Shown: in pieces, positions 1 through 64,000 of the stretch | How the letters are laid out: every line of letters begins with the position of its first letter | Position numbering within the stretch: position 1 is the stretch's first letter | Assembly (NCBI GenBank): GCA_023150375.1 | Contig: JAKLLA010000002.1 | Location: forward strand, 62,001-126,000 | Source of the DNA: Burkholderiaceae bacterium | GTDB lineage: Bacteria; Pseudomonadota; Gammaproteobacteria; Burkholderiales; Burkholderiaceae_C | Reading direction: 5' to 3' | Length of the DNA stretch: 64,000 bases | The notes under the pieces: model-generated | Told to the model about the DNA's origin: nothing | Seen by the model: the letters and a program-made list of their open reading frames with translations, nothing else | Database searches by the model: none | Translations under genes and position numbers: made by a program

Positions 1-176
1 CCCAGCACGTTGCCCACGCCGGGCACCGGCAACACGCAGGGCGCCGCCAACAACACCAGCAGGGTGCCGGGCGCCGCCTGACCGTGCAGGTCCAGCAGGC
101 GCTCCAGGCTGAGCGGCTGGCCGTCGCAGTCCCGCGCGGCCGCCCGCAGGCGACTCGGCAGATCGTCTTGCATCAT
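1..176 (-). CDS. ExoD-family membrane protein, N-terminal part only
   Basis: The gene runs off the left edge, so only about the first 58 residues are visible. They read as a short polar start, a segment with LSLERLLDLHGQ, then a hydrophobic stretch ending PCVLPVPGVGNVLG. That proline/glycine pattern is typical of the ExoD family (exopolysaccharide synthesis, inner membrane), whose exact biochemical role is not settled. Two adjacent ATG codons (174-176 and 171-173) could start it. It lies 70 bp downstream of the CDF transporter on the same strand and may be the last gene of that transcript or independent. Confidence 0.7.
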   Translation of the reverse strand, partial: MMQDDLPSRLRAAARDCDGQPLSLERLLDLHGQAAPGTLLVLLAAPCVLPVPGVGNVL

Positions 177-246
177 GGCCGCGAAGTATCGCCGCAGCCC
201 CGTGACCGCGCGACGAAAGCCCGATCGCGGCCGGGCGTTTCCCGCT

Positions 247-1254
247 TCACCGCAGCCGCAGGATGCGCCAGGCGCCGAAGGCCACCAGCGCGGCGATGGC
301 CGTGCCGATCAGCAGGTCCGGCCAGGCCGCGCCGGTCCAGGCGACCAGCGCCGCGGCCAGCAGCACGCCCAGATTCGCCAGCACGTCGTTGGCGGTGAAG
401 ATGGCACTGGCGCGCATGTGCGCGGCCTCGTCGCGCTGGCGCAGGACCAGCCACAGGCAGACCAGGTTCACCGCCAGGGCCAGGGCTGCGACGCCCGCCA
501 TCCAGGCCGGCTCCGGCTCGCTGCCTCCCAGCAGCCGACGCCCCACCTCCACCAGCACGCCCAGCGCCAGCCCCAGCTGCAGCCAGCCCGACAGATGGGC
601 GGCGCGCAACTGGCCCGCCGGGCTGCGCCCCACCGCGGCCAGCGCCAGCCCGTAGACGGCCGCATCGGCCAGCATGTCGAGCGCGTCGGCGATCAGCCCG
701 GTGGACTCGGCCCACCAGCCCAGCAGGCCCTCGAGCAGGAACATCGCCCCGTTGAGCGCCAGCAGGGTCCACAGCAGGCGGCGCTGCCCGGCCTGGGCCT
801 GCGCGTCGGCGGCCGCATCCGGAGCCGGCGGTGCCAGCGCGCCGGTGGCATCGCCCGTCTCCAGCCAGCGTGCGCCCAGCTGCAGCGGTTCGAGCCGGGC
901 CCGCAACGCATCGGGCTCGCCGTGGTGCCAGATGCGCAGGCGCCGACCGGGCAGATCGAAGTGCAGCTGCTGCACCGCGTCCTGGCCCTGCAGGGCCAGG
1001 CGGATCAGGTTCTCCTCCGAGGGGCAATCCATCTGCGGCACCGCGAACAGGCTGCAGCGCAGCGCCGCCCCGGCATCGCCGCGCCGCGCCCGCGCGGCAT
1101 CCGGGCGGCGCATCGGCACGGGCGAACCCACGGGCAACCCCACGGGCGCCCCCACGGGCAGCGTCGTCGGCGCCGCGGCCGGAGCGCCGCAACCGCAGGA
1201 GGCGCCACAGGGAGACGGGGCCACGCCCGGGGCGGAAGAGGAGGTCTCGGTCAT
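247..1254 (-). CDS. Cation diffusion facilitator-type transporter with N-terminal HMA-like domain
   Basis: About 335 residues. The N-terminus is Cys-rich (CGASCGCG, residues 16-23) and Pro/Gly-rich, then a ferredoxin-like segment with MDCPSEE (about 75-81) resembles the metal-sensing domain seen in a subset of CDF proteins. From about residue 145 a block of hydrophobic helices follows; one contains DALDMLADAA, matching the acidic helix-2 metal site of CDF exporters, and another contains FTANDVLANLG, the equivalent of helix 5. It probably exports a divalent metal from the cytoplasm; the metal cannot be read from sequence. It is the last gene of the arsenic island, 30 bp after the permease. A GTG at 1258-1260 is an alternative start two codons upstream. 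Confidence 0.8.
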   Translation of the reverse strand: MTETSSSAPGVAPSPCGASCGCGAPAAAPTTLPVGAPVGLPVGSPVPMRRPDAARARRGDAGAALRCSLFAVPQMDCPSEENLIRLALQGQDAVQQLHFDLPGRRLRIWHHGEPDALRARLEPLQLGARWLETGDATGALAPPAPDAAADAQAQAGQRRLLWTLLALNGAMFLLEGLLGWWAESTGLIADALDMLADAAVYGLALAAVGRSPAGQLRAAHLSGWLQLGLALGVLVEVGRRLLGGSEPEPAWMAGVAALALAVNLVCLWLVLRQRDEAAHMRASAIFTANDVLANLGVLLAAALVAWTGAAWPDLLIGTAIAALVAFGAWRILRLR

Positions 1255-1284
1255 GGTCACACGGGCAGGTCAGGCCCCGCGAGA

Positions 1285-2676
1285 CTAGCGCATCGCAGGC
1301 AGCGCCGCGGCCGATGCCAGCATGGCCAGCCCCCCGCCGTCCACCCAGGCCCCGTACAGCCAGCCCGCCAGCATGCTGAACAGCGCGACCAGGGCGACAT
1401 AGGCGGCGGTCTGGCGGCGCCCGATCACGCTGGCCACCATCAGCATGCTCTGCAGGCTGAGCTCGGGGTCGGCCATCAGGTAGGCCAGCAGCGGCCCGGG
1501 GTGCATGCCCAGGTCGAGGAAGAGCCGCGCCACCGGCACCTCCACCAGCGTGGGGAAGTACATGAAGACGCCGAACAGCACCGCCACCGCGTTGGCCCCG
1601 AGGCTGTTCTGCCCGGCCAGCCCCTGGATCCAGGCCGGGTCGATCAGGGGCCGCAGCACCCCGACCAGGAAGACCCCGGCGACCAGCAGCAGGAAGATCT
1701 GCCGCACGAAGCGCCAGGACTCCCACAGCCAGCTCTGCAGTGCATCGGCGTCCAGGCGCCGGGCAAAGGCCAGCACCGCCGCCAGCGCGGCCGCCACCGC
1801 CACCGCCCGGCCGGTCAGCACCCACTGCAGCCCGCCCGCCACCGGCTCGAGCCGCATCGCCGCCACCAGCAGCGTGGCCGCGGCCAGCGCGAGGGCGATC
1901 CAGGTCCAGCGCCCGGGCCCTTCGAAGATGGTCTCCAGGCCACGCCAGGCGGCCACGCCGATGGCCAGCAGCAGCACGATCAGCAGCGAGCCCTGCAGGC
2001 TCACGCCCTCCTCGCCGCGGGCCGCGTCGAAGGGCACCCAGGCGTGCAGCGTCGCCTGCCAGGCCGGCGCCCAATCCAGCGCCCAGGCACCGGAGGCCAG
2101 CGGCGCAGCCAGCAGGTCGACCTTCAGCGTGCCGGCCACCAGCACCGCCACGCAGGACAGCAGCAGGCCGAGCGCCGCCGGCTCGAGGCGGGCCCGATCG
2201 GCGAACAGCGCGTCGGTCTCGGCGTCCCGCGCCGCATCCTCGCGCCAGAACAGCCGGGCCATCGCCAGGCCGATGCCGATGCCGAAGACCAGGCACAGCA
2301 GCAGGCGCGCCAGCGCGAACTCCGCACCCAGGATGCTGCCGGTATAGGCCAGCGCCAGCACGTTGCCGGCCGGGGCGAAGAACAGGAAGGTCACCGCCGG
2401 CCCCAGGCCGGCCCCCTTGCGGTGGATCCCGGCGAACAGCGGCACGATGGTGCAGGAGCACACCGCCAGCAGCGAGCCCCCGGCCGCCGCCGCCGGGTAG
2501 GACACCCGCCGGGGCGCGTCGCGACCCAGCCAGCGCGTCACGGCAGCCTTCGGGATCAGGGCGGTCATCGCGCCGGCGATGAAGAAGGCCGGCAGCAGGC
2601 ACAGCAGCACATGCGCGGCCAGATAGGCCGCCAGATTGCCCGCGCCGGCGCGCAGCAGCTGCAGCAGCGTGTCCAT
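1285..2676 (-). CDS. ArsP / SO_0444-like permease
   Basis: Predicted inner-membrane protein of about 463 residues with roughly ten hydrophobic helices. The family motif is clear: CSCTIVPLFAGIHRKGAGLG near residue 57, followed by FLFFAPAGN, and a second half with FMYFPTLVEVPVA and PLLAYLMADPELS. This is the permease family (formerly DUF318) that includes ArsP, an exporter of trivalent organoarsenicals, and SO_0444-type metal exporters. Its position in an ars operon beside a mini-thioredoxin favours an arsenical substrate. An AGGA sits 7 bp before the ATG at 2674-2676, better placed than for the ATG two codons upstream. Confidence 0.8.
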   Translation of the reverse strand: MDTLLQLLRAGAGNLAAYLAAHVLLCLLPAFFIAGAMTALIPKAAVTRWLGRDAPRRVSYPAAAAGGSLLAVCSCTIVPLFAGIHRKGAGLGPAVTFLFFAPAGNVLALAYTGSILGAEFALARLLLCLVFGIGIGLAMARLFWREDAARDAETDALFADRARLEPAALGLLLSCVAVLVAGTLKVDLLAAPLASGAWALDWAPAWQATLHAWVPFDAARGEEGVSLQGSLLIVLLLAIGVAAWRGLETIFEGPGRWTWIALALAAATLLVAAMRLEPVAGGLQWVLTGRAVAVAAALAAVLAFARRLDADALQSWLWESWRFVRQIFLLLVAGVFLVGVLRPLIDPAWIQGLAGQNSLGANAVAVLFGVFMYFPTLVEVPVARLFLDLGMHPGPLLAYLMADPELSLQSMLMVASVIGRRQTAAYVALVALFSMLAGWLYGAWVDGGGLAMLASAAALPAMR

Positions 2677-2756
2677 CGTCATGTCCTGGCAGTCGCCATC
2701 GGCAGGGCCCGGGCTCGCACCCGGCCCTCACCCGCCCATCACCCGCCCTCAGCTTC

Positions 2757-2990
2757 TCAGGCCGGGAACCAGCCCTGGATCTTCTCGGGCGAGGGCACGC
2801 CACCGGCGTGCACGACCTTGCCGTCGACCACCACGCCCGGGGTGGCCATCACCCCCCAGGCCACGATCTCGCGCATGTCCTGGACCTTCTCGACCGACAG
2901 CGGCACCCCGCGCTCGCGGGCGGCCTGCTCGATCAGCGCGATGGTCTTGCGGCAGTTGGCGCAACCCGAACCCAGCACCTTGACGTCCAT
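2757..2990 (-). CDS. Mini-thioredoxin (redox-active disulfide protein)
   Basis: A 77-residue glutaredoxin/thioredoxin-fold protein. The active site GSGCANCRK lies at residues 8-16, giving a CxxC pair, and the cis-proline region MATPGVVVDG is at about 48-57. These thioredoxin_3-type proteins are frequently encoded next to ArsP-like permeases; an electron-donating or metal-transfer role is inferred, not shown. It lies between acr3 and the permease on the same strand, about 100 bp after acr3 and 80 bp before the permease. The start gives the usual family length. Confidence 0.85.
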   Translation of the reverse strand: MDVKVLGSGCANCRKTIALIEQAARERGVPLSVEKVQDMREIVAWGVMATPGVVVDGKVVHAGGVPSPEKIQGWFPA

Positions 2991-3093
2991 GATCAGACTC
3001 CTTTGCTCCGGCTGCATCGTCCGATGCAGGCTTTCATTGTGCGAGTCCGGGACCGCCACGGCGCGACATCGGCGTCGCCAAGCCTGTGCCAGA

Positions 3094-4131
3094 TCAAGTG
3101 CGCGCCGACGCCACACGGCGTTCGTAGCCGGCCCGGCTGCGGTTGGCCAGGGCCACCAGCGACAGCATCACCGGCACCTCCACCAGCACCCCCACCACGG
3201 TGGCCAGGGCGGCCCCGGAGTGCAGCCCGAACAGCGAGATGGCCACCGCCACGGCCAGCTCGAAGAAGTTGGAGGTGCCGATCAGGCAGGCCGGCGCCGC
3301 GACCTCGAAGGGCAGGCGCAGCCAGCGCGCGCCCAGCGCGGTGAGGAAGAAGATGCCGTAGGTCTGCAGCAGCAGCGGCACGGCGATCAGCGCGATCACG
3401 CCCGGCTGCTCGACCAGGGTGCGGGCCTGGAAGCCGAACAGCAGCACCACCGTCCCGATCAGCCCGGCGATCGACCAGGGTCCGAGCCGGGCGACGAACT
3501 GCGCCAGCGCCTGCGCGCCGCGCCGCTGCATCGCCCGGCGCGTGGCCATGCCGGCCAGCAGGGGCAGCACCACGTACAGCAGCGTCGACAGCAGCAGCGT
3601 CTGCCAGGGCACGACCAGGTCGGTGACCCCGAGCAGGAAGGCGGCGATCGGCGCGAAGGCGAACACCATCACGAGATCGTTCACCGACACCTGCACCAGC
3701 GTGTAGCTGGCATCGCCGCGCACCAGCTGGCTCCAGACGAAGACCATCGCGGTGCAGGGCGCCACGCCCAGCAGGATCATGCCGGCGATGTACTCGGATG
3801 CCGAGCGGGGATCGACCCAGCCGGCGAACAGGTGCTCGAAGAACAGCACACCCAGCGCGGCCATCGTGAAGGGCTTGATCAGCCAGTTGACCCCCAGCGT
3901 CAGCAGCAGCCCCTGCGGCCGGCGCCCGACCTCCTTCACGGCCGACCACTCGATCTGCACCATCATCGGGTAGATCATCACCCAGATCAGCAGCGCCACC
4001 ACCAGGTTGACATGGGCCCACTCGAGGGCGGCGACGGCCTGGAAGAACGCGGGCCACTGCAGGCCCAGGCCCACGCCGGCCAGGATGCCCAGGCCGACCC
4101 AGACGGTGAGATAGCGTTGGAAGAAGGTCAT
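3094..4131 (-). CDS. acr3: Arsenite efflux permease Acr3
   Basis: A 345-residue member of the BASS superfamily with about ten transmembrane helices. It contains [10 protein letters not shown] near residue 52 and [13 protein letters not shown] near residue 128; the cysteine of PCT is the residue known to be essential in Acr3 proteins. The protein extrudes As(III) across the inner membrane using the proton motive force. It follows arsC by about 54 bp, so arsenite made by ArsC would have its exporter in the same transcript. Confidence 0.93.
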
Positions 4132-4185
4132 GTCGGTTCCCCCGGTCCCCCGGCGGCAGCGGGCCCGCGCAGCATTGAGAAGGGA

Positions 4186-4680
4186 TCAGCGCCGGCCGAT
4201 GTCGCGCACTTCGCGCTGGATCGCCAGGCGGTCCAGCGAGGCCAGCGGCAGCGCCAGCATCAGCTCGATGCGGCGCTTCAGCACCACGGCCGCGTCCCAG
4301 AAGCGCCGCGCCTGCGCCTGGCTGTCGCCCTCGCCCACGGCCGGATCCGCCACGCCCCAATGGGCGGTCATCGGCTGGCCGGGCCAGACCGGGCAGGTCT
4401 CGCCGGCGGCCTGGTCGCACACCGTGAAGACGAAGTCGAACACGGGCGCGCCGGGCTCGGCGTAGATCTCCCAGCCTTTGCTGCGCGCGCCTTCGGCGCT
4501 CACATGCATCGACGCCAGGGTCTGCAGCGCCAGCGGATGCACCTCGCCGCCGGGGTGGCTGCCGGCCGACCAGGCCCGGAAGCGCCCCCGGCCGAGGCTG
4601 TTGAGCAGCGCCTCGGCCATGATGGACCGGGCCGAGTTGCGGGTGCAGATGAAGAGGACCTGGTAGACCTTGTCGCTCAT
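4186..4680 (-). CDS. arsC: Arsenate reductase, low-molecular-weight phosphatase type
   Basis: A 164-residue cytoplasmic enzyme that reduces As(V) to As(III). The nucleophilic P-loop CTRNSARS (about residues 12-19) fits the CX5R signature, and the resolving pair appears as FTVCDQAAGETCPVW. This arrangement is that of the thioredoxin- or glutaredoxin-coupled LMW-PTP-like ArsC class, not the E. coli R773 type. The ATG at 4678-4680 gives the usual family N-terminus; upstream in-frame codons are a low-complexity run of Pro/Ile/Ala encoded by near-repeats (GATGGACGTAGCGATGTAAG-like) that is unlikely to be translated. It is followed by acr3 in the same operon. Confidence 0.93.
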   Translation of the reverse strand: MSDKVYQVLFICTRNSARSIMAEALLNSLGRGRFRAWSAGSHPGGEVHPLALQTLASMHVSAEGARSKGWEIYAEPGAPVFDFVFTVCDQAAGETCPVWPGQPMTAHWGVADPAVGEGDSQAQARRFWDAAVVLKRRIELMLALPLASLDRLAIQREVRDIGRR

Positions 4681-4683
4681 GGT

Positions 4684-4800
4684 GGACTCCTGGGAATCGA
4701 CGGGACGGACGATGGGCGCAGCGATGGACGTAGCGATGTAAGTAGCGATGGGTGGGGCGATCGGCCGGACGATCGGACCGCCGGCCGGACACATCGGGGC
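4684..4800. repeat. Short degenerate direct repeats before arsC
   Basis: The spacer between arsJ and arsC is built from imperfect copies of a roughly 12-base unit resembling GATGGACGTAGC / GATGTAAGTAGC / GATGGGTGGGGC / GATCGGCCGGAC. On the minus strand they would encode repetitive Pro/Ile/Arg-rich peptide if read. I see no regulatory logic in it; it may reflect slippage in a spacer under weak selection. Confidence 0.4.
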
Positions 4801-4810
4801 AGGCACGGGG

Positions 4811-6217
4811 TCATCGGGCTCCGGGCAGCACCGGAGGGGGCAGATCGGTCGGCCCGCCCCCGGGCCTGGCAGCGCCCTGCGCCGCCACCGCCGTGGGCAG
4901 GAACAGCGTCACCCCCCAGCAGACGAGCAGCATCGCCCCGGAGCCGAGCAGCGCGGCCAGCAGTCCGCCCCACTGGTAGAGCAGGCCGGACAGCAGGGTG
5001 CCGAGGAAGCGCCCCAGCGCATTGGCCGCGTAGTAGAAGCCGACGTCCTCGGCCGCCTTCTCCGAGCCGGCGTAGGCCAGCACCAGGTAGGAGTGCACCG
5101 AGGAGTTGACCGCGAAGGCCACGCCGAACAGGCCCAGGCCGGCCACCACCACCCATTCGAGCTGCGGCACCTGCGCGGCCACCAGGGCGGCCAGCCCGAG
5201 CGGCAGCAGCGCCAGCAGGGCCGACCACAGGCGCGCCGCGGGCACCTCCCGGCTCAGGCCGTCCGCGCTGCGGCGCACCAGGGCGGGCGCGGCCGCCTGC
5301 ACCAGGCCGTAGCCGATGGTCCAGGCGGCCAGGAAGCTGCCGACCATCGTGAAGGTCCAGCCCGAGGCGTAGAGGAAGACCGGCACGCCGACGACGAACC
5401 AGACATCGCGCGCACCGAACAGCGCCACCCGCGCGGCGGCCAGCGCGTTCAGGCCCGGCCCCTTGGCGAACAGCTCGCGCGCCGACCCGGAGGCCCGGGC
5501 CTTGCCCATCAGCGGCGGCACGCAGGCCAGCACCCCGACCAGCACCAGCGCCAGCAGCGCGGCCATGAGCCACAGCGAAGCCTGGAAGCCCAGCCCCTGC
5601 AGCAGCAGGCCGCCGAGGAAGAAGCCCACGCCCTTCATGGCGTTCTTGCTGCCGGTGAAGAAGGCCACCCACTTGAACAGCCGCCCGGAAGCCGACCCCG
5701 CGGTGAGCTTGATGGCCGACTTGCTCGCGGTCTTGGTCAGGTCCTTGGCCACGCCGCACACGCCCTGCGCCAGCACCACCCAGGCCACCGACAGCACGGC
5801 GCCCCAGTCGGGCGACAGCGCCGACAGCAGCAGGAAGCCGGTGATCTGCGTGCCCAGGCCGACCGCGAGCATGCGCGCGATGCCGTAGCGCGTGGCCAGC
5901 CAGCCGCCCAGCAGGTTGGCCACCACCCCCATCGCCTCGTAGAGCAGGAAGAGGAAGGCCAGCGTGAACGGCGAGTAGCCCAGCCGGTAGAAGTGCAGCA
6001 GCACCAGCATGCGCAGCGCACCGTCGCTGAGGGTGAAGCCCCAGTACGCGGCGGTGACGATGGCGTAGTCGCGCAGCCCCCGGCCGCCGGCGGCGTCCTC
6101 CGCCGCGGCGACGGGCGTGGCGACGGGCGCAGCAACGCGCGCCTGCGCCTGCGGCGCCCCGCCGACCGGCGCTGTCGCCCCGGCGGGCGCGCGCGCCTGC
6201 TCCTCCTGCAACCTCAC
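4811..6217 (-). CDS. arsJ: ArsJ, organoarsenical (1-arseno-3-phosphoglycerate) exporter
   Basis: A major-facilitator protein of about 468 residues with a poorly conserved Ala/Gln/Pro-rich N-terminal 45 residues, then twelve predicted helices starting at [20 protein letters not shown]. That segment and [17 protein letters not shown] are characteristic of ArsJ. In the known pathway GAPDH makes 1-arseno-3-phosphoglycerate from arsenate and ArsJ exports it, where it hydrolyses back to arsenate. I chose a GTG at 6215-6217 overlapping the gapdh stop (GTGA), with a GGAG about 8 bp upstream; translational coupling to gapdh supports this. A TTG two codons later is possible. Confidence 0.9.
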
Positions 6218-7257
6218 AGACCCTGCTCCTGCAGGTGGCAGGCCAGGTCGACCATGCGGCAGGCGTAGCCCATCTCGTTGTCGTACCAGGCGTAGACCTT
6301 CAGCAGCGTGCCGTCGGTGACCAGGGTCGACAGGCCGTCGACGATGCTGCTGCGGGTATCGCGAGCGTAGTCGGCGCTGACCAGCGGCCGTGCCTCGTAG
6401 CCCAGGATGCCGGCCAGCGGCCCCGCGGCCGCGGCCTGGAACAGCGCATTCACCTCGGCGGCGCTGGTGGCGCGCTGCAGCTCGAACACGCAGTCGGTGA
6501 GCGAGGCATTGAGCACCGGTGCGCGCACCGCATGGCCATCGAGCTTGCCCTTCAGCTCGGGGTAGATCAGCGCGATCGCGGTGGCGCTGCCGGTGGTGGT
6601 GGGCGCCAGGCTCAGCATCGCGCTGCGCGCGCGCCGCAGGTCCTTGTGCGGCGCATCGACCACCCCGTTGGTGTTGGTCGGGTCGTGGATCGTGGTGATC
6701 TGGCCGTGGCGGATGCCCAGGGCCTCGTGCACCACCTTCACCACCGGGGCCAGGCAGTTGGTGGTGCAGGATGCCGCGGTCACGATGCGGTGGCGCGCCG
6801 GCTCGTAGAGGTGGTGGTTGATGCCGACCACGATGTTCAGCACGTCGCCCACCTTCACCGGCGCGGCCACGATCACCCGCTTGGCGCCACGGTCCAGGTG
6901 GCCTTGCAGCGTCTCGGGGGTGAGGAACTTGCCGGTGCACTCCAGCACCAGGTCCACGCCCAGGTCGCCCCAGGGGATCTCGGCCGCCGTGGCGTGCGAG
7001 GTGAAACCGAGCCGGCGCTCGCCGATGCGCACGCTGTCGTCGCCCTCGGCCGCGATGTCGGCGCGCCAGCAGCCCTGCACGCTGTCGAAGGCCAGCAGGT
7101 GGGCGGTGGCGGCGGCGCCGCCCTTCAGTTCGTTGAGGTGCACGACCTCGAGCCGGTTGCCGGCGCGCGGATCGTCCGCCGGCCGCTCGGCCGCTCCCAT
7201 CGCCGCGCGCAAGGCCAGACGGCCGATGCGGCCCATGCCGTTGATGCCGACTCTCAT
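6214..7257 (-). CDS. gapdh: Glyceraldehyde-3-phosphate dehydrogenase of the arsenate/ArsJ system
   Basis: A 347-residue enzyme beginning [18 protein letters not shown] (Rossmann NAD-binding fold) with the catalytic motif [11 protein letters not shown] near residue 155 and the inorganic-phosphate loop region further on. Family knowledge: GAPDH paralogues in ars operons use arsenate in place of phosphate to form 1-arseno-3-phosphoglycerate for ArsJ. The four-base overlap with arsJ indicates coupled translation and argues against a housekeeping glycolytic role. An ATG seven codons upstream (7276-7278) is possible but the chosen start gives the canonical N-terminus. Confidence 0.92.
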
Positions 7258-7291
7258 CGTGTGTTCACCGGATTGCATGCTGATCTTGTCG

Positions 7292-7315
7292 ATGATTCCA
7301 GAAAGCTCGAATCAT
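7292..7315. promoter_or_regulatory. Perfect dyad upstream of gapdh
   Basis: ATGATTC and GAATCAT form perfect 7-bp inverted arms separated by 10 bp, located 35-58 bp before the gapdh start in the 110-bp gap after arsI. The 10-bp spacing equals that of the dyad before arsR although the arm sequence differs. It could be a second operator giving gapdh-arsJ-arsC-acr3 its own control. This is inference from symmetry only. Confidence 0.35.
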
Positions 7316-7345
7316 CCTGCCGGAATGTGACGGATGCATGACGGA

Positions 7346-7362
7346 CGGGGCGGGCTGCCCCG
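7346..7362 (-). terminator. Hairpin just after arsI
   Basis: CGGGGC and GCCCCG pair around a five-base loop six bases beyond the arsI stop. There is no T-tract, so it may be an attenuating or mRNA-stabilising hairpin rather than a full terminator, separating arsRI from gapdh and later genes. Confidence 0.35.
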
Positions 7363-7367
7363 CTCGC

Positions 7368-7943
7368 TCAGCCGCAGCAGGATCCGCCGGCCGACCCCGC
7401 CGCGCCGGTCGTGGCGCTGCCCGCAGGCGTGCAGCAGCCAGCGGCCGGGGCTGCAGCCAGCGCGATGCCGATCGGCCGGCCGCGGGGGCGATCCGGCGCC
7501 GCCGCGTCGGTGCGGGCGGCCGCAGCCGGCGCCGCCGGGGTGCAGCAGGCGGCGGACGACGCGTCGCCCTCGCGGAACATCGGGATCTGGCCCAGGGTGT
7601 GGAAGTGCTCCCAGGCGATGCCCTGCGGGTCGGTGACCCAGTGCTTCTCGCTGCGCGCGTAGCAGCAGGTGGTCTCGCCCTCGTCGAGCAGCGCGAAGTC
7701 GGCCGCCTCGGCCCGGGCCTTCAGCGCGGCCAGCTCGTCCGCGTCGTCGGTCTGGATGCCGAGGTGGTCGATGCCGGCCTGCGCACCGCGCGTGGAGATG
7801 GCGAAGTTCAGCGCCGGGTCGTCGAGCATCCACTTGGCGTAGTCGGCCTCGACGCGCGCCGGCTCGGCGGCGAAGAGCTTCGAGTAGAAGGCGATGCTGC
7901 GCGCGAGATCGTCGACATGCAGGTGGACGTGGAAACGCTTCAT
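7368..7943 (-). CDS. arsI: ArsI/CadI-family dioxygenase (C-As lyase) with Cys-rich tail
   Basis: A 191-residue vicinal-oxygen-chelate protein. HVHLHV at residues 5-10 and HLGIQ at 60-64 supply metal-ligand histidines; GETTCCYARSEKHWVTDP around 89-106 carries the adjacent cysteine pair that binds trivalent organoarsenicals in ArsI. Known ArsI enzymes cleave the C-As bond of MAs(III) and trivalent aromatic arsenicals using Fe(II) and oxygen. From about residue 125 the protein has an Ala/Pro-rich tail with three further CC pairs (133/134, 170/171, 189/190), two in the context CCTPA. It lies 17 bp after arsR. A cadmium-induced CadI-like role cannot be excluded. Confidence 0.88.
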   Translation of the reverse strand: MKRFHVHLHVDDLARSIAFYSKLFAAEPARVEADYAKWMLDDPALNFAISTRGAQAGIDHLGIQTDDADELAALKARAEAADFALLDEGETTCCYARSEKHWVTDPQGIAWEHFHTLGQIPMFREGDASSAACCTPAAPAAAARTDAAAPDRPRGRPIGIALAAAPAAGCCTPAGSATTGAAGSAGGSCCG

Positions 7944-7960
7944 GGCAGGCTTCTCCGGGC

Positions 7961-8305
7961 TCAGCACGAGCCGCAGGTCGGGGTGGGAAGGACGGACAGA
8001 TCCGGCTGCTGCGCACAGCCCTGCCCCTGGCAGCAGTGCGCCGTGAGGTAGGCCAGCAGGTCGTTCATGCGCGAGAGCACCGGGCGGTAGAGCAGGTGCC
8101 GGCCTTCGCGGGCCTGCTCGACCAGGCCGGCGTGCAGCAGCTCCTTGAGGTGGAAGGACAGGGTCGAGGCCGGCACGCCCAGCAGCGCCGCCAGGCTGCC
8201 GGGCGTGCTGCCGGCCGGCCCGGCGCCCACCAGGGCGCGAAAGATGCGCAGCCGCTGCGGCTGCGCCAGGGCGGCCAGGGCCTGGATGGCGGATTGTTCT
8301 TCCAT
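7961..8305 (-). CDS. arsR: ArsR-family arsenic-responsive repressor
   Basis: A 114-residue winged-helix repressor. The recognition region LLGVPASTLSFHLKELLHAGL is at about 41-61 and the wing AREGRHLLYR at 65-74. The classic CVC motif in the DNA-reading helix is absent; instead a C-terminal cluster, AHCCQGQGC (Cys 91, 92, 97) plus CGSC at the end, can supply a trigonal As(III) site, as in the C-terminal-site ArsR types. First gene of the ars island. The ATG at 8303-8305 lies inside the right arm of an inverted repeat, so bound repressor would cover its own translation start. Confidence 0.92.
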   Translation of the reverse strand: MEEQSAIQALAALAQPQRLRIFRALVGAGPAGSTPGSLAALLGVPASTLSFHLKELLHAGLVEQAREGRHLLYRPVLSRMNDLLAYLTAHCCQGQGCAQQPDLSVLPTPTCGSC

Positions 8306-8335
8306 GTTTCGACTTTGATGGAAACGTGGAAGAAC
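8296..8335. promoter_or_regulatory. arsR operator: 15-bp inverted repeat
   Basis: GTTCTTCCATGTTTC (8296-8310) and GAAACGTGGAAGAAC (8321-8335) are complementary at 14 of 15 positions around a 10-bp centre. A TTGACG on the minus strand (8340-8335) could be a -35 element; the matching -10 is poor (CAAAGT). The arm nearest the gene contains the arsR ATG, implying a very short or absent leader. This is the best candidate binding site for ArsR in the window. Confidence 0.7.
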
Positions 8336-8397
8336 GTCAACCCCGACACGACCGGGCGGCGCCGCGCGGCAGACCGTGGCGTGGCCGGAAACGACGC

Positions 8398-8429
8398 GGG
8401 CGGCGACACCCTTGCGGATGTCGCCGCCC
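8398..8429 (-). terminator. Hairpin downstream of ccoG
   Basis: GGGCGGCGACA and TGTCGCCGCCC form a perfect 11-bp stem with a 10-base loop, 30 bp beyond the ccoG stop. Only a weak T-containing stretch (GTCGTTTCC) follows on the minus strand. Likely ends ccoG transcription before the arsR promoter. Confidence 0.55.
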
Positions 8430-8458
8430 TGCGTTCTGGGCGACAGCGCTCGGCGCGA

Positions 8459-9910
8459 TCAGCGCGGCAACATGAAGGTCGACTTCTCGCGCAGCACCCG
8501 GGCGCCCTCCTCGGCGCTGGGCAGGCGCTCGATGGTGAAGTGCACCTCGTGCGCGCCGGGCTTCAGCGACGCGGCCGTCTCCGGCGGCACGCGCAGCGAC
8601 ACGGTCAGCCAGTGCGCCTCGGCGGGGCCCAGGGTGATCTCGGGCGCGCCGCTGGCCTGCAGACCGGCCAGCCCGTCGGCGGCGATGCGGTAGCGCTGCT
8701 GGCTCTCGGTGGCATTCATGACCTGCAGGCGGTAGACGTTCTCGACCCAGCCGTCTTCCACCACCCTTGCCAGCGAGGCCCGGTCGCGCACGACGTCGGC
8801 CTTGAAGGGGCTGCGCATCGCAATGCTGGTGCCCACGCCCACGCAGATCAGGATCAGGATCACGGTGTAGATCAGCACGCGCGGGCGGAAGACCCGGCGC
8901 ATCAGCTGCTGGCGGGTCAGCTTCTGCGCCACGCCATTCTGCGTGTCGTAGCGCACCAGACCGCGGGCGTAGCCCATCTTGTCCATCACCGTGTCGCAGG
9001 CATCGATGCAGGCGGCGCAGCCGATGCACTCGTACTGCAGGCCCTTGCGGATGTCGATGCCGGTGGGGCAGACCTGCACGCACAGGCCGCAGTCGACGCA
9101 GTCGCCCAGGCCCTGGGCCTTGTGGTCGTTCTTCTTGCTGCGCGTACCGCGCGGCTCACCCCGTTCGACGTCGTAGGTGATGATCAGCGTGTCCTTGTCG
9201 AACATCGCGCTCTGGAAGCGCGCGTACGGGCACATGTACTTGCAGACCTGCTCGCGCATGAAGCCGGCGTTGCCCCAGGTCGCGAAGCCGTAGAACAGCA
9301 CCCAGAACCATTCCCAGGGGCCGAAGCCCAGGGTCATCGCGGCGGCCCAGAGGTCACGGATGGGCGTGAAGTAGCCGACGAAGGTGAAGCCGGTCCACAA
9401 CGAGATCAGGATCCACACCGAGTGCTTGCCGAGCACGCGCCAGGCCTTCTCGGCCGACCAGGGCGCGGCATCGAGCTTCATGCGCTTGACGCGGTCGCCC
9501 TCGAACTTGCGCTCCACCCACATGAAGATCTCGGTGTAGACCGTCTGCGGGCAGGCGTAGCCGCACCAGAGCCGGCCCGACACCGCGGTGAAGAGGAACA
9601 GCGCATAGGCCGACACCAGCAGCAGCGCGGTCAGGTAGATCAGGTCCTGCGGGTAGAAGACCAGGCCGAAGATGTAGAAGCGCCGCGTGGTCAGCTCGAA
9701 GAGCACCGCCTGCCGGTCGTTCCACATCAGCCAGGGCAGGCCGTAGAAGACGATCTGCGTGAGCCAGACGAAGGCCCAGCGCCAGTTGTTGAACAGGCCC
9801 TGCACCGACTTGGCGTAGATCTTCTTGTGGGCCTGATAGAGCGAGACGTACTTCTTCTCGCCGGGGTCACTGCCGCCTGTGGCGGCTGCGGGTTCGGGCT
9901 GCTTGCTCAT
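8459..9910 (-). CDS. ccoG: CcoG (RdxA/FixG), copper-handling ferredoxin for cbb3 oxidase assembly
   Basis: A 483-residue inner-membrane protein with helices around WAFVWLTQIVFYG and LLLVSAYALFLF, a CGYACPQTVY motif, and two [4Fe-4S] ferredoxin motifs (CVDCGLCVQVCP and CIGCAACIDACD) followed by a C-terminal Ig-like periplasmic domain. CcoG reduces Cu(II) during assembly of the Cu centre of cbb3-type cytochrome oxidase. It normally sits with ccoNOPQ; those genes are not in the window, so here it is separate. Upstream lie a sigma-54-like element and a perfect FNR-type box, consistent with low-oxygen expression. No Shine-Dalgarno is obvious before the ATG. Confidence 0.93.
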   Translation of the reverse strand: MSKQPEPAAATGGSDPGEKKYVSLYQAHKKIYAKSVQGLFNNWRWAFVWLTQIVFYGLPWLMWNDRQAVLFELTTRRFYIFGLVFYPQDLIYLTALLLVSAYALFLFTAVSGRLWCGYACPQTVYTEIFMWVERKFEGDRVKRMKLDAAPWSAEKAWRVLGKHSVWILISLWTGFTFVGYFTPIRDLWAAAMTLGFGPWEWFWVLFYGFATWGNAGFMREQVCKYMCPYARFQSAMFDKDTLIITYDVERGEPRGTRSKKNDHKAQGLGDCVDCGLCVQVCPTGIDIRKGLQYECIGCAACIDACDTVMDKMGYARGLVRYDTQNGVAQKLTRQQLMRRVFRPRVLIYTVILILICVGVGTSIAMRSPFKADVVRDRASLARVVEDGWVENVYRLQVMNATESQQRYRIAADGLAGLQASGAPEITLGPAEAHWLTVSLRVPPETAASLKPGAHEVHFTIERLPSAEEGARVLREKSTFMLPR

Positions 9911-9970
9911 GGAGGAGGTGCTGGCTGGATGGGAGGAATCTCGGCGCGGGCCCGCGGGAATTCACCGGAC

Positions 9971-10004
9971 CCATACCCACAAAGGTATCAAGATGCATGC
10001 CACC
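9971..10004 (-). promoter_or_regulatory. Sigma-54-like promoter plus ATACC/GGTAT dyad before ccoG
   Basis: Read on the minus strand this has TGGCATG, 4 bp, TTGATAC, with GG and GA 12 bases apart as required for -24/-12 geometry (consensus TGGCAC-N5-TTGC; here the last C is A). It is followed by a GGGTAT that makes an ATACC-N6-GGTAT dyad. The same block with identical spacing occurs before the octahaem operon (14351-14387) and before cydP (21854-21886). The predicted transcription start is about 60 bp before ccoG. Confidence 0.6.
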
Positions 10005-10071
10005 CTAGTCTTGACGCAGGACATCCATCGAAACAAGCACTTGCGTCGAAGCACCGCAGCGTACTCGGCTT

Positions 10072-10085
10072 TTGACGGTCGTCAA
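10072..10085. promoter_or_regulatory. FNR/Anr-type box
   Basis: TTGAC-GGTC-GTCAA matches the TTGAY-N4-RTCAA consensus of FNR-family regulators exactly. It lies about 160 bp before ccoG and about 90 bp upstream of the predicted sigma-54 start, in the 245-bp gap between dsrE and ccoG. It could activate ccoG under low oxygen. Confidence 0.55.
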
Positions 10086-10155
10086 TCAAGACACAAATGG
10101 CAGTTCATGCCAAAAGCGTCAGATTCTGGTCGCAGAGGCGCCCGGCCCGACGGGA

Positions 10156-10569
10156 TCAGAACGCCAGCGTGCGCACGCCGGGTTTCATCAGGTGCGCGGC
10201 CACGTCGGCAGGCTTGGCCGGCGTGACGCCGCTGATCAGGTCGGCAGGCTGCTTGCCGCTGTTGGGCAGGTACAACGCGCAGACCTCGACCTTGGCACCA
10301 CCGGCCATCACCTTCTGCAGCAACTGCTGCGGGGTGACGTTGCGCGGCTTCAGCGCCGGCATTTCCTTGCCCTGCAGCGCGATGTCGCCGGCCGCGTCGC
10401 ACAGCAGCACCCGCACCGCCACCTTCTGCTCGAGCGCCTGGCCGGCCAGCACCAGGCCGGCGCCCTGCGCCATCACGCCGGCCGAGTGAATCGAGACGAA
10501 CAGTTCATCGGCCTGGGCGGCCAGGGCGGCGCAGGACAGCAGGGCGGCGGCAACGAGGGATTTCTTCAT
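10156..10569 (-). CDS. Exported DsrE/DsrF-like protein
   Basis: A 137-residue protein with a clear signal peptide (KKSLVAAALLSCAALAAQA) and a DsrE/F-like alpha/beta domain: FVSIHSAGVMAQGAGLVLAG, then VRVLLCDAAGD and VEVCALYLPNSGK. Cytoplasmic DsrE proteins carry sulfur on a cysteine; this copy is predicted periplasmic and keeps two cysteines after processing (in LLCDA and EVCAL). It is the last gene of the octahaem cytochrome operon, 58 bp after the DUF302 gene. A periplasmic sulfur-transfer or sulfur-binding role is inferred from family and context. Confidence 0.8.
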   Translation of the reverse strand: MKKSLVAAALLSCAALAAQADELFVSIHSAGVMAQGAGLVLAGQALEQKVAVRVLLCDAAGDIALQGKEMPALKPRNVTPQQLLQKVMAGGAKVEVCALYLPNSGKQPADLISGVTPAKPADVAAHLMKPGVRTLAF

Positions 10570-10627
10570 GGGTCGGTTTCCTGTGTGAGGAGGGTGGAAG
10601 GAAGGGATCGAAAGGAAGGCAAGGCGC

Positions 10628-11032
10628 TCAGGCCGGCTGCGCCAGCCGGTCGGCGACCCGGCGCAGCGCGGCCCGGGCCACTTCGCAGGCAGCGCGCACC
10701 TCGGGGTTGTCGGTGGCCGCACCGATCAGGCGCGGGTCCTGCATCGCGATGCGGGTGTGGCCGGGGCGGGGCTCGCTGACCGCGCAGCCGCAGGGCAGCA
10801 GCGCGGCGATGTCGGGCTCGGCCCGGGTGATGGCCTGCACGACCCGCGGGCTGCACACCCCCAGCAGACGCTGCGGCGGCGTGGCCACGCCGAGCTGGGC
10901 TGCCAGGGTGGCCTGCAGATCCACCTCGCTGACGATGCCCAGCTGCTCGGCCGCCAGCGCCGCGCGCAGCGCCTCGACCGCCTGCGTCATGGGCTGCGCC
11001 AGCTCGACGAGCAGGGCGTAGGGCGTGTTCAT
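10628..11032 (-). CDS. DUF302-domain protein
   Basis: A 134-residue protein without a signal peptide. It shows the DUF302 pattern: a first strand-helix with TPYALLVELAQPMTQAVEALR, then LGVCSPRVVQAITRAEPDIAALLPCGCAV and a C-terminal IGAATDNPEVRAACEVA. Function of DUF302 is unknown; members are often found with sulfur and haem-copper redox genes. Conserved cysteines occur in GVCSP and PCGCAV. It is 11 bp after the Rieske gene and 58 bp before the dsrE-like gene, so co-transcription is likely. Confidence 0.85.
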   Translation of the reverse strand: MNTPYALLVELAQPMTQAVEALRAALAAEQLGIVSEVDLQATLAAQLGVATPPQRLLGVCSPRVVQAITRAEPDIAALLPCGCAVSEPRPGHTRIAMQDPRLIGAATDNPEVRAACEVARAALRRVADRLAQPA

Positions 11033-11043
11033 GCCGATGCTCC

Positions 11044-11655
11044 TCAGGCCGCGTCCTCGCCGATGCGCAGGCGGGCCTCGCCGAGCCAGCCGTGCGGCGG
11101 GATCTCGAGGTTGGTCGGCGCCGGCTTGTTCTTGAACACCCGGCCGGCCAGGTCGAAGGTGGAGCCGTGGCAGGGGCAGAAGAAGCCGCCGGGCCAGTCG
11201 GCGGGCACGCTGGGGTGGCCGCTGCCGGCGGCCACCGCGTTGGGCGAGCAGCCCAGGTGGGTGCAGATGCCGATGGCGACGAACACCTCGGGGCGGATCG
11301 CCCGGGCCGGGTTGCGCGCGTAGTCGGGCTGCTGGTTCTGGCGCGACTGCGGATCGGCCAGGTCGTCGTCGTGGCCGGCCAGCGCGGCCAGCTGCTCGGG
11401 CGTGCGGCGCACGATCCACACCGGCTTGCCGCGCCATTCCACCGTCTTCATGCCGCCGGGCGGGAGGTCGCTCACCTCCACCTCCACCGCCGCGCCGGCG
11501 GCGCGGGCCCGCTCACTGGGCGCGAAGCTGGAGACGAAGGGCACCGCCGTGGCCGCCACCGCCGCCGCACCGGCCGCGCTGGAGGCCAGCAGCCAGACGC
11601 GGCGCTGGGCGTCGTCGGGCAGATCGAGGGAGGGAACGGCGGTGGCGTCGGACAT
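11044..11655 (-). CDS. PetA-type Rieske iron-sulfur protein in an octahaem cytochrome operon
   Basis: A 203-residue protein with an N-terminal RR-containing hydrophobic anchor (RRVWLLASSAAGAAAVAATA, Tat-like), the SFAPSERARAAG hinge typical of cytochrome bc1 Rieske subunits, and a C-terminal [2Fe-2S] domain with CTHLGC and CPCHGS supplying two Cys and two His ligands. In bc1 it would shuttle electrons from quinol to cytochrome c1, but no petB/petC follows; its neighbours are a cytochrome b561-like protein and an octahaem cytochrome c. Start supported by GGAG 8 bp upstream. It is probably a paralogue recruited to a different quinol-linked complex. Confidence 0.88.
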   Translation of the reverse strand: MSDATAVPSLDLPDDAQRRVWLLASSAAGAAAVAATAVPFVSSFAPSERARAAGAAVEVEVSDLPPGGMKTVEWRGKPVWIVRRTPEQLAALAGHDDDLADPQSRQNQQPDYARNPARAIRPEVFVAIGICTHLGCSPNAVAAGSGHPSVPADWPGGFFCPCHGSTFDLAGRVFKNKPAPTNLEIPPHGWLGEARLRIGEDAA

Positions 11656-11728
11656 GGTGGTCGGCTCCTGCAGGCAAGGAAGGGGGCGGGGGCCACCCGC
11701 GCTCGGGCGGGCGGCAGGGTGGCGCGGG

Positions 11729-12439
11729 TCAGTGCGTCCTGGCACCGTCGGCGTGGGGCGCCGCGGCAGGATCGGGGCCGTGCGGCTCGAGATCCTCCCA
11801 GCCGGTGATCATCGACTTGATGTGCGCCAGCGGCGTGTGCCCGGTGGTGGTCAGGTACACGTGCACGATGAAGAAGGTCAGCATCATGAAGGCGCCGGCC
11901 GTGTGGGCCCAGGCCACCCATTCGAGCGTCAGCCAGCGGTCCAGGCCGAACTGCGGCCAGAAGGCCCGGAACAGGTAGAGCAGGCCGGAACCCCAGATCA
12001 GTGGCGACACCGCCGCCAGCAGCGCCAGGTAGGCCAGCCGCTGCAGCGGGTTGTGCTTGCGCTGCACCGTCTTCTGGTAGGGGTGCGGCGCGCCGCGGAA
12101 CATGCCCCAGGCGTAGTAGCGCGCCATCGCATCCACCTTCTTGAGCGTGGGCAGGTACTGCCGCCACTCGCCGGTGGTGAACTGCCAGAAGATGGTGAAG
12201 GCCCACAGCAGCAGCAGCGCCCAGGCCGCCAGGGTGTGCAGTCGCACCGCCTGGGCAAAGCCCAGCAGGGTGTAGCTGCCGTGCACCTCGAAGCCGGTGA
12301 GCAGCATCGTGATGATCAACCCCGCCTGCGACCAGTGCCAGAAGCGCTCGTAGCGCTTGAAGATGTAGATGCGCCCTGCCCCGGTTTCGCCCGGGGTCCC
12401 GGCGGCCCGCGGCGCGGGGTGAAGGGTGGCGTCAGACAT
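11729..12439 (-). CDS. Cytochrome b561/formate-dehydrogenase-gamma-like membrane subunit
   Basis: A 236-residue integral membrane protein with four or five helices. Histidines in FWHWSQAGLI, HTLAAWALLL, WAHTAGAFMM and FFIVHVYLTTTGH are placed to bind two b haems, the pattern of FdhI/thiosulfate-reductase-type cytochromes b (often annotated cytochrome b/b6 domain). It probably links the quinone pool to the octahaem cytochrome whose gene overlaps its start by 8 bp. The Rieske gene follows 73 bp later. Confidence 0.85.
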   Translation of the reverse strand: MSDATLHPAPRAAGTPGETGAGRIYIFKRYERFWHWSQAGLIITMLLTGFEVHGSYTLLGFAQAVRLHTLAAWALLLLWAFTIFWQFTTGEWRQYLPTLKKVDAMARYYAWGMFRGAPHPYQKTVQRKHNPLQRLAYLALLAAVSPLIWGSGLLYLFRAFWPQFGLDRWLTLEWVAWAHTAGAFMMLTFFIVHVYLTTTGHTPLAHIKSMITGWEDLEPHGPDPAAAPHADGARTH

Positions 12440-14249
12440 GGCGGTGCTCCGGGGATTGGCGACGACGGGTCAGGACACGGGCACCGGCGTGCAGCAGCAC
12501 ACCGGCCAGCGATGCGACCACCACCAGCCAGCCGATGCGGTCGATCCAGGGGTGGGCGTCGCGCGCGGGCAGGTAGACCCCGCCCAGTCCGGCCAGGCGC
12601 CCCTGGGACGAGCCGGTGTGGCACTGCACGCAGGAGACGGCCTGCTCCTTGGGCGCCACCATGTGCGTGATGGGCCAGAGCATCTCGGTGCGCACGAAGT
12701 CGTGCTGGCCGCTGTAGGGCTTGCCGGTGGCCTCGGCGCCGGCCTTCAGCGCCTTGGGCCAGTCGAAGTTGAACCAGAAGGCCGTGTCGTCGGGCGTGGC
12801 GGTGTGCGGCACCAGCAGGTGACCGTGCACCTTGTCGTAGGGCTGCTTGCCCTCGAAGCGCTTGACCGGCCAGATGCGCGCGGCGGGGTCGTCCGGACTG
12901 CCGTGGAAGGTGTTGATCTTCACCACGCTGCCAGGCTGGATCTTGTCCTCCTGCGTGGTGTAGGTCACCCGGCCGTCGAACCAGAGGTACTCGGGCACCA
13001 CGTTCTCGCCCAGCTTGAAGTCGCCCTTCTTGCTGTCGTAGATCACGTGGCCGTGTTCGTCCTTCTTCTGGATCGGCTTGCCTTCCGGGGTAAGCCGGCC
13101 GGCGGTGGACCAGTCCCAGGCCATCTTGGTGGCCACGCCGCCGCGCGCAAAACTGGGCACATGACAGCTCTGGCAGGCCAGCTTGTTCGTGTGGTTGTTC
13201 AGCAGCTCGACCTGCAGCAGCCCCTGCCGGTGCGGCTTGTCGCCGTGGCAGGACTGGCAGGTGGCGGCATTGCGCCCGGCGTTGTGCACGCTGTCGCCGC
13301 GCAGCATCGGCCCATGCGGATCGGAGGCCGTCATCGTGATGCGGCTGCCGGCGATCCGGTGGCCGTCGGACTGGTGACAGGTCGCGCAGCTGAAGCCGGC
13401 GCCGCCCTGGGCCTTGCTGGCCATGTGCACATCCAGCTCGCGGCTGGCGCGGTTCAGCGAGGAGTCCAGGTCGCCGTGCTTGACGCCGTCACCGCCACCG
13501 CCGTAGTAGTGACAGCTGCCGCAGGTGGCCGTGCTGGTCCTGCCCACGTGTTTGGCGACCAGCGCCAGATCCACCGGGTCGAAGAACTTGCCCGAGCCGG
13601 GCGGGTACTCGGTGCGCTCGGTGGGCACCTCGCCGGCCATGCCGGCGGGCTTCCGGTAGCCGCCGGTCTGGTGGCAGACCAGGCAGTCGACCTTGCTTTC
13701 GGCCGTGAAGTCGAAGCTGGCATCCTTCCAGCCATAGCCGACGTGGCAGGACTGGCAGAAGGCCTCGTTGGAGCGGTCGCCGATGCAGAAGCTGTTGAGC
13801 ATCGACTTCTTGCCCAGCTTCTGCCCCGTCTGCGGGTTGGTGTACTCCCAGGTCCAGTGGCGCGTGCCCATCACCTGCCGGGCGGCCTCGGTGTGGCAGC
13901 CGATGCAGGCCTGGGTGACCTCCTCACCGCTCTTGAAAGGCCCCTGCAGTTCCTTGAACTTGCTGTGATCGGCCGTGCTCACCCGCCAGCCCCCGGCCGG
14001 CGCCGAGGCCGCCGAACTCGCCGCAGCGGCCGAGGCGACGGCCGCCGGCGCTGCGACCGATGCCGCCGCAGGTGCCGATGCGGCCGGGAAGGCCAGCGCA
14101 GCGCCCGACAGGCCCAGCAGCGCGAGACCGGCGGCCAGACGGCGCAGCGGTTGCCACCGGCATCGGCGCACAGCGCCGACCCGGTGGGTGACAGGGGCGG
14201 CATCGCGCGGTGGCGACGCCCAGGGCGGCGGGTTCATCGGATCGGCCAT
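12432..14249 (-). CDS. Octahaem c-type cytochrome of the tetrathionate reductase (OTR) family
   Basis: A 605-residue exported protein. After a signal segment (RLAAGLALLGLSGAALAF) there are exactly eight CXXCH motifs (CIGCH, CQSCH, CLVCH, CGSCH, CATCH, CQSCH, CQSCH, CVQCH). The C-terminus adds a membrane anchor (GWLVVVASLAGVLLHAG) absent from the soluble Shewanella OTR. OTR proteins reduce tetrathionate, nitrite and hydroxylamine in vitro; the physiological substrate here is unknown. First gene of a five-gene operon with a b-type cytochrome, Rieske, DUF302 and DsrE-like genes. Start at 14247-14249 has GGAG 8 bp upstream. Confidence 0.9.
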   Translation of the reverse strand: MADPMNPPPWASPPRDAAPVTHRVGAVRRCRWQPLRRLAAGLALLGLSGAALAFPAASAPAAASVAAPAAVASAAAASSAASAPAGGWRVSTADHSKFKELQGPFKSGEEVTQACIGCHTEAARQVMGTRHWTWEYTNPQTGQKLGKKSMLNSFCIGDRSNEAFCQSCHVGYGWKDASFDFTAESKVDCLVCHQTGGYRKPAGMAGEVPTERTEYPPGSGKFFDPVDLALVAKHVGRTSTATCGSCHYYGGGGDGVKHGDLDSSLNRASRELDVHMASKAQGGAGFSCATCHQSDGHRIAGSRITMTASDPHGPMLRGDSVHNAGRNAATCQSCHGDKPHRQGLLQVELLNNHTNKLACQSCHVPSFARGGVATKMAWDWSTAGRLTPEGKPIQKKDEHGHVIYDSKKGDFKLGENVVPEYLWFDGRVTYTTQEDKIQPGSVVKINTFHGSPDDPAARIWPVKRFEGKQPYDKVHGHLLVPHTATPDDTAFWFNFDWPKALKAGAEATGKPYSGQHDFVRTEMLWPITHMVAPKEQAVSCVQCHTGSSQGRLAGLGGVYLPARDAHPWIDRIGWLVVVASLAGVLLHAGARVLTRRRQSPEHRHV

Positions 14250-14350
14250 GCTTGTCTCCTGGATGTACGGTGACCTGGAGCCCGACCCTGCGCGCCACAC
14301 CGTCAGGCAAGGAGGAAAGGAAGGAGCGGACACACAGACCGGACTCCAGG

Positions 14351-14387
14351 ACCGATACCCACCCTTGTATCAAGAGCCGTGCCAAGG
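14351..14387 (-). promoter_or_regulatory. Sigma-54-like promoter plus dyad before the octahaem operon
   Basis: On the minus strand: TTGGCACG, 4 bp, TTGATAC, then GGGTATC. The -24 half is a perfect consensus; the -12 half has TTGA instead of TTGC. The dyad GATACCC...GTATC has the same spacing as at 9971-10004 and 21854-21886. The predicted start is about 105 bp before the octahaem cytochrome gene. Confidence 0.65.
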
Positions 14388-14483
14388 CCGAATCTGCCGC
14401 CGCGCACAGGGAGAAGCGCGCCGCACCGCCGCTCCTGGCGGCGCCCGCCTGCCGGAAGTGTCAGATCGCCTCGGCCAGCGATG

Positions 14484-15467
14484 TCAGCCATTGGCAGAGC
14501 CGGCGGGGACCTGCGGGCCGCCACGCAGCGACCGAGCCAGGAAGTCGAGCAGCGGCGCCTCGTGGTCCGCCAGGGCGGCCCGCAGGTCGTGGTCGCCTGG
14601 CACCCCCAGCAGCTGCGCGCCGGGCGGGGCCGCGGCCTGAAGGCGCAGGGCATCTTCGAAGGGCACCGTATCGTCGTCGCGGCCATGCACCAGCAGCAGC
14701 GCGGCCGGCAGCCCGGCCACCGTGTGCAGCGGCGCGATGGCATCGAAGTCCGTGCCGATGACCCGCTGCACATGACGCAGCACGGCACGGCCGATCGGCA
14801 CGTAGGGAATGCGCCGGGCCGCCAGCCAGCGCCGCATCACCTCCTGCGGGTGGGCGAAGGCCGACAGGCTGATCACCGCCCGCGGCGCCTCGCCGGGACC
14901 CGCCAGGCGGGCGGTGTACAGCAGGGCCGCCGCCGCGCCGACCGAATGGCCGACCAGCACCAGCCGGGCGCCGTCCACGCCGATCTGACCGCGCAGCCAG
15001 GCCACGCCGGCGCCGATGTCCTCGGCAAAGCGCGGCATCGAGGTGAACTCCACCGGGTCGCTGCAGCCATGCCCGCGGGCATCGAGCAGCAGCACGGCCA
15101 GCCCGGCCCGCAGCAGCGGGCCGACCAGCGGCGCCATCGCCGAGGCGTTGGAGCCCCAGCCGTGCATCAGCAGGGCCACCGGGAACGTCTGCCGATCGGT
15201 TGGCGGCGCAGGACGCAGCCACCAGGCGGCCAGGGTCTTGCCACCGGGGCCCGGCAGCCGCAGGGCCTGCAGCGCGGCGCCGGCCGGCGCCTGTTGCAGG
15301 AGCGCCGGCAGCGGGTCGTGCGGCTCCTGCGCAGCCCGCAGCCCCCGCAGGATCGCGTGGTGAAACAGCCGCGGCCCCAGCCCCATGGCCAGTGCGGCCG
15401 CCAGCCCCAGGGCCCCCATCCCCCCCACCGCAGCCGCCCCCGGCAGGCTCGCGGCCGCGTCCATCAT
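14484..15467 (-). CDS. Alpha/beta hydrolase
   Basis: A 327-residue alpha/beta-hydrolase. Visible elements: oxyanion region LMHGWGSNA, the DARGHGCSD strand, the nucleophile elbow GHSVG with Ser, the acid in HGRDDDTVPF and the terminal His in GDHDLR. A hydrophobic N-terminal segment (AAAVGGMGALGLAAALAMGLG) may anchor it in the membrane. The substrate is unknown. It is 21 bp after the degenerate globin gene and is probably the last gene of that operon. Confidence 0.75.
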   Translation of the reverse strand: MMDAAASLPGAAAVGGMGALGLAAALAMGLGPRLFHHAILRGLRAAQEPHDPLPALLQQAPAGAALQALRLPGPGGKTLAAWWLRPAPPTDRQTFPVALLMHGWGSNASAMAPLVGPLLRAGLAVLLLDARGHGCSDPVEFTSMPRFAEDIGAGVAWLRGQIGVDGARLVLVGHSVGAAAALLYTARLAGPGEAPRAVISLSAFAHPQEVMRRWLAARRIPYVPIGRAVLRHVQRVIGTDFDAIAPLHTVAGLPAALLLVHGRDDDTVPFEDALRLQAAAPPGAQLLGVPGDHDLRAALADHEAPLLDFLARSLRGGPQVPAGSANG

Positions 15468-15488
15468 GGCCAGCCCGCGCCGCGGCGT

Positions 15489-15908
15489 TCAGGCCGGGGC
15501 ATCGTCGGTTTCGACCAGCTGGGCGGCGGCAGCCATCATCACCTGCCAGATCGCATCGCGCAGGGCGATGTCCGATACGGCCGCCTCCAGCGCCAGGCGC
15601 ATGCACAGCAGCCATTCGTCACGCTCTTCGGCGCGCAGGCGGCAGGGCCGCTGCGACAGCACCACGCCCGGCCCGCCCGGTGCCGATGGCTCCAGCCAGT
15701 CGTGCAGGTAGGCCATGAGCAGAGCCTCGCGGGCCGGGCGCTCGCGCTGGCCGAGCCGGTGCAGCGACCAGCTGCCCGGCATCTGCTCGATCAGGCTGTG
15801 GAAGTGCTGCACCAGCCTGCGCAGCCCGTGCTCGCCACCCAGGCGGACGAGCAGGCTCGTGCCTGCCACACCGTTCTCGGCGCTGCGGCCGGCGTCGAAC
15901 GCCGTCAC
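15489..15908 (-). CDS. Globin-like protein lacking the proximal haem histidine
   Basis: A 139-residue paralogue of the group II truncated haemoglobin encoded two genes upstream. Gapless alignment on the shared ERDEWxLCM helix (Trp99 here) puts Gln86 where the true globin has its proximal His82, and His37 where that protein has the B10 tyrosine. The fold is probably kept, but canonical haem binding is doubtful. I chose the GTG at 15906-15908, overlapping the preceding stop (GTGA), which indicates translational coupling to the thioredoxin-like gene. It may act as a partner or sensor subunit; that is inference. Confidence 0.7.
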   Translation of the reverse strand: MTAFDAGRSAENGVAGTSLLVRLGGEHGLRRLVQHFHSLIEQMPGSWSLHRLGQRERPAREALLMAYLHDWLEPSAPGGPGVVLSQRPCRLRAEERDEWLLCMRLALEAAVSDIALRDAIWQVMMAAAAQLVETDDAPA

Positions 15909-16381
15909 AGCCCGAGCGCGCTTCGCAGCTGCGCCTCGCTGCCGGCAAACTCGATGCGCTGCACGCGGCCCTGTTCCAGGTGGATCAGCGTCACCGCCTC
16001 GGCCTGCCGGGGCCAGTCGGCCAGAGCCGCCTCGTCCAGCGAGACGCCGACGCGAAAGGGCTGCTCGCGCAGCGCCGGCAGCGCGAAGGTGCGGGTGATC
16101 AGCCCGGGCATGCGGCTCATGTCGGCCAGGTAGACCGCCCGCCGGCTGGCCAGGAAGTCCTTCGGCTGCGTGCCGAGCACCGACTGCACCCGGTTCGAGG
16201 CCTGGCGGCTGGCCGCGAAGATCAGCAGCCGGGTCTGCGCCTCGATGCGCCACGGCTGGCCGTGCTGGTCCTCCAGCCGGAGCTCGGGCAGCGGCTGGCC
16301 GGCCTCGACCGGGGCGGCCTGGGCCGCCAGGGGCAGCGCCAGGGTCAGGGACAGGCTGAGCGTCAGAAGGAGCTTGCGCAT
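15905..16381 (-). CDS. Exported thioredoxin-fold protein without active-site cysteines
   Basis: A 158-residue protein with a signal peptide (MRKLLLTLSLSLTLALPLAAQA) and a redoxin-like layout (LPELRLEDQHGQPW, then LLIFAASRQASNRV). Where thioredoxins have WCxxC it has Ser58-Arg-Gln-Ala-Ser62, so it cannot do dithiol chemistry. It resembles cysteine-free periplasmic redoxin-fold proteins. It lies 6 bp after the truncated haemoglobin gene and overlaps the degenerate globin gene by four bases. Confidence 0.6.
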   Translation of the reverse strand: MRKLLLTLSLSLTLALPLAAQAAPVEAGQPLPELRLEDQHGQPWRIEAQTRLLIFAASRQASNRVQSVLGTQPKDFLASRRAVYLADMSRMPGLITRTFALPALREQPFRVGVSLDEAALADWPRQAEAVTLIHLEQGRVQRIEFAGSEAQLRSALGL

Positions 16382-16387
16382 GGTCGT

Positions 16388-16822
16388 TCAGGCCGCCAGG
16401 CGATGCGAGCCGTCGCCGCAGCCGCGGCCATCGGTGTTGACCATGTGCTCGGCCATCTGCGTGAAGGCCTGCAGCAGGCCGTCGCGCAGCGCCTCGTCGG
16501 CCACCTGTTCGGTCAGCGCGCTGCGCATGCACAGCATCCACTCGTCACGCTCGGTCGGTCCGATCGCATAGGGCAGATGGCGCATGCGCAGGCGCGGATG
16601 GCCGTGTCGCTCGATGTACAGGGCCGGGCCGCCGAACCAGCCCGAGAGGAACTCGAACAGGCTCTGGTTGGCCCCGGCCAGGCTTTCGGGGTGGATCCTG
16701 CGCGCGGCGTAGGCCTCCGGCAGTTCGTCCATCAGCGCATAGAAGCGGTCCACCAGGCGGTGCAGGCCCTCGGCGCCGCCGAGCGCTTCGTAGGGGGTGA
16801 GGGTTGGGGAGGGAGATGACAT
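16388..16822 (-). CDS. Group II truncated haemoglobin
   Basis: A 144-residue globin of the GlbO type. Diagnostic residues are visible: Tyr28 (B10) in DRFYALMDE, proximal His82 (F8) in RMRHLPYAI and Trp95 (G8) in RDEWMLCM. Such proteins bind oxygen and nitric oxide and are linked to NO detoxification or oxygen delivery. It follows the Acr3/BASS-like transporter by 34 bp and precedes the cysteine-free thioredoxin-like gene by 6 bp. An ATG about nine codons upstream is in frame, but the chosen start gives the usual length. Confidence 0.88.
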   Translation of the reverse strand: MSSPSPTLTPYEALGGAEGLHRLVDRFYALMDELPEAYAARRIHPESLAGANQSLFEFLSGWFGGPALYIERHGHPRLRMRHLPYAIGPTERDEWMLCMRSALTEQVADEALRDGLLQAFTQMAEHMVNTDGRGCGDGSHRLAA

Positions 16823-16856
16823 GGCAGTGGCCTTTCGGATGCCGGGAACAGGGGCC

Positions 16857-17891
16857 TCAGCCCGCCTTGGCGGCAGGTGGGGCCGCCGGTGAGACGACGG
16901 TGGTGGCATTCGGTCCGGCGGCGGGGCTTGCCGGCGGGCCGAACAGACGGTCGGTGAATCGCACGTACCAGGCCGCCGCCTGCACCTGGACGATGTAGGC
17001 CAGCGCGATCAGCAGCGCCGCCTCGGCCCCCCGGGCGCCGAACACCCCCATCGCGATCGCCAGCGCGATCGAGAGATTGCGCATCACCGTGCCGTAGACC
17101 AGTGCGATGGCATCGCCGCGGCGGAAGAAGACCTTGCCGATCAACGTGCTGAGCGCGAAGTTCAGCGCGTACACCCCGAGCAGCGGCAGCAGCAGGCCGG
17201 GCAGCATGGCCGGCTGGGCCAGCAGGTCGCGCGACTTCAACGCCATCGAGACAAACACGATGCCCAGCACGCCCAGCGTCGAGAAGGGTGGAAAACGCGG
17301 CGCCAGGCGCTGCTTGAACTCGGCCTCGCCATGGCGCGCCACCAGGCGCCGCCGCGTGAGGTGACCCAGCGCCAGCGGCAGGAAGACGATCAGCGCGATC
17401 TGAGCGAACACCTGCAGCACCGGGATCTCCACCACCGCACCGAGCAGCCCCTTCAGGTACAGCGGCGCCAGCAGCGAACCGGCCACCAGACCGAGCACGG
17501 TCATCTTCACCGCGGCGGGCACGTTGCCCTTGGCGAAACCGGTCCAGGAGATCGTCATGCCCGAGGTGGGCAGCAGCGCGGTCAGCAGCAGCGCCAGACG
17601 CAGCATCGGCTGCTCGGGGAAGAACAGCAGGCCGGCCCCGTAGCCGATGGCCGGCACCAACGCGAAGTTGATCGCCAGCGTGGTGGCCTGCAGGCCGCCG
17701 CCGCCGCGCCCGAGCAGCTGGCGCAGGTCCAGCGAGACCATCATCGGGTAGACCATCAGGAAGGTCAGCGGCAGGATGGCCGCGCGCAGGAAGGCCGGAT
17801 CGGCCGCGGCGCCGAACAGCAGCCCGGCGAGCATCGCGGCCGGAATGCTCCAGACCAGGTTCTTCTGCGCCCACATCAAGGCGTTCCACAT
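16857..17891 (-). CDS. Acr3/BASS-like transporter without the Acr3 cysteine
   Basis: A 344-residue, ten-helix inner-membrane protein of the bile acid:sodium symporter superfamily, close to the arsenite exporter encoded at 3094-4131 (shared VYPMMVSLD). At the equivalent of the catalytic PCT motif it reads LLPTSGMTISWTGFAKGN (108-113 PTSGMT), so the essential cysteine of Acr3 is replaced. It is therefore unlikely to be a classical arsenite pump; a different anion or thiol compound is possible. It sits 28 bp after a DUF6858-like gene in an operon of globins. Confidence 0.8.
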   Translation of the reverse strand: MWNALMWAQKNLVWSIPAAMLAGLLFGAAADPAFLRAAILPLTFLMVYPMMVSLDLRQLLGRGGGGLQATTLAINFALVPAIGYGAGLLFFPEQPMLRLALLLTALLPTSGMTISWTGFAKGNVPAAVKMTVLGLVAGSLLAPLYLKGLLGAVVEIPVLQVFAQIALIVFLPLALGHLTRRRLVARHGEAEFKQRLAPRFPPFSTLGVLGIVFVSMALKSRDLLAQPAMLPGLLLPLLGVYALNFALSTLIGKVFFRRGDAIALVYGTVMRNLSIALAIAMGVFGARGAEAALLIALAYIVQVQAAAWYVRFTDRLFGPPASPAAGPNATTVVSPAAPPAAKAG

Positions 17892-17919
17892 GGCAGTCTC
17901 CCCGGTGAAGGTGGGCCGA

Positions 17920-18309
17920 TCAGGCGTTGCGCAGGGCCAGCGCCCAGGACTGCATGGCGTCGTTGGCCGGCTTCATCGGCGCGTCCATGAAGCTGACGAC
18001 GAAGTGTTCGCCCAGGTCGGCGATGCCGATCGAGCGCGGACGCACCGCCAGCACCTGCGCGTTGGGCAGCGCATGGCCGAAGCAGAAGATCACATTGGTG
18101 GCCGCCTGGATCTCCGGCGCGATCTCGCCGCCGATGGCCCGGGTGTGCGCGTGGTGGTCGAAGGTGCCGATGTACTGCACGCGCGGGGTCTCGGCGATAC
18201 GCTCGCGCAGCCAGGCGGCGATCTCCTCGACGCTGCGGAAGGTGGTCTCGGACTTGGCGATGTCGACGACCGTGATGGGGTATTTCTGCTGAAAGTGGAG
18301 TTGCTTCAT
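17920..18309 (-). CDS. Small conserved protein, DUF6858-like
   Basis: A 129-residue soluble protein of unknown function that I recognise as a conserved family (probably DUF6858). Notable are GTFDHHAHTRA around residues 48-58, VIFCFGHALPN at 73-83 and VRPRSIGIADLGEHFVVSFM, suggesting a small ligand- or metal-binding domain with clustered histidines and one cysteine. First gene of the globin operon; a dyad related to the ccoG/octahaem/cyd promoter element lies about 60 bp upstream. Confidence 0.75.
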   Translation of the reverse strand: MKQLHFQQKYPITVVDIAKSETTFRSVEEIAAWLRERIAETPRVQYIGTFDHHAHTRAIGGEIAPEIQAATNVIFCFGHALPNAQVLAVRPRSIGIADLGEHFVVSFMDAPMKPANDAMQSWALALRNA

Positions 18310-18370
18310 GGTGAGGTGGCGGGACAGGTAGGAGAGCAGGCGCGGCGAACAGCCCGAGGTCGCCCACAGA

Positions 18371-18400
18371 ATACCCCCAAGGGCATACGAATGCCAGAGC
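18371..18400 (-). promoter_or_regulatory. Dyad and partial sigma-54-like element before the globin operon
   Basis: ATACCC and GGCATAC have the same 11-bp register as the ATACC/GGTAT dyads before ccoG, the octahaem operon and cydP. On the minus strand a TGGCAT and a TATGCC follow, but the GG to GC distance is 11, one short of sigma-54 geometry, so promoter identity is uncertain. The symmetric element is the secure part. Confidence 0.4.
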
Positions 18401-18412
18401 CTGAGGGCATTC
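18389..18412. promoter_or_regulatory. GAATGCC-N10-GGCATTC inverted repeat
   Basis: Perfect 7-bp arms with a 10-bp centre, overlapping the end of ybgE and lying immediately upstream of the globin operon element. It could be an activator site or a weak terminator hairpin for the cyd operon; there is no T-tract. Confidence 0.35.
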
Positions 18413-18695
18413 AGAGGCCCCAGCGCAGCCAGGCTGCCAGCAGCAGGGCGGCCGCACAGGCGCTGGCCGAGAAGAAGCGGCGCCAGAGCCCGTGCCGCGG
18501 CACGAAGCCGACGCCGCGCACCAGCCCGGCGCTCATGGCCCAGAACAGCGCCAGCGCGAGGCGATGGTCCGCCTGCCCCTGCGCGTCGGTGAACAGCAGC
18601 GGGTGCACGCTGCCCACGGTCATGATCGACAGGCCCACGATCAGACCGGGCCAGTGCAGCGACGCCACGGGCGCCGGGTGCGCGCCGCTGTTCAT
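18411..18695 (-). CDS. ybgE: Cyd operon protein YbgE
   Basis: A 94-residue membrane protein with three hydrophobic segments. The family signature is visible in SVHPLLFTDAQGQADHRLAL and MSAGLVRGVGFVPRHGLWRR. YbgE is a conserved accessory protein of cytochrome bd operons; its precise task is unresolved. The ATG overlaps the cydX stop (ATGA). Confidence 0.85.
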   Translation of the reverse strand: MNSGAHPAPVASLHWPGLIVGLSIMTVGSVHPLLFTDAQGQADHRLALALFWAMSAGLVRGVGFVPRHGLWRRFFSASACAAALLLAAWLRWGL

Positions 18696-18808
18696 CGCGG
18701 CTCCTCGTCGGCCTGCTCGCGGGCCTGGGCGTGTTCGCCCCACATTGCGTTCATGACGGCCAGCAGCACGGCGAAGCCGACGCCGAGCATCCAGGTGAAG
18801 TACCACAT
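18692..18808 (-). CDS. cydX: CydX, small subunit of cytochrome bd oxidase
   Basis: A 38-residue single-helix protein beginning MWYFTWMLGVGFAVLLAVMN and continuing AMWGEHAQAREQ, the standard CydX pattern of an N-terminal WYF, one helix and a charged tail. CydX stabilises the haems of cytochrome bd. It lies 79 bp after cydB and overlaps ybgE by four bases. Confidence 0.93.
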   Translation of the reverse strand: MWYFTWMLGVGFAVLLAVMNAMWGEHAQAREQADEEPR

Positions 18809-18887
18809 GGTTCGATCTCCGGGTTCCGAAGGGTGCGTCGCGGATGACCGGCCCACCGGGTGGGGAGCAGGCGGTGCGACGCGAGGA

Positions 18888-20030
18888 TCAGTAGGCGGTG
18901 TGCTCGTTGGCGCGGATGTGCGCCACCGTCACCTTGCCGCGCATCACCCGGTAGGCCCAGGCGGTGTAGGTCACGATCAGCGGCATGAAGATCAGCGTGG
19001 CCCAGAACATCAGCCCGAGCGTCAGGTGGCTGGAGACGCTGTCCCAGACCGTGAGGCTGTGCGAGGGATGGGTCGACGACGGCAGCACGAAGGGAAACAG
19101 CGCCACCCCGGCGGTGCCGATCACGCCGAGCACGGCCAGCGAGGAGGCCACGAAGGCCCAGCCGCTGCGCCCCCGGATCAGCAGCCCCATCGCCGCGATG
19201 GCCCCGCCCACGCCCAGGACGGGCAGCAGCCACAGCGCAGGCTGCCACTCGAAGTTGATCCACCAGGCATTGCCGGCGCGCACCACGGTCTTGGCCAGCG
19301 GGTCGGGCAGCGCCGCGGGGTCGACCGCCGTGGCGATCGCGAAGCCCTCGATGCCGCCCAGGCGCAGCCAGAGCCCGGCGGCCAGGAAGGTCAGCACCAT
19401 CACGCAACCGGCCGCCAGCGTCGCCCCGATGGCCCGGCGCTGCAGAGCGCCCTCGGTGCGGTGGGCGAGGTAGGTGCCGCCCTGCAAGGTGATCATCGCG
19501 CTGGACACCACGCCCACCAGCAGCGCGAAGGGATTGAGCAGGGCCCAGAAGCTGCCGGTGTAGGTGGGCACCAGGAAGTCGTCGAAATGGAAGGGCACGC
19601 CCAGGAAGAGGTTGCCGAAGGCCACGCCGAAGATCAGCGGCGGCACGGCACCGCCGACGAACAGGCCCCAGTCCCAGGTGCGACGCCAGAGCGGATGGTG
19701 AATCTTGCTGCGGTAGTCGAAACCCACCGGCCGGAAGAACAGCGCCCAGAGCACCGCCAGCATGGCCCAGTAGAAGCCGCTGAAGGCCGTGGCGTAGACC
19801 AGCGGCCAGGCCGCGAAGATGGCGCCCCCGCCGGTGATGAACCAGACCTGGTTGCCGTCCCAGTGGGGACCGACGGTGTTGATGACGACGCGGCGTTCCT
19901 CGTCGCTGCGCCCGACGAAGGGCAGCAATGTGCCCACGCCCATGTCGTGGCCGTCCATGACGGCAAAGCCCACCAGCAGCACGCCCACCAGCAGCCACCA
20001 GATCAGTTTGAGGGTTGGATAGTCCAGCAT
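18888..20030 (-). CDS. cydB: Cytochrome bd ubiquinol oxidase subunit II
   Basis: A 380-residue integral membrane protein with helices matching CydB: it opens LKLIWWLLVGVLLVGFAVMDGHDMGVG, then VGPHWDGNQVWFITGGGAIFAAWP, and contains WINFEWQPALWLLP. With CydA and CydX it forms a high-affinity terminal oxidase that also tolerates sulfide and NO. It starts 12 bp after the cydA stop. Confidence 0.95.
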   Translation of the reverse strand: MLDYPTLKLIWWLLVGVLLVGFAVMDGHDMGVGTLLPFVGRSDEERRVVINTVGPHWDGNQVWFITGGGAIFAAWPLVYATAFSGFYWAMLAVLWALFFRPVGFDYRSKIHHPLWRRTWDWGLFVGGAVPPLIFGVAFGNLFLGVPFHFDDFLVPTYTGSFWALLNPFALLVGVVSSAMITLQGGTYLAHRTEGALQRRAIGATLAAGCVMVLTFLAAGLWLRLGGIEGFAIATAVDPAALPDPLAKTVVRAGNAWWINFEWQPALWLLPVLGVGGAIAAMGLLIRGRSGWAFVASSLAVLGVIGTAGVALFPFVLPSSTHPSHSLTVWDSVSSHLTLGLMFWATLIFMPLIVTYTAWAYRVMRGKVTVAHIRANEHTAY

Positions 20031-20042
20031 CGCGCAGGTCTT

Positions 20043-21680
20043 TCAATGGGGTTGAACCGAGCCCAGGCGCGGATCCGGCTTCGCCGGGCCGCCGACTGAG
20101 CCCCCGTGGGGGGTGGCGAGCGCCTGCGAGCCTGGGGGCTCCCTGTCGTAGCGCCCGGTCCCCAGGCTGCCGGGGCCCATGCGCGCGAACTTGACCATGA
20201 GGTACATCTCGACGATCAGCAGCACGGTGTAGAAGCCGACGAAGCCGGCCAGCGAGCCGTAGAGGCTGTTCACGCTGAGCGTGGAGACCGACAGGTGCGT
20301 GGGCAGCACGCCGTAGATGGTCCAGGGCTGCCGGCCGTACTCGGCGACGAACCAGCCCAGTTCACAGGCGATCCAGGGCGCCGGCAGCATCCACACCGCC
20401 CAGCGCAGCAGCCAGGGACGGGCCCGGCACTGCGACTTCAGCGTGCTCCAGAAGCTCAGGCCGAACAGCAGCAGCATCGCGAAGCCCAGCGCCACCATGA
20501 CCCGGAAGCTCCAGAACATCGGCGCCACGCGCGGCACGGTGTCGTTCACCGCGCGGTCGATCATCGCCGGCGTGGCCTGGCGCACGTCGGCGGTGTACTT
20601 CTTGAGCAGCAGGCCGAAACCCAGGTCGGCCTTCTTCGCCTCCAGCGTGGCGCGTGCGGCCGCGTTGCCGCGGTCGCGCCGCAGCGTCTCCAGCGCCACC
20701 ACCGCGTCGATGCCGTTGACGATGCGCTCGCGGTTCCTGGCCTTGATCTCGTGGATGCCGGGAATCTGCCGGTCCAGCGAACGCGTGCCGATCAGCCCCA
20801 TCACCCAGGGAATCTCGACCTCCCAGCTGTTGCGCTGGTTCGCTTCGTCGATGCCGGCGATCAGCTTCAGCCCGGCCGGGGCCGGCTCGGTCTCCCACAT
20901 CGCCTCGAGCGCCGCCATCTTGGTCTGCTGCGCCTCGCCGACCATGTAGCCGCTTTCGTCGCCCAGCACGATGACCGAGCACACGCTGGCCAGCCCGAAG
21001 GCCGAAGCCACGCGGAAGCTGCGCCGGGCGAACTCGACGTCCCGCCCCTTCAGCAGGTACCAGGCCGAAATCGACAGCACGAACATCGCCCCGGTGACAT
21101 ACCCGGCGCTGACGGTGTGCACGAACTTGGCCTGCGCGTCCGGGTTGAAGACCACCGCCCAGAAGTCGGTCATCTCCATGCGCATGGTCTGCCAGGAGAA
21201 CTCCGCGCCCACCGGGTTCTGCATCCAGCCGTTGGCAATCAGGATCCACAGCGCCGACAGGTTGGTGCCCACGGCCATCAGCGTGGTCACCAGCAGGTGC
21301 TGGGTCTTGCTCAGCCGGTCCCAGCCGAAGAAGAACAGGCCGATGAAGGTGGACTCGAGGAAGAAGGCCATCAACCCCTCGATGGCCAGCGGGGCGCCGA
21401 ACACGTCGCCCACGTAGTGCGAGTAGTAGGCCCAGTTGGTGCCGAACTGGAACTCCAGCGTGATGCCGGTGGTCACGCCCAGCGCGAAGTTGATGCCGAA
21501 GAGCTTGCCCCAGAAGCGGGTCATGTCCTTCCACACCACGTTGCCGGTCATCACGTAGACCGTCTCCATGATGACCAGCAGCCAGACCATGCCCAGCGTC
21601 AGGGGCACGAAGAGGAAGTGGTACATCGCCGTGGCAGCGAACTGCAGCCGCGACAGGTCGACCAGGTTGTCCGGGATCAT
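20043..21680 (-). CDS. cydA: Cytochrome bd ubiquinol oxidase subunit I
   Basis: A 545-residue membrane protein. LSRLQFAATAMYHFLFVPLT carries the haem-ligand histidine of helix 1; FQFGTNWAYYSHYVGDVFGAPLAIEG and STFIGLFFFGWDRL are diagnostic, and HTVSAGYVTGAMFV follows. The quinol-binding Q-loop includes GEAQQTKMAALEAMWET. Its ATG overlaps the cydP stop (ATGA), so the two are translationally coupled. Confidence 0.96.
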   Translation of the reverse strand: MIPDNLVDLSRLQFAATAMYHFLFVPLTLGMVWLLVIMETVYVMTGNVVWKDMTRFWGKLFGINFALGVTTGITLEFQFGTNWAYYSHYVGDVFGAPLAIEGLMAFFLESTFIGLFFFGWDRLSKTQHLLVTTLMAVGTNLSALWILIANGWMQNPVGAEFSWQTMRMEMTDFWAVVFNPDAQAKFVHTVSAGYVTGAMFVLSISAWYLLKGRDVEFARRSFRVASAFGLASVCSVIVLGDESGYMVGEAQQTKMAALEAMWETEPAPAGLKLIAGIDEANQRNSWEVEIPWVMGLIGTRSLDRQIPGIHEIKARNRERIVNGIDAVVALETLRRDRGNAAARATLEAKKADLGFGLLLKKYTADVRQATPAMIDRAVNDTVPRVAPMFWSFRVMVALGFAMLLLFGLSFWSTLKSQCRARPWLLRWAVWMLPAPWIACELGWFVAEYGRQPWTIYGVLPTHLSVSTLSVNSLYGSLAGFVGFYTVLLIVEMYLMVKFARMGPGSLGTGRYDREPPGSQALATPHGGSVGGPAKPDPRLGSVQPH

Positions 21681-21856
21681 CGGGTTTCTCCTTGCGAGAG
21701 GGACGGCGCGCGGCCGAGGTGCAGGCCGGCAGCGTCGGTGTCGACCGGCACGCGCGCATCGCGCACGAAACCCCACCACAGGAGGGTCAGCAGCAGCAGC
21801 TTGACCCCCACGGCCAGGACCAGATGCCGGAGCAGACGACGGTCGGAATTTGTCAT
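21677..21856 (-). CDS. cydP: CydP-like small cytochrome bd-associated protein
   Basis: A 59-residue protein with one membrane helix (HLVLAVGVKLLLLTLLWWGF) and a polar tail ending SQGETR. This matches the putative small oxidase subunit CydP found before cydA in betaproteobacteria. The predicted sigma-54-type start falls within a few bases of the chosen ATG, implying a leaderless or very short leader; an ATG eight codons upstream lies inside the promoter element and is therefore less likely. Confidence 0.75.
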   Translation of the reverse strand: MTNSDRRLLRHLVLAVGVKLLLLTLLWWGFVRDARVPVDTDAAGLHLGRAPSLSQGETR

Positions 21857-21886
21857 ACCGCAACCCGTATCAAGCATCATGCCAGG
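21854..21886 (-). promoter_or_regulatory. Sigma-54-like promoter plus dyad before cydP
   Basis: On the minus strand: CTGGCATG, 4 bp, TTGATAC, then GGTATG. GG and GA are 12 bases apart. The GGTATG contains the cydP ATG. Same architecture and spacing as at 9971-10004 and 14351-14387. The divergent neighbour encodes a sigma-54 activator. Confidence 0.62.
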
Positions 21887-21914
21887 CCTGAGAAATGGAA
21901 AAATATTGTTTTAA

Positions 21915-21969
21915 TTCAAAGGCTTGAACTCATGGCTCCGTCCCTCGACTCAGGCATTGGGCGGCAATG
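21915..21969. promoter_or_regulatory. Dyads in the cydP / activator intergenic region
   Basis: Two clean symmetric elements lie 30-115 bp upstream of the cydP promoter element: TTCAA-AGGC-TTGAA (21915-21928) and CATTG-GGCGG-CAATG (21955-21969). GCCTGAG (21893-21899) and CTCAGGC (21950-21956) form a further, wider inverted pair. They are at a suitable distance for enhancer binding by a sigma-54 activator, but no consensus is known for this protein. Confidence 0.35.
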
Positions 21970-21979
21970 AAAGCCATAG

Positions 21980-22008
21980 TTGTCACAAGCAGACGTCTGT
22001 GTCAGCAT
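21980..22008 (+). promoter_or_regulatory. Possible promoter with central palindrome for the activator gene
   Basis: TTGTCA (21980-21985) and CAGCAT (22003-22008) are 17 bp apart and could be -35/-10 elements for the regulator. The spacer contains the perfect 10-bp palindrome CAGACGTCTG (21990-21999), a possible autoregulatory site. The -10 match is only moderate. Confidence 0.35.
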
Positions 22009-22053
22009 AGTGGCAGTAGGTCCTGACGAAGCCGCCTCGATGAATCCCTGCCG

Positions 22054-23412
22054 ATGAACCCGTCTTCCACCGCCCCGCCCTTCCCCGAGCTGGTCTCGTA
22101 CCTGGAAGGCCTGCCCGAGCCGCACATCCTGTTCGACCGCAGCTACCGCATCGTCGCGGCCAATGCGGCCTACCGGCAGCAGTTCGGCACCGGCACACCC
22201 GTGGTCGGGCGCACCTGCTACGCGGTGTCGCACCACATCGACGTGCCCTGCGACGAGGCCGGCGAGAGCTGCCCGCTGGCGCGCTCGCGGCACAGCGGAC
22301 GGCGCGAGCGCGTGCTGCACCTGCACCACACGCCGCAGGGCGAGGCCTACGTCAACATCGAACTGGTGCCGCTGCGCAACGCCGCCGGCGAGATGGCCTG
22401 GTTCATCGAGAAGATGGAGCCGCTGCGGGTGGCCCAGGGCGTGCCGGCCGCCGACGGGCTGATCGGCCGCTCGGCGCCCTTCCAGGCCATGCTCGAGCTG
22501 GTGGCCCGCGTCGGCCCGTCGGAGGCCAGCGTGCTGCTGCTGGGCGAGTCGGGCACCGGCAAGGAGCTGGTGGCCCGCGCGGTGCACGAGGCCAGCGCCC
22601 GCGCCGACCGGGCGCTGGTGGTGGTGGACTGCGCCAGCCTGCCCGAGACCCTGTTCGAGAGCGAGCTGTTCGGCCACGAGCGCGGCGCCTTCACCGGCGC
22701 GCACGCGGCCCGCGCCGGGCTGGTCGAGGCCGCCAGCGGCGGCACCCTCTTCCTCGACGAGGTGGGCGACATTCCTCTGACCATGCAGGTCAAGCTGCTG
22801 CGCCTGCTGGAGAGCGGCACCTTCCGCCGCGTGGGCAGCACCGAGCTGCGCCGCGCCGACCTGCGCCTGGTGTCGGCCACGCACCGCGACCTGCACGCCA
22901 TGGTGGCCGAGGGGCGCTTCCGCGAGGACCTGTTCCACCGCCTGGGCACCTTCCCGATCCCGCTGCCGGCGCTGCGCGAGCGTCGCGGCGACATCCCGCT
23001 GCTGGCCACCTCGCTGCTGGCCCGGCTGGCGCCGCGGCGCACCCCGCAGCTGGGCGAGGCTGCGCTGGCGCGGCTGTGCGCCTACGACTTCCCGGGCAAT
23101 GTGCGCGAGCTGCGCAACGTGCTCGAACGCGCCGTGCTGCTCAGCGACGGCGCACGCATCGAGGTGGCGCAGATCGAGCAGGCCCTGGCGCTGGGCGCCC
23201 GGCGTCGCGCCGCCCCGCCGGCAAGCGCCGAGGCCGCAGCGCCCGCGGCCGAACCCGCCACAGCGAACCCGCTGCGCGCGGCCGAGCGCGCCGCGCTGCG
23301 CGCCGCGCTGGCGCGCCACCAGGGCAGCCGGCAGGCGCTCGCAAAGGAGCTGGGCATCAGCCCGCGCACCCTGTACCGCAAGCTGCGCGAGCTCGACGCG
23401 GCCGAACGCTGA
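22054..23412 (+). CDS. Sigma-54-dependent activator with Cys/His-rich PAS domain
   Basis: A 452-residue NtrC-family activator. Residues 10-125 form a PAS domain carrying [15 protein letters not shown] then ESCPL (Cys55, His60, His61, Cys66, Cys73), a possible metal, haem or thiol-redox site. The AAA+ domain has Walker A GESGTGKE (164-171), the sigma-54 contact loop GAFTGA (211-216) and Walker [10 protein letters not shown]. The C-terminal Fis-type helix-turn-helix is [20 protein letters not shown]. There is no receiver domain, so the PAS domain is the likely sensor. Divergent from cydPAB. A six-codon reading frame (22040-22057) overlaps its ATG. Confidence 0.93.
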
Positions 23413-23469
23413 AGGGCCTTGCGACCCGGGTCGCGAAAAATGCCCGCGCCGATCCGCCGATCTCCGGGG

Positions 23470-23497
23470 TTGCACGCTTCAGGGTAAACCCTAGTAT
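23470..23497 (+). promoter_or_regulatory. Promoter with AGGGT/ACCCT palindrome
   Basis: TTGCAC (23470-23475) and TAGTAT (23492-23497) are 16 bp apart. The spacer holds AGGGT-AA-ACCCT (23481-23492), a near-perfect palindrome abutting the -10, which looks like a repressor site. It precedes the 82-residue protein gene by about 95 bp. Confidence 0.5.
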
Positions 23498-23593
23498 CCT
23501 CCGGCCCGGAGCCGCTGCCGAACCGGTGGCGAAGGCTCCGTCACTGCCCTGCCGGCCTTCACCGGGCCGGACCGGGCGCGAGGAGAGATCGTC

Positions 23594-23842
23594 ATGACCT
23601 GCTGCCCTGCCCCCACCCTCACCGCCCTGCCCGCGCTCGGGCCGGCCCAGCTCTGGCTGGACTGGTCCCAGCAGACCGGCGCCCGCCTGGCCCGCCTGCC
23701 CTTCGACACCGCCCGTGCACAGTACGCCGGCGCGGTGCGGGCCGGCTGGATGCCACGCTCGATGCTGGCCGCGCGCGACTTCGAGCGCCAGCTCGACACC
23801 CTCGAACGCCTGACCCTGGGCCCCTGGGCGCGTCAGGTCTGA
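23594..23842 (+). CDS. Small protein of unknown function (82 residues)
   Basis: Not recognised. A GGAGAG 7 bp before the ATG is one of the best ribosome sites in the window. The protein has a Cys-Cys near the start (TCCPAP), then amphipathic stretches with LWLDWSQQTGARLARL and RSMLAARDFERQLDTLERLT, suggesting two helices. The promoter just upstream contains a palindrome, so it is probably a regulated single gene. The layout loosely recalls short helical granule-associated or stress proteins, but I cannot assign it. Confidence 0.6.
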   Translation: MTCCPAPTLTALPALGPAQLWLDWSQQTGARLARLPFDTARAQYAGAVRAGWMPRSMLAARDFERQLDTLERLTLGPWARQV

Positions 23843-23915
23843 CAATCGGGGCCTGGCGCCCTGGCTCCGTCGCAGCCCCCTTCCCCGCCCGGGGCGCCTT
23901 CCCTGGAGGAGCCCC

Positions 23916-24947
23916 ATGCAAGCAGCCTATCTGACCGGCCACGGCGGCAACGAGGTGGTCGCCATCGGCGAGCGCCCCATGCCGCCGCGCGGCCGCGGCG
24001 ACGTCCTGGTCCGCCTGCACGCGGCCACGCTCAACCGCGTCGACCTGTACATGCGCGACAGCGGCGCGGGCATCACGCACAGCCTGCCGCAGGTGATGGG
24101 CGTGGACGGCGCCGGCGTGGTCGAGGCGGTCGACGACGACGAACCGCTGCTGCGCCCGGGCATGCGCGTGGTGCTCTACCCGGGCGTGACCTGCGGGCGC
24201 TGCGAGTTCTGCCGCCGCGGCGAAGGCGTGCTCTGCACCACGATGAAGCTGCTGGGCGAGCACCGCGACGGCACCTTCGCGCAGTACGTCAGCCTGCCGG
24301 CGGCCAACGCGCTGCCCATTCCCGACACGCTGGACTACGCCCAAGCCGCGGCGCTGGGCGTGAACCACCTCACCGCCTGGCGCATGCTGGTGGGCAAGGC
24401 CCGGCTGCAGCCCTGGGAAACGGTGCTGATCTTCGGCATCGGCGGCGGGGTCTCGCTGGCCGGGCTGCAGATCGCCCGGCTGATCGGCGCGCGGGTGATC
24501 GTCACCTCGCGCGACGAGGGCAAGCTCGAACGCGCCCTGCAGCTCGGCGCCGATGCGGCGGTGAACAGCGCCCGCGAGGATGTCGCCCGGCGCGTGCTGG
24601 CCCTGACCGACGGGCGCGGCGTCGACGTGGTGCTGGAGAACGTCGGCGCGGCGGCCTGGCCGGCGGCGCTGAAATCCCTGGTGCGCGGCGGGCGCCTGGT
24701 CACCTGCGGCGCCACCAGCGGCGACCAGCCGGGCGCCGACCTGCGGCGCGTCTTCATCCGCCAGCTGCAGATCTTCGGCTCCACGCTGGGCGACCTGCGC
24801 GAGTTCCACGACCTGCTGGCGGTCTGCGCGCGCGGGCAACTCGTGCCGCAGATCGAGTCGCGCTGGCCGCTGGCCGAGCTGCACGGCGCGCTGAACCGCC
24901 TGGAAGCCGGCGAGCAGTTCGGCAAGATGGCCCTCGAGATCCCCTGA
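23916..24947 (+). CDS. Zinc-type alcohol dehydrogenase / quinone-oxidoreductase-like protein
   Basis: A 343-residue medium-chain dehydrogenase. The GroES-like half contains MGVDGAGVVE and a structural-zinc loop CGRCEFCRRGEGVLC (four cysteines); the Rossmann half has FGIGGGVSLAGLQIARLIGA. Residues that bind catalytic zinc in alcohol dehydrogenases are not all apparent (NRVDLYM where a Cys would be expected), which favours a quinone- or enoyl-reductase-type activity. Preceded by GGAGG about 6 bp before the ATG. Confidence 0.8.
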   Translation: MQAAYLTGHGGNEVVAIGERPMPPRGRGDVLVRLHAATLNRVDLYMRDSGAGITHSLPQVMGVDGAGVVEAVDDDEPLLRPGMRVVLYPGVTCGRCEFCRRGEGVLCTTMKLLGEHRDGTFAQYVSLPAANALPIPDTLDYAQAAALGVNHLTAWRMLVGKARLQPWETVLIFGIGGGVSLAGLQIARLIGARVIVTSRDEGKLERALQLGADAAVNSAREDVARRVLALTDGRGVDVVLENVGAAAWPAALKSLVRGGRLVTCGATSGDQPGADLRRVFIRQLQIFGSTLGDLREFHDLLAVCARGQLVPQIESRWPLAELHGALNRLEAGEQFGKMALEIP

Positions 24948-25054
24948 CCCGCAGGCCGCGGCCACCCTCGGCAGCGGTACTTCGTCACGCCGCCGCGCCC
25001 CGATGAGGGCGTCACCCTGAAGGCGGGGATGGAAATCGGCAGAGTAATGCCGAT

Positions 25055-25076
25055 TGTCGATCCCTATGGATCGACA
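25055..25076. promoter_or_regulatory. Hairpin enclosing the nuclease start codon
   Basis: TGTCGATCC and GGATCGACA are perfect 9-bp inverted arms with a 4-base loop. The ATG at 25066-25068 begins in the loop and ends in the right arm. It could hide the start codon in the mRNA or be a DNA operator. Confidence 0.5.
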
Positions 25077-25650
25077 TCATGCTGCCGGGCCGGCCTGGCG
25101 CCGCCGTACCCTGACCGCTCTCGGGCTGAGCCTCTGGGTGGCCAGCACCGCCGCCGCTGCCACGGCAACTGCCGAACCCTGGCAGATCGAAGGCGAGGTG
25201 GTGCGCGTGGCCGACGGCGACACCCTGACGCTGCGCGATGCGCAGCAGCAGCTGCACCGTATCCGCCTGGCCGGCATCGACGCGCCGGAGCGCCGCCAGG
25301 CCTGGGGACCGCAGGCGCGCGAGGCGCTGACCCGCGCGGCCCGGCGTCAGCCGGTACGCGCAGCCTGCCACAAGCACGACCGCTACGGGCGCGCCGTCTG
25401 CACCCTGCACCGCGACGGCCACGACCTCGGGCTGAACCTGCTGCGCGCCGGCCTGGCCTGGCATTACCTGGCCTACCGGCACGAACAGTCGGCCGACGAG
25501 GCCGCCGCCTACGCCCAGGCCGAGGCCCAGGCACGCCGCAGCGCGCAGGGCCTGTGGGCCGACGACGAGGTCGTCGCCCCCTGGGACTGGCGTCGTCTGG
25601 AACGCGCACAGGCCGCCGCCCGCCGCACCGCAACGCCGGCTGAGGATTGA
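25066..25650 (+). CDS. Exported staphylococcal-nuclease-like (thermonuclease) protein
   Basis: About 194 residues. An RRR-containing n-region and hydrophobic core (TLTALGLSLWVASTAAAA) form a signal peptide. The SNase-like domain shows VVRVADGDTLTLRD, RLAGIDAPERRQAWG and YGRAVCTL; the active-site arginines and aspartates of the family are present. It probably cleaves extracellular or periplasmic nucleic acid. No Shine-Dalgarno precedes the ATG; instead the start sits in a hairpin. A TTG four codons upstream (25054) is an alternative. Confidence 0.82.
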   Translation: MDRHHAAGPAWRRRTLTALGLSLWVASTAAAATATAEPWQIEGEVVRVADGDTLTLRDAQQQLHRIRLAGIDAPERRQAWGPQAREALTRAARRQPVRAACHKHDRYGRAVCTLHRDGHDLGLNLLRAGLAWHYLAYRHEQSADEAAAYAQAEAQARRSAQGLWADDEVVAPWDWRRLERAQAAARRTATPAED

Positions 25651-25727
25651 CCGGCCACGGGCGCAGCAGGGACCTCCTGCGCGAAGACGCCCCTCAGGTT
25701 TGCCCGCCGCCGGCCGATGTCGGCAGC

Positions 25728-26375
25728 ATGTCCGCCGCCCCGTCCGCCCAGTCTGCCCCGCCCCGTGCCTCCCGTCACCCGTCGACGGCCTCGACCCCGG
25801 CCCAGCCCGGCACGCAGCGTGAGGCGCGCGGCAGCGCCGGCACGGCCGCCAGCCCGGCGCAGGCCGAGCTGGTGCGCCAGGTGCAGCAGGCCCTGGACGC
25901 AGCGATGGCCCGCCTGGACGTGGCCTGCGAGCGCTTCCGTGCGGTGGGCGATGCACACGAGCTGCGTCTGGAGCGGCTCGGCAAGGCCGTCGATGCCGAA
26001 CGCAGCGGCCGGCAGGACCAGACCGCGGCCCTGCTCGAAGGGGCCACCCGGCTGACGCTGAAGCTGGAAGCCGAGACCGTCCGTCTGCAGGACGCCGACC
26101 GGATCCTGGCCGGCCGCCTGTCGGCGCTGGCCCGGCAGGGCGAGGCCGAAGGCGCCCGCCTGAACGAACTCGAAAGGCTGTGCCGCCACCAGCAGGACCG
26201 GCTGCACGCCTGCGAGGCCGCGCTGGAAGCGCTGCAGCAGGCCCAGGCGCAGGACCGGGCAGACCAGCGGCGCCGCACCCGCCGGGGGCGCCTGCTGGCG
26301 TACGCCCTGCTCCTGGCCACGCTGCCGGGGCTGGCGGCCCTGGCGATGCGGCTGGGCGGGACACGGCCGCTCTGA
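25728..26375 (+). CDS. Coiled-coil protein with C-terminal membrane segment
   Basis: Not recognised. About 215 residues: an Ala/Ser/Pro-rich disordered first 45 residues, then a long heptad-like coiled coil (from ELVRQVQQALDAAMARLDVA through LERLCRHQQDRLHACEAALEAL), a basic patch RRRTRRGR, and one helix LLAYALLLATLPGLAALAM at the end. It is therefore likely tail-anchored in the inner membrane with the coiled coil in the cytoplasm. The frame is open upstream to 25647, touching the nuclease stop, so an earlier start is possible. Confidence 0.6.
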   Translation: MSAAPSAQSAPPRASRHPSTASTPAQPGTQREARGSAGTAASPAQAELVRQVQQALDAAMARLDVACERFRAVGDAHELRLERLGKAVDAERSGRQDQTAALLEGATRLTLKLEAETVRLQDADRILAGRLSALARQGEAEGARLNELERLCRHQQDRLHACEAALEALQQAQAQDRADQRRRTRRGRLLAYALLLATLPGLAALAMRLGGTRPL

Positions 26376-26420
26376 ACGCACGCTCCGAGCGGTCGAACCG
26401 GGCGCGGTCGCTCGGCGCGC

Positions 26421-26440
26421 CGCGGACGCACCGGTCCGCG
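26421..26440. terminator. Hairpin between convergent genes
   Basis: CGCGGAC and GTCCGCG pair across six bases in the 83-bp gap between the coiled-coil gene and the cNMP-binding gene. GC-rich, without a T-tract on either strand; possible bidirectional terminator. Confidence 0.35.
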
Positions 26441-26458
26441 CCGGCGCCTGGGTGAACG

Positions 26459-26971
26459 TCAGAGCGACTGGAAGACGCTGTCGGTGCCGGCCGGGCGCTC
26501 GCCCATCGTGGCGCGAAACAGCAGCTCGTCGGTGACGCGCAGGCGGCGACTGAGCTCGCGGGCGATGTTCATCTGGATCAGCGCGAACTGCTCGGCATCG
26601 TGCTCGAACAGGCGCAGCAGGTCGCCCGGCGAGAGTTCGATGGCCAGGCAGTCGCTCTCGGCGCGCACCGAGGCGCTGCGGGCGGACAGGTCGAGCAGCG
26701 CCATCTCGCCGAAGCATTCCCCCGCGCCCAGGGTGCGCAGCAGCAGCTCGTGGTCGCCCCAGTGGCGCCGCACCGACACCCGGCCGGCCTCGAGCACGTA
26801 CATCACCAGCGCCTTCTCGCCGTGGCGGAAGAAGTAGTCGCCCCGCGCCACCTCGCGCTGCCGGGTCTGCGCGAGCAGGAACTGCAGCGCATCGCCGCGC
26901 ACGGCGCCGAAGATCGGCATGCGCTGGAGCATGTCCAGCCGGCGGTCGGAATCGGAAAGGTCGAGGGGCAC
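26459..26971 (-). CDS. Cyclic-nucleotide-binding-domain protein without DNA-binding domain
   Basis: About 170 residues. The Crp-like beta-roll is clear: MLQRMPIFGAV, GDYFFRHGEKALVMYVLEAG, LGAGECFGEMALLDLSARSASVRA, with the phosphate-binding cassette FGEMALLD..RSASV. The chain stops about 25 residues after the C-helix, so there is no helix-turn-helix; it is likely a single-domain regulator of another protein. A GTG (26969-26971) is chosen as start; a TTG at 26999-27001 or the ATG of MLQRM are alternatives. The ABC ATPase gene lies upstream on the same strand. Confidence 0.75.
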   Translation of the reverse strand: MPLDLSDSDRRLDMLQRMPIFGAVRGDALQFLLAQTRQREVARGDYFFRHGEKALVMYVLEAGRVSVRRHWGDHELLLRTLGAGECFGEMALLDLSARSASVRAESDCLAIELSPGDLLRLFEHDAEQFALIQMNIARELSRRLRVTDELLFRATMGERPAGTDSVFQSL

Positions 26972-27102
26972 GGGCAGCGGCAGGCCGTCGGAAGGCGCCA
27001 AGCATGCCCGCGCCGACGGCCGCGGTCTGCATCGAGTTGTATCGGGCGCAGCGGCGGGCGCGGGACCGAGCGCTGCGCCCGGTGCCGGCCCGCCGACCCG
27101 CC

Positions 27103-27735
27103 TCACTCGCCCAGGTCGATGCAGCCGGCCAGCGGCAGCCCCTGCAGCGCGGCAGGCAGGCCGTAGTCGGCCACCACCCAGGCGCGCCGCGGGTCCTCGG
27201 CCGCCTCGGCCAGCAGCTCGTCGAGCACCCGCGCGGAGCGCGCATCCAGCGCCGCCCAGGGCGCATCCAGCAGGGTCAGCGCCGCCCCGCTGGCGGCCGC
27301 CGCGACCAGCCCGACCTTGCGCCGGCTGCCCGTGGAGAGCATCTCCATGCGCTTGCCCAGGTGCTCGCCCAGGCCGAAGGCCTGCACCAGCGCCTCGGCC
27401 CAGTCGGTGCGCCAGCCCGGAAAGCGCGCCCGATGCGCCTCGAGCCACTGCGCGGCCACCACGGCATCGTGCTGCGGCTCGGCCGGCTGCGCCCACGCGC
27501 AGTGCGCCGCGGCGCGCCGCAGCTGCCCGGCCGTGGGCGTCAGCTCGCCGGCCAGCAGGCGCAGCAGGGTGGTCTTGCCGCGGCCCTCGCCGCCGCGCAG
27601 CAGGGTCAGGCCGGGGCGCAGCGTGAAGGTCAGGTCCGCGACGACCGGCCGGCCCCAGCCGTCGAACCCCAGTCCCTGCGCCTCGAGCAGCACGGGCGGC
27701 GCAAGCCCAGCAGGTGCATCGCCGATCGATGCCAT
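27103..27735 (-). CDS. Stand-alone ABC ATPase with missing catalytic residues
   Basis: A 210-residue ABC domain similar in length to CcmA-type exporters. Walker A GGEGRGKTT (48-56), Q-loop in WAQPAEP (81-87) and signature LSTGS (133-137) are intact. Walker B is TLLDAPW: the catalytic glutamate after Asp157 is Ala158. The H-loop histidine is also absent (WVVADYG, 186-192). It should bind ATP but hydrolyse poorly. No permease gene is adjacent; it lies 14 bp after the DAHP synthase gene and before the cNMP-binding gene. Confidence 0.8.
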   Translation of the reverse strand: MASIGDAPAGLAPPVLLEAQGLGFDGWGRPVVADLTFTLRPGLTLLRGGEGRGKTTLLRLLAGELTPTAGQLRRAAAHCAWAQPAEPQHDAVVAAQWLEAHRARFPGWRTDWAEALVQAFGLGEHLGKRMEMLSTGSRRKVGLVAAAASGAALTLLDAPWAALDARSARVLDELLAEAAEDPRRAWVVADYGLPAALQGLPLAGCIDLGE

Positions 27736-27749
27736 CGACGCCCCCGCGC

Positions 27750-28871
27750 TCAGGCGCCGCGGCGGCGCCGCTCGGCCACCGCCTGCGCCAGCTGCTGCAG
27801 CACCGGCTGGGTCTGCGCCCAGCTGATGCAGGCATCGGTGATCGACACGCCGTGCGCCAGCGCCTGGCCGACCACCAGGTCCTGGCGGCCCTCCTGCAGG
27901 TGGCTCTCGATCATGACGCCGGTGATGCGCGTCTCGCCGGCGGCGATCTGCGCGGCCACGTCGGCGGCCACCTCGATCTGGCGGCGGTGCTGCTTGCTGC
28001 TGTTGGCGTGCGAGCAGTCGATCATCACCTGCTCACGCAGGCCCGCGTCGCGCAGCGTCTTGCAGGCCGCGGCGACATGCTCGGCCGCGTAGTTGGGCGC
28101 CTTGCCGCCGCGCAGGATGACATGGCAGTCGGCATTGCCGCGGGTCTCGAAGATCGCCGCCTGGCCCATCTTGGTCATGCCCATGAAGGCATGCGGCGCA
28201 CTGGCCGAGAGGATGGCGTCGCTGGCCACCTTCAGGTTGCCGTCGGTGCCGTTCTTGAAGCCCACCGGGCAGCTCAGGCCGGAGGCGAGCTGGCGATGCG
28301 TCTGGCTCTCGGTGGTGCGCGCGCCGATGGCGCCCCAGGCGATCAGGTCGGCGATGTACTGCGGGCTGAGCAGGTCGAGGAACTCGGTGCCGGTGGGCAG
28401 GCCGATCTCGCCGATCTCGAGCAGCAGGCGGCGGGCGCGCTGCAGCCCCTCGTTGATCGCGAAGCTGCCGTCCAGGTGCGGGTCGTTGATGTAGCCCTTC
28501 CAGCCCACCGTGGTGCGCGGCTTCTCGAAGTACACCCGCATCACCACCAGCAGCTCGCCGGCAAGCTGCTCGGCCTCGTGCTTCAGCAGCCGGGCATAGG
28601 CCAGCGCCTGGTCGTGGTCGTGGATCGAGCAGGGGCCGACGACGACGATCAGGCGGTCGTCGCGGCCGTGCAGCACGTCGGCCAGCGCGGCGCGGCTGGC
28701 CTCCACCAGCGCCAGCGTGGCGTCGGGCACCGGCAGCCACTCCTGCAGCAGCGCGGGGTTGACCAGCGGGCGCACCGCGCCGATGCGCACGTCGTCGATG
28801 CGGGTGGTGTCGTGGGTGGCGTCGCGGGAACCGGCTTCGCGGTCGTGGCGGGGGTCGTCGAGGGTGGACAT
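27750..28871 (-). CDS. aroG: 3-deoxy-7-phosphoheptulonate (DAHP) synthase, class I
   Basis: A 373-residue cytoplasmic enzyme condensing phosphoenolpyruvate and erythrose-4-phosphate, the first step of the shikimate pathway. Family motifs are visible: VVVGPCSIHD, MRVYFEKPRTTVGWKG, LPTGTEFLDLLSPQY, GARTTESQTHRQLASG, VGFKNGTDGN and IDCSHANSSK. The first 25 residues are Asp/Arg-rich and poorly conserved. Which aromatic amino acid inhibits it cannot be told from sequence. Confidence 0.93.
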   Translation of the reverse strand: MSTLDDPRHDREAGSRDATHDTTRIDDVRIGAVRPLVNPALLQEWLPVPDATLALVEASRAALADVLHGRDDRLIVVVGPCSIHDHDQALAYARLLKHEAEQLAGELLVVMRVYFEKPRTTVGWKGYINDPHLDGSFAINEGLQRARRLLLEIGEIGLPTGTEFLDLLSPQYIADLIAWGAIGARTTESQTHRQLASGLSCPVGFKNGTDGNLKVASDAILSASAPHAFMGMTKMGQAAIFETRGNADCHVILRGGKAPNYAAEHVAAACKTLRDAGLREQVMIDCSHANSSKQHRRQIEVAADVAAQIAAGETRITGVMIESHLQEGRQDLVVGQALAHGVSITDACISWAQTQPVLQQLAQAVAERRRRGA

Positions 28872-29053
28872 GGCGCGGGCTGGGGCAGTCGGTGCGGTCG
28901 GGGCGGATCGTCGGGACGGTGGCCGCCGCGACGCGAAGCTGCGGATTATCCCGGTCGGGCGGTGCCGCCGCGGGGCGCCAGAATCGGCCCTGCCGCGCCC
29001 GGCCCGGCGCCGTTGCCGGCCCTGCATCGCCCACGCGCCCCCGAGAGAGCTCC

Positions 29054-30613
29054 GTGAACCGCCCGCTGCCCCTGGACCTGCCCCGCCTCGTGATGCGCCG
29101 CGCCACCGTGGTGGGCGCGGCCGTGCTGCTGCTGGCGCTGGCGCTGGGCCTGCAGCGCCTCGAGGACGATGTGCGCGAGGAGGTCGACGCCGCGATGCAC
29201 CTGGCCACCCTGGTCAGCCGGCTGGGCACCCTGGCGCCGCTGGACGACGCCTCGGCCCTGGCCACGCTGCGGGCGATGCAGCAGGAGGCCCCGCTGCGCC
29301 ACCTGTCGCTGCACATCCACCGCGCCGACGGCCTGACCCTGCTGGCGCCGCCGCCGGCGCAGGACGACGACGCGTTGGCCGCCCTGCTGCGCCTGCATGC
29401 GCGCATGGCCGCGCCGGACGAGCCGCGCCGGGTCTCCTGGCTGGTGCCGCGCCCGCAGGGTCCGGCCTGGGTGCTCTCGCTCGATGCCACCGGCGACAGC
29501 GAACGGCGCGAGGCCCTGGCCAGCCTGGTCGACACCCTGGCGCTGCTGCTGCTGGCCATCGGCGGCCTGCTGGCGGTGATGCGCTGGAACGTGCGGCGCG
29601 CCCTCGCACCGCTGGCCGGACTGGTGCAGGCCATCCAGGGCCTGGAGACCACCGGCACCGCCGCGGTGGCGCGCCTGCCGGCCATGCCGGTGCGCGAGCT
29701 GGGCGCCATCGCCGCGGCGCTGCGCCACCTGGCCGGCGCGCTGGACGCGGCCGAGCACCGCCGCCGCCTGCTCGGCCAGAAGCTGCTGACGCTGCAGGAG
29801 GACGAGCGCCATCACCTCGCCCGCGAGCTGCACGACGAACTCGGCCAGCGCCTGACCGCGCTGCGCTTCGACGCGGCCTGGCTGCAGCGCCAGCTGGCGG
29901 CACCGCAGCCCGATCGCAGCGCCGGCGCGGCCGAGCTGGGTGAGGTGGTGCAGGGCATGGCACAGCGCTGCGCCGAGCTGCAGGCCGACGTGCGCCAGCT
30001 GCTGGTGCAGCTCGACCCGCTCGGGCCGGTGGCGCGCGACCGTGCCGCCGACGGCCAGGCCGCCGGCCTGCCGCTGGCGCGCCTGGTGCAGCTGCTGGCC
30101 GCCCTGGTGCAGGGCTGGCAGGCCACCCCGGCCGCCGGGGATGGGCCGGCGCCGCGCTTCCAGGCCAGCTTCGGCCTGGGCGGCGAGACCGGACCGCTGC
30201 AGCCGCTGCCGCCCGGGCGGGCGGAGTCGCTGCGCCTGCCGCATGCGCTGGCGCTCGCGCTGTACCGCATCAGCCAGGAAGCCCTGACCAACGCCGCCCG
30301 CCATGCCCGCGCCAGCCGGGTCGAGCTGCGCCTGGCGCTGGAGGAAGACCGGCCCGCTGCTGCCAGCGCCTGGCTGCACTGGTCGGTGCAGGACGACGGC
30401 ACCGGCATCGCGCAGGCCGACGCCGCGCTGCAGCGCGGCAACGGCCTGGCCGGCATGCAGGAACGCGTCTGGGCCCTTGGCGGCATCTGGCACAGTGGGG
30501 CAGCCGGTTCCGGCACGACCGGCGGCGCATCCGGCGGCGCGCGCCCCGGCTGGCGCCTGCAGGCCCGCCTGCCGCTGCCGGCCGATCCTCCTTCCGCTTG
30601 CTCCCATGGCTGA
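29054..30613 (+). CDS. Membrane sensor histidine kinase, NarX/DegS type
   Basis: About 519 residues with a GTG start six bases after GAGAG. Layout: helix 1 (about 20-38), periplasmic region with an SxHIHRADGL-like segment, helix 2 (LALLLLAIGGLLAVMRW, about 160-176), HAMP-like linker, HisKA_3 dimerisation domain with the phospho-acceptor His in ARELHDELGQRLTALR, and an HATPase with ISQEALTNAARHA (N-box) and QDDGTGI. Part of an operon with a small gene and a NarL-type regulator, next to a TonB-dependent receptor; the stimulus is unknown. Confidence 0.88.
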   Translation: MNRPLPLDLPRLVMRRATVVGAAVLLLALALGLQRLEDDVREEVDAAMHLATLVSRLGTLAPLDDASALATLRAMQQEAPLRHLSLHIHRADGLTLLAPPPAQDDDALAALLRLHARMAAPDEPRRVSWLVPRPQGPAWVLSLDATGDSERREALASLVDTLALLLLAIGGLLAVMRWNVRRALAPLAGLVQAIQGLETTGTAAVARLPAMPVRELGAIAAALRHLAGALDAAEHRRRLLGQKLLTLQEDERHHLARELHDELGQRLTALRFDAAWLQRQLAAPQPDRSAGAAELGEVVQGMAQRCAELQADVRQLLVQLDPLGPVARDRAADGQAAGLPLARLVQLLAALVQGWQATPAAGDGPAPRFQASFGLGGETGPLQPLPPGRAESLRLPHALALALYRISQEALTNAARHARASRVELRLALEEDRPAAASAWLHWSVQDDGTGIAQADAALQRGNGLAGMQERVWALGGIWHSGAAGSGTTGGASGGARPGWRLQARLPLPADPPSACSHG

Positions 30614-30824
30614 CTTCCGTCCCTACCTCGCCAGCCTGACCGCGCCGCTGGCCGCGGCAGTGGCCCACCTGGCCCGGCTGCCGGGCGCGCAGGCCTTCCT
30701 GTCGACCTGGGGCGCGCTGTCGGCCCTGTTCGTCGTCTCGGCCCTGCCCAGAGCGGCCTGCTGGTGGTGGATCGCCGGGCCGGGCCGGTCGAGCCTGATC
30801 GGACCTTCCCGGGACCGCGCATGA
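30606..30824 (+). CDS. Small membrane-associated protein embedded between kinase and regulator
   Basis: Not recognised. 72 residues; the ATG lies inside the kinase stop region (8-bp overlap) and its stop overlaps the regulator ATG (ATGA), a pattern of translational coupling on both sides. The sequence has two hydrophobic amphipathic stretches (LASLTAPLAAAVAHLARL and LSALFVVSALPRAACWWWI) and a basic tail. It may be a true small subunit of the signalling system or only a translational bridge. Confidence 0.5.
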   Translation: MADFRPYLASLTAPLAAAVAHLARLPGAQAFLSTWGALSALFVVSALPRAACWWWIAGPGRSSLIGPSRDRA

Positions 30825-31471
30825 ACACCCCACCGGACACGGGCCTGCGCATCGCGCTGGCCGACGACCACGCCATCGTGCGCCTGGGCTTTCGCCGCCT
30901 GCTCGAGCTGGAACCCGGCCTGCGCGTGGTGGCCGAGTTCGGCGACATCGGCACGGCCGCCGCGGCCCTGCTCGACCCCGCCGCGCCGGCGCTGGACGTG
31001 CTGATCCTCGACCTGTCGATGCCCGGGGGCAACGGCCTGGACCTGCTGCGCCGCCTGCATGCGCAACGCCCGGCGCTGCGCGTGCTGGTGGTCAGCATGC
31101 ACGACGGCGCGGCCCTGGTGGCGCAGTGCCTGCGCGCCGGCGCGGCGGGCTTCGTGCCCAAGAGCAGCGACCCGCAGGCCGTGGTGGAGGCGGTGCAGCA
31201 GGTCGCCCGCGGCGAACGCGCGCTGCCGCCGGCCCTGGTGCGCGCACTGCGGGCGCTGGATCCGCAGCCGCCGCACGAGCAGCTCACCGCCCGCGAGGCC
31301 GAGCTGCTGCGCCACCTGCTGGACGGCCAGCCGCTCGAGGCCATCGCCCGCCGCATGGGCCTGAGCGAGAAGACGGTGTCGAACTACCAGACGCTGGTGC
31401 GCCAGAAGCTCGGCGTAGGCAGCGCCCACGAGCTGCTGCGCTACGCCCGGGAGCACGGGCTGGTCGATTGA
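30821..31471 (+). CDS. NarL/LuxR-family response regulator
   Basis: A 216-residue regulator. Receiver domain: acidic pocket ALADDHAIV, phosphorylation site in LILDLSMPGGNG, and the switch Lys in GFVPKSSDP. C-terminal LuxR-type helix-turn-helix: LTAREAELLRHLLDG, then IARRMGLSEKTVSNYQTLV. It partners the kinase at 29054-30613 and probably controls the TonB-dependent receptor that follows. Confidence 0.92.
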   Translation: MNTPPDTGLRIALADDHAIVRLGFRRLLELEPGLRVVAEFGDIGTAAAALLDPAAPALDVLILDLSMPGGNGLDLLRRLHAQRPALRVLVVSMHDGAALVAQCLRAGAAGFVPKSSDPQAVVEAVQQVARGERALPPALVRALRALDPQPPHEQLTAREAELLRHLLDGQPLEAIARRMGLSEKTVSNYQTLVRQKLGVGSAHELLRYAREHGLVD

Positions 31472-31484
31472 GCGCCTGCCGGTT

Positions 31485-31511
31485 CCGGCTGTCCCAGCCT
31501 GGCACAGCCGG
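31485..31511 (+). terminator. Hairpin after the response regulator
   Basis: CCGGCTGT and ACAGCCGG are perfect 8-bp arms with an 11-base loop, 14 bp past the stop. GC-rich, no T-tract; a weak terminator candidate before the receptor gene. Confidence 0.35.
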
Positions 31512-31659
31512 CGGGACCGGCCCGCGCCGTGCCGCAACGCTGTGGCGAAGAGGACGCAGGGGGTTTCCAGCAGCCGGGAAGAATTCCCTGTCGGGGCGCG
31601 GACACGATCGGTAACTTGTCCGTCACCGGAGCGCTGCGCTCCTCCGCGCCTGCATCGCC

Positions 31660-33993
31660 ATGTCCAACCTCGCCCCCTCCTGCCTGCCTCCCTCCTGTGC
31701 CGATCTCCCCGCCGCGGCCGCGCCGCCCGCCTGGCGGCGGCGGTCCCTGGCGCTGGCGGCCGCAGCCTGCTGCCTGCTGTCGGGCCAGGCCGCGGCACAG
31801 TCCGCGGCCGCCCCGCTGGAACGCGTCGAGATCGTCGGCAGCACCCCCCTGCCGGGTGCCGGCGTCGAGCGCGACAAGCTGCCCGCCAATGTGCAGCACC
31901 TGGGCGGCACCCGGCTGCGCGACGCCCAGGCGCAGAACCTGCCGGAACTGCTGCGCGGCCAGGTCGGCTCGGTCAGCGCGGTCGAGACCCAGGGCAACCC
32001 CTGGCAGCTGGAAGTGAACTTCCGCGGCTTCAACGCCAGCCCGCTGCTGGGCCAGCCGCAGGGGCTGTCGGTGTTCCTCGACGGCGTACGGCTCAACGAA
32101 GCCTTCGGCGACGTGGTCAACTGGGACCTGGTGCCCCGCAATGCCCTGGCCAGCCTGACCGTGATGCCCGGCTCCAACCCGGTGTTCGGCCTGAACACCC
32201 TGGGCGGCGCGCTGGTGCTGACCAGCAAGCGCGGTGACACCCATGCCGGCGGCGAGGTCGAGTTCGGCCTGGGCGCGCACGGCCGGCGCAGCCTCGAGCT
32301 GGCCCACGGATCGACCCTGGCCGAGGACACCCACCTCTTCGTCGCCGGTGCCGCCTTCGACGAAGACGGCTGGCGACAGCACTCGCCCTCGAAGCTGCGC
32401 CAGGTCTTCGCCCGCGTCGACCACCGCCGCGGCCCGCTGGACCTGACCCTGACCGCCCAGGGCGCCGACAACGACCTGATCGGCAACGGCCTGCTGCCCG
32501 AGACCCTGCTGGCGGTCGACCGCACGCAGATCTACACCCGCCCCGACCAGACCCGCAACCGCCTGGCGGCCCTGTCGCTGCGCGGTGGCTGGGAACTGGG
32601 CGCCGGCCAGCGCCTGGAGGCCCAGGTGCACACCCGCCAGCTGCGTGCCCGCACGGTCAACGGCGACCTGAACGACGACTGGGACGGCCTCTCGGAGGAG
32701 ACCGGTGTCGAGAACCGCACCGCCGGCAAGCAGCGCGGCAGCGGCCTGACGCTGCAGTGGCAGCGCCGCAGCGCCGACCAGCTGCTGGTGGTCGGCGCCT
32801 CGCACGAGCGCAGCCGCACCGAGTTCGAGCAGACCGAAGCCGAGGGGGTGCTCGACGCCACGCGGGCCGTCGGCGAGCTCGAGGACGAGGAGCTGAACGC
32901 CGCCATTTCCGGGCGCAGCCGCACCCACAGCCTGTACGCGACCAGCACCGTGCAGCTCGCCCCCGCACTGGCGCTGACCGCCTCCGGCCGCTGGAACGAG
33001 ACGCGCGTGACCACCGTCGACGAAGGACGCCGCCAGGGCCTGGACACGAACCTGGACAGCGACCACCGCTTCCGCGCCTTCAACCCCGCGCTGGGCGCGA
33101 CCTGGAGCTTCGGCCCGGCGCTGAGCGCCTACGGCAACCTCAGCCAGGGCAACCGGGCGCCCAGCCCGATCGAGCTGGGCTGCTCCGACCCCGACGACCC
33201 CTGCGTGCTGCCCAACGCCCTGCAGGCCGACCCGCCGCTGGACCAGGTGATCTCGCGCAGCCTGGAGGCCGGTCTGCGCGGCGAGCTGGCGCCGGGCTGG
33301 CGCTGGAACGCCGGCATGTTCCACACCACCAACCGCGACGACATCCTGTTCGTCAGCAACGGGCGCGCGGCGGGCTACTTCGCCAACTTCGGCAAGACCC
33401 GCCGGCAGGGCCTCGAGCTGGGCCTGTCCGGCCGCAGCGGCGCCTTCGATGCCGCGCTGCACTACACCCGCCTGGCGGCCACCTTCCAGAGCAGCGCCTG
33501 CCTGGTGTCGGAGGGCAACAGCACCGCCGGCAGCAGCGCACGCTGCACCGGCGAGGACGAGATCGAAGTGCGCCCCGGCGACCGCCTGCCCGGCCTGCCG
33601 GAGAACCTGCTCAAGCTCGACCTGGGCTGGCGCGCCCTGCCGGCCCTGCGCCTGGGCGCCAACCTGCAGGCCCAGTCGGGCGTGTACCTGCGCGGCAACG
33701 AGAACAACCGCCACACCCCCGACGAGGACGACGCCGGCAACCGCGGCCGGGTCGGCGGCTTTGCCATCCTGAACCTGCAGGCGCGCTGGGAGCCCGCACC
33801 GGGCTGGACCCTGCTGGCGCGCGTGAACAACGTCTTCGACCGCCGCCATGCCACCGGCGGCCTGATCGGCGAGAACGCCTTCGACGCCACCGGCCAGCTG
33901 CGCGCCCCGGACGACTGGAGCGACGAGTCCTTCCTGGCCCCGGGCAGCCCGCGCAGCTGGGGCCTGGCGCTGCAGTGGCGCTTCGGCGGCTGA
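31660..33993 (+). CDS. TonB-dependent outer-membrane receptor
   Basis: A 777-residue receptor. Signal peptide (SLALAAAACCLLSGQAAAQ), plug domain with VEIVGSTPLPG, FRGFNASPLLGQPQGLSVFL, DGVRLNEAFGDVVNWDL and GSNPVFGLNTLGGALVLTSK, then a barrel ending with a hydrophobic/aromatic strand LALQWRFGG. The signature near VFDRRHATGG is the usual last TonB box region. A TonB-box-like VEIVG is at the mature N-terminus. Ligand unknown; no siderophore or cobalamin genes nearby and no riboswitch seen upstream. Confidence 0.9.
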   Translation: MSNLAPSCLPPSCADLPAAAAPPAWRRRSLALAAAACCLLSGQAAAQSAAAPLERVEIVGSTPLPGAGVERDKLPANVQHLGGTRLRDAQAQNLPELLRGQVGSVSAVETQGNPWQLEVNFRGFNASPLLGQPQGLSVFLDGVRLNEAFGDVVNWDLVPRNALASLTVMPGSNPVFGLNTLGGALVLTSKRGDTHAGGEVEFGLGAHGRRSLELAHGSTLAEDTHLFVAGAAFDEDGWRQHSPSKLRQVFARVDHRRGPLDLTLTAQGADNDLIGNGLLPETLLAVDRTQIYTRPDQTRNRLAALSLRGGWELGAGQRLEAQVHTRQLRARTVNGDLNDDWDGLSEETGVENRTAGKQRGSGLTLQWQRRSADQLLVVGASHERSRTEFEQTEAEGVLDATRAVGELEDEELNAAISGRSRTHSLYATSTVQLAPALALTASGRWNETRVTTVDEGRRQGLDTNLDSDHRFRAFNPALGATWSFGPALSAYGNLSQGNRAPSPIELGCSDPDDPCVLPNALQADPPLDQVISRSLEAGLRGELAPGWRWNAGMFHTTNRDDILFVSNGRAAGYFANFGKTRRQGLELGLSGRSGAFDAALHYTRLAATFQSSACLVSEGNSTAGSSARCTGEDEIEVRPGDRLPGLPENLLKLDLGWRALPALRLGANLQAQSGVYLRGNENNRHTPDEDDAGNRGRVGGFAILNLQARWEPAPGWTLLARVNNVFDRRHATGGLIGENAFDATGQLRAPDDWSDESFLAPGSPRSWGLALQWRFGG

Positions 33994-34039
33994 ACGCGCC
34001 GGTCGGCGGCACGACGCCAGGGCGGAGCTTCTGCGGCCG

Positions 34040-34057
34040 CCTTGTTCCAGTACAAGG
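34040..34057. promoter_or_regulatory. CCTTGT-N6-ACAAGG inverted repeat
   Basis: Perfect 6-bp arms located 34-51 bp before the Cys-rich protein gene and 46 bp after the receptor stop. The compact dyad is reminiscent of MerR-family operators but no flanking -35/-10 pair is evident. Confidence 0.3.
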
Positions 34058-34090
34058 ACAGCCCACGGCCGCCGCGGCAGACTGCGGCGC

Positions 34091-34567
34091 GTGAATCCCG
34101 CGTGCCTGCCCTCGACCTCTGGCCCTGCCGCCTGGCTGTGCCGGCTCGCGCTGTGGCTGCTGCTCGTGGCCGGCGCCATCGCCCTGCCGGTGGCCCCGGC
34201 CTGGGCCGCCGACGGTCATGCGGCGCATGCGGCTTCGGCCGACACGGCTGACACGGCCGCTGCGGCCTGCCCAGGCCGGGCCACGGACCACCGGGCGTTG
34301 CCCACGGCTGCGGCGGCAGACCCCCGCACCGCAACGCCAGGCAGCGACGGCGCCCGGGCCGAGGCCCCGCCCTGCCCCTGCGACGGGCCGGACCGTGATT
34401 GCAGCGCTGCCTGCAGCGCCGCCTGCGCGGCGGGCTGCCTGCTCGCCCTGCCCGCCGCAACGCCTGCGACGCCGCAGCCGCCTGCCGCCCGATCCGGGCG
34501 CACGCCGGTGGCGCAGCCGCTCGGCACCCTGGCCGGCCCGCCGGACGGACCGCCCCCGAAGGCCTGA
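34091..34567 (+). CDS. Exported Cys/His-rich protein of unknown function
   Basis: About 158 residues from a GTG. A signal segment (LCRLALWLLLVAGAIALPVAPAWA) is followed by HAAHAAS and two cysteine clusters (PPCPCDGPDRDCSAAC and SAACAAGCLLALPA), then a Pro-rich tail. The cysteine spacing (CPCx6CxxxCxxxCxxxC) suggests metal binding; such short exported Cys/His proteins are often linked to copper or related metals. I cannot name a family. It lies between a TonB receptor and a small membrane protein. Confidence 0.55.
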   Translation: MNPACLPSTSGPAAWLCRLALWLLLVAGAIALPVAPAWAADGHAAHAASADTADTAAAACPGRATDHRALPTAAAADPRTATPGSDGARAEAPPCPCDGPDRDCSAACSAACAAGCLLALPAATPATPQPPAARSGRTPVAQPLGTLAGPPDGPPPKA

Positions 34568-34752
34568 GCGCAGAAGGTCCAGCCCCCCACGAACGCCCCG
34601 CACCGCGCCCCGGTGCCGGCGGGGTGAATCCGGCCGGTGCACGGCCCCAGGCCGCCGCACCCGCCCCTGCCCCTTCCCTTCGGATCCGGCCGTCGCGCGC
34701 CGCATGGCGCGGCCCGGCGCCGCCCCGGCGCGACGGCCCGAGGAGCCCTCAC

Positions 34753-35256
34753 ATGAACATGACCCACTACATGCAGCTGCTGGCCGAGAACCAGCCCTGG
34801 AACCTGATCCTCTTCATGGCCGTCCCGGTCATCCTGGCCGAGACCGTGGCCATCACCGAGCTCTTCGTGCTGCTGCACCGCCTGCGCAGCGGCCGCCTGC
34901 TGATGCTCAACCGCGCCGCCAGCATCGCCGGCGGACTGTACTTCCTGGGCGTGTTCGCCTGGCTGATGGTCACCGCGGTGATCCCGATCACCCAGGGCGA
35001 CCAGTGGCGCGGCCCGGCCGACGTGATCGCGGTGGGCTTCTACCTGGCCGGGGTGCTGCCACTGGTCGGCATGGCCCTGCTGGACCTGCGCTGGGTCGGT
35101 GGCCACTGGAGCGACGAACGCCGCATGACCTGGCATGCCATCGCCGTGGCGACCTTCCTGGTGGTCGCCCATGTGGCGATGATCTTCGGCATGCTCGACC
35201 CGACGATCCTGGGCGGTGCCGCGGCCGCCGACGGGCACGGCGGCATGGCGCACTGA
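34753..35256 (+). CDS. Small four-helix membrane protein (DUF6803-like)
   Basis: A 167-residue integral membrane protein with helices at LILFMAVPVILAETVAITELFVLL, AGGLYFLGVFAWLMVTAVI, AVGFYLAGVLPLVGMALLDL and FLVVAHVAMIFGML; the tail is Gly/His-rich (DGHGGMAH). I recognise it as a conserved uncharacterised family, probably DUF6803. AGGAGC lies 8 bp before the ATG. The previous gene ends 185 bp upstream in a GC-rich gap without a clear signal. Confidence 0.75.
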   Translation: MNMTHYMQLLAENQPWNLILFMAVPVILAETVAITELFVLLHRLRSGRLLMLNRAASIAGGLYFLGVFAWLMVTAVIPITQGDQWRGPADVIAVGFYLAGVLPLVGMALLDLRWVGGHWSDERRMTWHAIAVATFLVVAHVAMIFGMLDPTILGGAAAADGHGGMAH

Positions 35257-35344
35257 CGGCCAGGGACGGCCCCCGACGGCGCGCCTGCGCGGCGCGACCG
35301 GCCGGGCCCGGCCTGCGTGGCGCGCACGGCGCGAACGAGGTCGG

Positions 35345-36613
35345 TCAGCCCAGCGCGTCGGCCCAGATGTTGCGCGCCCAGGTGTGCGCGTAGGTGGCCT
35401 CCAGCGTGTTGCGCGCCGCCGAGAGGCCGCCCGCGCCCGGCACCGGCACCAGGGTCTTCTGCGCTGCGTCCCATTTGTGCACCGAGGCCACGTGCACCGC
35501 CTCGCTCTCCGAGACGAAGCTGTAGCAGGTGTTGGTGATGATGGGCGAGTCGTTGAGCGGCTGGCCGGTCAGCCGGGCGATCACCGCATCCGCCGTGGCC
35601 TTGGCGTGGTTGTTGGCCATGAAGCCGGACTTGGGCATGGCCGGTGCGGAGGCGGTGGCGTCGCCGATCACATGCACACCGGGCACCCGGGTGGATTCGA
35701 AGCCCTGGAACTCCACCCCCACCCAACGGTTGTTCACCGTGACCAGCGGCTGGGCAATGCGCCCGGCGCGCTGCGGCGGGATGACGTTGAACAGATCGGC
35801 CTTGACGTCCTCGGTCTCGAGGCGGGCCACGCCCTTGGCCGCGTCGAACTCGAGCAGCGCGCTGTTGGGGCGGTACTCGATGATGCCCGGATACAGCTCG
35901 CTCCAGGCCTTCAGGAACAGGCCCTTCTTGGAGACGATGTCCGGGTTGCCGTCCAGCACCAGCAGCTTCGCGCGCGGCTTGGCGCGCTGGAAGTACTGCG
36001 CGATCACGCTGGCACGCTCGTAGGGCCCGGGCGGGCAGCGATAGGGGGCCTTCGGGATCGAGATCGCGAACACCCCGCCGTCGGGCAGCGCCTCGAGCTG
36101 GCGGCGCAGCGCCACCGTCTCGGGGCCGGCCTTCCAGGCGTGCAGCACGCGGCCGCTGGCATGCGCGGCCGCCAGGCCCGGCACCGCGTCGAGATCGACA
36201 TCGATGCCCGGCGCCACGATCAGCCGGTCGTAGGGCAGTGGCTCGCCGCGCGCCAGGCGCACTTGGCGGCGCTCGAAGTCGATCGCCGTCGCCTCGTCAC
36301 GCACCCGGCGCACGCCGTATTTGTCCAGTCCGTCGTAGCCGCGCGTGATGTCCTCGATGCGGCGGCTGCCCGCCAGCACCAGGTTGCTGATCGGGCAGGA
36401 GACGAAGTGCTCGTTGCGCTCCACCAGCGTCACCTCGAGGCGGGGCTCCCACAGCCGCAGGTACTTCGCCGCGGTGGCACCGCCGAAGCCCGCGCCGATC
36501 ACCACCACGCGGCCGAGGGGTTTCACGCCGGTCAGGCTGGCACAGCCCGACAGGCCGAGCGATGCGGCACCGGCCAGGCCGGCGCCGAGAAGGGAACGTC
36601 GTTGCAGGGTCAT
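35345..36613 (-). CDS. fccB: Flavocytochrome c sulfide dehydrogenase, flavoprotein subunit
   Basis: A 422-residue exported flavoprotein. The N-terminus combines a Tat-like RRSLLGAGLAGAASL with a lipobox-like GLSGC. FAD binding: VVVIGAGFGGATAAKYL; redox disulfide cysteines appear in YRCPPGPYE and NTCYSFVSE; substrate side LVERNEHFVSCPISN. FccB oxidises sulfide to sulfur/polysulfide and passes electrons to its cytochrome. The cytochrome gene lies 12 bp upstream in the same operon. Confidence 0.9.
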   Translation of the reverse strand: MTLQRRSLLGAGLAGAASLGLSGCASLTGVKPLGRVVVIGAGFGGATAAKYLRLWEPRLEVTLVERNEHFVSCPISNLVLAGSRRIEDITRGYDGLDKYGVRRVRDEATAIDFERRQVRLARGEPLPYDRLIVAPGIDVDLDAVPGLAAAHASGRVLHAWKAGPETVALRRQLEALPDGGVFAISIPKAPYRCPPGPYERASVIAQYFQRAKPRAKLLVLDGNPDIVSKKGLFLKAWSELYPGIIEYRPNSALLEFDAAKGVARLETEDVKADLFNVIPPQRAGRIAQPLVTVNNRWVGVEFQGFESTRVPGVHVIGDATASAPAMPKSGFMANNHAKATADAVIARLTGQPLNDSPIITNTCYSFVSESEAVHVASVHKWDAAQKTLVPVPGAGGLSAARNTLEATYAHTWARNIWADALG

Positions 36614-36625
36614 GGTCGCTCTCCC

Positions 36626-36973
36626 TCAGCGCACGGGCAGGGCCGCGAAATAGTCGGCCAGGCGACGCAACTCCTCGTCGCTGTAGCCCTTGGCGTGCTG
36701 GTGCATCACGGTCGCGGCCGGCCGCTGGCCGGTCTTGAACTCGATCAGCGCACGGTACAGCGTCTCGGCGCCCCGCCCCGCGATCGCCGGAATCGCCCCC
36801 TGGTCGCGCCCCTCGGTGCCATGGCAGGCCGCACAGGTGGCCGCCCAGGTACGCACCTGGCGCTCGGCCAGGCTCGGCGTGGCCGCGGGCGACTGCGCCT
36901 GGGCAGCCAGACAGGCCCCCAGGCCGGCGGCCAGCAACAGGCCGCGCAGCGGAAATCGGAAGTTCGGTGTCAT
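36626..36973 (-). CDS. fccA: Monohaem cytochrome c subunit of sulfide dehydrogenase
   Basis: A 115-residue exported class I cytochrome c. Signal peptide GLLLAAGLGACLAAQA; one haem site CAACHG near residue 47 and the distal Met in TVMHQHAKGYSDEELRRLADYFAAL. Short, single-haem FccA proteins exist alongside the dihaem type. GGAG seven bases before the chosen ATG decides the start over an ATG four codons upstream. Cotranscribed with fccB. Confidence 0.88.
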   Translation of the reverse strand: MTPNFRFPLRGLLLAAGLGACLAAQAQSPAATPSLAERQVRTWAATCAACHGTEGRDQGAIPAIAGRGAETLYRALIEFKTGQRPAATVMHQHAKGYSDEELRRLADYFAALPVR

Positions 36974-37154
36974 CGACAGCTCCATGGATGCCGGTACGGC
37001 TTGCATGAACGGAGCCGCACTGTGCCCGCACCCGGCCGGTGCGCCAAATAGAGAAGTCGAGGAAGCTTATGCGCATGGGTGATAAGGGAGAGCCTCGCCG
37101 CAGCGCGACGTATGCTCGACGTCTCCCCATCCGACGTTTCCCGGAGCCCCGCCG

Positions 37155-37721
37155 ATGTCCCTCACCATGACCGCCGCCCACAGCCGCCTCGTGCTGGTCG
37201 ACTACCAGGGCCCGCTGATGCCGGCGATCCACGAGGGCGAGCGCCGGCTGTCGCAGGCGCTGCTGCTGGCCGATGCGGCGCGGGTGCTGGGGGTGCCGGT
37301 GCTGGGCACCGAGCAGAACCCGCAGCGGCTCGGGCCGAACGCGGCGCCGCTGCGTGCACGCTGCGACGAGACGCTGGCCAAGACGCACTTCGACGCCTGC
37401 CGCGACGGCCTGGCCGAGCGGCTGCTGGCGGATGCGCCGGCCGGGACGCGGCCGGAGGTGGTGATCGCCGGCTGCGAGGCGCATGTCTGCCTGCTGCAGA
37501 CCGCGCTGGGGCTGCTCGGGCACGGTTTCCGGCTCTGGGTGGTGGCCTCGGCCTGCGGCTCGCGCCGCCCGGAGGATCGGCTGGCCGGCCTGCAGCGGCT
37601 GCAGCAGGCCGGCGCGACCCTGGTGAGCGCCGAGATGGTGCTGTTCGAGTGGCTGGGCGACTGCCGCCACCCGCAGTTCAAGGCGCTGCTCGAACGGGTG
37701 AAGGCACAGCCGGTGGATTGA
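37155..37721 (+). CDS. Isochorismatase-family hydrolase
   Basis: A 188-residue cysteine hydrolase-fold protein: LVLVDYQGPLMPAI carries the catalytic Asp, LGTEQNPQRLG follows, KTHFDACRD supplies the Lys, and VVIAGCEAHVCLLQTALGL has the nucleophilic Cys. Similar to YcaC-like proteins of unknown substrate. Divergent from fccAB with a 180-bp gap holding CTTAT-N11-ATAAG (37068-37088 region) as a weak dyad. Confidence 0.85.
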   Translation: MSLTMTAAHSRLVLVDYQGPLMPAIHEGERRLSQALLLADAARVLGVPVLGTEQNPQRLGPNAAPLRARCDETLAKTHFDACRDGLAERLLADAPAGTRPEVVIAGCEAHVCLLQTALGLLGHGFRLWVVASACGSRRPEDRLAGLQRLQQAGATLVSAEMVLFEWLGDCRHPQFKALLERVKAQPVD

Positions 37722-37806
37722 GGCCGACGGCTGCCGATGCCCCGGGCCGGGCGGCAGGTCGGCGATGGGGGAACAATCGCGCCGGTCTCCTCACGAAAGC
37801 TGCTCC

Positions 37807-38289
37807 ATGAACCTCCACGACATCGAAGTGCGCCGCATCGACGGCAAGCTCCAGAGCCTGGCCGAATACGCCGGTCAGGTGCTGCTGATCGTCAACGTGG
37901 CCAGCCGCTGCGGCTTCACGCCGCAGTACGGCGGGCTCGAGGCGCTGTACCGGCGCTATCGCGAGCGCGGCTTCGCGGTGCTGGGCTTCCCCTGCGACCA
38001 GTTCGGCCACCAGGAGCCGGGCGACGAGGAGGAGATCCGCAGCTTCTGCAGCCTGAACTACGACGTGACCTTCCCGATGTTCGCGAAGGTCGAGGTCAAC
38101 GGCCCGGACGCGCACCCGCTGTTCCAGCACCTGAAGAAGGAGGCGCCCGGGCTGCTGGGCACCGAAGGCATCAAGTGGAACTTCACCAAGTTCCTGGTCG
38201 ATGCACAGGGCCGGGTGCTGTCGCGCCATGCGCCCACCGACAAGCCCGAGAGCCTGGCCGCGGCGATCGAGCCGCTGCTGCCGCGCTGA
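37807..38289 (+). CDS. Glutathione peroxidase (BsaA/GPx-like thiol peroxidase)
   Basis: A 160-residue peroxidase. Active-site NVASRCGFTPQYGGLE with Cys in place of selenocysteine, the second motif GFPCDQFGHQEPG, and WNFTKFLVD with the catalytic Trp-Asn-Phe. Reduces hydrogen or lipid hydroperoxides with thioredoxin or glutathione. Stands alone 85 bp after the isochorismatase-like gene. Confidence 0.92.
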   Translation: MNLHDIEVRRIDGKLQSLAEYAGQVLLIVNVASRCGFTPQYGGLEALYRRYRERGFAVLGFPCDQFGHQEPGDEEEIRSFCSLNYDVTFPMFAKVEVNGPDAHPLFQHLKKEAPGLLGTEGIKWNFTKFLVDAQGRVLSRHAPTDKPESLAAAIEPLLPR

Positions 38290-38334
38290 GCACGCCGGCC
38301 GGCGCGCCGATCGCCCGAGCAGCGGGCGTCGGCC

Positions 38335-38952
38335 TCAGCGCTGGCCGGTCCAGCTCTGGTCGGGCGGCGCGTCGTTGTAGCCCCATTCGCCGGTGAAGCT
38401 GGAGAAGTCGGCGCTGAAGCGCAGCACCACCCTGCCCTGGCCGTTCGACTGCGTCCAGCGGCCGGTGAGCACCCGGCCTTCGAGCGTGCCTTCGATGCGC
38501 CCGTCGCGGTGGGTGTAGCGGCCGGTGACGCGGGAGCCTTCGCGGGTGAGCGTCATGTCGCCGAAGGTGCTGCGGTAGGGGCCGAGGCGCTGCGGGGCGA
38601 CCGGTGCCGCCGGCGGCGGCGGTGCCGGTGTGACGGGGGCCGCGGCCGGCGGCGGCGTGCCGGCCTCGCCATCGCCCTCGAGGTCCAGGCACACCGCGGT
38701 GCAGGCCTGGGTCTCGCCCCGGTCGGGGTCGATGGCCTTCAGGAACCAGCCCTTCGGGCCGCCGCCGACCTGGCAGGCGCTGCTGAAGCCGCCACTGTGC
38801 ACATAGGACAGCGCACAGAAGCTGTGGCGGCCCAGCTCGATGCGCTGCTCGCCGCAGCCGTCGCAGGCGGCCTGGTGGTAGGTGATGCGCCCCGCCGCAT
38901 GGGCGCAGCCCAGCGCGAGGAGGAGGGACAGGGCGAGAAGGGAGCGGCGCAT
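38335..38952 (-). CDS. Exported Cys-rich protein of unknown function
   Basis: Not recognised. About 205 residues: signal peptide (RRSLLALSLLLALGCAHA), an N-terminal domain with six cysteines (QAACDGCGEQ, FCALSY, SSACQVG, TQACTAVCLD), a Pro/Ala linker (TPPPAAAPVTPAPPPPAAP) and a C-terminal beta-rich domain with GSRVTGRYTHRDGRIEGTLEGRV-type repeats and FTGEWGYND. The C-terminal part resembles lipocalin-like ligand or carbohydrate-binding repeats seen in secreted proteins. Confidence 0.6.
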   Translation of the reverse strand: MRRSLLALSLLLALGCAHAAGRITYHQAACDGCGEQRIELGRHSFCALSYVHSGGFSSACQVGGGPKGWFLKAIDPDRGETQACTAVCLDLEGDGEAGTPPPAAAPVTPAPPPPAAPVAPQRLGPYRSTFGDMTLTREGSRVTGRYTHRDGRIEGTLEGRVLTGRWTQSNGQGRVVLRFSADFSSFTGEWGYNDAPPDQSWTGQR

Positions 38953-39163
38953 GGGGCAACCCGGAAGTCGTCGGTGAGTGAAACCCCACTCTAGTCCCGG
39001 GCTCCCCGGGGGGTGGCGCGAGAAGCGGGCCCGTCCGTGCCGAATTCGCGCCGGACGGCGCTGCCACGCGGCCTTGCGGACCGGCTCGACGCACCGGCGC
39101 CGCACGGCACCGGGCGTCCACCTGCGACACTGTGGGCCTGCGCCAGTCCCTGCCCACGAAGCG

Positions 39164-39403
39164 ATGAAGACCTACCAGATCGAGATCCAGCGCCTGAAGT
39201 CCATCACCCACGACCACGGCAGTCTGGAACTGCGCATCGACGCCCTCGTGCTGCCCAGCCCGAAGCCGCGCGGCGACGACGACGCGGCCGCCTCACCCAG
39301 CAGCGTGATCCGCCTGAGCGAGAAGGATGCGCGCTCGCTGCTGCACCTGCTGAAGGCCCAGCTGGCCGAGCTGGAACCCCGCAAGGGGCGCAGCCAGCGC
39401 TGA
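39164..39403 (+). CDS. Small hypothetical protein (79 residues)
   Basis: Not recognised. Begins MKTYQIEIQRLKSITHD, has an acidic linker (GDDDAAASP) and a helical C-terminus (SEKDARSLLHLLKAQLAELEP). No signal or membrane segment. Weak ribosome site (GAAGCG). Codon use is like its neighbours; the KTYQIEIQRLK start with a regular strand pattern favours a real gene. Confidence 0.55.
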   Translation: MKTYQIEIQRLKSITHDHGSLELRIDALVLPSPKPRGDDDAAASPSSVIRLSEKDARSLLHLLKAQLAELEPRKGRSQR

Positions 39404-39453
39404 TCCGGCCGTGGTCAGCCGAGGGCGGCGCGCCGGCCCGCCCGGGCCGCGCT

Positions 39454-39471
39454 CCCCGGCGCCTGCCGGGG
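39454..39471. terminator. Bidirectional hairpin between convergent genes
   Basis: CCCCGGC and GCCGGGG pair across a four-base loop in the 77-bp gap between the 79-residue protein gene and the PEBP lipoprotein gene. No T-tract on either strand. Confidence 0.4.
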
Positions 39472-39480
39472 CACCGCGCC

Positions 39481-40116
39481 TCAGCGCCCGTAGTAGGCGG
39501 TGAACGAGGCCTTGCCCAGCAGCTTGTCGCCCAGCCCCTTGTTCAGCACGAAGCCGTGCAGCGCGGCCGAGCCCGTCTTCGGAATGCCGGCGGCGGCATG
39601 CAGGTTGTCCACGCCCAGCGCAAAGACGGTGAAGACGTAGCGGTGCGGCTTGTCGCCCACCGGCGGGCAGGGGCCGCCCCAGTTGCCGTTGCCACCGGTG
39701 GCGCCGGTGTCGAAGAAATCGCTGTGGCCGCCGTTCGCCCCCGCAGGCAGGCCGGCGGGCGAGTTGCCGGCGCCGCGCGGCAGCGAGGTCACCGAGGCGG
39801 GGATGTTGTAGACCGTCCAGTGCCAGAAGCCGCTGCCGGTGGGCGCATCCGGGTCGTAGACCTGCACCGCGAAGGACTTCGTGCCCGCCGGCGCGTTGGA
39901 CCACACCAGCGCAGGCGACACGTTCTGCCCCTTGCAGCCGAAGCCGTTGAGCACATAGGCGTTGTCGATGGTGCTGCGCGCGGGGATGTCCGGACTGCTC
40001 AGCGTGAAGGCCGTCGCCGGCGCGGCGGCGGGCAGGCTGGAGCAGCCGGTCATCAAGGCAGCCGCTGCCAGACCACAGGCCAGGGCAGTCGAGCGAAGCA
40101 GGGGCAGGTTGTTCAT
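39481..40116 (-). CDS. PEBP (YbhB/YbcL-type) lipoprotein
   Basis: A 211-residue protein of the phosphatidylethanolamine-binding family. Lipobox LMTGCSS at residues 22-28 marks it as a lipoprotein. Family elements: NVSPALVWSNAPAGTKSFAV, VYDPDAPTGSGFWHW, and GGPCPPVGDKPHRYVFTVFAL. Bacterial members are of unknown function, possibly inhibitors of periplasmic enzymes. Single gene. Confidence 0.88.
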   Translation of the reverse strand: MNNLPLLRSTALACGLAAAALMTGCSSLPAAAPATAFTLSSPDIPARSTIDNAYVLNGFGCKGQNVSPALVWSNAPAGTKSFAVQVYDPDAPTGSGFWHWTVYNIPASVTSLPRGAGNSPAGLPAGANGGHSDFFDTGATGGNGNWGGPCPPVGDKPHRYVFTVFALGVDNLHAAAGIPKTGSAALHGFVLNKGLGDKLLGKASFTAYYGR

Positions 40117-40428
40117 GTCGTGGGTGATCCAGCAGAAGGTTCCGGGTTGCGGACGCCCGCCGTGGCGGGGATCGGCGCCTTCGATCTTGCCAAAGGCGGG
40201 CAAGACGGCCAGTGCACGCAAACCCGACCTGACGCTCGCCGGCCACGTCCGTGGCCACGATGCAACGCCTCTGCGCGCCCTGCGCCACGGCCCCCGAGCG
40301 TCACCGCTCGTTCGGCAGCCGGGCCACCCCGGCCGCGATGGACCGCAAGCAGAAAGAAGCCCGACCGGCTCGCACCGATCGGGCTTCTTCGTCTGGATAC
40401 CCGCTCGCGCGGGTACGACCGCTTCAGC
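40117..40428. other. 312-bp non-coding gap between the PEBP gene and lpdA
   Basis: I see no convincing gene. It holds the pdh operon terminator (40354-40389) and a GGCCACG-TC-CGTGGCC perfect inverted repeat at 40241-40256. The PEBP promoter should lie in 40117-40230, but no clear -35/-10 pair is visible. Confidence 0.5.
40354..40389 (-). terminator. Rho-independent terminator of the pyruvate dehydrogenase operon
   Basis: AAGAAGCCCGA (40354-40364) and TCGGGCTTCTT (40379-40389) form a perfect 11-bp stem; on the minus strand the hairpin runs into TTCTTTCT. It lies 40 bp after the lpdA stop. Confidence 0.8.
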
Positions 40429-42267
40429 TCATTTCTTCTGCGGCGGCAAATCCGTGCACGACCCGTGCGCCACTTCCGCGGCCATGCCGATGCTCTCGCC
40501 CAGCGTGGGGTGCGGGTGGATGGTCTTGCCGATGTCCACCGCGTCGGCGCCCATTTCGATGGCGAGCGCAATCTCGCCGATCATGTCGCCGGCGTGGGTG
40601 CCAACGATGCCACCACCCAGGATGCGGCCGTGGCCGTGGGCCTCGGGGCTGTCGTCGAAGAGCAGCTTGGTGAAGCCCTCGTCGCGGCCGTTGGCGATCG
40701 CGCGACCGGACGCGGTCCAGGGGAACAGGCCCTTCTTGACCTTGATGCCCTGCGCCTTGGCCTGGTCCTCGGTCAGGCCGACCCAGGCGACTTCCGGATC
40801 GGTGTAGGCCACCGACGGGATCACGCGGGCGTCGAACTGGGCCTTGGCCAGGGCCGCGTCGCCCTTGAGCTCGCCGGCGATGACTTCAGCCGCCACGTGC
40901 GCCTCGTGCACCGCCTTGTGGGCGAGCATGGGCTGGCCGACCAGGTCGCCGATGGCGAAGATGTTCGGCACGTTGGTACGCATCTGCACGTCCACCGGGA
41001 TGAAGCCGCGGTCGGTCACGGCCACGCCGGCCTTGTCCGCGGCGATCTTCTTCCCGTTGGGCGTGCGGCCCACGGCCTGCAGGACCAGGTCATAGAGCCC
41101 TTCGCTCTTCGTGCCATCCAGGCCCTCGAACTGCACCTTGATGCCGTCCGGGGTGGCCTCGGCGCCGACCGTCTTGGTCTTGAGCATGATGTTGTCGAAG
41201 CGGTGGGCGTTCATCTTCTGCCAGACCTTGACGAGGTCGCGGTCGGCGCCCTGCATCAGGCCATCCAGCATTTCGACGACGTCCAGTCGTGCGCCCAGCG
41301 TGCTGTACACCGTGCCCATTTCCAGGCCGATGATGCCGCCGCCGACGATGAGCATCTTCTTGGGCACCTGCTTGAGCGCCAGGGCGCCGGTCGATTCGAC
41401 GATGCGCTCGTCATCGGGGAAGAACGGCAGGCGCACCGCCTGGGAGCCGGCGGCGATGATGGCGTTCTTGAACTTGACGACCTTGGTCGTGCCCGTCTTG
41501 TCCTGGCCGCTGCCGGTGGTCTCCTCGACCTGCACGTGGTACGGGTCGAGGAAGACGCCGTAGCCGCGCACGGTGGTGACCTTGCGCATCTTGGCCATCG
41601 CCGCCAGGCCGCCGGTCAGCTTGCCGATGACCTTTTCCTTGTGGCCGCGCAGCTTGTGAATGTCGAGCTTGGGGGCACCGAACTCGACGCCGAGGTCGCC
41701 CAGGTGCGCCACCTCGTCCATCACCGCCGCGACGTGCAGCAGCGCCTTGGAGGGGATGCAGCCCACGTTCAGGCACACGCCGCCGAGCGTCGCGTAGCGC
41801 TCGACGATGACGGTCTTGAGGCCGAGGTCGGCGGCGCGGAAGGCGGCGGAGTAGCCGCCCGGGCCGGCGCCGAGCACCAGCACGTCGCACTCGACGTCCA
41901 CCGGGCCGGCGTAGCTGCCCGCCGGACCTGCGGGTGCAGCCACCGCAGGGGCCACGGGTGCCGGGGCCGGCGCGGCGGCGGCCGGGGCCGCTGCGGGAGC
42001 CGGAGCCGCCGCAGGGGCTGCGGCGCCCGCGGCCGCTTCCAGCGTCAGGATCACGGAGCCCTGGTTGACCTTGTCGCCCAGCGCGACCTTGAGTTCCTTG
42101 ACCACGCCGGCGGTGGACGAGGGGATCTCCATCGAGGCCTTGTCGGACTCGACGGTGATCAGGCTCTGCTCGACCAACACCCGGTCGCCCGGCTTGACCA
42201 GGATCTCGATGACGCCGACGTCCTTGAAGTCGCCGATGTCCGGGACCTGTACTTCGATCAATGCCAT
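40429..42267 (-). CDS. lpdA: Dihydrolipoyl dehydrogenase (E3) with N-terminal lipoyl domain
   Basis: A 612-residue flavoenzyme that reoxidises the lipoyl arms of pyruvate dehydrogenase. Residues 1-80 are a lipoyl domain ([13 protein letters not shown] with the modified Lys), then an Ala/Pro linker, then the FAD/NAD enzyme: [20 protein letters not shown], redox pair [15 protein letters not shown], and HPHPTLGES with the catalytic His. The lipoyl-fused E3 is typical of Burkholderiales and relatives. Third gene of aceE-aceF-lpdA. Confidence 0.95.
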
Positions 42268-42280
42268 GTCGTGCTCCCGG

Positions 42281-43987
42281 TCACAGCGCGATGCGGCGGA
42301 AGTCCGCCAGCAGGGACGCGAAGTAGACGTTGAAGCGCGCCGCGGCGGCGCCGTCGATCACGCGGTGGTCCCAGCTCAGCGACAGCGGCAGGATCAGGCG
42401 CGGCTGGAAGGCCTTGCCGTCCCACCTGGGCTCGATGCTGCTCTTGCACACGCCCATGATCGCGACTTCCGGCGCGTTGATGATGGGGGTGAAGTAGCGC
42501 CCGCCGATGCCGCCCAGCGAGCTGATGCTGAAGCAGCCACCGCTCATGTCGGCCGGGCCGAGCTTGCCGTCGCGCGCCTTCTTGGCCAGCTCGGACATTT
42601 CCTGGCTGATCTGCAGGATGCCCTTCTTGTCGGCGTCCTTGATGACCGGCACCACCAGCCCGTTGGGCGTGTCCGCCGCGAAGCCGATGTGGAAGTAGTT
42701 CTTGAGCACCAGCGTGTCGCCATCGAGCGAGGCGTTGAACTCGGGGAACTTCTTCAGCGCCGCGACCGCCGCCTTGATCATGAAGGCGAGCATCGTGACC
42801 TTGACGCCGCTCTTCTCGTTCTCCTTGTTCAGGGCGACACGGAAGGCCTCCAGGTCGGTGATGTCCGCGTCGTCGTGGTTGGTGACGTGCGGGATGACGA
42901 CCCAGTTGCGGTGCAGGTTGGCGCCCGAGATCTTCTTGATGCGCGAGAGGTCACGGCGCTCGACCGGGCCGAACTTGCTGAAGTCCACCTGCGGCCAGGG
43001 CAGCAGGCCCGGGAAGGCGCCGCCAGCTGCCGCAGCCGGTGCGGCGGCCGGGGCCTTGGCCTTCTGGGCCGCGGTCTGGGTCGCGCCGGCCATCACGGCC
43101 TTGACGAAGGACTCGATGTCGGTCTGCGTGATGCGGCCCTTCGGCCCGGAGCCGCTCACCTCGGCCAGCGGCACGCCCAGTTCGCGGGCGAACTTGCGGA
43201 TGCTCGGGCTGGCGTGCGGCAGGCTGGCGCTGGGCGTGCCGGGCTGGTGCGCCGGCAGCGCGGAAGCGGCCGGTGCGGGGGCCGCCGCGGCGGCAGCAGG
43301 GGCTGCGGCCGGCGCAGCAGCCGGGGCGGGCGCGGCGGCCGGGGCGGGCGCGGCGGCCGGGGCGGCCGACGACGCAGCCACCGCACCACCGGCGCCTTCC
43401 AGGATCGCCACCAGCGAGCCCTGGCTGACCTTGTCACCCAGCGCCACCTTCAGCTCCTTGATCACGCCGGCGTGCGACGACGGGATCTCCATCGAGGCCT
43501 TGTCGGACTCGACGGTGATCAGGCTCTGCTCGGCCTTCACCGTGTCGCCGACCTGGACCAGCAGCTCGATGACGGCCACGTCCTTGAAGTCGCCGATGTC
43601 GGGCACCCGCACCTGGATCGGGCCGCTGGCGGCAGGAGCCGCTGCGGGAGCCGCCGCCGCGGGCGCCGGAGCTGCCGCCACGGGAGCCGGGGCCGGGGCT
43701 GCGGCAGCGGGGGCCGGGGCCGCAGCGGGTGCGGGAGCGGCGGCAGCGCCCGCCACTTCCAGCAGCAGCACCAGCGAGCCCTCGCTCACCTTGTCGCCCA
43801 GGGCGACCTTCAGTTCCTTGACCACGCCGGCGTGCGAGCTGGGGATCTCCATCGAGGCCTTGTCGCTCTCGACGGTGATCAGGCTCTGCTCGGCCTTGAT
43901 CGAGTCGCCGGGCTTGACCAGCACCTCGATGATCGCGACGTCCTTGAAGTCCCCGATGTCGGGGACCTTCACTTCAACGATTGCCAT
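42281..43987 (-). CDS. aceF: Dihydrolipoamide acetyltransferase (E2) of pyruvate dehydrogenase
   Basis: A 568-residue protein: two lipoyl domains (each with [12 protein letters not shown]), long Ala/Pro linkers, a peripheral subunit-binding domain ([22 protein letters not shown]) and a catalytic domain ending [16 protein letters not shown] with the active His and Asp. It transfers acetyl groups to CoA. Follows aceE by 24 bp. Confidence 0.95.
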
Positions 43988-44011
43988 GTGTGTGTCTCCG
44001 TGTCCGTCGCG

Positions 44012-46720
44012 TCAGGCGTACAGCGGGTTGATCTTGTCGACGTTCAGGCCGTACTTGGCGATCGCCTCGGCCACCTTGGCCGCCGGCAGCAGGCCCTCTT
44101 CGGACAGCGCCTTGAGCGCGGCCACGACGATGTAGTGACGATTGATCTCGAAGTGCTCACGCAGCCTGCTGCGGAAGTCGCTGCGGCCGAAGCCGTCGGT
44201 GCCCAGCACCTTGTAGGCGCGACCGGCCGGGATGAAGGGGCGGATCTGTTCCGCGTAGCTCTTCATGTAGTCGGTCGAGGCCACCACCGGGCCGACGCGG
44301 CCGGCCAGCTGGCTGGCGACGAAGGGCACCTTGGGCGCTTCGGTCGGGTGCAGCAGGTTCCAGCGCTCGCAGGCCTGGCCGTCGCGGGCCAGTTCGTTGA
44401 AGCTCGGGCAGCTCCAGACGTTGGCCGAGACGCCCCAGTCGGCGGCCAGCAGCGTGCGCGCAGCCATCGACTCGCGCAGGATCGAGCCGGAGCCCAGCAG
44501 GTTGACCTGCAGGCCGCCGGTGGTCTGGGCGGGCTCGAGCAGGTACATGCCCTTGAGGATTTCCTCCTCGGTGCCGGGCTTCAGGCCGGGCATCGGGTAG
44601 TTCTCGTTGAGCAGCGTCAGGTAATAGAAGACGTTTTCCTGCCGCTCGACCATGCGCTTGAGGCCGTGCTGCATGATCACCGCCACCTCGTGGGCGAAGG
44701 TCGGGTCGTAGCTCACGCAGTTCGGGATCGTGCCGGCCAGGATGTGGCTGTGCCCGTCCTCGTGCTGCAGGCCTTCGCCGTTCAGCGTGGTCCGCCCCGA
44801 CGTGCCGCCCAGCAGGAAGCCGCGCGCCTGCATGTCGCCGGCCGCCCAGGCCAGGTCGCCGATGCGCTGGAAGCCGAACATCGAGTAGTAGACGTAGAAC
44901 GGGATCATGATCCGGTTCGACGTGCTGTAGCTGGTGGCCGCGGCGATCCAGCTGGCCATGCCGCCGGCCTCGTTGATGCCTTCCTGCAGGATCTGGCCGG
45001 CCTTGTCCTCGCGGTAGTACATCACCTGGTCCTTGTCGACCGGGGTGTACTTCTGCCCTTCGGGGTTGTAGATGCCGACCTGGCGGAACAGACCTTCCAT
45101 GCCGAAGGTGCGCGCCTCGTCGACCAGGATGGGCACCACGCGCGGGCCCAGCGCCTGGTCGCGCAGCAGCTGCGTCAGGAAGCGCACGTAGGCCTGGGTG
45201 GTGGAGATCTCGCGGCCCTCGGCGGTGGGCTCCAGCACGGCCTTGAAGGTCTCCAGCGACGGCACGGTGAAGCTCTCCTCGGCCTTCGTGCGCCGGCTGG
45301 GCAGGTAGCCGCCCAGTGCGCGCCGGCGCTCGTGCAGGTACTTCATCTCGACGGTGTCGTCGGCGGGCTTGTAGAAGGGGATCTTGGGCAGCTCGCTGTC
45401 GGGGATGGGAATGTTGAAGCGGTCGCGGAAGGCGCGGATGTCCTCGTCGGTGAGCTTCTTGGTCTGGTGGACGGTGTTCTTGCCCTCGCCGACCTTGCCC
45501 ATGCCGAAGCCCTTGACGGTCTTCACCAGGATCACGGTGGGCTGGCCGGTGTGGTTCACCGCGCGGTGGTAGGCCGCATAGACCTTCTGCGGATCGTGGC
45601 CGCCGCGCTTGAGCGCCCAGATGTCGTCGTCGCTCATCTTGGCCACCATCTCGAGCACCTTCGGATCCCGGCCGAAGAAGTGCTTGCGCACGTAGGCGCC
45701 GTCGTTGGCCTTGAAGGCCTGGTAGTCGCCGTCCAGCGTCTCCATCATGACCTTGCGCAGCGCGCCGTCCTTGTCACGCGCCAGCAGCGGGTCCCAGTTG
45801 CTGCCCCACAGGCACTTGATGACGTTCCAGCCCGAGCCGCGGAACTCGCTCTCGAGCTCCTGGATGATCTTGCCGTTGCCGCGCACCGGGCCGTCCAGGC
45901 GCTGCAGGTTGCAGTTGATGACGAAGATGAGGTTGTCCAGCTTCTCGCGTGCGGCCAGGCCGATGGCGCCCAGCGACTCCACCTCGTCCATCTCGCCGTC
46001 GCCGCAGAACACCCAGACCTTGCGGCGGCTGGTGTCGGCGATGCCGCGGGCGTGCAGGTACTTCAGGAAGCGCGCCTGGTAGATCGCCATCAGCGGGCCC
46101 AGGCCCATCGAGACGGTGGGGAACTGCCAGAACTCGGGCATCAGCTTCGGGTGCGGATAGCTCGACAGGCCCTTGCCGTCGACTTCCTGGCGGAAATGCA
46201 GCAACTGCTCCTCGGTCAGCCGGCCCTCCAGGAAGGCGCGTGCGTACACGCCCGGCGCCACATGGCCCTGGATGTAGACGCAGTCGCCGCCGTGGTCGCC
46301 GTTCTCGGCATGCCAGAAGTGGTTGAAGCCGGCGCCGAACAGGTGCGCCAGCGAGGCGAAGGAGCCGATGTGGCCGCCCAGGTCACCCCCATCCTCGGGG
46401 TTGTGACGGTTCGCCTTGACCACCATCGCCATCGCATTCCAGCGCATGTAGGCGCGCAGGCGCTCCTCGATCTCGATGTTGCCGGGGCAGCGCTCCTCCT
46501 GCTCGGGCGGGATGGTGTTGACGTAGGCCGTGTTGGCCGAGAAGGGCATGTCCAGGCCGCTCTGCCGGGCGTGGTCGAGCAGCTGCTCGAGCAGGAAGTG
46601 GGCGCGCTCGCCTCCTTCGGTGCCGATCACCGCGCTGAGGGCCTCGAGCCACTCGCGGGTTTCCTCGGCGTCGCTGTCCTGGGGGGCCGAGCCCGGCTGG
46701 CTCGACGGCATTGCAGACAT
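44012..46720 (-). CDS. aceE: Pyruvate dehydrogenase E1 component, homodimeric type
   Basis: A 902-residue thiamine-diphosphate enzyme that decarboxylates pyruvate. The cofactor-binding motif is visible as FCGDGEMDEVESLGAIGLA...DNLIFVINCN, with YIQGHVAPGVYARAFLEGR upstream and a transketolase-like second half. AGGAGA eight bases before the ATG decides the start. First gene of the operon; divergent from the sensor kinase. Confidence 0.96.
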   Translation of the reverse strand: MSAMPSSQPGSAPQDSDAEETREWLEALSAVIGTEGGERAHFLLEQLLDHARQSGLDMPFSANTAYVNTIPPEQEERCPGNIEIEERLRAYMRWNAMAMVVKANRHNPEDGGDLGGHIGSFASLAHLFGAGFNHFWHAENGDHGGDCVYIQGHVAPGVYARAFLEGRLTEEQLLHFRQEVDGKGLSSYPHPKLMPEFWQFPTVSMGLGPLMAIYQARFLKYLHARGIADTSRRKVWVFCGDGEMDEVESLGAIGLAAREKLDNLIFVINCNLQRLDGPVRGNGKIIQELESEFRGSGWNVIKCLWGSNWDPLLARDKDGALRKVMMETLDGDYQAFKANDGAYVRKHFFGRDPKVLEMVAKMSDDDIWALKRGGHDPQKVYAAYHRAVNHTGQPTVILVKTVKGFGMGKVGEGKNTVHQTKKLTDEDIRAFRDRFNIPIPDSELPKIPFYKPADDTVEMKYLHERRRALGGYLPSRRTKAEESFTVPSLETFKAVLEPTAEGREISTTQAYVRFLTQLLRDQALGPRVVPILVDEARTFGMEGLFRQVGIYNPEGQKYTPVDKDQVMYYREDKAGQILQEGINEAGGMASWIAAATSYSTSNRIMIPFYVYYSMFGFQRIGDLAWAAGDMQARGFLLGGTSGRTTLNGEGLQHEDGHSHILAGTIPNCVSYDPTFAHEVAVIMQHGLKRMVERQENVFYYLTLLNENYPMPGLKPGTEEEILKGMYLLEPAQTTGGLQVNLLGSGSILRESMAARTLLAADWGVSANVWSCPSFNELARDGQACERWNLLHPTEAPKVPFVASQLAGRVGPVVASTDYMKSYAEQIRPFIPAGRAYKVLGTDGFGRSDFRSRLREHFEINRHYIVVAALKALSEEGLLPAAKVAEAIAKYGLNVDKINPLYA

Positions 46721-46834
46721 GGTGTCTCCTCGTGCTGCTGCAGATGGGGCGCACCGCGGGGGTGCGGAATCGGTTCGCCGCAACGGCATCCCGCGGCGCG
46801 GACGAAGTCTCGCACAAGCGCCGCTGAATTTCAA

Positions 46835-46859
46835 ATGATGCGTAACAGTTTCGCATCAT
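46835..46859. promoter_or_regulatory. ATGATGCG-N9-CGCATCAT dyad between aceE and the sensor kinase
   Basis: Perfect 8-bp arms around TAACAGTTT, in the shared upstream region of aceE and the divergent kinase, about 115 bp before the aceE ATG. A TTGAAA beginning close by on the minus strand could be the aceE -35. Placement fits an operator controlling one or both directions. Confidence 0.5.
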
Positions 46860-46911
46860 GAAATGCCGGTCCTCCTCCGGACCAGACCGCCCCGGCGCCG
46901 ATAATTCCCCC

Positions 46912-49440
46912 ATGCAGCCCAGCCCGCCCGTGCTCCCCCTGACCGCGACCCACCGCAGTCGTCCCAGACGCTGGTTCTGGTCGTGGTGGCGGCGCCAGTC
47001 GCCGGCCCGGCAGGACCGCGTGATGACGGTGGCGCCGCTGGTGTCGGTGCTGCTGTTCCTGGCAGCGATCGTGGCGGCGTTCTGGTACCTGCGCAACGAG
47101 GAGGTCGAGCGCGAGATCGAGTCGGTCAAGCGCGACGCCGAGCTGGTGCAGCAGCAGATCCGCCTGCGGCTGATCGAGAACCAGGAACAGCTGGTGCGCA
47201 TGGCGCGCGAGCTGGGCACCCGCACGCTCGAGCGCGAACAGTTCCTGGCCCAGGCCGAGGGCCTGGTGCGTGCCCGCCCGGAGATGATCGGCATCTCCTG
47301 GCTCGACACCCGCCAGCGCGTGATCGTGCGCCACGTCACCTCGTCGCTGGTGGAGGCGCTGCCGCGCGAGCCGGCCGCCTCGTCGCCCGGCGACGACCGG
47401 CCCCGGCCGAAGGAGACGGTGGAGGCCTTCCGCGACGCGCGCGACCTGCGCCTGCCGGTGTATTCGCGACCCTTCCGGCAGCATGCCCAGCTGCTGCTGT
47501 TCCAGGTGCACGTGCCGGTGATCGACCACGGCGCCTTCGCCGGCACGCTGGTGGCGGAGTACTCGGTCGAGGCCATGCTGCGCCACTTCGTGCCTGCCGA
47601 GGTCTCGCGGCGCCACGTCATCAGCCTGGTCGACGAGAACCGGCGGGTGCTGGCCAGCACCGTGGCCACGCAGCCGCACCGCAGCCCGGCGACGCTGCAC
47701 TACAGCGTGCCCTTCTCGCCGGTGGACCACGGCGTGATGCTGCGCGGCGAGGGCTACCGCACCTCCTTCGGCCTGATCGGCAACACGCTGTTCTGGATGG
47801 TGCTGGCCCTGTCGGTGCTGACCGTGTGGATGCTGCTGGGCACCTGGCGGCACATGCGCCGGCGCGCGCAGATCCAGGGCGCGCTGGTGCAGGAGACCAA
47901 CTTCCGCCGGGCCATGGAGAACTCCATGCTCACCGGCATGCGCGCCATGGACATGGAGGGCCGCATCACCTACGTGAACCCGGCCTTCAGCGCGATGACC
48001 GGCTTCACCGAGGCCGAGCTGATCGGCCGCCTGCCGCCCTACCCGCACTGGCCGCCCGAGCTGCTCGACGAGAGTGCGCGGCTGCTGCGCCAGGAGCTCG
48101 CCGGCCTCAGCCCGGCCGGCGGCTTCGAGGTGCGGGTGATGCGCAAGGACGGCACCCGCTTCGACGCGCGCATGTACGTCTCGCCGCTGATCGACGCGCG
48201 CGGCCACCAGACCGGCTGGATGACCTCGATGACCAACATCACCGAGGCCAAGCGCGTGCGCGACCAGCTCACCGCCTCGCACGAGCGCTTCACCACCGTG
48301 CTCGAGGGCCTGGACGCGGCGGTGTCGGTGCTGTCGGTACAAAGCGGCGAGCTGCTGTTCACCAACCGCTCCTACCGGCTGTGGTTCGGCGTCGATGCGC
48401 GCTGGCATGCCCAGCTGGCGGGCGAGTCCTCGCCGGCCGCCGACGGCGACCGCGACGATGCGGTGGACAGCCTGTCGGGCCTGCCCACGGCCGAGCTCAC
48501 CGAGCAGGGCGCCGACGCCCGCGAGGTCTTCGTCGACACCCTGCAGAAGTGGTTCGACGTGCGTGCCCGCTACCTGCAGTGGACCGACGGCCGGCTGGCG
48601 CAGATGCTGATCGCCACCGACATCACCGCCCGCCGCCGCATGGAGGAGCAGGCCGCCCAGCAGGCCGAGCGCGCCCAGGTCACGAGCCGGCTGGTGACGA
48701 TGGGCGAGATGGCCTCCTCGGTGGCGCACGAGCTGAACCAGCCGCTGGCGGCGATCGCGAACTACTGCAACGGCATGATCTCGCGCGCCAAGGCGGGCAC
48801 CCTGTCGCACGAGGACCTGCTGGGCGCACTGGAGAAGACCTCGCGCCAGGCCCATCGGGCCGGCCAGATCATCCACCGCATCCGCAACTTCGTGAAGCGC
48901 AGCGAGCCGCAGCGCACGGCATCGAAGGCGGCCGACATCGTCGAGGACACCCTCGAGCTGGCCGGCATGGTGCTGCGCCGCCACAACGTGTCGATCCACA
49001 GCTACGTCGCCCAGCGCCTGCCGCCGCTGATGGTCGACCCGATCCTCATCGAGCAGGTGCTGCTCAACCTGATCAAGAACGCCGCCGAGGCCATCGACAA
49101 CGCACAGCAGCCGCCGCAGCGCCGCACCATCGAGCTGCGTGTGGTGCCGCGGCACACCCCCGAGCTCGGCGGGGTGATCGAGTTCGGCGTCACCGACACC
49201 GGCCCGGGATTGAAAGAAGAAGTCATCGGCCGCCTCTACGAGGCATTCTTCTCCACCAAGACCGATGGACTGGGCATCGGGCTGTCGCTGTGCCGCTCCA
49301 TCGTCGAGTCGCACCACGGCCGGATCCGCGCGGAGAACCTCTACAATGGCCCGCAGGTCAGCGGTTGCCGATTCACCGTCTGGCTGCCGGTGGGCGGTCT
49401 GACGGGTGCGGAACCTTCCCAGTTCACAGAGCATTTATGA
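46912..49440 (+). CDS. PAS-containing sensor histidine kinase (DctS/FixL-like)
   Basis: About 842 residues. Helix 1 ([21 protein letters not shown]), a periplasmic sensor region of some 220 residues, helix 2 ([21 protein letters not shown]), two PAS domains (one starting [20 protein letters not shown], the second [16 protein letters not shown]), a HisKA domain with the phosphoacceptor in [15 protein letters not shown] (His about 605) and HATPase motifs NAAEAI, DTGPGL and GLGIGLSLC. Periplasmic ligand, perhaps a carboxylate, unknown. An ATG at 46858 would overlap the dyad and is less likely. Overlaps its regulator by four bases. Confidence 0.88.
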
Positions 49441-50060
49441 GCCTGATTCCCAAACGCGGCACGGTGTACGTGGTGGACGACGACGAAGCGGTGAGGGACT
49501 CGCTGCAGTGGCTGCTCGAGGGCAAGGACTACCGGGTGAAGTGCTTCGACTCGGCCGAGGCCTTCCTGTCGCGCTTCGATCCGCGCGAGGTGGCCTGCCT
49601 GATCGCCGACATCCGCATGGACGGCATGACCGGCCTGGAACTGCAGGACCGCCTGCTCGAGCGCAAGAGCCCGCTGCCCATCGTCTTCATCACCGGTCAC
49701 GGCGACGTGCCGATGGCCGTGACCACGATGAAGAAGGGCGCCGAGGACTTCATCGAGAAGCCCTTCAAGGAAGAAGAGCTGGTGGCCCTGGTCGAGCGCA
49801 TGCTCGAGCGCGCCCGCAGCGCCTTCTCGCAGCACCAGGAGCAGATCAGCCGCGACGCCCTGCTGGCGCGCCTGACCACCCGCGAGGCGCAGGTGCTCGA
49901 GCGCATCGTCGCCGGCCGGCTGAACAAGCAGATCGCCGACGACCTGGGCATCAGCATCAAGACGGTGGAGGCGCACCGCGCCAACATCATGGAAAAGCTC
50001 AACGCCAACACCGTGGCCGATCTGCTCAAGATCGCCCTGGGCGCGCAGGCCAAGGCCTGA
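49437..50060 (+). CDS. FixJ-family response regulator
   Basis: A 207-residue regulator: receiver with [18 protein letters not shown], phosphorylation Asp in [13 protein letters not shown], Lys in FIEKPF, and a LuxR-type helix-turn-helix [28 protein letters not shown] (split here at [12 protein letters not shown]). ATGA overlap with the kinase gene shows they are a pair. Possible targets are the neighbouring pyruvate dehydrogenase genes or a transport system elsewhere. Confidence 0.92.
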
Positions 50061-50078
50061 GCGACCCGCCGAACCCTC

Positions 50079-50104
50079 AGGCCGCTGCTTCAGCGGCCTT
50101 TTTT
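50079..50104 (+). terminator. Rho-independent terminator after the response regulator
   Basis: AGGCCGCTG and CAGCGGCCT are perfect 9-bp arms with a three-base loop followed by six T residues, 19 bp past the stop. A textbook terminator separating the two-component operon from folD. Confidence 0.92.
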
Positions 50105-50134
50105 GTTTTCCAGACAGTCCGGAAGGATCCGACC

Positions 50135-50989
50135 ATGACCGCCCAGCTCATCGACGGCAACGCCTTGTCCCAGCAGATCCGCGCCGAGGTGGCGCAGCGC
50201 GCCGCGGCACTCACGGCCCGGGGGGTGAAGCCCGGCCTGGCGGTGATCCTGGTGGGCGACAACCCGGCCAGCCAGGTCTATGTGCGCAACAAGGTCAAGG
50301 CCTGCGAGGACAGCGGCCTGCATTCGGTGCTGGAGAAGTACGATGCGGCGATGACCGAGGCCGAGCTGCTGGCACGCATCGACGCGCTGAACCGCGACCC
50401 GGCGATCCACGGCATCCTGGTGCAGCTGCCGCTGCCGAAACACATCGACGACCACAAGGTGATCGAGGCCATCTCCCCGGCCAAGGACGTGGACGGCTTC
50501 CACGTCTCCTCGGCCGGCGCGCTGATGGTGGGTGAGGTGGGCTTCAAGGCCTGCACGCCCTACGGCTGCATGAAGATGCTCGAGAGCATCGGCATGAAGG
50601 ACCTGCGCGGCAAGCATGCCGTGGTGATCGGGCGCAGCAACATCGTCGGCAAGCCGATGGCCATGATGCTGCTGGCGGCCAACGCCACCGTGACCGTCTG
50701 CCACAGCGGCACCGCCGACCTGGGCGCGATGACCCGCCAGGCCGACATCGTGGTCGCCGCGGTGGGCAAGCGCAACGTGCTGACCGCCGACATGGTCAGG
50801 CCCGGTGCGGTGGTGATCGACGTGGGCATGAACCGCAACGACGCCGGCAAGCTCTGCGGCGACGTGGACTTCGATGGCGTGAAGGAAGTCGCCGGCTGGA
50901 TCACCCCGGTGCCCGGCGGGGTCGGGCCGATGACCATCACAATGCTGCTGGTCAACACGATCGAAGCTGCCGAACGCTGCGCCGCATGA
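50135..50989 (+). CDS. folD: Methylenetetrahydrofolate dehydrogenase / cyclohydrolase
   Basis: A 284-residue bifunctional enzyme of one-carbon metabolism. Signature motifs: [13 protein letters not shown] with the catalytic Lys, [25 protein letters not shown] in the NADP site and [23 protein letters not shown] lies about 8 bp before the ATG. Its stop overlaps the start of the peptidase gene (ATGA). Confidence 0.96.
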
Positions 50990-53037
50990 ACGCCTCCGAC
51001 CTGAACGCCCCCTCCAACCCCCTGCTGGCCACCGGGCCCCTGCCCGCCTTCGACGCGATCCGGCCGGAGCACGTCACCCCCGCCATCGAGGCCCTGCTTG
51101 CCGATGCCGACGCGGCCCTCGAGCGCGCCGTCGGCGAGGCCACGCCAGCCGACTTCGACGCCCTGTCGCGGGTGCTGTCGGTGGCCACCGAGCGCCTGGG
51201 CTGTGCCTGGGGCGCCGTCAGCCACCTCAAGAGCGTGGCCGACACGCCGGCGCTGCGCGCCGCCTACAACGAGAACCTGCCCAAGGTCACCGAGTTCTAC
51301 ACCCGCCAGGGCGCCGACGAGCGGCTCTACGCCAAGTACAAGGCCATCGCCTCGGGGCCGGCGGCCGCCGGGCTGAACCCGGCGCGCCGGCAGCTGCTGG
51401 CGCACTGGCTGCGCGACTTCGTGCTCTCCGGCGCCGAGCTGCAGGGCCAGGCCAGGCAGCGCTACACGCAGATCCAGGAAGAGCTGGCGCGCCTGTCGCA
51501 GCAGTTCTCCGAGCATGTGCTGGACGCCACCGACGGCTTCGAGCTGGTGGTGGGCGCCGAGCGGCTGGCCGGCGTGCCCGAGGACGTGCTCGCCGCCACC
51601 CGCACCGACGCGGGCCACCGCCTGACGCTGCACATGCCGGTCTACCTGCCGGTGCTGCAGTACGCCGACGACCGCGCGCTGCGCGAGCAGCTCTACACCG
51701 CCTACGTCACCCGCGCCAGCGAGGCCGGGCCGGCCGAGCGCGACAACAGCGCGCTGATGGTGCAGATCCTGCGCCTGCGCCAGGAGGAGGCGAAGCTGCT
51801 GGGCTACGCCAGCTACGCCGAGGTGTCGCTGGTGCCGAAGATGGCGCGCGACCCGGCCGAGGTGCTGAAGTTCCTGCGTGACCTGGCCGCGCGGGCGCGG
51901 CCCTACGCCGAACGCGACCTGGCCGAACTGCGCACCTTCGCCGCCGAACGGCTCGGCCTGGCCGACCTGCAGGCCTGGGACGTGCCCTACGCCAGCGAGA
52001 AGCTCAAGCAGGCGCGCTACGCCTTCAGCGAGCAGGAGCTCAAGCAGTACTTCACCGAGCCGAAGGTGCTCGACGGGCTGTTCCGCATCGTCGAGACGCT
52101 GTTCGACGTGCGCATCCGCCCCGAGCCGGCCGCCGTCTGGCACGACAGCGTGCGCTTCTACCGCATCGAGCGCCCCTGCCCGCAGCCCGACGGCGTGCCC
52201 ACGCTGATCGGCCGCTTCTACCTCGACCCCTACGCCCGCCCCGGCAAGCGCCCCGGCGCCTGGATGGACGATGTGCGCAGCCGCTGGCAGCGCCCGGACA
52301 CGAACCGGCTGCAGACCCCGGTGGCGCACCTGGTGTGCAACTTCTCCGCCCCGGTGGACGGCAAGCCGGCCCTGCTGACGCACGACGAGGTGCAGACGCT
52401 CTTCCACGAGGCCGGCCACGGCCTGCACCACCTGCTCACCCAGGTCGACGAGCTGGGCGTCTCGGGCATCTCCGGCGTCGAATGGGACGCGGTGGAACTG
52501 CCCAGCCAGTTCATGGAGAACTTCTGCTGGGAATGGGAAGTGCTGCGCCACATGACCGCCCATGTCGAGACCGGCGCGCCGCTGCCGCGTGCGCTGTTCG
52601 ACAAGATGATCGCGGCGAAGAACTTCCAGAGCGGGCTGATGACGCTGCGCCAGGTCGAGTTCGCGCTGCTGGACATGCGCCTGCATGCCGAGCCGGGCCT
52701 CGAGGCGGACATCCAGGGGCTGGTGGACGCGGTGCGCCGTGAGGTGGCGGTGCTGATTCCGCCGGCCTTCAACCGCTTCCAGCACACCTTCTCGCACATT
52801 TTCGCAGGCGGCTACGCGGCGGGCTACTACAGCTACAAGTGGGCCGAGGTGCTGAGTGCCGACGCCTGGAGCGCCTTCGAGGAAGAAGGCGTGCTCAACC
52901 CCGAGACCGGCCGGCGCTACCGCGAGGCCGTGCTCGAGGCGGGCGGCGCGCGCGACGCGATCGACAACTTCCGGGCCTTCCGCGGCCGCGAGCCGAGCAT
53001 CGACGCCCTGCTGCGCCACCAGGGCATGGCCGGCTGA
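50986..53037 (+). CDS. prlC: Oligopeptidase A, M3 metallopeptidase
   Basis: A 683-residue cytoplasmic zinc peptidase degrading short peptides. The zinc motif [11 protein letters not shown] is present, with [20 protein letters not shown] supplying the third ligand region. N-terminal [21 protein letters not shown] matches the family. Four-base overlap with folD indicates an operon. Confidence 0.95.
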
Positions 53038-53058
53038 GGCCCGGGCCGAGGGCGCGCC

Positions 53059-54753
53059 GTGGTCCTGCCGCGCGCTGCCCCGGACCGCCGGCGCTGGCTC
53101 GGCCAGGCGGCCGCCTCACTGGCCGGGGCCGCCCTGCCGGGCGCGGCGCGCAGCGACGGCGCGCTGCTCGAACTGCGCGTGGACAGCCGCGCCGCCGGCC
53201 GCCCGATCAGCCCGCTGATCTACGGCCTGAACTGGGCTGATGTGGCCACGCTGCGCGACCTCGACACCCCGCTGAACCGCCAGGGCGGCAACAGCTGCTC
53301 GCGCTACCACTGGCAGCTCAACGCCCACGCCGCCGGCGCCGACTGGTACTTCCAGAGCCTGCCCAGCGAGGGCGAGGGCGCCGGCGCGCGGGTGCACCGC
53401 TTCGTCGAGGCCACGCGGCAGGCCGGTGCGCAGGCCATGGTCACGCTGCCGATGATCGACTGGCTGGCCCGCCTCGGCCCCGGGCGGCGCAAGCTGGCCA
53501 GCTTCTCGCAGGCGCGCTACGGCGCGCAGAGCGGCTTCGACGCGCAGTGGTTTCCCGACGCCGGCAACGGCCTGCGCCGCGAGGACGGCCAGCCGCTGCG
53601 CGGCAACGACCCGGCCGACGCCGGCAGCCCGAACAGCCCGGCGCTGCAGCAGGCCTGGGTGCAGCGGCTGCGGCGCCGCCACGGCAGCGCCCTGCGCTGG
53701 TATGTGCTGGACAACGAGCCCAGCCTCTGGCACGTCACCCACCGCGATGTGCAGCCCGAGGGGCTGACGATGGACGGCGCACTGCGCCGCATGGTCGACT
53801 ACGCCCGGGCGATCCGCCGCGCCGATCCCGAGGCCCGCATCGCCGGTCCCGAGGAATGGGGCTGGAGCGGCTGGTTCCACAGCGGCTACGACCAGCAGTG
53901 GCGCCGCGCGCAGCAGTGGTGCTGCCCGGGGCCCGACCGCGAGCGGCACGGCGGGGCCGACTACCTGCCCTGGCTGCTTGCAGGGCTGCACGAGGCCTCG
54001 CAGCGCGAAGGGATGCGGCTGCTGGATGCCTGTTCGCTGCACTTCTACCCCGAAGGCGGCGAGCACGGTACGGATGTCAGCCCCGCGATGCAGCGCCGCC
54101 GCAACCGCTCCACCCGGGCCCTGTGGGATGCCGGGCATGTCGACGAGAGCTGGATCGGCGAGCCGGTGCGGCTGATTCCCCGCCTGCGCGACTGGGTGGC
54201 GCAGCACTTCCCCGGCCTGCAGCTGGCCCTCACCGAGTACAGCTGGGGCGCCGAGGCACACATGAACGGTGCCACCGCGCAGGCCGACCTGCTGGGGCTG
54301 TTCGGCCGCGAAGGGCTGGACCTGGCGGCACGCTGGGAGGCGCCTGCGGCGGGCACGCCGACCTACCTGGCGATGAAGCTCTACCGCAACCCGGACGGCC
54401 GGCGGCGGGGCTTCGGCGACCGCAGCCTGCCGGTGCAGGGCGACGACCCGGACCGCCTGGCCGCCTTCGCCGCGCGGCGCAGCGACGACGGCGCGCTCAC
54501 GCTGATGCTGGTGCACAAGGAGCTGGCGCAGGACCAGCCGCTGCGGATCCGGGTGGACGGCTGGCCGCACCGCCCCGCCGCGCCGGCCTGGCAGGCCTGG
54601 CAACTCGCCCGCAGCGGCTCGGACGGTGCGGACGGCCGCTCACGTGCGGCGATCTCCCCCCTGCCGCTGCCGACGCACGACGCGGGCGAGGCGCTCGCCC
54701 TGACGCTGCCCGCGCAGAGCGTGACGCTGCTGGTGCTGCCCCGCCCGGCCTGA
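53059..54753 (+). CDS. Glycoside hydrolase family 44-like exported enzyme
   Basis: A 564-residue protein beginning with a Tat-type signal (RRRWLGQAAASLAGAALPGAA) from a GTG start. GH44 features: SPLIYGLNWA, NRQGGNSCSRYHWQLNAHA, WYVLDNEPSLWHVTHRDV with the acid/base Glu, AGPEEWGWSGW, and LALTEYSWGAEAH with the nucleophile Glu. Family activity is endo-beta-1,4-glucanase or xyloglucanase. The C-terminal 100 residues are a beta domain; no carbohydrate-binding module is recognised. 21 bp after prlC. Confidence 0.87.
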   Translation: MVLPRAAPDRRRWLGQAAASLAGAALPGAARSDGALLELRVDSRAAGRPISPLIYGLNWADVATLRDLDTPLNRQGGNSCSRYHWQLNAHAAGADWYFQSLPSEGEGAGARVHRFVEATRQAGAQAMVTLPMIDWLARLGPGRRKLASFSQARYGAQSGFDAQWFPDAGNGLRREDGQPLRGNDPADAGSPNSPALQQAWVQRLRRRHGSALRWYVLDNEPSLWHVTHRDVQPEGLTMDGALRRMVDYARAIRRADPEARIAGPEEWGWSGWFHSGYDQQWRRAQQWCCPGPDRERHGGADYLPWLLAGLHEASQREGMRLLDACSLHFYPEGGEHGTDVSPAMQRRRNRSTRALWDAGHVDESWIGEPVRLIPRLRDWVAQHFPGLQLALTEYSWGAEAHMNGATAQADLLGLFGREGLDLAARWEAPAAGTPTYLAMKLYRNPDGRRRGFGDRSLPVQGDDPDRLAAFAARRSDDGALTLMLVHKELAQDQPLRIRVDGWPHRPAAPAWQAWQLARSGSDGADGRSRAAISPLPLPTHDAGEALALTLPAQSVTLLVLPRPA

Positions 54754-54805
54754 GCGAGGCGGGCCCAGCGCCGCCGATGCCGCCACTGCCGTCACCAAGG
54801 TCTCC

Positions 54806-57085
54806 TCAGCCCGGCGGCGACGCCGGATTCGACGCCGAGCTGTAGAAGCGGTAGCGGTTGCGGCCGGACTGCTTGGCCTCGTACATCGCCAGGTCGGCAT
54901 GGCGCATCAGGGCCTCCTCGTCCTCGCCGTCGCGCGGGAACAGCGCGATGCCGATGCTGAAGGCCGCGCTCAGCCGCGGTGCGCCGCGCAGGTGGTAGGG
55001 CTGCCCGACCACCTCGAGCAGGTGGGCGGCCACGGCAGCCGCCCCGGCCTCGCCGTCGATCTGCGGCAGCAGCACGACGAACTCGTCGCCGCCCAGGCGG
55101 CAGGCGGTGTCGCTGCTTCGCAGGGCGCTGGCCAGGCGCTGCGCCACCTCGCGCAGCAGGGCATCGCCGCAGGCGTGGCCGTGCCGATCGTTGACCGCCT
55201 TGAAGTGGTCCAGGTCCATGAACATCAGCGCGAAGGGCTGCTGGCTGCGGCGCGCCAGCTGCAGACACTGCTGCAGACGGTCGCGCAGCAGCAGGCGGTT
55301 GGGCAGGCCGGTCAGGCCGTCGTGCTGGGCCTGGTGCGCCAGCTGCACCGCCAGGGCATGCGCCTGCGTGACGTCCTGGAAGGTGGCCACCGCCCCCACC
55401 AGCGCACCGGCGGCATCGAACATCGGCGCCACCGACTCGTGGATCGGGTGTTCCCGGCCGTGCCGGTCGCGCAGCAGCACCGTGGGCGGCAGGGCCGGCC
55501 GCTCGCGCCGGTGCAGGCACAGCGCGATGGGGTCGGGCAGCTCCGCCCCGCTGTCGACGTCCAGCCGCAGCAGCACCTCGCCATAGAGCGCACCGTAGAC
55601 CGCCTCCAGCGTCCAGCCGGTCAGCGTGGTGGCCACCGGGTTCAGGTACTCGATGCGGCCCTGCGCGTCGGTGGTGATCACCGCATCGGCCACGCTTTCC
55701 AGGGTGACGCGGCTGCGCAGGTGCTGCAGCGCCAGCTGCTCGGCCAGGCGTTTGCGCGTCACGTCCTCCAGCACGGCATGCAGGCGCACCGGGCGGCCCT
55801 CGGCATCGACCTCGCAGGTGGCGGCGAACAGCACGTCCAGCCAGCGCCCGTCGGGCAGCGGCAGGCGGTACTCGATGTCGCGGCAGGCCGCGCTCGACAG
55901 CAGCGCCGGCAGGTCCTGCTCCACCCAGCGCCGCCGCGAGGCCTCGTCGAGGAAGTCGCCCGCCAGGCGGCCGATGACCTCCTCGCGGCGCCGTCCCAGC
56001 CGCTCCAGCCAGAGCGTGCTGACACCCAGCACACGGCCATCGGGGCTGCAGGACATCAGCATCGCCGGCGTGCCCTCGTACAGGGTCAGCAGCCGCTCGT
56101 GGCTGCGCTCGAGCACCTCCCGCTGGCGTGCGGCCTGCTGCACCGCAGCGGCCAGCAGCAGCGGCGGCAGCAGCACCGCCAGCAGGGGCAGCGTCAGCAG
56201 CACCGGCTGCCAGTCGGCCGTCCAGGGCGGCAGCGGCACCCAGCCCTGCGCGACCATCGCCCCGACCGCCAGCGCCAGCAGCAGCAGCAGCGCGGCCAGT
56301 GCCACGAAGGGCAGCGCCATGGCCGCCAGTGCCAGCGGCAGCACCAGGTAGACGAAGGGAAAGGGAACCTGCGGCAGCACCAGCATCGCCGTGCCCAGCG
56401 CCAGCAGCAGCAGCGCCGGCAGCTCCCAGCCGCCCAGCTGGCGACGCAGCTGGTCGCGGCTGTAGGCCAGCAGCCCCAGGCCGAGGGGCAGCAGGGCGGT
56501 CGAGCCGAGCAGTCCGCTGGCGAACCAGGTCGGTGCCAGGCGGTACCAGGGGCCCAGCCCCTGCAGCGACAGCAGCAGCGTGGCCGCCAGCGCCCCGGCC
56601 GCCGCCGGCAGCAGCGCCCCCTGCCAGAGCACCTGGGCGCAGTGCAGCGGGCCGTCCTGCACGCGCCGGTAGGCCCCGGAGGCCGACAGCGCCAGCGCGC
56701 CCACCAGCGTCTCGATCAGGTTGGCCGGCACGAAGCTGAAGGCCAGCAGCCAGCCGTCGCCCCACCAGAGGTTGGCCAGGCCGATGGCCAGCCCCTGCAG
56801 CGCCAGCAGCCCCGGCCAGTGGCGCCGCGGGGCGACGGTGAGCAGGCACATGGCCCAGGCGTTGGGCAGCCAGAGCATGGCGACGTGGCCCGGCATACGC
56901 GACAGCGCCAGTGCCAGCATCGCCAGCAGCAGGGCCCCGCCGAACTGGGCCCCCAGCACCCAGGCGGGGCGCCGCGCCAGCAGGCCGAGCAGCTCGGCCT
57001 CCAGCACGGGCTGCAGCGGTGGCGGTGCGGCGGCCGCGGCGGCAGGCGGCACTGCCGGGCCGAGGACTTGCGGATCGGTGCTCAT
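54806..57085 (-). CDS. MASE1-like membrane diguanylate cyclase with two PAS domains
   Basis: A 759-residue protein. About ten helices in the first 300 residues (MASE1-like, starting near AQFGGALLLAMLALALSRMP), then two PAS regions (LLTLYEGTPAMLMSC and LESVADAVITTDAQGRIEYL) and a GGDEF domain: HDGLTGLPNRLLL, MDLDHFKAVND and RLGGDEFVVLLP. The allosteric I-site RSSD lies five residues before GGDEF, so product inhibition is expected. It makes cyclic di-GMP at the inner membrane. Coupled to the upstream solute-binding gene by a 4-bp overlap. Confidence 0.9.
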   Translation of the reverse strand: MSTDPQVLGPAVPPAAAAAAPPPLQPVLEAELLGLLARRPAWVLGAQFGGALLLAMLALALSRMPGHVAMLWLPNAWAMCLLTVAPRRHWPGLLALQGLAIGLANLWWGDGWLLAFSFVPANLIETLVGALALSASGAYRRVQDGPLHCAQVLWQGALLPAAAGALAATLLLSLQGLGPWYRLAPTWFASGLLGSTALLPLGLGLLAYSRDQLRRQLGGWELPALLLLALGTAMLVLPQVPFPFVYLVLPLALAAMALPFVALAALLLLLALAVGAMVAQGWVPLPPWTADWQPVLLTLPLLAVLLPPLLLAAAVQQAARQREVLERSHERLLTLYEGTPAMLMSCSPDGRVLGVSTLWLERLGRRREEVIGRLAGDFLDEASRRRWVEQDLPALLSSAACRDIEYRLPLPDGRWLDVLFAATCEVDAEGRPVRLHAVLEDVTRKRLAEQLALQHLRSRVTLESVADAVITTDAQGRIEYLNPVATTLTGWTLEAVYGALYGEVLLRLDVDSGAELPDPIALCLHRRERPALPPTVLLRDRHGREHPIHESVAPMFDAAGALVGAVATFQDVTQAHALAVQLAHQAQHDGLTGLPNRLLLRDRLQQCLQLARRSQQPFALMFMDLDHFKAVNDRHGHACGDALLREVAQRLASALRSSDTACRLGGDEFVVLLPQIDGEAGAAAVAAHLLEVVGQPYHLRGAPRLSAAFSIGIALFPRDGEDEEALMRHADLAMYEAKQSGRNRYRFYSSASNPASPPG

Positions 57086-57942
57086 CGACTCCCTCCACCG
57101 GCAGAGCCCCCGGGCCGCGGACCGGCGGCCCGCTGGCGCCGGCGCCGCAGCAACCACCACAGCCCCGCCCCCAGCCCCATCGCGGCCAGACCGGCGCGGC
57201 CGAGCCAGCGACGCGGCGAGGTCGGCAGCGTCGCGGAGTCGGGACCGATCCAGCGCTCCACCAGCGCATCCCGCTCGGCCAGCGGCAGCGCCGCCAGAGC
57301 GGTCTGCAGATCCTGGCCGATCTCGGGCCGGTCGCGCCGCCAGGCAAAACTCAGCGCGTAGTCGAAGCCCACCGGCTCGCCCAGCGCCAGCCCGTCCAGG
57401 CGCAGCCGGGCGATCAGGAAGCGGGCGCTGGCCACATCGAGCACGGCCGCGTCGACCTCGCCGCGGCCGAGCAGGCGCAGCGCCTGTGCATCGTCGCTCA
57501 CGGCCCGCCAGCGCACTCCGGGGTGGGTGCGCTGCACATGCGCCTGAACCGCATAGCCGGCGCCCACGGCCACCGGCCGGCCCGCGTAGCCGCCGAGCGC
57601 CGCCGGCCCGGCACCGGCACGGTGCAGCAGCAGCGCGGGCACCGAGACATAGGGGGCACTGAAGTCCAGGTACTGCGCCCGCTCGGGGGTGGGCCGCAGC
57701 GAGGAGAGCAGGTCCACCTCGCCGCGTCGGGCGGCCGCCAGGTTCTCGGCCAGCGGTCGCGGCGGCAGCACCTCGAGCTGCCAGCGGGCCTGCGCGGCCA
57801 GCCGGGCCAGCAGGTCCATCGACAGCCCCTGGATGCGGCCGTCCTCGTCGCGGAAGACGAAGGGGCCGTAGTCGGCCTCGGGCGCAAAACGCACCCGCAG
57901 CGGGGATGCTGGCGGCGCACGTTCAGTTTCCGGCATGCACAT
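57082..57942 (-). CDS. Solute-binding (SBP_bac_3) domain protein with C-terminal anchor
   Basis: A 286-residue protein. The periplasmic-binding fold of amino-acid-type receptors is evident: VRFAPEADYGPFVFRDEDGRIQGLSMD (strand 1 and helix), YLDFSAPYVSVPALLL, and GEVDAAVLDVASA. A single helix (LGRAGLAAMGLGAGLWWLL, about 246-264) and a basic tail end it. No signal peptide is visible in this frame, which is odd for the fold. It overlaps the diguanylate cyclase start (ATGA), so it probably acts as that enzyme's sensor. Confidence 0.75.
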   Translation of the reverse strand: MCMPETERAPPASPLRVRFAPEADYGPFVFRDEDGRIQGLSMDLLARLAAQARWQLEVLPPRPLAENLAAARRGEVDLLSSLRPTPERAQYLDFSAPYVSVPALLLHRAGAGPAALGGYAGRPVAVGAGYAVQAHVQRTHPGVRWRAVSDDAQALRLLGRGEVDAAVLDVASARFLIARLRLDGLALGEPVGFDYALSFAWRRDRPEIGQDLQTALAALPLAERDALVERWIGPDSATLPTSPRRWLGRAGLAAMGLGAGLWWLLRRRRQRAAGPRPGGSAGGGSR

Positions 57943-58047
57943 TCCCCCGCGTTGCCCGGCGCTGCCGCTGCAGCGCCGCCGGCCGCGAGCATGACCCGCA
58001 CCGGCAGCTTTGGCAAGAAGCGCGGCGGTCGATGCCCGCCACGGCCT

Positions 58048-59166
58048 TCAGCGGCGCCGTCGCGCCGCGCTGGCCGGGCGCCGGGCGGCCGCCACCCGGC
58101 GCGGGTCGGCCGGCCAGTCGGCGGGGACTGCCGTCGGCCGCGACGGCTGCGTCGATGCGGCCGGCTCGGCGCCCTCCCGAGCCGCCCCGCCCTCCTCCTC
58201 CGTGCCCTGCGCACCGTCCACATCGACGCCCGGATCGCCGCGGCCGGCCTGCCAGGCCAGCGCCTGCTGGTACAGCGCGTTGCGCGGCTGGCCGCTGGCC
58301 TGCGCGCACAGGGCCACGGCCTGCCGCAGCGGCAGTTCTTCCAGCAGGGTCCGCAGCAGGCGGTCCACCGGCACCGCCGCCGGCTCGGCCGCGGCGTCGG
58401 CAGCCTCGCGCAGGGGGGCATGCAGCACCAGCACGAACTCGCCGCGCCGGTGGTCGGCCTGCAGCGCCAGCCAGCCCGGCAGCTCGGCGGCGAGCAGGCT
58501 GTGGATCTGCTCGAACTGCTTGGTCAGCTCGCGGCAGACCGTGACGCGCCGCCCGGGCAGGCTGGCGGCCAGGTCGTCGGCCAGATCGGCGATGCGGTGC
58601 GGCGCCTCGAACAGCACCACGCTGGCGCGCTCGCCCTCCAGGGCCGCCAGCCGGGACCGCCGCGCCGCCGACTGGGTGGGCAGGAAGCCCTCGAAGCGGA
58701 AGCCCTGCGCCCGCACATCGCCGGCCACGCTGAGCGCGGTGACCACGCTGCTGGCCCCGGGCAGTGGCAGCACCCGCAGGCCGGCGGCCTGCACCGCCGC
58801 GACCAGCCGGGCCCCGGGGTCGGAGACCGCCGGCGTGCCGGCATCGCTGACGTAGGCGATACGCTCGCCGCGCTGCAGGCGCGCGACGATGCCGGCCGCC
58901 GCCGCCTCCTCGTTGTGCTCGTGCACCGCCAGCAGCGGGCGGTACAGGCCCAGGCGCTGCAGCAGCGCGCCGCTGAGCCGGGTGTCCTCGCAGGCCACCG
59001 CGTCGACCACGCCGAGCAGGTGCAGCGCGCGCAGGCTGAGGTCGGCCAGGTTGCCGATCGGCGTGGCCACGACATACAGTGTGGCAGCGGGCAGGTCCTG
59101 GCCGGCGGTGGCCAGCGCGGCGGCCTGCTGCAGCAGGTGGGAGGGGTTCGAGATGTCCAGGGTCAC
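58048..59166 (-). CDS. rsmI: 16S rRNA 2'-O-ribose C1402 methyltransferase RsmI
   Basis: A 372-residue protein. The tetrapyrrole-methylase-like core is clear: LYVVATPIGNLADLSLRALH, CEDTRLSGALLQRLG, AYVSDAGTPAVSDPG and PGASSVVTALSVAG. The core plus the usual C-terminal helix bundle ends about residue 300; a further 70-residue Glu/Gly/Ala/Arg-rich tail is unusual. A GTG (59164-59166) starts it, 14 bp inside the divergent yraN start. Confidence 0.92.
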   Translation of the reverse strand: MTLDISNPSHLLQQAAALATAGQDLPAATLYVVATPIGNLADLSLRALHLLGVVDAVACEDTRLSGALLQRLGLYRPLLAVHEHNEEAAAAGIVARLQRGERIAYVSDAGTPAVSDPGARLVAAVQAAGLRVLPLPGASSVVTALSVAGDVRAQGFRFEGFLPTQSAARRSRLAALEGERASVVLFEAPHRIADLADDLAASLPGRRVTVCRELTKQFEQIHSLLAAELPGWLALQADHRRGEFVLVLHAPLREAADAAAEPAAVPVDRLLRTLLEELPLRQAVALCAQASGQPRNALYQQALAWQAGRGDPGVDVDGAQGTEEEGGAAREGAEPAASTQPSRPTAVPADWPADPRRVAAARRPASAARRRR

Positions 59167-59566
59167 GCTCGGGCGGGTCGGAGAACGGCAGGAGGACGCC
59201 TCGGCCGCGCAACGCGGGCAGGCGGGCGAGGACCGGGCGCTGGCCCATCTGCAGGCACAGGGGCTGCGGCTGCTGACGCGCAATTATCGAGTCGCGCGAG
59301 GCCCGTCGGCCCCCGCCGGCGAGGTGGACCTGGTGATGTGGGCGCCCGACGGCACGCTGGTCTTCGTCGAGGTGCGCCAGCGCCGCAGCCTGCGCCAGGG
59401 CGGCGCGGCCGCCAGCATCGGCGCGGGCAAGCGCGCGCGCATCGTCTATGCGGCGCGGCACTACCTGAGCCGCTGGCGCGGCCCGCTGCCGCCCTGCCGC
59501 TTCGACGTCGTGGCCATCGACGACGGCGTGCTGCAGTGGCTGCCGGCGGCCTTCGATGCGGCTTGA
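59153..59566 (+). CDS. yraN: YraN/UPF0102 nuclease-fold protein
   Basis: A 137-residue protein of the UPF0102 family. Restriction-endonuclease-like motifs: GEDRALAHLQAQGLRLLTRN, GEVDLVMWAPDG and VFVEVRQRR. Cellular role unknown; linked to DNA metabolism. Start region overlaps the divergent rsmI start. It leads a yraN-diaA-like-BON gene set equivalent to E. coli yraN-diaA-dolP. Confidence 0.88.
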   Translation: MSRVTLGRVGERQEDASAAQRGQAGEDRALAHLQAQGLRLLTRNYRVARGPSAPAGEVDLVMWAPDGTLVFVEVRQRRSLRQGGAAASIGAGKRARIVYAARHYLSRWRGPLPPCRFDVVAIDDGVLQWLPAAFDAA

Positions 59567-59623
59567 AACGCCCGGCCCTGCCGCGCCTGCGGGAAAGCCC
59601 GGGGGCCTCGGTATCATCGGCGC

Positions 59624-60175
59624 ATGCTCGAACAACGGATCCAGCAGCACTTCTTCGACAGTGCGGACCTGAAGTACGCTGCGGTGGACGTGCTCACCCG
59701 CCCGATCCACGACGCGGCGCATGCCCTGCTGGGCTGCATCACCTCCGGCAGCAAGCTGCTGGTGGCCGGCAGCGGGCCGGCCGCCGCGCTGGCGCGCCAT
59801 GCCGCGCAGTGCCTGGTCGGCCAGTTCGAACGCGAACGCCCGCCGCTGGCCGCGCTCGCCCTGGACGACGGCCCGGGCAGCGACTGGTCGCGCCAGGTGC
59901 AGGCCCTGGGCCATCCTGGCGACCTGCTGCTGCTCGTCTGCCCGGCCGCGGCGGAGCCCGCCGCGCTGGAGGCCGTCTCGGCCGCACACGACAAGGAAAT
60001 GGCCGTGGTGGCGCTGACCGGCCAGTCGGCGGCGGCACTCGGCCGGGTGCTGGCGGAAACCGATGTGCACATCGCGGTGCCGCATGCCCGCAGCGCCCGG
60101 GTGCTCGAGGCCCAGTTGCTGGTGATCCACTGCCTGTGCGACGCCGTCGACCTGCAATTGCTCGGAGACCACTGA
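59624..60175 (+). CDS. diaA: DiaA-like SIS-domain protein with altered active loop
   Basis: A 183-residue SIS-domain protein. Start, spacing and C-terminus (ARSARVLEAQLLVIHCLCDAVD) resemble E. coli DiaA, which promotes replication initiation through DnaA. The sugar-phosphate loop CGNGTSA of DiaA/GmhA reads VAGSGPAAA (47-55), and the second STRG-type loop is VCPAAAEPA. It should thus not be an isomerase. Position between yraN and a BON lipoprotein supports DiaA. Confidence 0.8.
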   Translation: MLEQRIQQHFFDSADLKYAAVDVLTRPIHDAAHALLGCITSGSKLLVAGSGPAAALARHAAQCLVGQFERERPPLAALALDDGPGSDWSRQVQALGHPGDLLLLVCPAAAEPAALEAVSAAHDKEMAVVALTGQSAAALGRVLAETDVHIAVPHARSARVLEAQLLVIHCLCDAVDLQLLGDH

Positions 60176-60177
60176 CG

Positions 60178-60822
60178 ATGATGAACCCCGCCTGCTCCCC
60201 GTCGCGCCGCGGCCGTTCGCGCCGCCCTGCCCGCACCCTGCTGCTCGCCCTGCTGGCCGCCGGTACGCTGTCGGCCGGCTGCGCCCCGCTGATCGTCGGC
60301 GGCGCGGCCCTCGGCGGCGCGCTGGTGGCCACCGACCGCCGCCCCTCGGGCGTGCAGTTCGACGACCAGGCGCTGGAGGTGAAGGCGCGCAGCCGCATCC
60401 GCGAGGCCCTGGGCGAGCGCGCCCGGGTGTCGGTGAACGCCTACAACCGCCTGATCCTGCTCACCGGCGAGGTGCACCGCGACGAAGACCGGGCGAGCGC
60501 CGAGTCCGCGGTGGCCCGGCTCGAGAATGTCAAGGTGATCAACGAACTGGTGGTCGACTGGCCGCGCGGCGGCAGCGAACAGCAGTCCGACCTGGTGCTG
60601 GCCGGCAAGGTCAAGGCCCGCTTCGTCGACACCCGCGGGCTGGAATCGAATGCCTTCAGCGTGGTGGTGGACCGCGGCGCGGTCTACCTGATGGGCAAGG
60701 TCACCGAACAGGAGGCCGCCATCGCCGCCGAGGTGGCCCGCACCGTGCCGGGCGTGCGCAAGGTGGTGCGGGTGCTCGAGATCATCAGCGACGAGCAGCT
60801 GGCGGCGATCAAGGGCAAGTGA
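60178..60822 (+). CDS. dolP: BON-domain outer-membrane lipoprotein (DolP/YraP-like)
   Basis: A 214-residue lipoprotein: lipobox LSAGCAP, then two BON domains (LEVKARSRIREALGERARVS to VVDWPRG, and VKARFVDTRGLESNAFSVVV to VVRVLEI). DolP maintains outer-membrane integrity at the division site in E. coli. Two adjacent ATG codons; the upstream one is annotated. It abuts the convergent dehydrogenase gene with no gap. Confidence 0.9.
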   Translation: MMNPACSPSRRGRSRRPARTLLLALLAAGTLSAGCAPLIVGGAALGGALVATDRRPSGVQFDDQALEVKARSRIREALGERARVSVNAYNRLILLTGEVHRDEDRASAESAVARLENVKVINELVVDWPRGGSEQQSDLVLAGKVKARFVDTRGLESNAFSVVVDRGAVYLMGKVTEQEAAIAAEVARTVPGVRKVVRVLEIISDEQLAAIKGK

Positions 60823-61716
60823 TCAGCGCAGGCGGCGGATCAGGCTGGAGGTGTCCCAGCGCCCGCCGCCCAGGGCCTGGAGGTCGGCATAGAACTGGTC
60901 CACCAGCGCGGTGACCGGCAGGCGCGCGCCGTTGCGCCGCGCCTCGTCGATCACCAGGCCGAGGTCCTTGCGCATCCAGTCCACCGCGAAGCCGAAGTCG
61001 AAGCGGTCCTCCACCATCGTGCGGCCGCGGTGGTCCATCTGCCAGCTCTGCGCGGCGCCCTTGCCGATCACCTCGAGCACCTGCGGCATGTCCAGGCCGG
61101 CCTTCTGGCCGAAGGCGATGGCCTCGGCCAGACCCTGCACCAGCCCGGCGATGCAGATCTGGTTGACCATCTTGGCCAGCTGGCCGGCACCGCTGTCGCC
61201 CAGCCGGGTCACCGCACGGGCGAAGGCCAGCGCCACCGGCCGCATCGCCTCGAAGGGCCCGGCGTCGCCGCCGCACATCACGGTGAGCACGCCGTTCTCG
61301 GCGCCGGCCTGGCCGCCCGAGACCGGCGCATCGACGAAATGCAGGCCCCGCGCCGCGCCCAGCCCGTGCAGCTCGCGTGCCACCTCGGCCGAGGCGGTGG
61401 TGTGGTCGACGAACACCGCACCCGCGGCCATGCCGGCATAGGCGCCGTCCTCGCCGAGCACCACCGAGCGCAGGTCGTCGTCGTTGCCGACGCAGGCGAA
61501 GACGAACTCCGCCCCCAGCGCGGCCTCGCGCGGCGTCGCCGCGGCCCGCCCGCCATGCCGGGCCACCCAGTCGGCCGCCTTGGCGGCGGTGCGGTTGTAG
61601 ACGGTGACCGCGTGGCCGGCGCGGGCCAGATGGCCGGCCATCGGGCCGCCCATCACGCCCAGGCCGAGAAAGGCGACGCGGCGTGCCGGGATGGGTTCGT
61701 AGACCTTGGTGTTCAT
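60823..61716 (-). CDS. Beta-hydroxyacid dehydrogenase (3-hydroxyisobutyrate / tartronate semialdehyde type)
   Basis: A 297-residue NAD(P) enzyme: Rossmann motif FLGLGVMGGPMAGHLARAG, substrate signature FVDAPVSGGQAGAENG and catalytic Lys in AGQLAKMVNQ. Similar to 3-hydroxyisobutyrate and tartronate semialdehyde reductases, and to GLYR1-type enzymes; the exact substrate is uncertain. GGAG seven bases before the ATG. Confidence 0.9.
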   Translation of the reverse strand: MNTKVYEPIPARRVAFLGLGVMGGPMAGHLARAGHAVTVYNRTAAKAADWVARHGGRAAATPREAALGAEFVFACVGNDDDLRSVVLGEDGAYAGMAAGAVFVDHTTASAEVARELHGLGAARGLHFVDAPVSGGQAGAENGVLTVMCGGDAGPFEAMRPVALAFARAVTRLGDSGAGQLAKMVNQICIAGLVQGLAEAIAFGQKAGLDMPQVLEVIGKGAAQSWQMDHRGRTMVEDRFDFGFAVDWMRKDLGLVIDEARRNGARLPVTALVDQFYADLQALGGGRWDTSSLIRRLR

Positions 61717-61816
61717 GCTGTGCTCCTGGGGCGGATGCCCTTGCCAGCGCGCATTGTCACCAAGACGGCGGTCACCGAGCGCCGGCCGAGCGGCCGGCAC
61801 GGGGTTCAGCAGGACA

Positions 61817-63295
61817 TCACGGCGTGCGGCGATCGAACTCGATGCGGCAGGCCTGGTTGTAAACCGAGTTGAGCGTACCGCCTTCGCGCTGCACGTTGCT
61901 CAGGTCGACCACGGTGACCTCCGGTACGGCGGCCGACGGAGCGGCCGACAGAGAGATGCTCTCCAACGACCCTATCGCCCGGCTCAGGGTGGCGGACTGC
62001 ACGAAGGCGCTCCTGAAGGTGCTCAGGTTGGTGAAGCCGCTGGCGCTGCTGAAGCTGAAGGTGTTGGTCTTGACACCATCGTCGAAGCGGAAGGTCTGGG
62101 CGCTGCTGTCGATGGTCACCGTGCAGGCCTGCCCATCGATGCCCGTGCCCACATAGGTGCCGGCCAGGCAGCCGATGTCTCCGAAGGTGGCACCGATGGC
62201 ATTGGCGCCGATCGAGCACCCGGCCAGACCGGCCGCGGTGACGGTGGTGCCGGCCCGTGGACGCCAGTCGGGGATGCGGTAGCTGCCGCTGAGGGTGGCC
62301 GGCTGCTGCGAGCCGCTGAGGAGTGTGGCGGTGAGCGGGGTGTCCGTGAAGGTGACGGTGCCGGCGGTGGTGTCCACCGTCACGCCGCTGCAGGGGCCGC
62401 AGGTGGCCACATAGTTGGCCGTGCCGACGGGCTGGGAAGGGTCGGGAACGAGGGCCACGGAGGCCGACAGCACCACGCCGGTGGCCGCCACATACCGTAC
62501 ACCGACGATGTCCTGGCCCGCATCGCCCTGCAGCGGGTTGGCGCTGCGAGCCATCGACAGGTGGCGCGCCGCACCGAAGGAGGAGGTTTCCCACTTCAAG
62601 GTGGGCAGCAGGTTGGGAGAGATGACCCGATCGGCTGCCAATGCCGTGCTGCGCACCGTGGTCGTGCCCCAACCCGAAGGGGCCGGGGAAGGGGCCGGCT
62701 CCCCGGCTCCCGTGGTGGCCTGCACGTAACGGGCGGTGCCGTCGCTCTGGCTGAGATCGCTGCCGGAGACGTACAGGCCATTGAAGGCCGGGGCGAAGAA
62801 GTCCATGTGCCGGTCACCGGACAACATCGCAGTCACGCCGATGCGATCCCCGCTGCTGTTGGTGTTGGCACAGACGGCCGTGACCTCCGCAGGGGTTGCA
62901 CTGCCGCTCACCCCGCTGCCCGGGGTGACGGTGAGGGTGGTGCCGGCCAGGGTGAGCGTACCGCTGCCCAGTTCGGAGCCGGTGCTGCTGTCGAAGTGCC
63001 GCACGGCATAGCTGCCGGCAAAGGGCGCCAGGTCCGCGGTGGTCAGGACCGCCCGGGTGCCGCAGGCGTCGGAGGGCGCGGGGGACGGCGTCGGAGATGG
63101 CGCCGGTGCAGGCGCAGCGCCCCCCCCATCGGATCCCCCGCCGCCGCAGGCGGCCAGCATCACCGCCGCCATCAGGGCCGACAGCAGCGCGGTGCGACTT
63201 CCGGCGGGAACCGCCGACGAGCGGCCGAAGTTCCCTGCGGTGGAGTCGCCGGATTCGCGGTCGTCGGTCGGGCATGGGCAGAGCGTCGGGTTCAT
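61817..63295 (-). CDS. Large exported lipoprotein of unknown function
   Basis: Not recognised. 492 residues: a 37-residue n-region, then hydrophobic LLSALMAAVMLAACGGGG with lipobox, a Pro/Ala/Ser linker (APAPAPSPTPSPAPS), and about 400 residues of Ser/Thr/Gly-rich beta sequence with cysteine pairs in TCGPCSG, CSIGAN, IGCLAG and QACTVTID. Probable surface or periplasmic lipoprotein. GAGG seven bases before the ATG decides the start over one four codons upstream. Confidence 0.7.
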   Translation of the reverse strand: MNPTLCPCPTDDRESGDSTAGNFGRSSAVPAGSRTALLSALMAAVMLAACGGGGSDGGGAAPAPAPSPTPSPAPSDACGTRAVLTTADLAPFAGSYAVRHFDSSTGSELGSGTLTLAGTTLTVTPGSGVSGSATPAEVTAVCANTNSSGDRIGVTAMLSGDRHMDFFAPAFNGLYVSGSDLSQSDGTARYVQATTGAGEPAPSPAPSGWGTTTVRSTALAADRVISPNLLPTLKWETSSFGAARHLSMARSANPLQGDAGQDIVGVRYVAATGVVLSASVALVPDPSQPVGTANYVATCGPCSGVTVDTTAGTVTFTDTPLTATLLSGSQQPATLSGSYRIPDWRPRAGTTVTAAGLAGCSIGANAIGATFGDIGCLAGTYVGTGIDGQACTVTIDSSAQTFRFDDGVKTNTFSFSSASGFTNLSTFRSAFVQSATLSRAIGSLESISLSAAPSAAVPEVTVVDLSNVQREGGTLNSVYNQACRIEFDRRTP

Positions 63296-63341
63296 GGGGT
63301 TCCTCATCGGAGAGTGGCTGGGGCCGTCGGTCTTCGACCGC

Positions 63342-63354
63342 CATGACAGTCATG
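63342..63354. promoter_or_regulatory. CATGAC-A-GTCATG palindrome
   Basis: Perfect 6+1+6 dyad 47-59 bp before the lipoprotein start, in the divergent gap shared with the response regulator. Possible operator. Confidence 0.35.
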
Positions 63355-63420
63355 CTAGGAAGGCCCCCTCGAGGCGACCACCGTCATCCTGCGGGTGCCC
63401 GCCCCTCAGAACTGACCCCC

Positions 63421-63437
63421 TTGGCGTGCGAACTGCA
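63421..63437 (+). promoter_or_regulatory. Possible sigma-54 promoter for the right-edge response regulator
   Basis: TTGGCGTG, 4 bp, CTGCA with GG and GC 12 bases apart fits -24/-12 geometry (two -24 mismatches, one -12). Predicted start about 54 bp before the regulator ATG. Random matches are possible in GC-rich DNA. Confidence 0.35.
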
Positions 63438-63501
63438 CGACGCCGCCACCCGCGATCCGAGCGTCGCGATCGAGCCGCCGACCGGTCACAATCGCCGCAC
63501 C

Positions 63502-64000
63502 ATGTACGACAGCGCCCTGATCGTCGAAGACCTGGAAGAACCCCGCCTCTGGCTGGTGGATGTGATCAGGCGCGCACTTCCGACCCTGCGCCGGGTGGAT
63601 GCTGCCGCCGACCTGGCGCAGGCAGACGCCTTGACACGGCAGCGCCACTACGGACTGGCGGTGGTGGACTGGGGCCTTCCGGACGGCACCGCGCAGTCGC
63701 TGATCGGCCGGCTGGCGCGCACGATCCCGCCCACCCTGGTGGTGGTCGCCACGATCCACGACGACGACCGACATGTCTTTCCGGCATTGCAGGCCGGTGC
63801 GAGTGGCTATGTCCTCAAGTCCCAGCCCCGTGCGGTCGTGGAGTCCCAGCTGCAGCGCATCGCCCAGGGCGAACCACCGCTGTCACCTTCGATCGCCCTG
63901 AGGGTGCTGGCGCATTTCCGGCAGACCTTCGGGGAGGGCGTACAGCCGTCCGACGGCCCGGGGCCCGTCGGACAACCCGCCTCGTCGACGCCGGGGCCGG
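63502..64000 (+). CDS. Response regulator, C-terminus beyond the window
   Basis: About 166 residues visible and still open at the right edge. A receiver domain: ALIVEDLEEPRLWL (acidic pocket), phosphorylation Asp in GLAVVDWGLPDGTA and Lys in GYVLKSQPR. After PPLSPSIALRVLAHF, typical of the linker before a NarL-type helix-turn-helix, comes a Pro/Gly/Ser-rich stretch. Type of output domain cannot be seen. Confidence 0.8.
   Translation, partial: MYDSALIVEDLEEPRLWLVDVIRRALPTLRRVDAAADLAQADALTRQRHYGLAVVDWGLPDGTAQSLIGRLARTIPPTLVVVATIHDDDRHVFPALQAGASGYVLKSQPRAVVESQLQRIAQGEPPLSPSIALRVLAHFRQTFGEGVQPSDGPGPVGQPASSTPGP

Follow-up and report, generated by a model that had tools for sequence, protein, structure and literature searches.

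The closest described counterparts of the locus analysed here are the FisR/sigma-54 regulons of Cupriavidus pinatubonensis JMP134 and Acinetobacter baumannii, which resemble it in the placement of a sigma-54 activator gene divergent from a target operon and, as predicted for our locus, in a response to sulfide. According to the accessible parts of the respective reports, FisR of Cupriavidus uses three conserved cysteines to sense reactive sulfur (PMC9774590), and FisR of A. baumannii drives an sqr-pdo operon, in an organism where sulfide also raises cydAB, described as refractory to H2S (PMC7315123). The canonical sigma-54 promoter motif is given, in the available excerpt, as GG at -24 and GC at -12 (PMC8743547).

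The window studied here, a stretch of 64,000 nucleotides from a Burkholderiaceae bacterium (GenBank assembly GCA_023150375.1), contains a candidate FisR-type activator gene and three very similar blocks on the minus strand. The known FisR targets are sqr and pdo, whereas the genes behind the blocks code for cytochrome bd, ccoG and an octahaem cytochrome, and no SQR or persulfide dioxygenase gene was found beside them. As judged from sequence comparison, we consider it quite probable that all three blocks serve as sigma-54 promoters in a single local regulon under the activator encoded at 22054-23412.

Three boxes and the activator gene beside them

The blocks (boxes 1 to 3), the candidate activator sites before them and the activator gene are located as follows.

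9973..10002, minus strand: box 1, putative sigma-54-type promoter 5' of ccoG; TGGCATG-CATC-TTGATAC-N8-GTAT
14355..14384, minus strand: box 2, 5' of the octahaem cytochrome gene; TGGCACG-GCTC-TTGATAC-N8-GTAT
21855..21884, minus strand: box 3, 5' of cydP, right dyad arm overlapped by the cydP ATG; TGGCATG-ATGC-TTGATAC-N8-GTAT
10098..10112, no strand assigned: candidate activator site before box 1; TGGCA-N5-TGCCA
14482..14496, no strand assigned: candidate activator site before box 2; TGTCA-N5-TGGCA
22000..22015, no strand assigned: candidate activator site before box 3; TGTCA-N6-TGGCA
22054..23412, plus strand, divergent from box 3 and cydP: FisR-type activator with PAS_4 (PF08448), sigma-54 AAA+ (PF00158) and Fis-type HTH (PF02954) domains; Cys55, Cys66, Cys73

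The initial annotation had described one block upstream of ccoG, the octahaem cytochrome operon and cydP, with 25 bp from ATACC to TGCCA and a -12 element reading TTGA instead of TTGC, and all of this was found again in each of the three boxes, the distance being counted by eye from start to start on the plus strand. Two of its details were off by one: the spacer of 4 bp is correct up to TTGATAC, but amounts to 3 bp up to CTTGATAC, and the dyad exists, but its form common to all three boxes is ATAC-N8-GTAT and not ATACC-N6-GTAT, with a perfect GATAC-N8-GTATC in box 2 only. A search of the whole genome (4,631,127 bases in 43 contigs) with the 30-bp pattern TGGCAYG-N4-TTGATAC-N8-GTAT and up to two mismatches returned exactly three matches, which are boxes 1 to 3 without any mismatch, and the reversed control pattern returned none in the same bases; random genome-wide occurrence, which the initial annotation would have taken as a refutation, was not seen. 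From the base frequencies of the window, GTAT is expected at one fixed place with a probability of 9e-4. Because part of GTAT at box 3 is the ATG of cydP, the evidence for the right arm is independent in boxes 1 and 2 only. The 8-bp spacers of the three boxes are unlike, indicating that the likeness of the boxes does not stem from recent copying of the whole region.

Like canonical sigma-54 promoters, all three boxes show GG at -24 in the context TGGCAYG, TTG with its G at the right distance, 10 bp after GG, and activator-type dyads upstream. They differ in reading GA for GC at -12 and are therefore classed as variants; the TC at -17/-16 seen in most such boxes of related loci is a further difference. 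The proposed sigma-54 type of these promoters gains support from the GG-N10-G core, the upstream TGNCA dyads, the adjacent sigma-54 activator gene and the single RpoN match of the genome, which bears ARRTVAKYRE, the letters of the RpoN box. A second RpoN reading TTGA was rejected on account of this single match, and a sigma-70 reading of the boxes was rejected on inspection of the sequence by eye.

Each promoter is preceded by one TGNCA dyad, with spacings of 5, 5 and 6 bp and starts 96, 98 and 116 bp beyond the respective box. This class of dyad is enriched in front of the boxes of related loci: of 59 regions upstream of boxes with TTGA or TTGT, 30 contain TGNCA-N4-TGNCA and 24 TGNCA-N5-TGNCA, and neither spacing was found in one shuffle of each of these 59 regions. 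As with canonical sigma-54 promoters, an activator gene and putative upstream activator sites are present.

The activator has the regulatory, sigma-54 AAA+ and Fis-type HTH domains of FisR; its regulatory domain carries three conserved cysteines, and the protein may be regarded as a candidate FisR-type persulfide sensor. The spacing of the cysteines (55/66/73) is presumably the same as in FisR of Cupriavidus (53/64/71). Residues 55, 66 and 73 are kept in 66, 67 and 67 of the 67 related loci above 57.5% identity (the one exception is a stop), in all 24 loci at 50.5-57.5%, and in 23, 22 and 23 of the 23 loci below 50.5%. The activator shares this feature with FisR of Cupriavidus (PMC9774590, as excerpted), unlike FisR of A. 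baumannii, which lacks the three cysteines according to the accessible portion of PMC7315123.

The base at -12 among relatives of the activator

Relatives of the activator were taken from two sources: a genome scan, of whose 452 loci 80 were kept, and 399 genomes belonging to the family of the window, in which they are present in 78 genomes and 44 of 141 genera (81 places). The set used consisted of 114 loci, namely L034-L077 of the genome scan, 30 loci of the family scan and 40 further fetched loci; 11 places of the family scan are outside this set, one of which (G013) was fetched later. Boxes were called as GG-N8-(T/C)TG with at least 9 of 10 core positions and no weight on -12. By this rule, a -24/-12 box divergent from the activator gene is present in 92 of the 114 loci (91 distinct boxes), and none reached the threshold in the other 22.

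The base at -12 changes with the distance of the activator. Above 57.5% identity, 42 of 57 distinct boxes have A, followed by T (7), C (5) and G (3), which supports TTGA as a conserved feature. At 50.5-57.5% identity, the 20 boxes have A (9), C (9) or G (2); all nine with A come from the family of the window, which contributes also one C and one G to this class, and the remaining boxes from outside the family have C (8) or G (1). In the most distant class (below 50.5%), C is found in 14 of 14 boxes. Boxes with A or T at -12 (n = 58) mostly have T at -17 (51) and C at -16 (49), and both together in 44 of the 58, versus one of 28 boxes with C at -12 (Fisher 8e-11, a statistic that ignores relatedness). 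Relatives with TTGC show the same -24 element and the same GG-N10-G spacing.

As a control, sigma-54-like sites were collected at 42 loci of the own genome and four other genomes of the family, counting non-coding sites as filtered by our own base-composition rule. Beside other sigma-54 activators, 13 of 15 sites have C at -12, one each G and T, and none A, so that TTGA is not what sigma-54 promoters of these genomes generally read; the FisR-type loci of the same control gave three A and one C (locus L330). Since A dominates close to our activator and C prevails both in the most distant class and beside other activators, TTGA appears to be characteristic of this regulon within the family. On these comparisons, A at -12 is a variant of the -12 element specific to this lineage, in most cases accompanied by TC at -17/-16. 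The idea of a local regulon around the activator, as put forward in the initial annotation, is likewise supported by the conserved linkage of activator and box and by the upstream candidate sites.

Short patterns do not define the regulon. Matches to TGGCAYG-NN-TCTTGA occur in at least 148 of the 399 family genomes, but 25 of 30 fetched loci contain no match to the activator or regulon proteins, and most matches in these 25 loci fall in long open frames, so the pattern was rejected as a definition. Similarly, TGGCACG-N4-TTGNW yielded 126 matches in 25 genomes with the activator, whose spread at -12 (A 43, C 36, G 31, T 16) indicates that they are mostly background; nine of them marked by hand as activator-adjacent all have A.

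Sigma-54 promoters are recognized by a motif of which the GC at -12 makes up one half, and many members of this family keep A instead in the regulon of this activator type; scans demanding TTGC would miss such regulons. The variation also constitutes a natural test of the role of the -12 base. We may conjecture that A at this position loosens the silent closed complex. The open literature searched yielded no account of TTGA-type sigma-54 promoters in FisR regulons, although an earlier description is possible.

The ATAC-N8-GTAT dyad and a possible second protein

A second protein binding at the dyad had been suggested in the initial annotation, and here the outcome is divided: the dyad goes together with TTGATAC in a subset of genera and copies of it lie before sulfur-type genes, but most TTGA relatives are devoid of it and a matrix does not single out these copies, leaving the proposal suggestive only. 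The dyad is real and confined to some genera. In a table of 51 distinct TTGA boxes, GTA stands at +1 to +3 in 10 of the 12 boxes with ATAC at -12 to -9 and in none of the other 39 (Fisher 5e-9, ignoring relatedness; boxes 1 and 2 of the window are outside this table). However, the ten boxes are related to one another, coming from five genera (the own genus contributes three and g91 four, while g12, g59 and a Rubrivivax MAG have a single one each), and two TTGATAC boxes added later (L280 and L283) lack GTA, which lowers the proportion to 10 of 14.

These data bear on a composite organization, in which the FisR/sigma-54 promoter would also hold an operator, GATAC-N8-GTAT from -13 to +4, for a sulfur-responsive repressor. 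Candidates for the latter are two proteins encoded on contig C33, a DUF156 protein of the CsoR/CstR type and an ArsR protein of the BigR/SqrR type. In this scheme, reactive sulfur would have two effects, activation of FisR and release of the repressor, and the scheme adds to the sigma-54/FisR explanation without replacing it; we regard this extension as rather unlikely, if worth considering. With up to one mismatch, GATAC-N8-GTATC occurs at 24 places in the genome, as compared to 6 for the control, and 7 of the 24 preserve ATAC-N8-GTAT: besides the three boxes, there are three sites upstream of genes and one inside a gene. The surroundings were examined for 10 of the 21 places outside the boxes, among them the following copies.

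C13:206022: upstream of an SQR-like gene, distance 84 bases (best match SQR type III, 207 bits, cut-off 525)
C11:50919: upstream of a rhodanese gene, distance 27 bases
C33:28395: upstream of an RND adaptor-pump operon, distance 13 bases; the operon includes genes for a YgaP-like membrane protein and a DUF156 (CsoR-family) protein
C8:36994: inside a rhodanese coding frame

A BigR-like ArsR gene (66 bits, cut-off 155) adjoins the RND operon on C33. On the other hand, the dyad is absent from most TTGA boxes, the sites on C13, C11 and C33 have GATACCCCAT in common, which is missing from our boxes, the rhodanese and SQR sites score low in a matrix of the relatives' dyads, and TATAC at the rhodanese and RND sites may, as judged by eye, be the -10 element of a sigma-70 promoter. 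DUF156 relatives on plasmids were observed as well, but are too distant for operator comparison.

Operators of known sulfur-responsive repressors agree with the dyad in part. The SqrR/BigR operator, ATTC-N8-GAAT, has the same N8 spacing, in favour of the composite organization, but differs from ATAC/GTAT in its letters (PMC9774250, as excerpted). Operators of the CsoR family are described in the accessible text of PMC10318464 as TAC/GTA inverted repeats, those of CsoR/CstR as pseudo-palindromes usually with at least four G or C in a row, and the family member TTHA1953 as also acting on sulfur oxidation. The TAC/GTA arms fit our boxes, whereas their G runs do not exceed three; the three outside sites (SQR-like, rhodanese, RND) contain GGGG/CCCC. 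The operator of TTHA1953 differs from the N8 of our boxes in its spacing, TACNNTACNNNNGTANNGTA (PMC10318464). A regulatory analogue is yrkD/nreBC of Bacillus licheniformis, where a CstR-like repressor and a separate activating system act on sqr and pdo, but the activator is a two-component system that does not depend on sigma-54 and at least two overlapping promoters are described (PMC9918477, available part). In the literature searched, partly accessible as excerpts, no SqrR/BigR or CsoR/CstR operator on a sigma-54 promoter was found. A sulfur-responsive repressor may overlap the promoters. Extended to some genera, the speculative notion of a double lock, with the FisR-type TTGA promoter forming half of an operator whose repressor also controls SQR-like and rhodanese genes, is one that we tend to doubt; if true, the change at -12 would serve both proteins, loosening the sigma-54 complex while the repressor restores the lost silence.

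It appears improbable that the block is solely an operator of another regulator, with transcription starting elsewhere. The lack of GC at -12 in all three boxes and the position of the dyad across the expected start would suit such an operator, but the relatives with TTGC share the -24 element and the GG-N10-G spacing and lie next to sigma-54 activator genes, with TGNCA dyads upstream, and the ATAC-N8-GTAT dyad is missing in most relatives. The FNR/Anr box is TTGAT-N4-ATCAA, and an overlap of its left half with TTGA is the least credible reading: some relatives do show TTGAT-N4-ATCAC or ATCAT (L157, L035, L118, L119, L171), others CTTG-N8-CAAG, and among the dyad centres tested, -8.5 gives the highest shuffle z (3.4), but columns -5 to -2 hold only 0.02-0.22 bits over 58 promoters, and such a box was rejected for boxes 1 to 3, where the right arm is absent in all three cases.

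Genes behind the boxes and the predicted regulon

The genes 3' of the boxes are all encoded on the minus strand.

3' of box 3:
21677..21856, minus strand: cydP (NF045611 small_CydP, 48.8 bits, cut-off 29.6)
20043..21680, minus strand: cydA, cytochrome bd subunit I (PF01654)
18888..20030, minus strand: cydB, cytochrome bd subunit II (PF02322)
3' of box 2:
12432..14249, minus strand: octahaem cytochrome, tetrathionate reductase family (TIGR04315), eight CXXCH; the start at 14249 is our choice
11729..12439, minus strand: cytochrome b561-type protein (PF01292)
11044..11745, minus strand: Rieske protein (PF00355)
10628..10924, minus strand: DUF302 domain (PF03625); the span given runs from the domain to the frame's stop codon
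3' of box 1:
8459..9910, minus strand: ccoG (TIGR02745, above cut-off)

Between cydB and box 2, there are genes for globin domains, an SBF transporter and a DUF6858 protein. Divergent from relatives of the activator we find cydP/cydA, ccoG, Rieske and DUF302 genes as well as persulfide-dioxygenase-like and SQR-like genes; one of the former was scanned, with Blh as best NCBIfam match (386 bits, below the cut-off of 625), and two of the latter, with SQR type III as best match (103 and 122 bits, below the cut-off of 525).

From these divergent genes and the behaviour of cydAB in A. baumannii, we infer a sulfide-tolerant respiratory regulon. Persulfide or polysulfide would modify the three cysteines of the activator, which, from the TGNCA dyads some 95-130 bp upstream, would then act on the RNA polymerase-sigma-54 poised at GG(-24)/TTGA(-12), and the output would be a sulfide-tolerant respiratory set of cytochrome bd, ccoG, octahaem cytochrome with b561, Rieske and DUF302 proteins. 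The dependence on sigma-54, the persulfide signal, the operon limits and the start sites are all predicted features. A probable sulfur-sensing activator would thereby be linked to cytochrome bd, ccoG and a multihaem cytochrome.

Homologues of the octahaem cytochrome were found in 10 of 54 genomes (11 loci), and only the locus of the window has a TTGA box before the gene among these 11; in three others (G025, G152 and G208), the gene lies 3' of cydB. These octahaem loci count against the sigma-54/FisR explanation, as do the lack of GC at -12, the 22 loci with no box above threshold, the C (5) and G (3) among the 57 closest boxes, the C at L330 and the absence of SQR or persulfide dioxygenase genes beside boxes 1 to 3.

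In 13 of 23 loci matching cydP, an in-frame ATG lies 13-15 nt past the -12 base, a placement that also accounts for part of the GTAT of box 3. Transcription from sigma-54 promoters starts about 12 nt past the -12 base; if this applies here, the cydP messages of these loci would be leaderless or nearly so.

Start of cydP and further genes of the window

As judged from the relevant stretches (window 21855-21884 and the corresponding regions of relatives), the ATG of cydP follows the -12 base, the last letter of TTGA in the variant sigma-54-type box, at a distance of only 13-15 nt in 13 of the 23 cydP-matching loci, and a sigma-54-dependent message of cydP would therefore be predicted to be leaderless or nearly so. 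Further genes of the window are the following:

15489-16909, a pair of reading frames, each encoding a bacterial globin domain, between cydB and the box preceding the octahaem cytochrome gene
35345-36613, flavoprotein of a flavocytochrome c sulfide dehydrogenase, with FCSD domains

The latter gene is a further hint of sulfide metabolism nearby.

Arrangement of boxes and activator genes in relatives

Pseudothauera nasutitermitis (L066) contains three copies of TGGCAYG-N4-TTG(A/T), located at -124, +1499, and +6044 relative to the start of the activator gene, perhaps representing a similar small local regulon in a different genus. Two loci of relatives (L179 and L183, from genomes G062 and G252) carry a TTGA or TTGT box directly downstream of the activator gene, not upstream of it, and this box is followed by a DUF302-type match. 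Genome G058, from the same genus as the window, contains two FisR-type genes (L145, L121) with an exact box at each.

Dyad sites elsewhere in the genome

An ATAC-N8-GTAT site lies immediately ahead of the first gene of a row on contig C33 (L366, 2397-7932), which encodes an RND adaptor and pump, a YgaP-like membrane protein, a DUF156 repressor, and a BigR-like ArsR protein. Two dyad look-alikes are located inside a repeated element (L359 at ~2000, contig C25; L363 at ~1973, contig C6), the ends of which read GTCTTGCCTTTTGC and GCAAAAGGCAAGACCTGACCCC.
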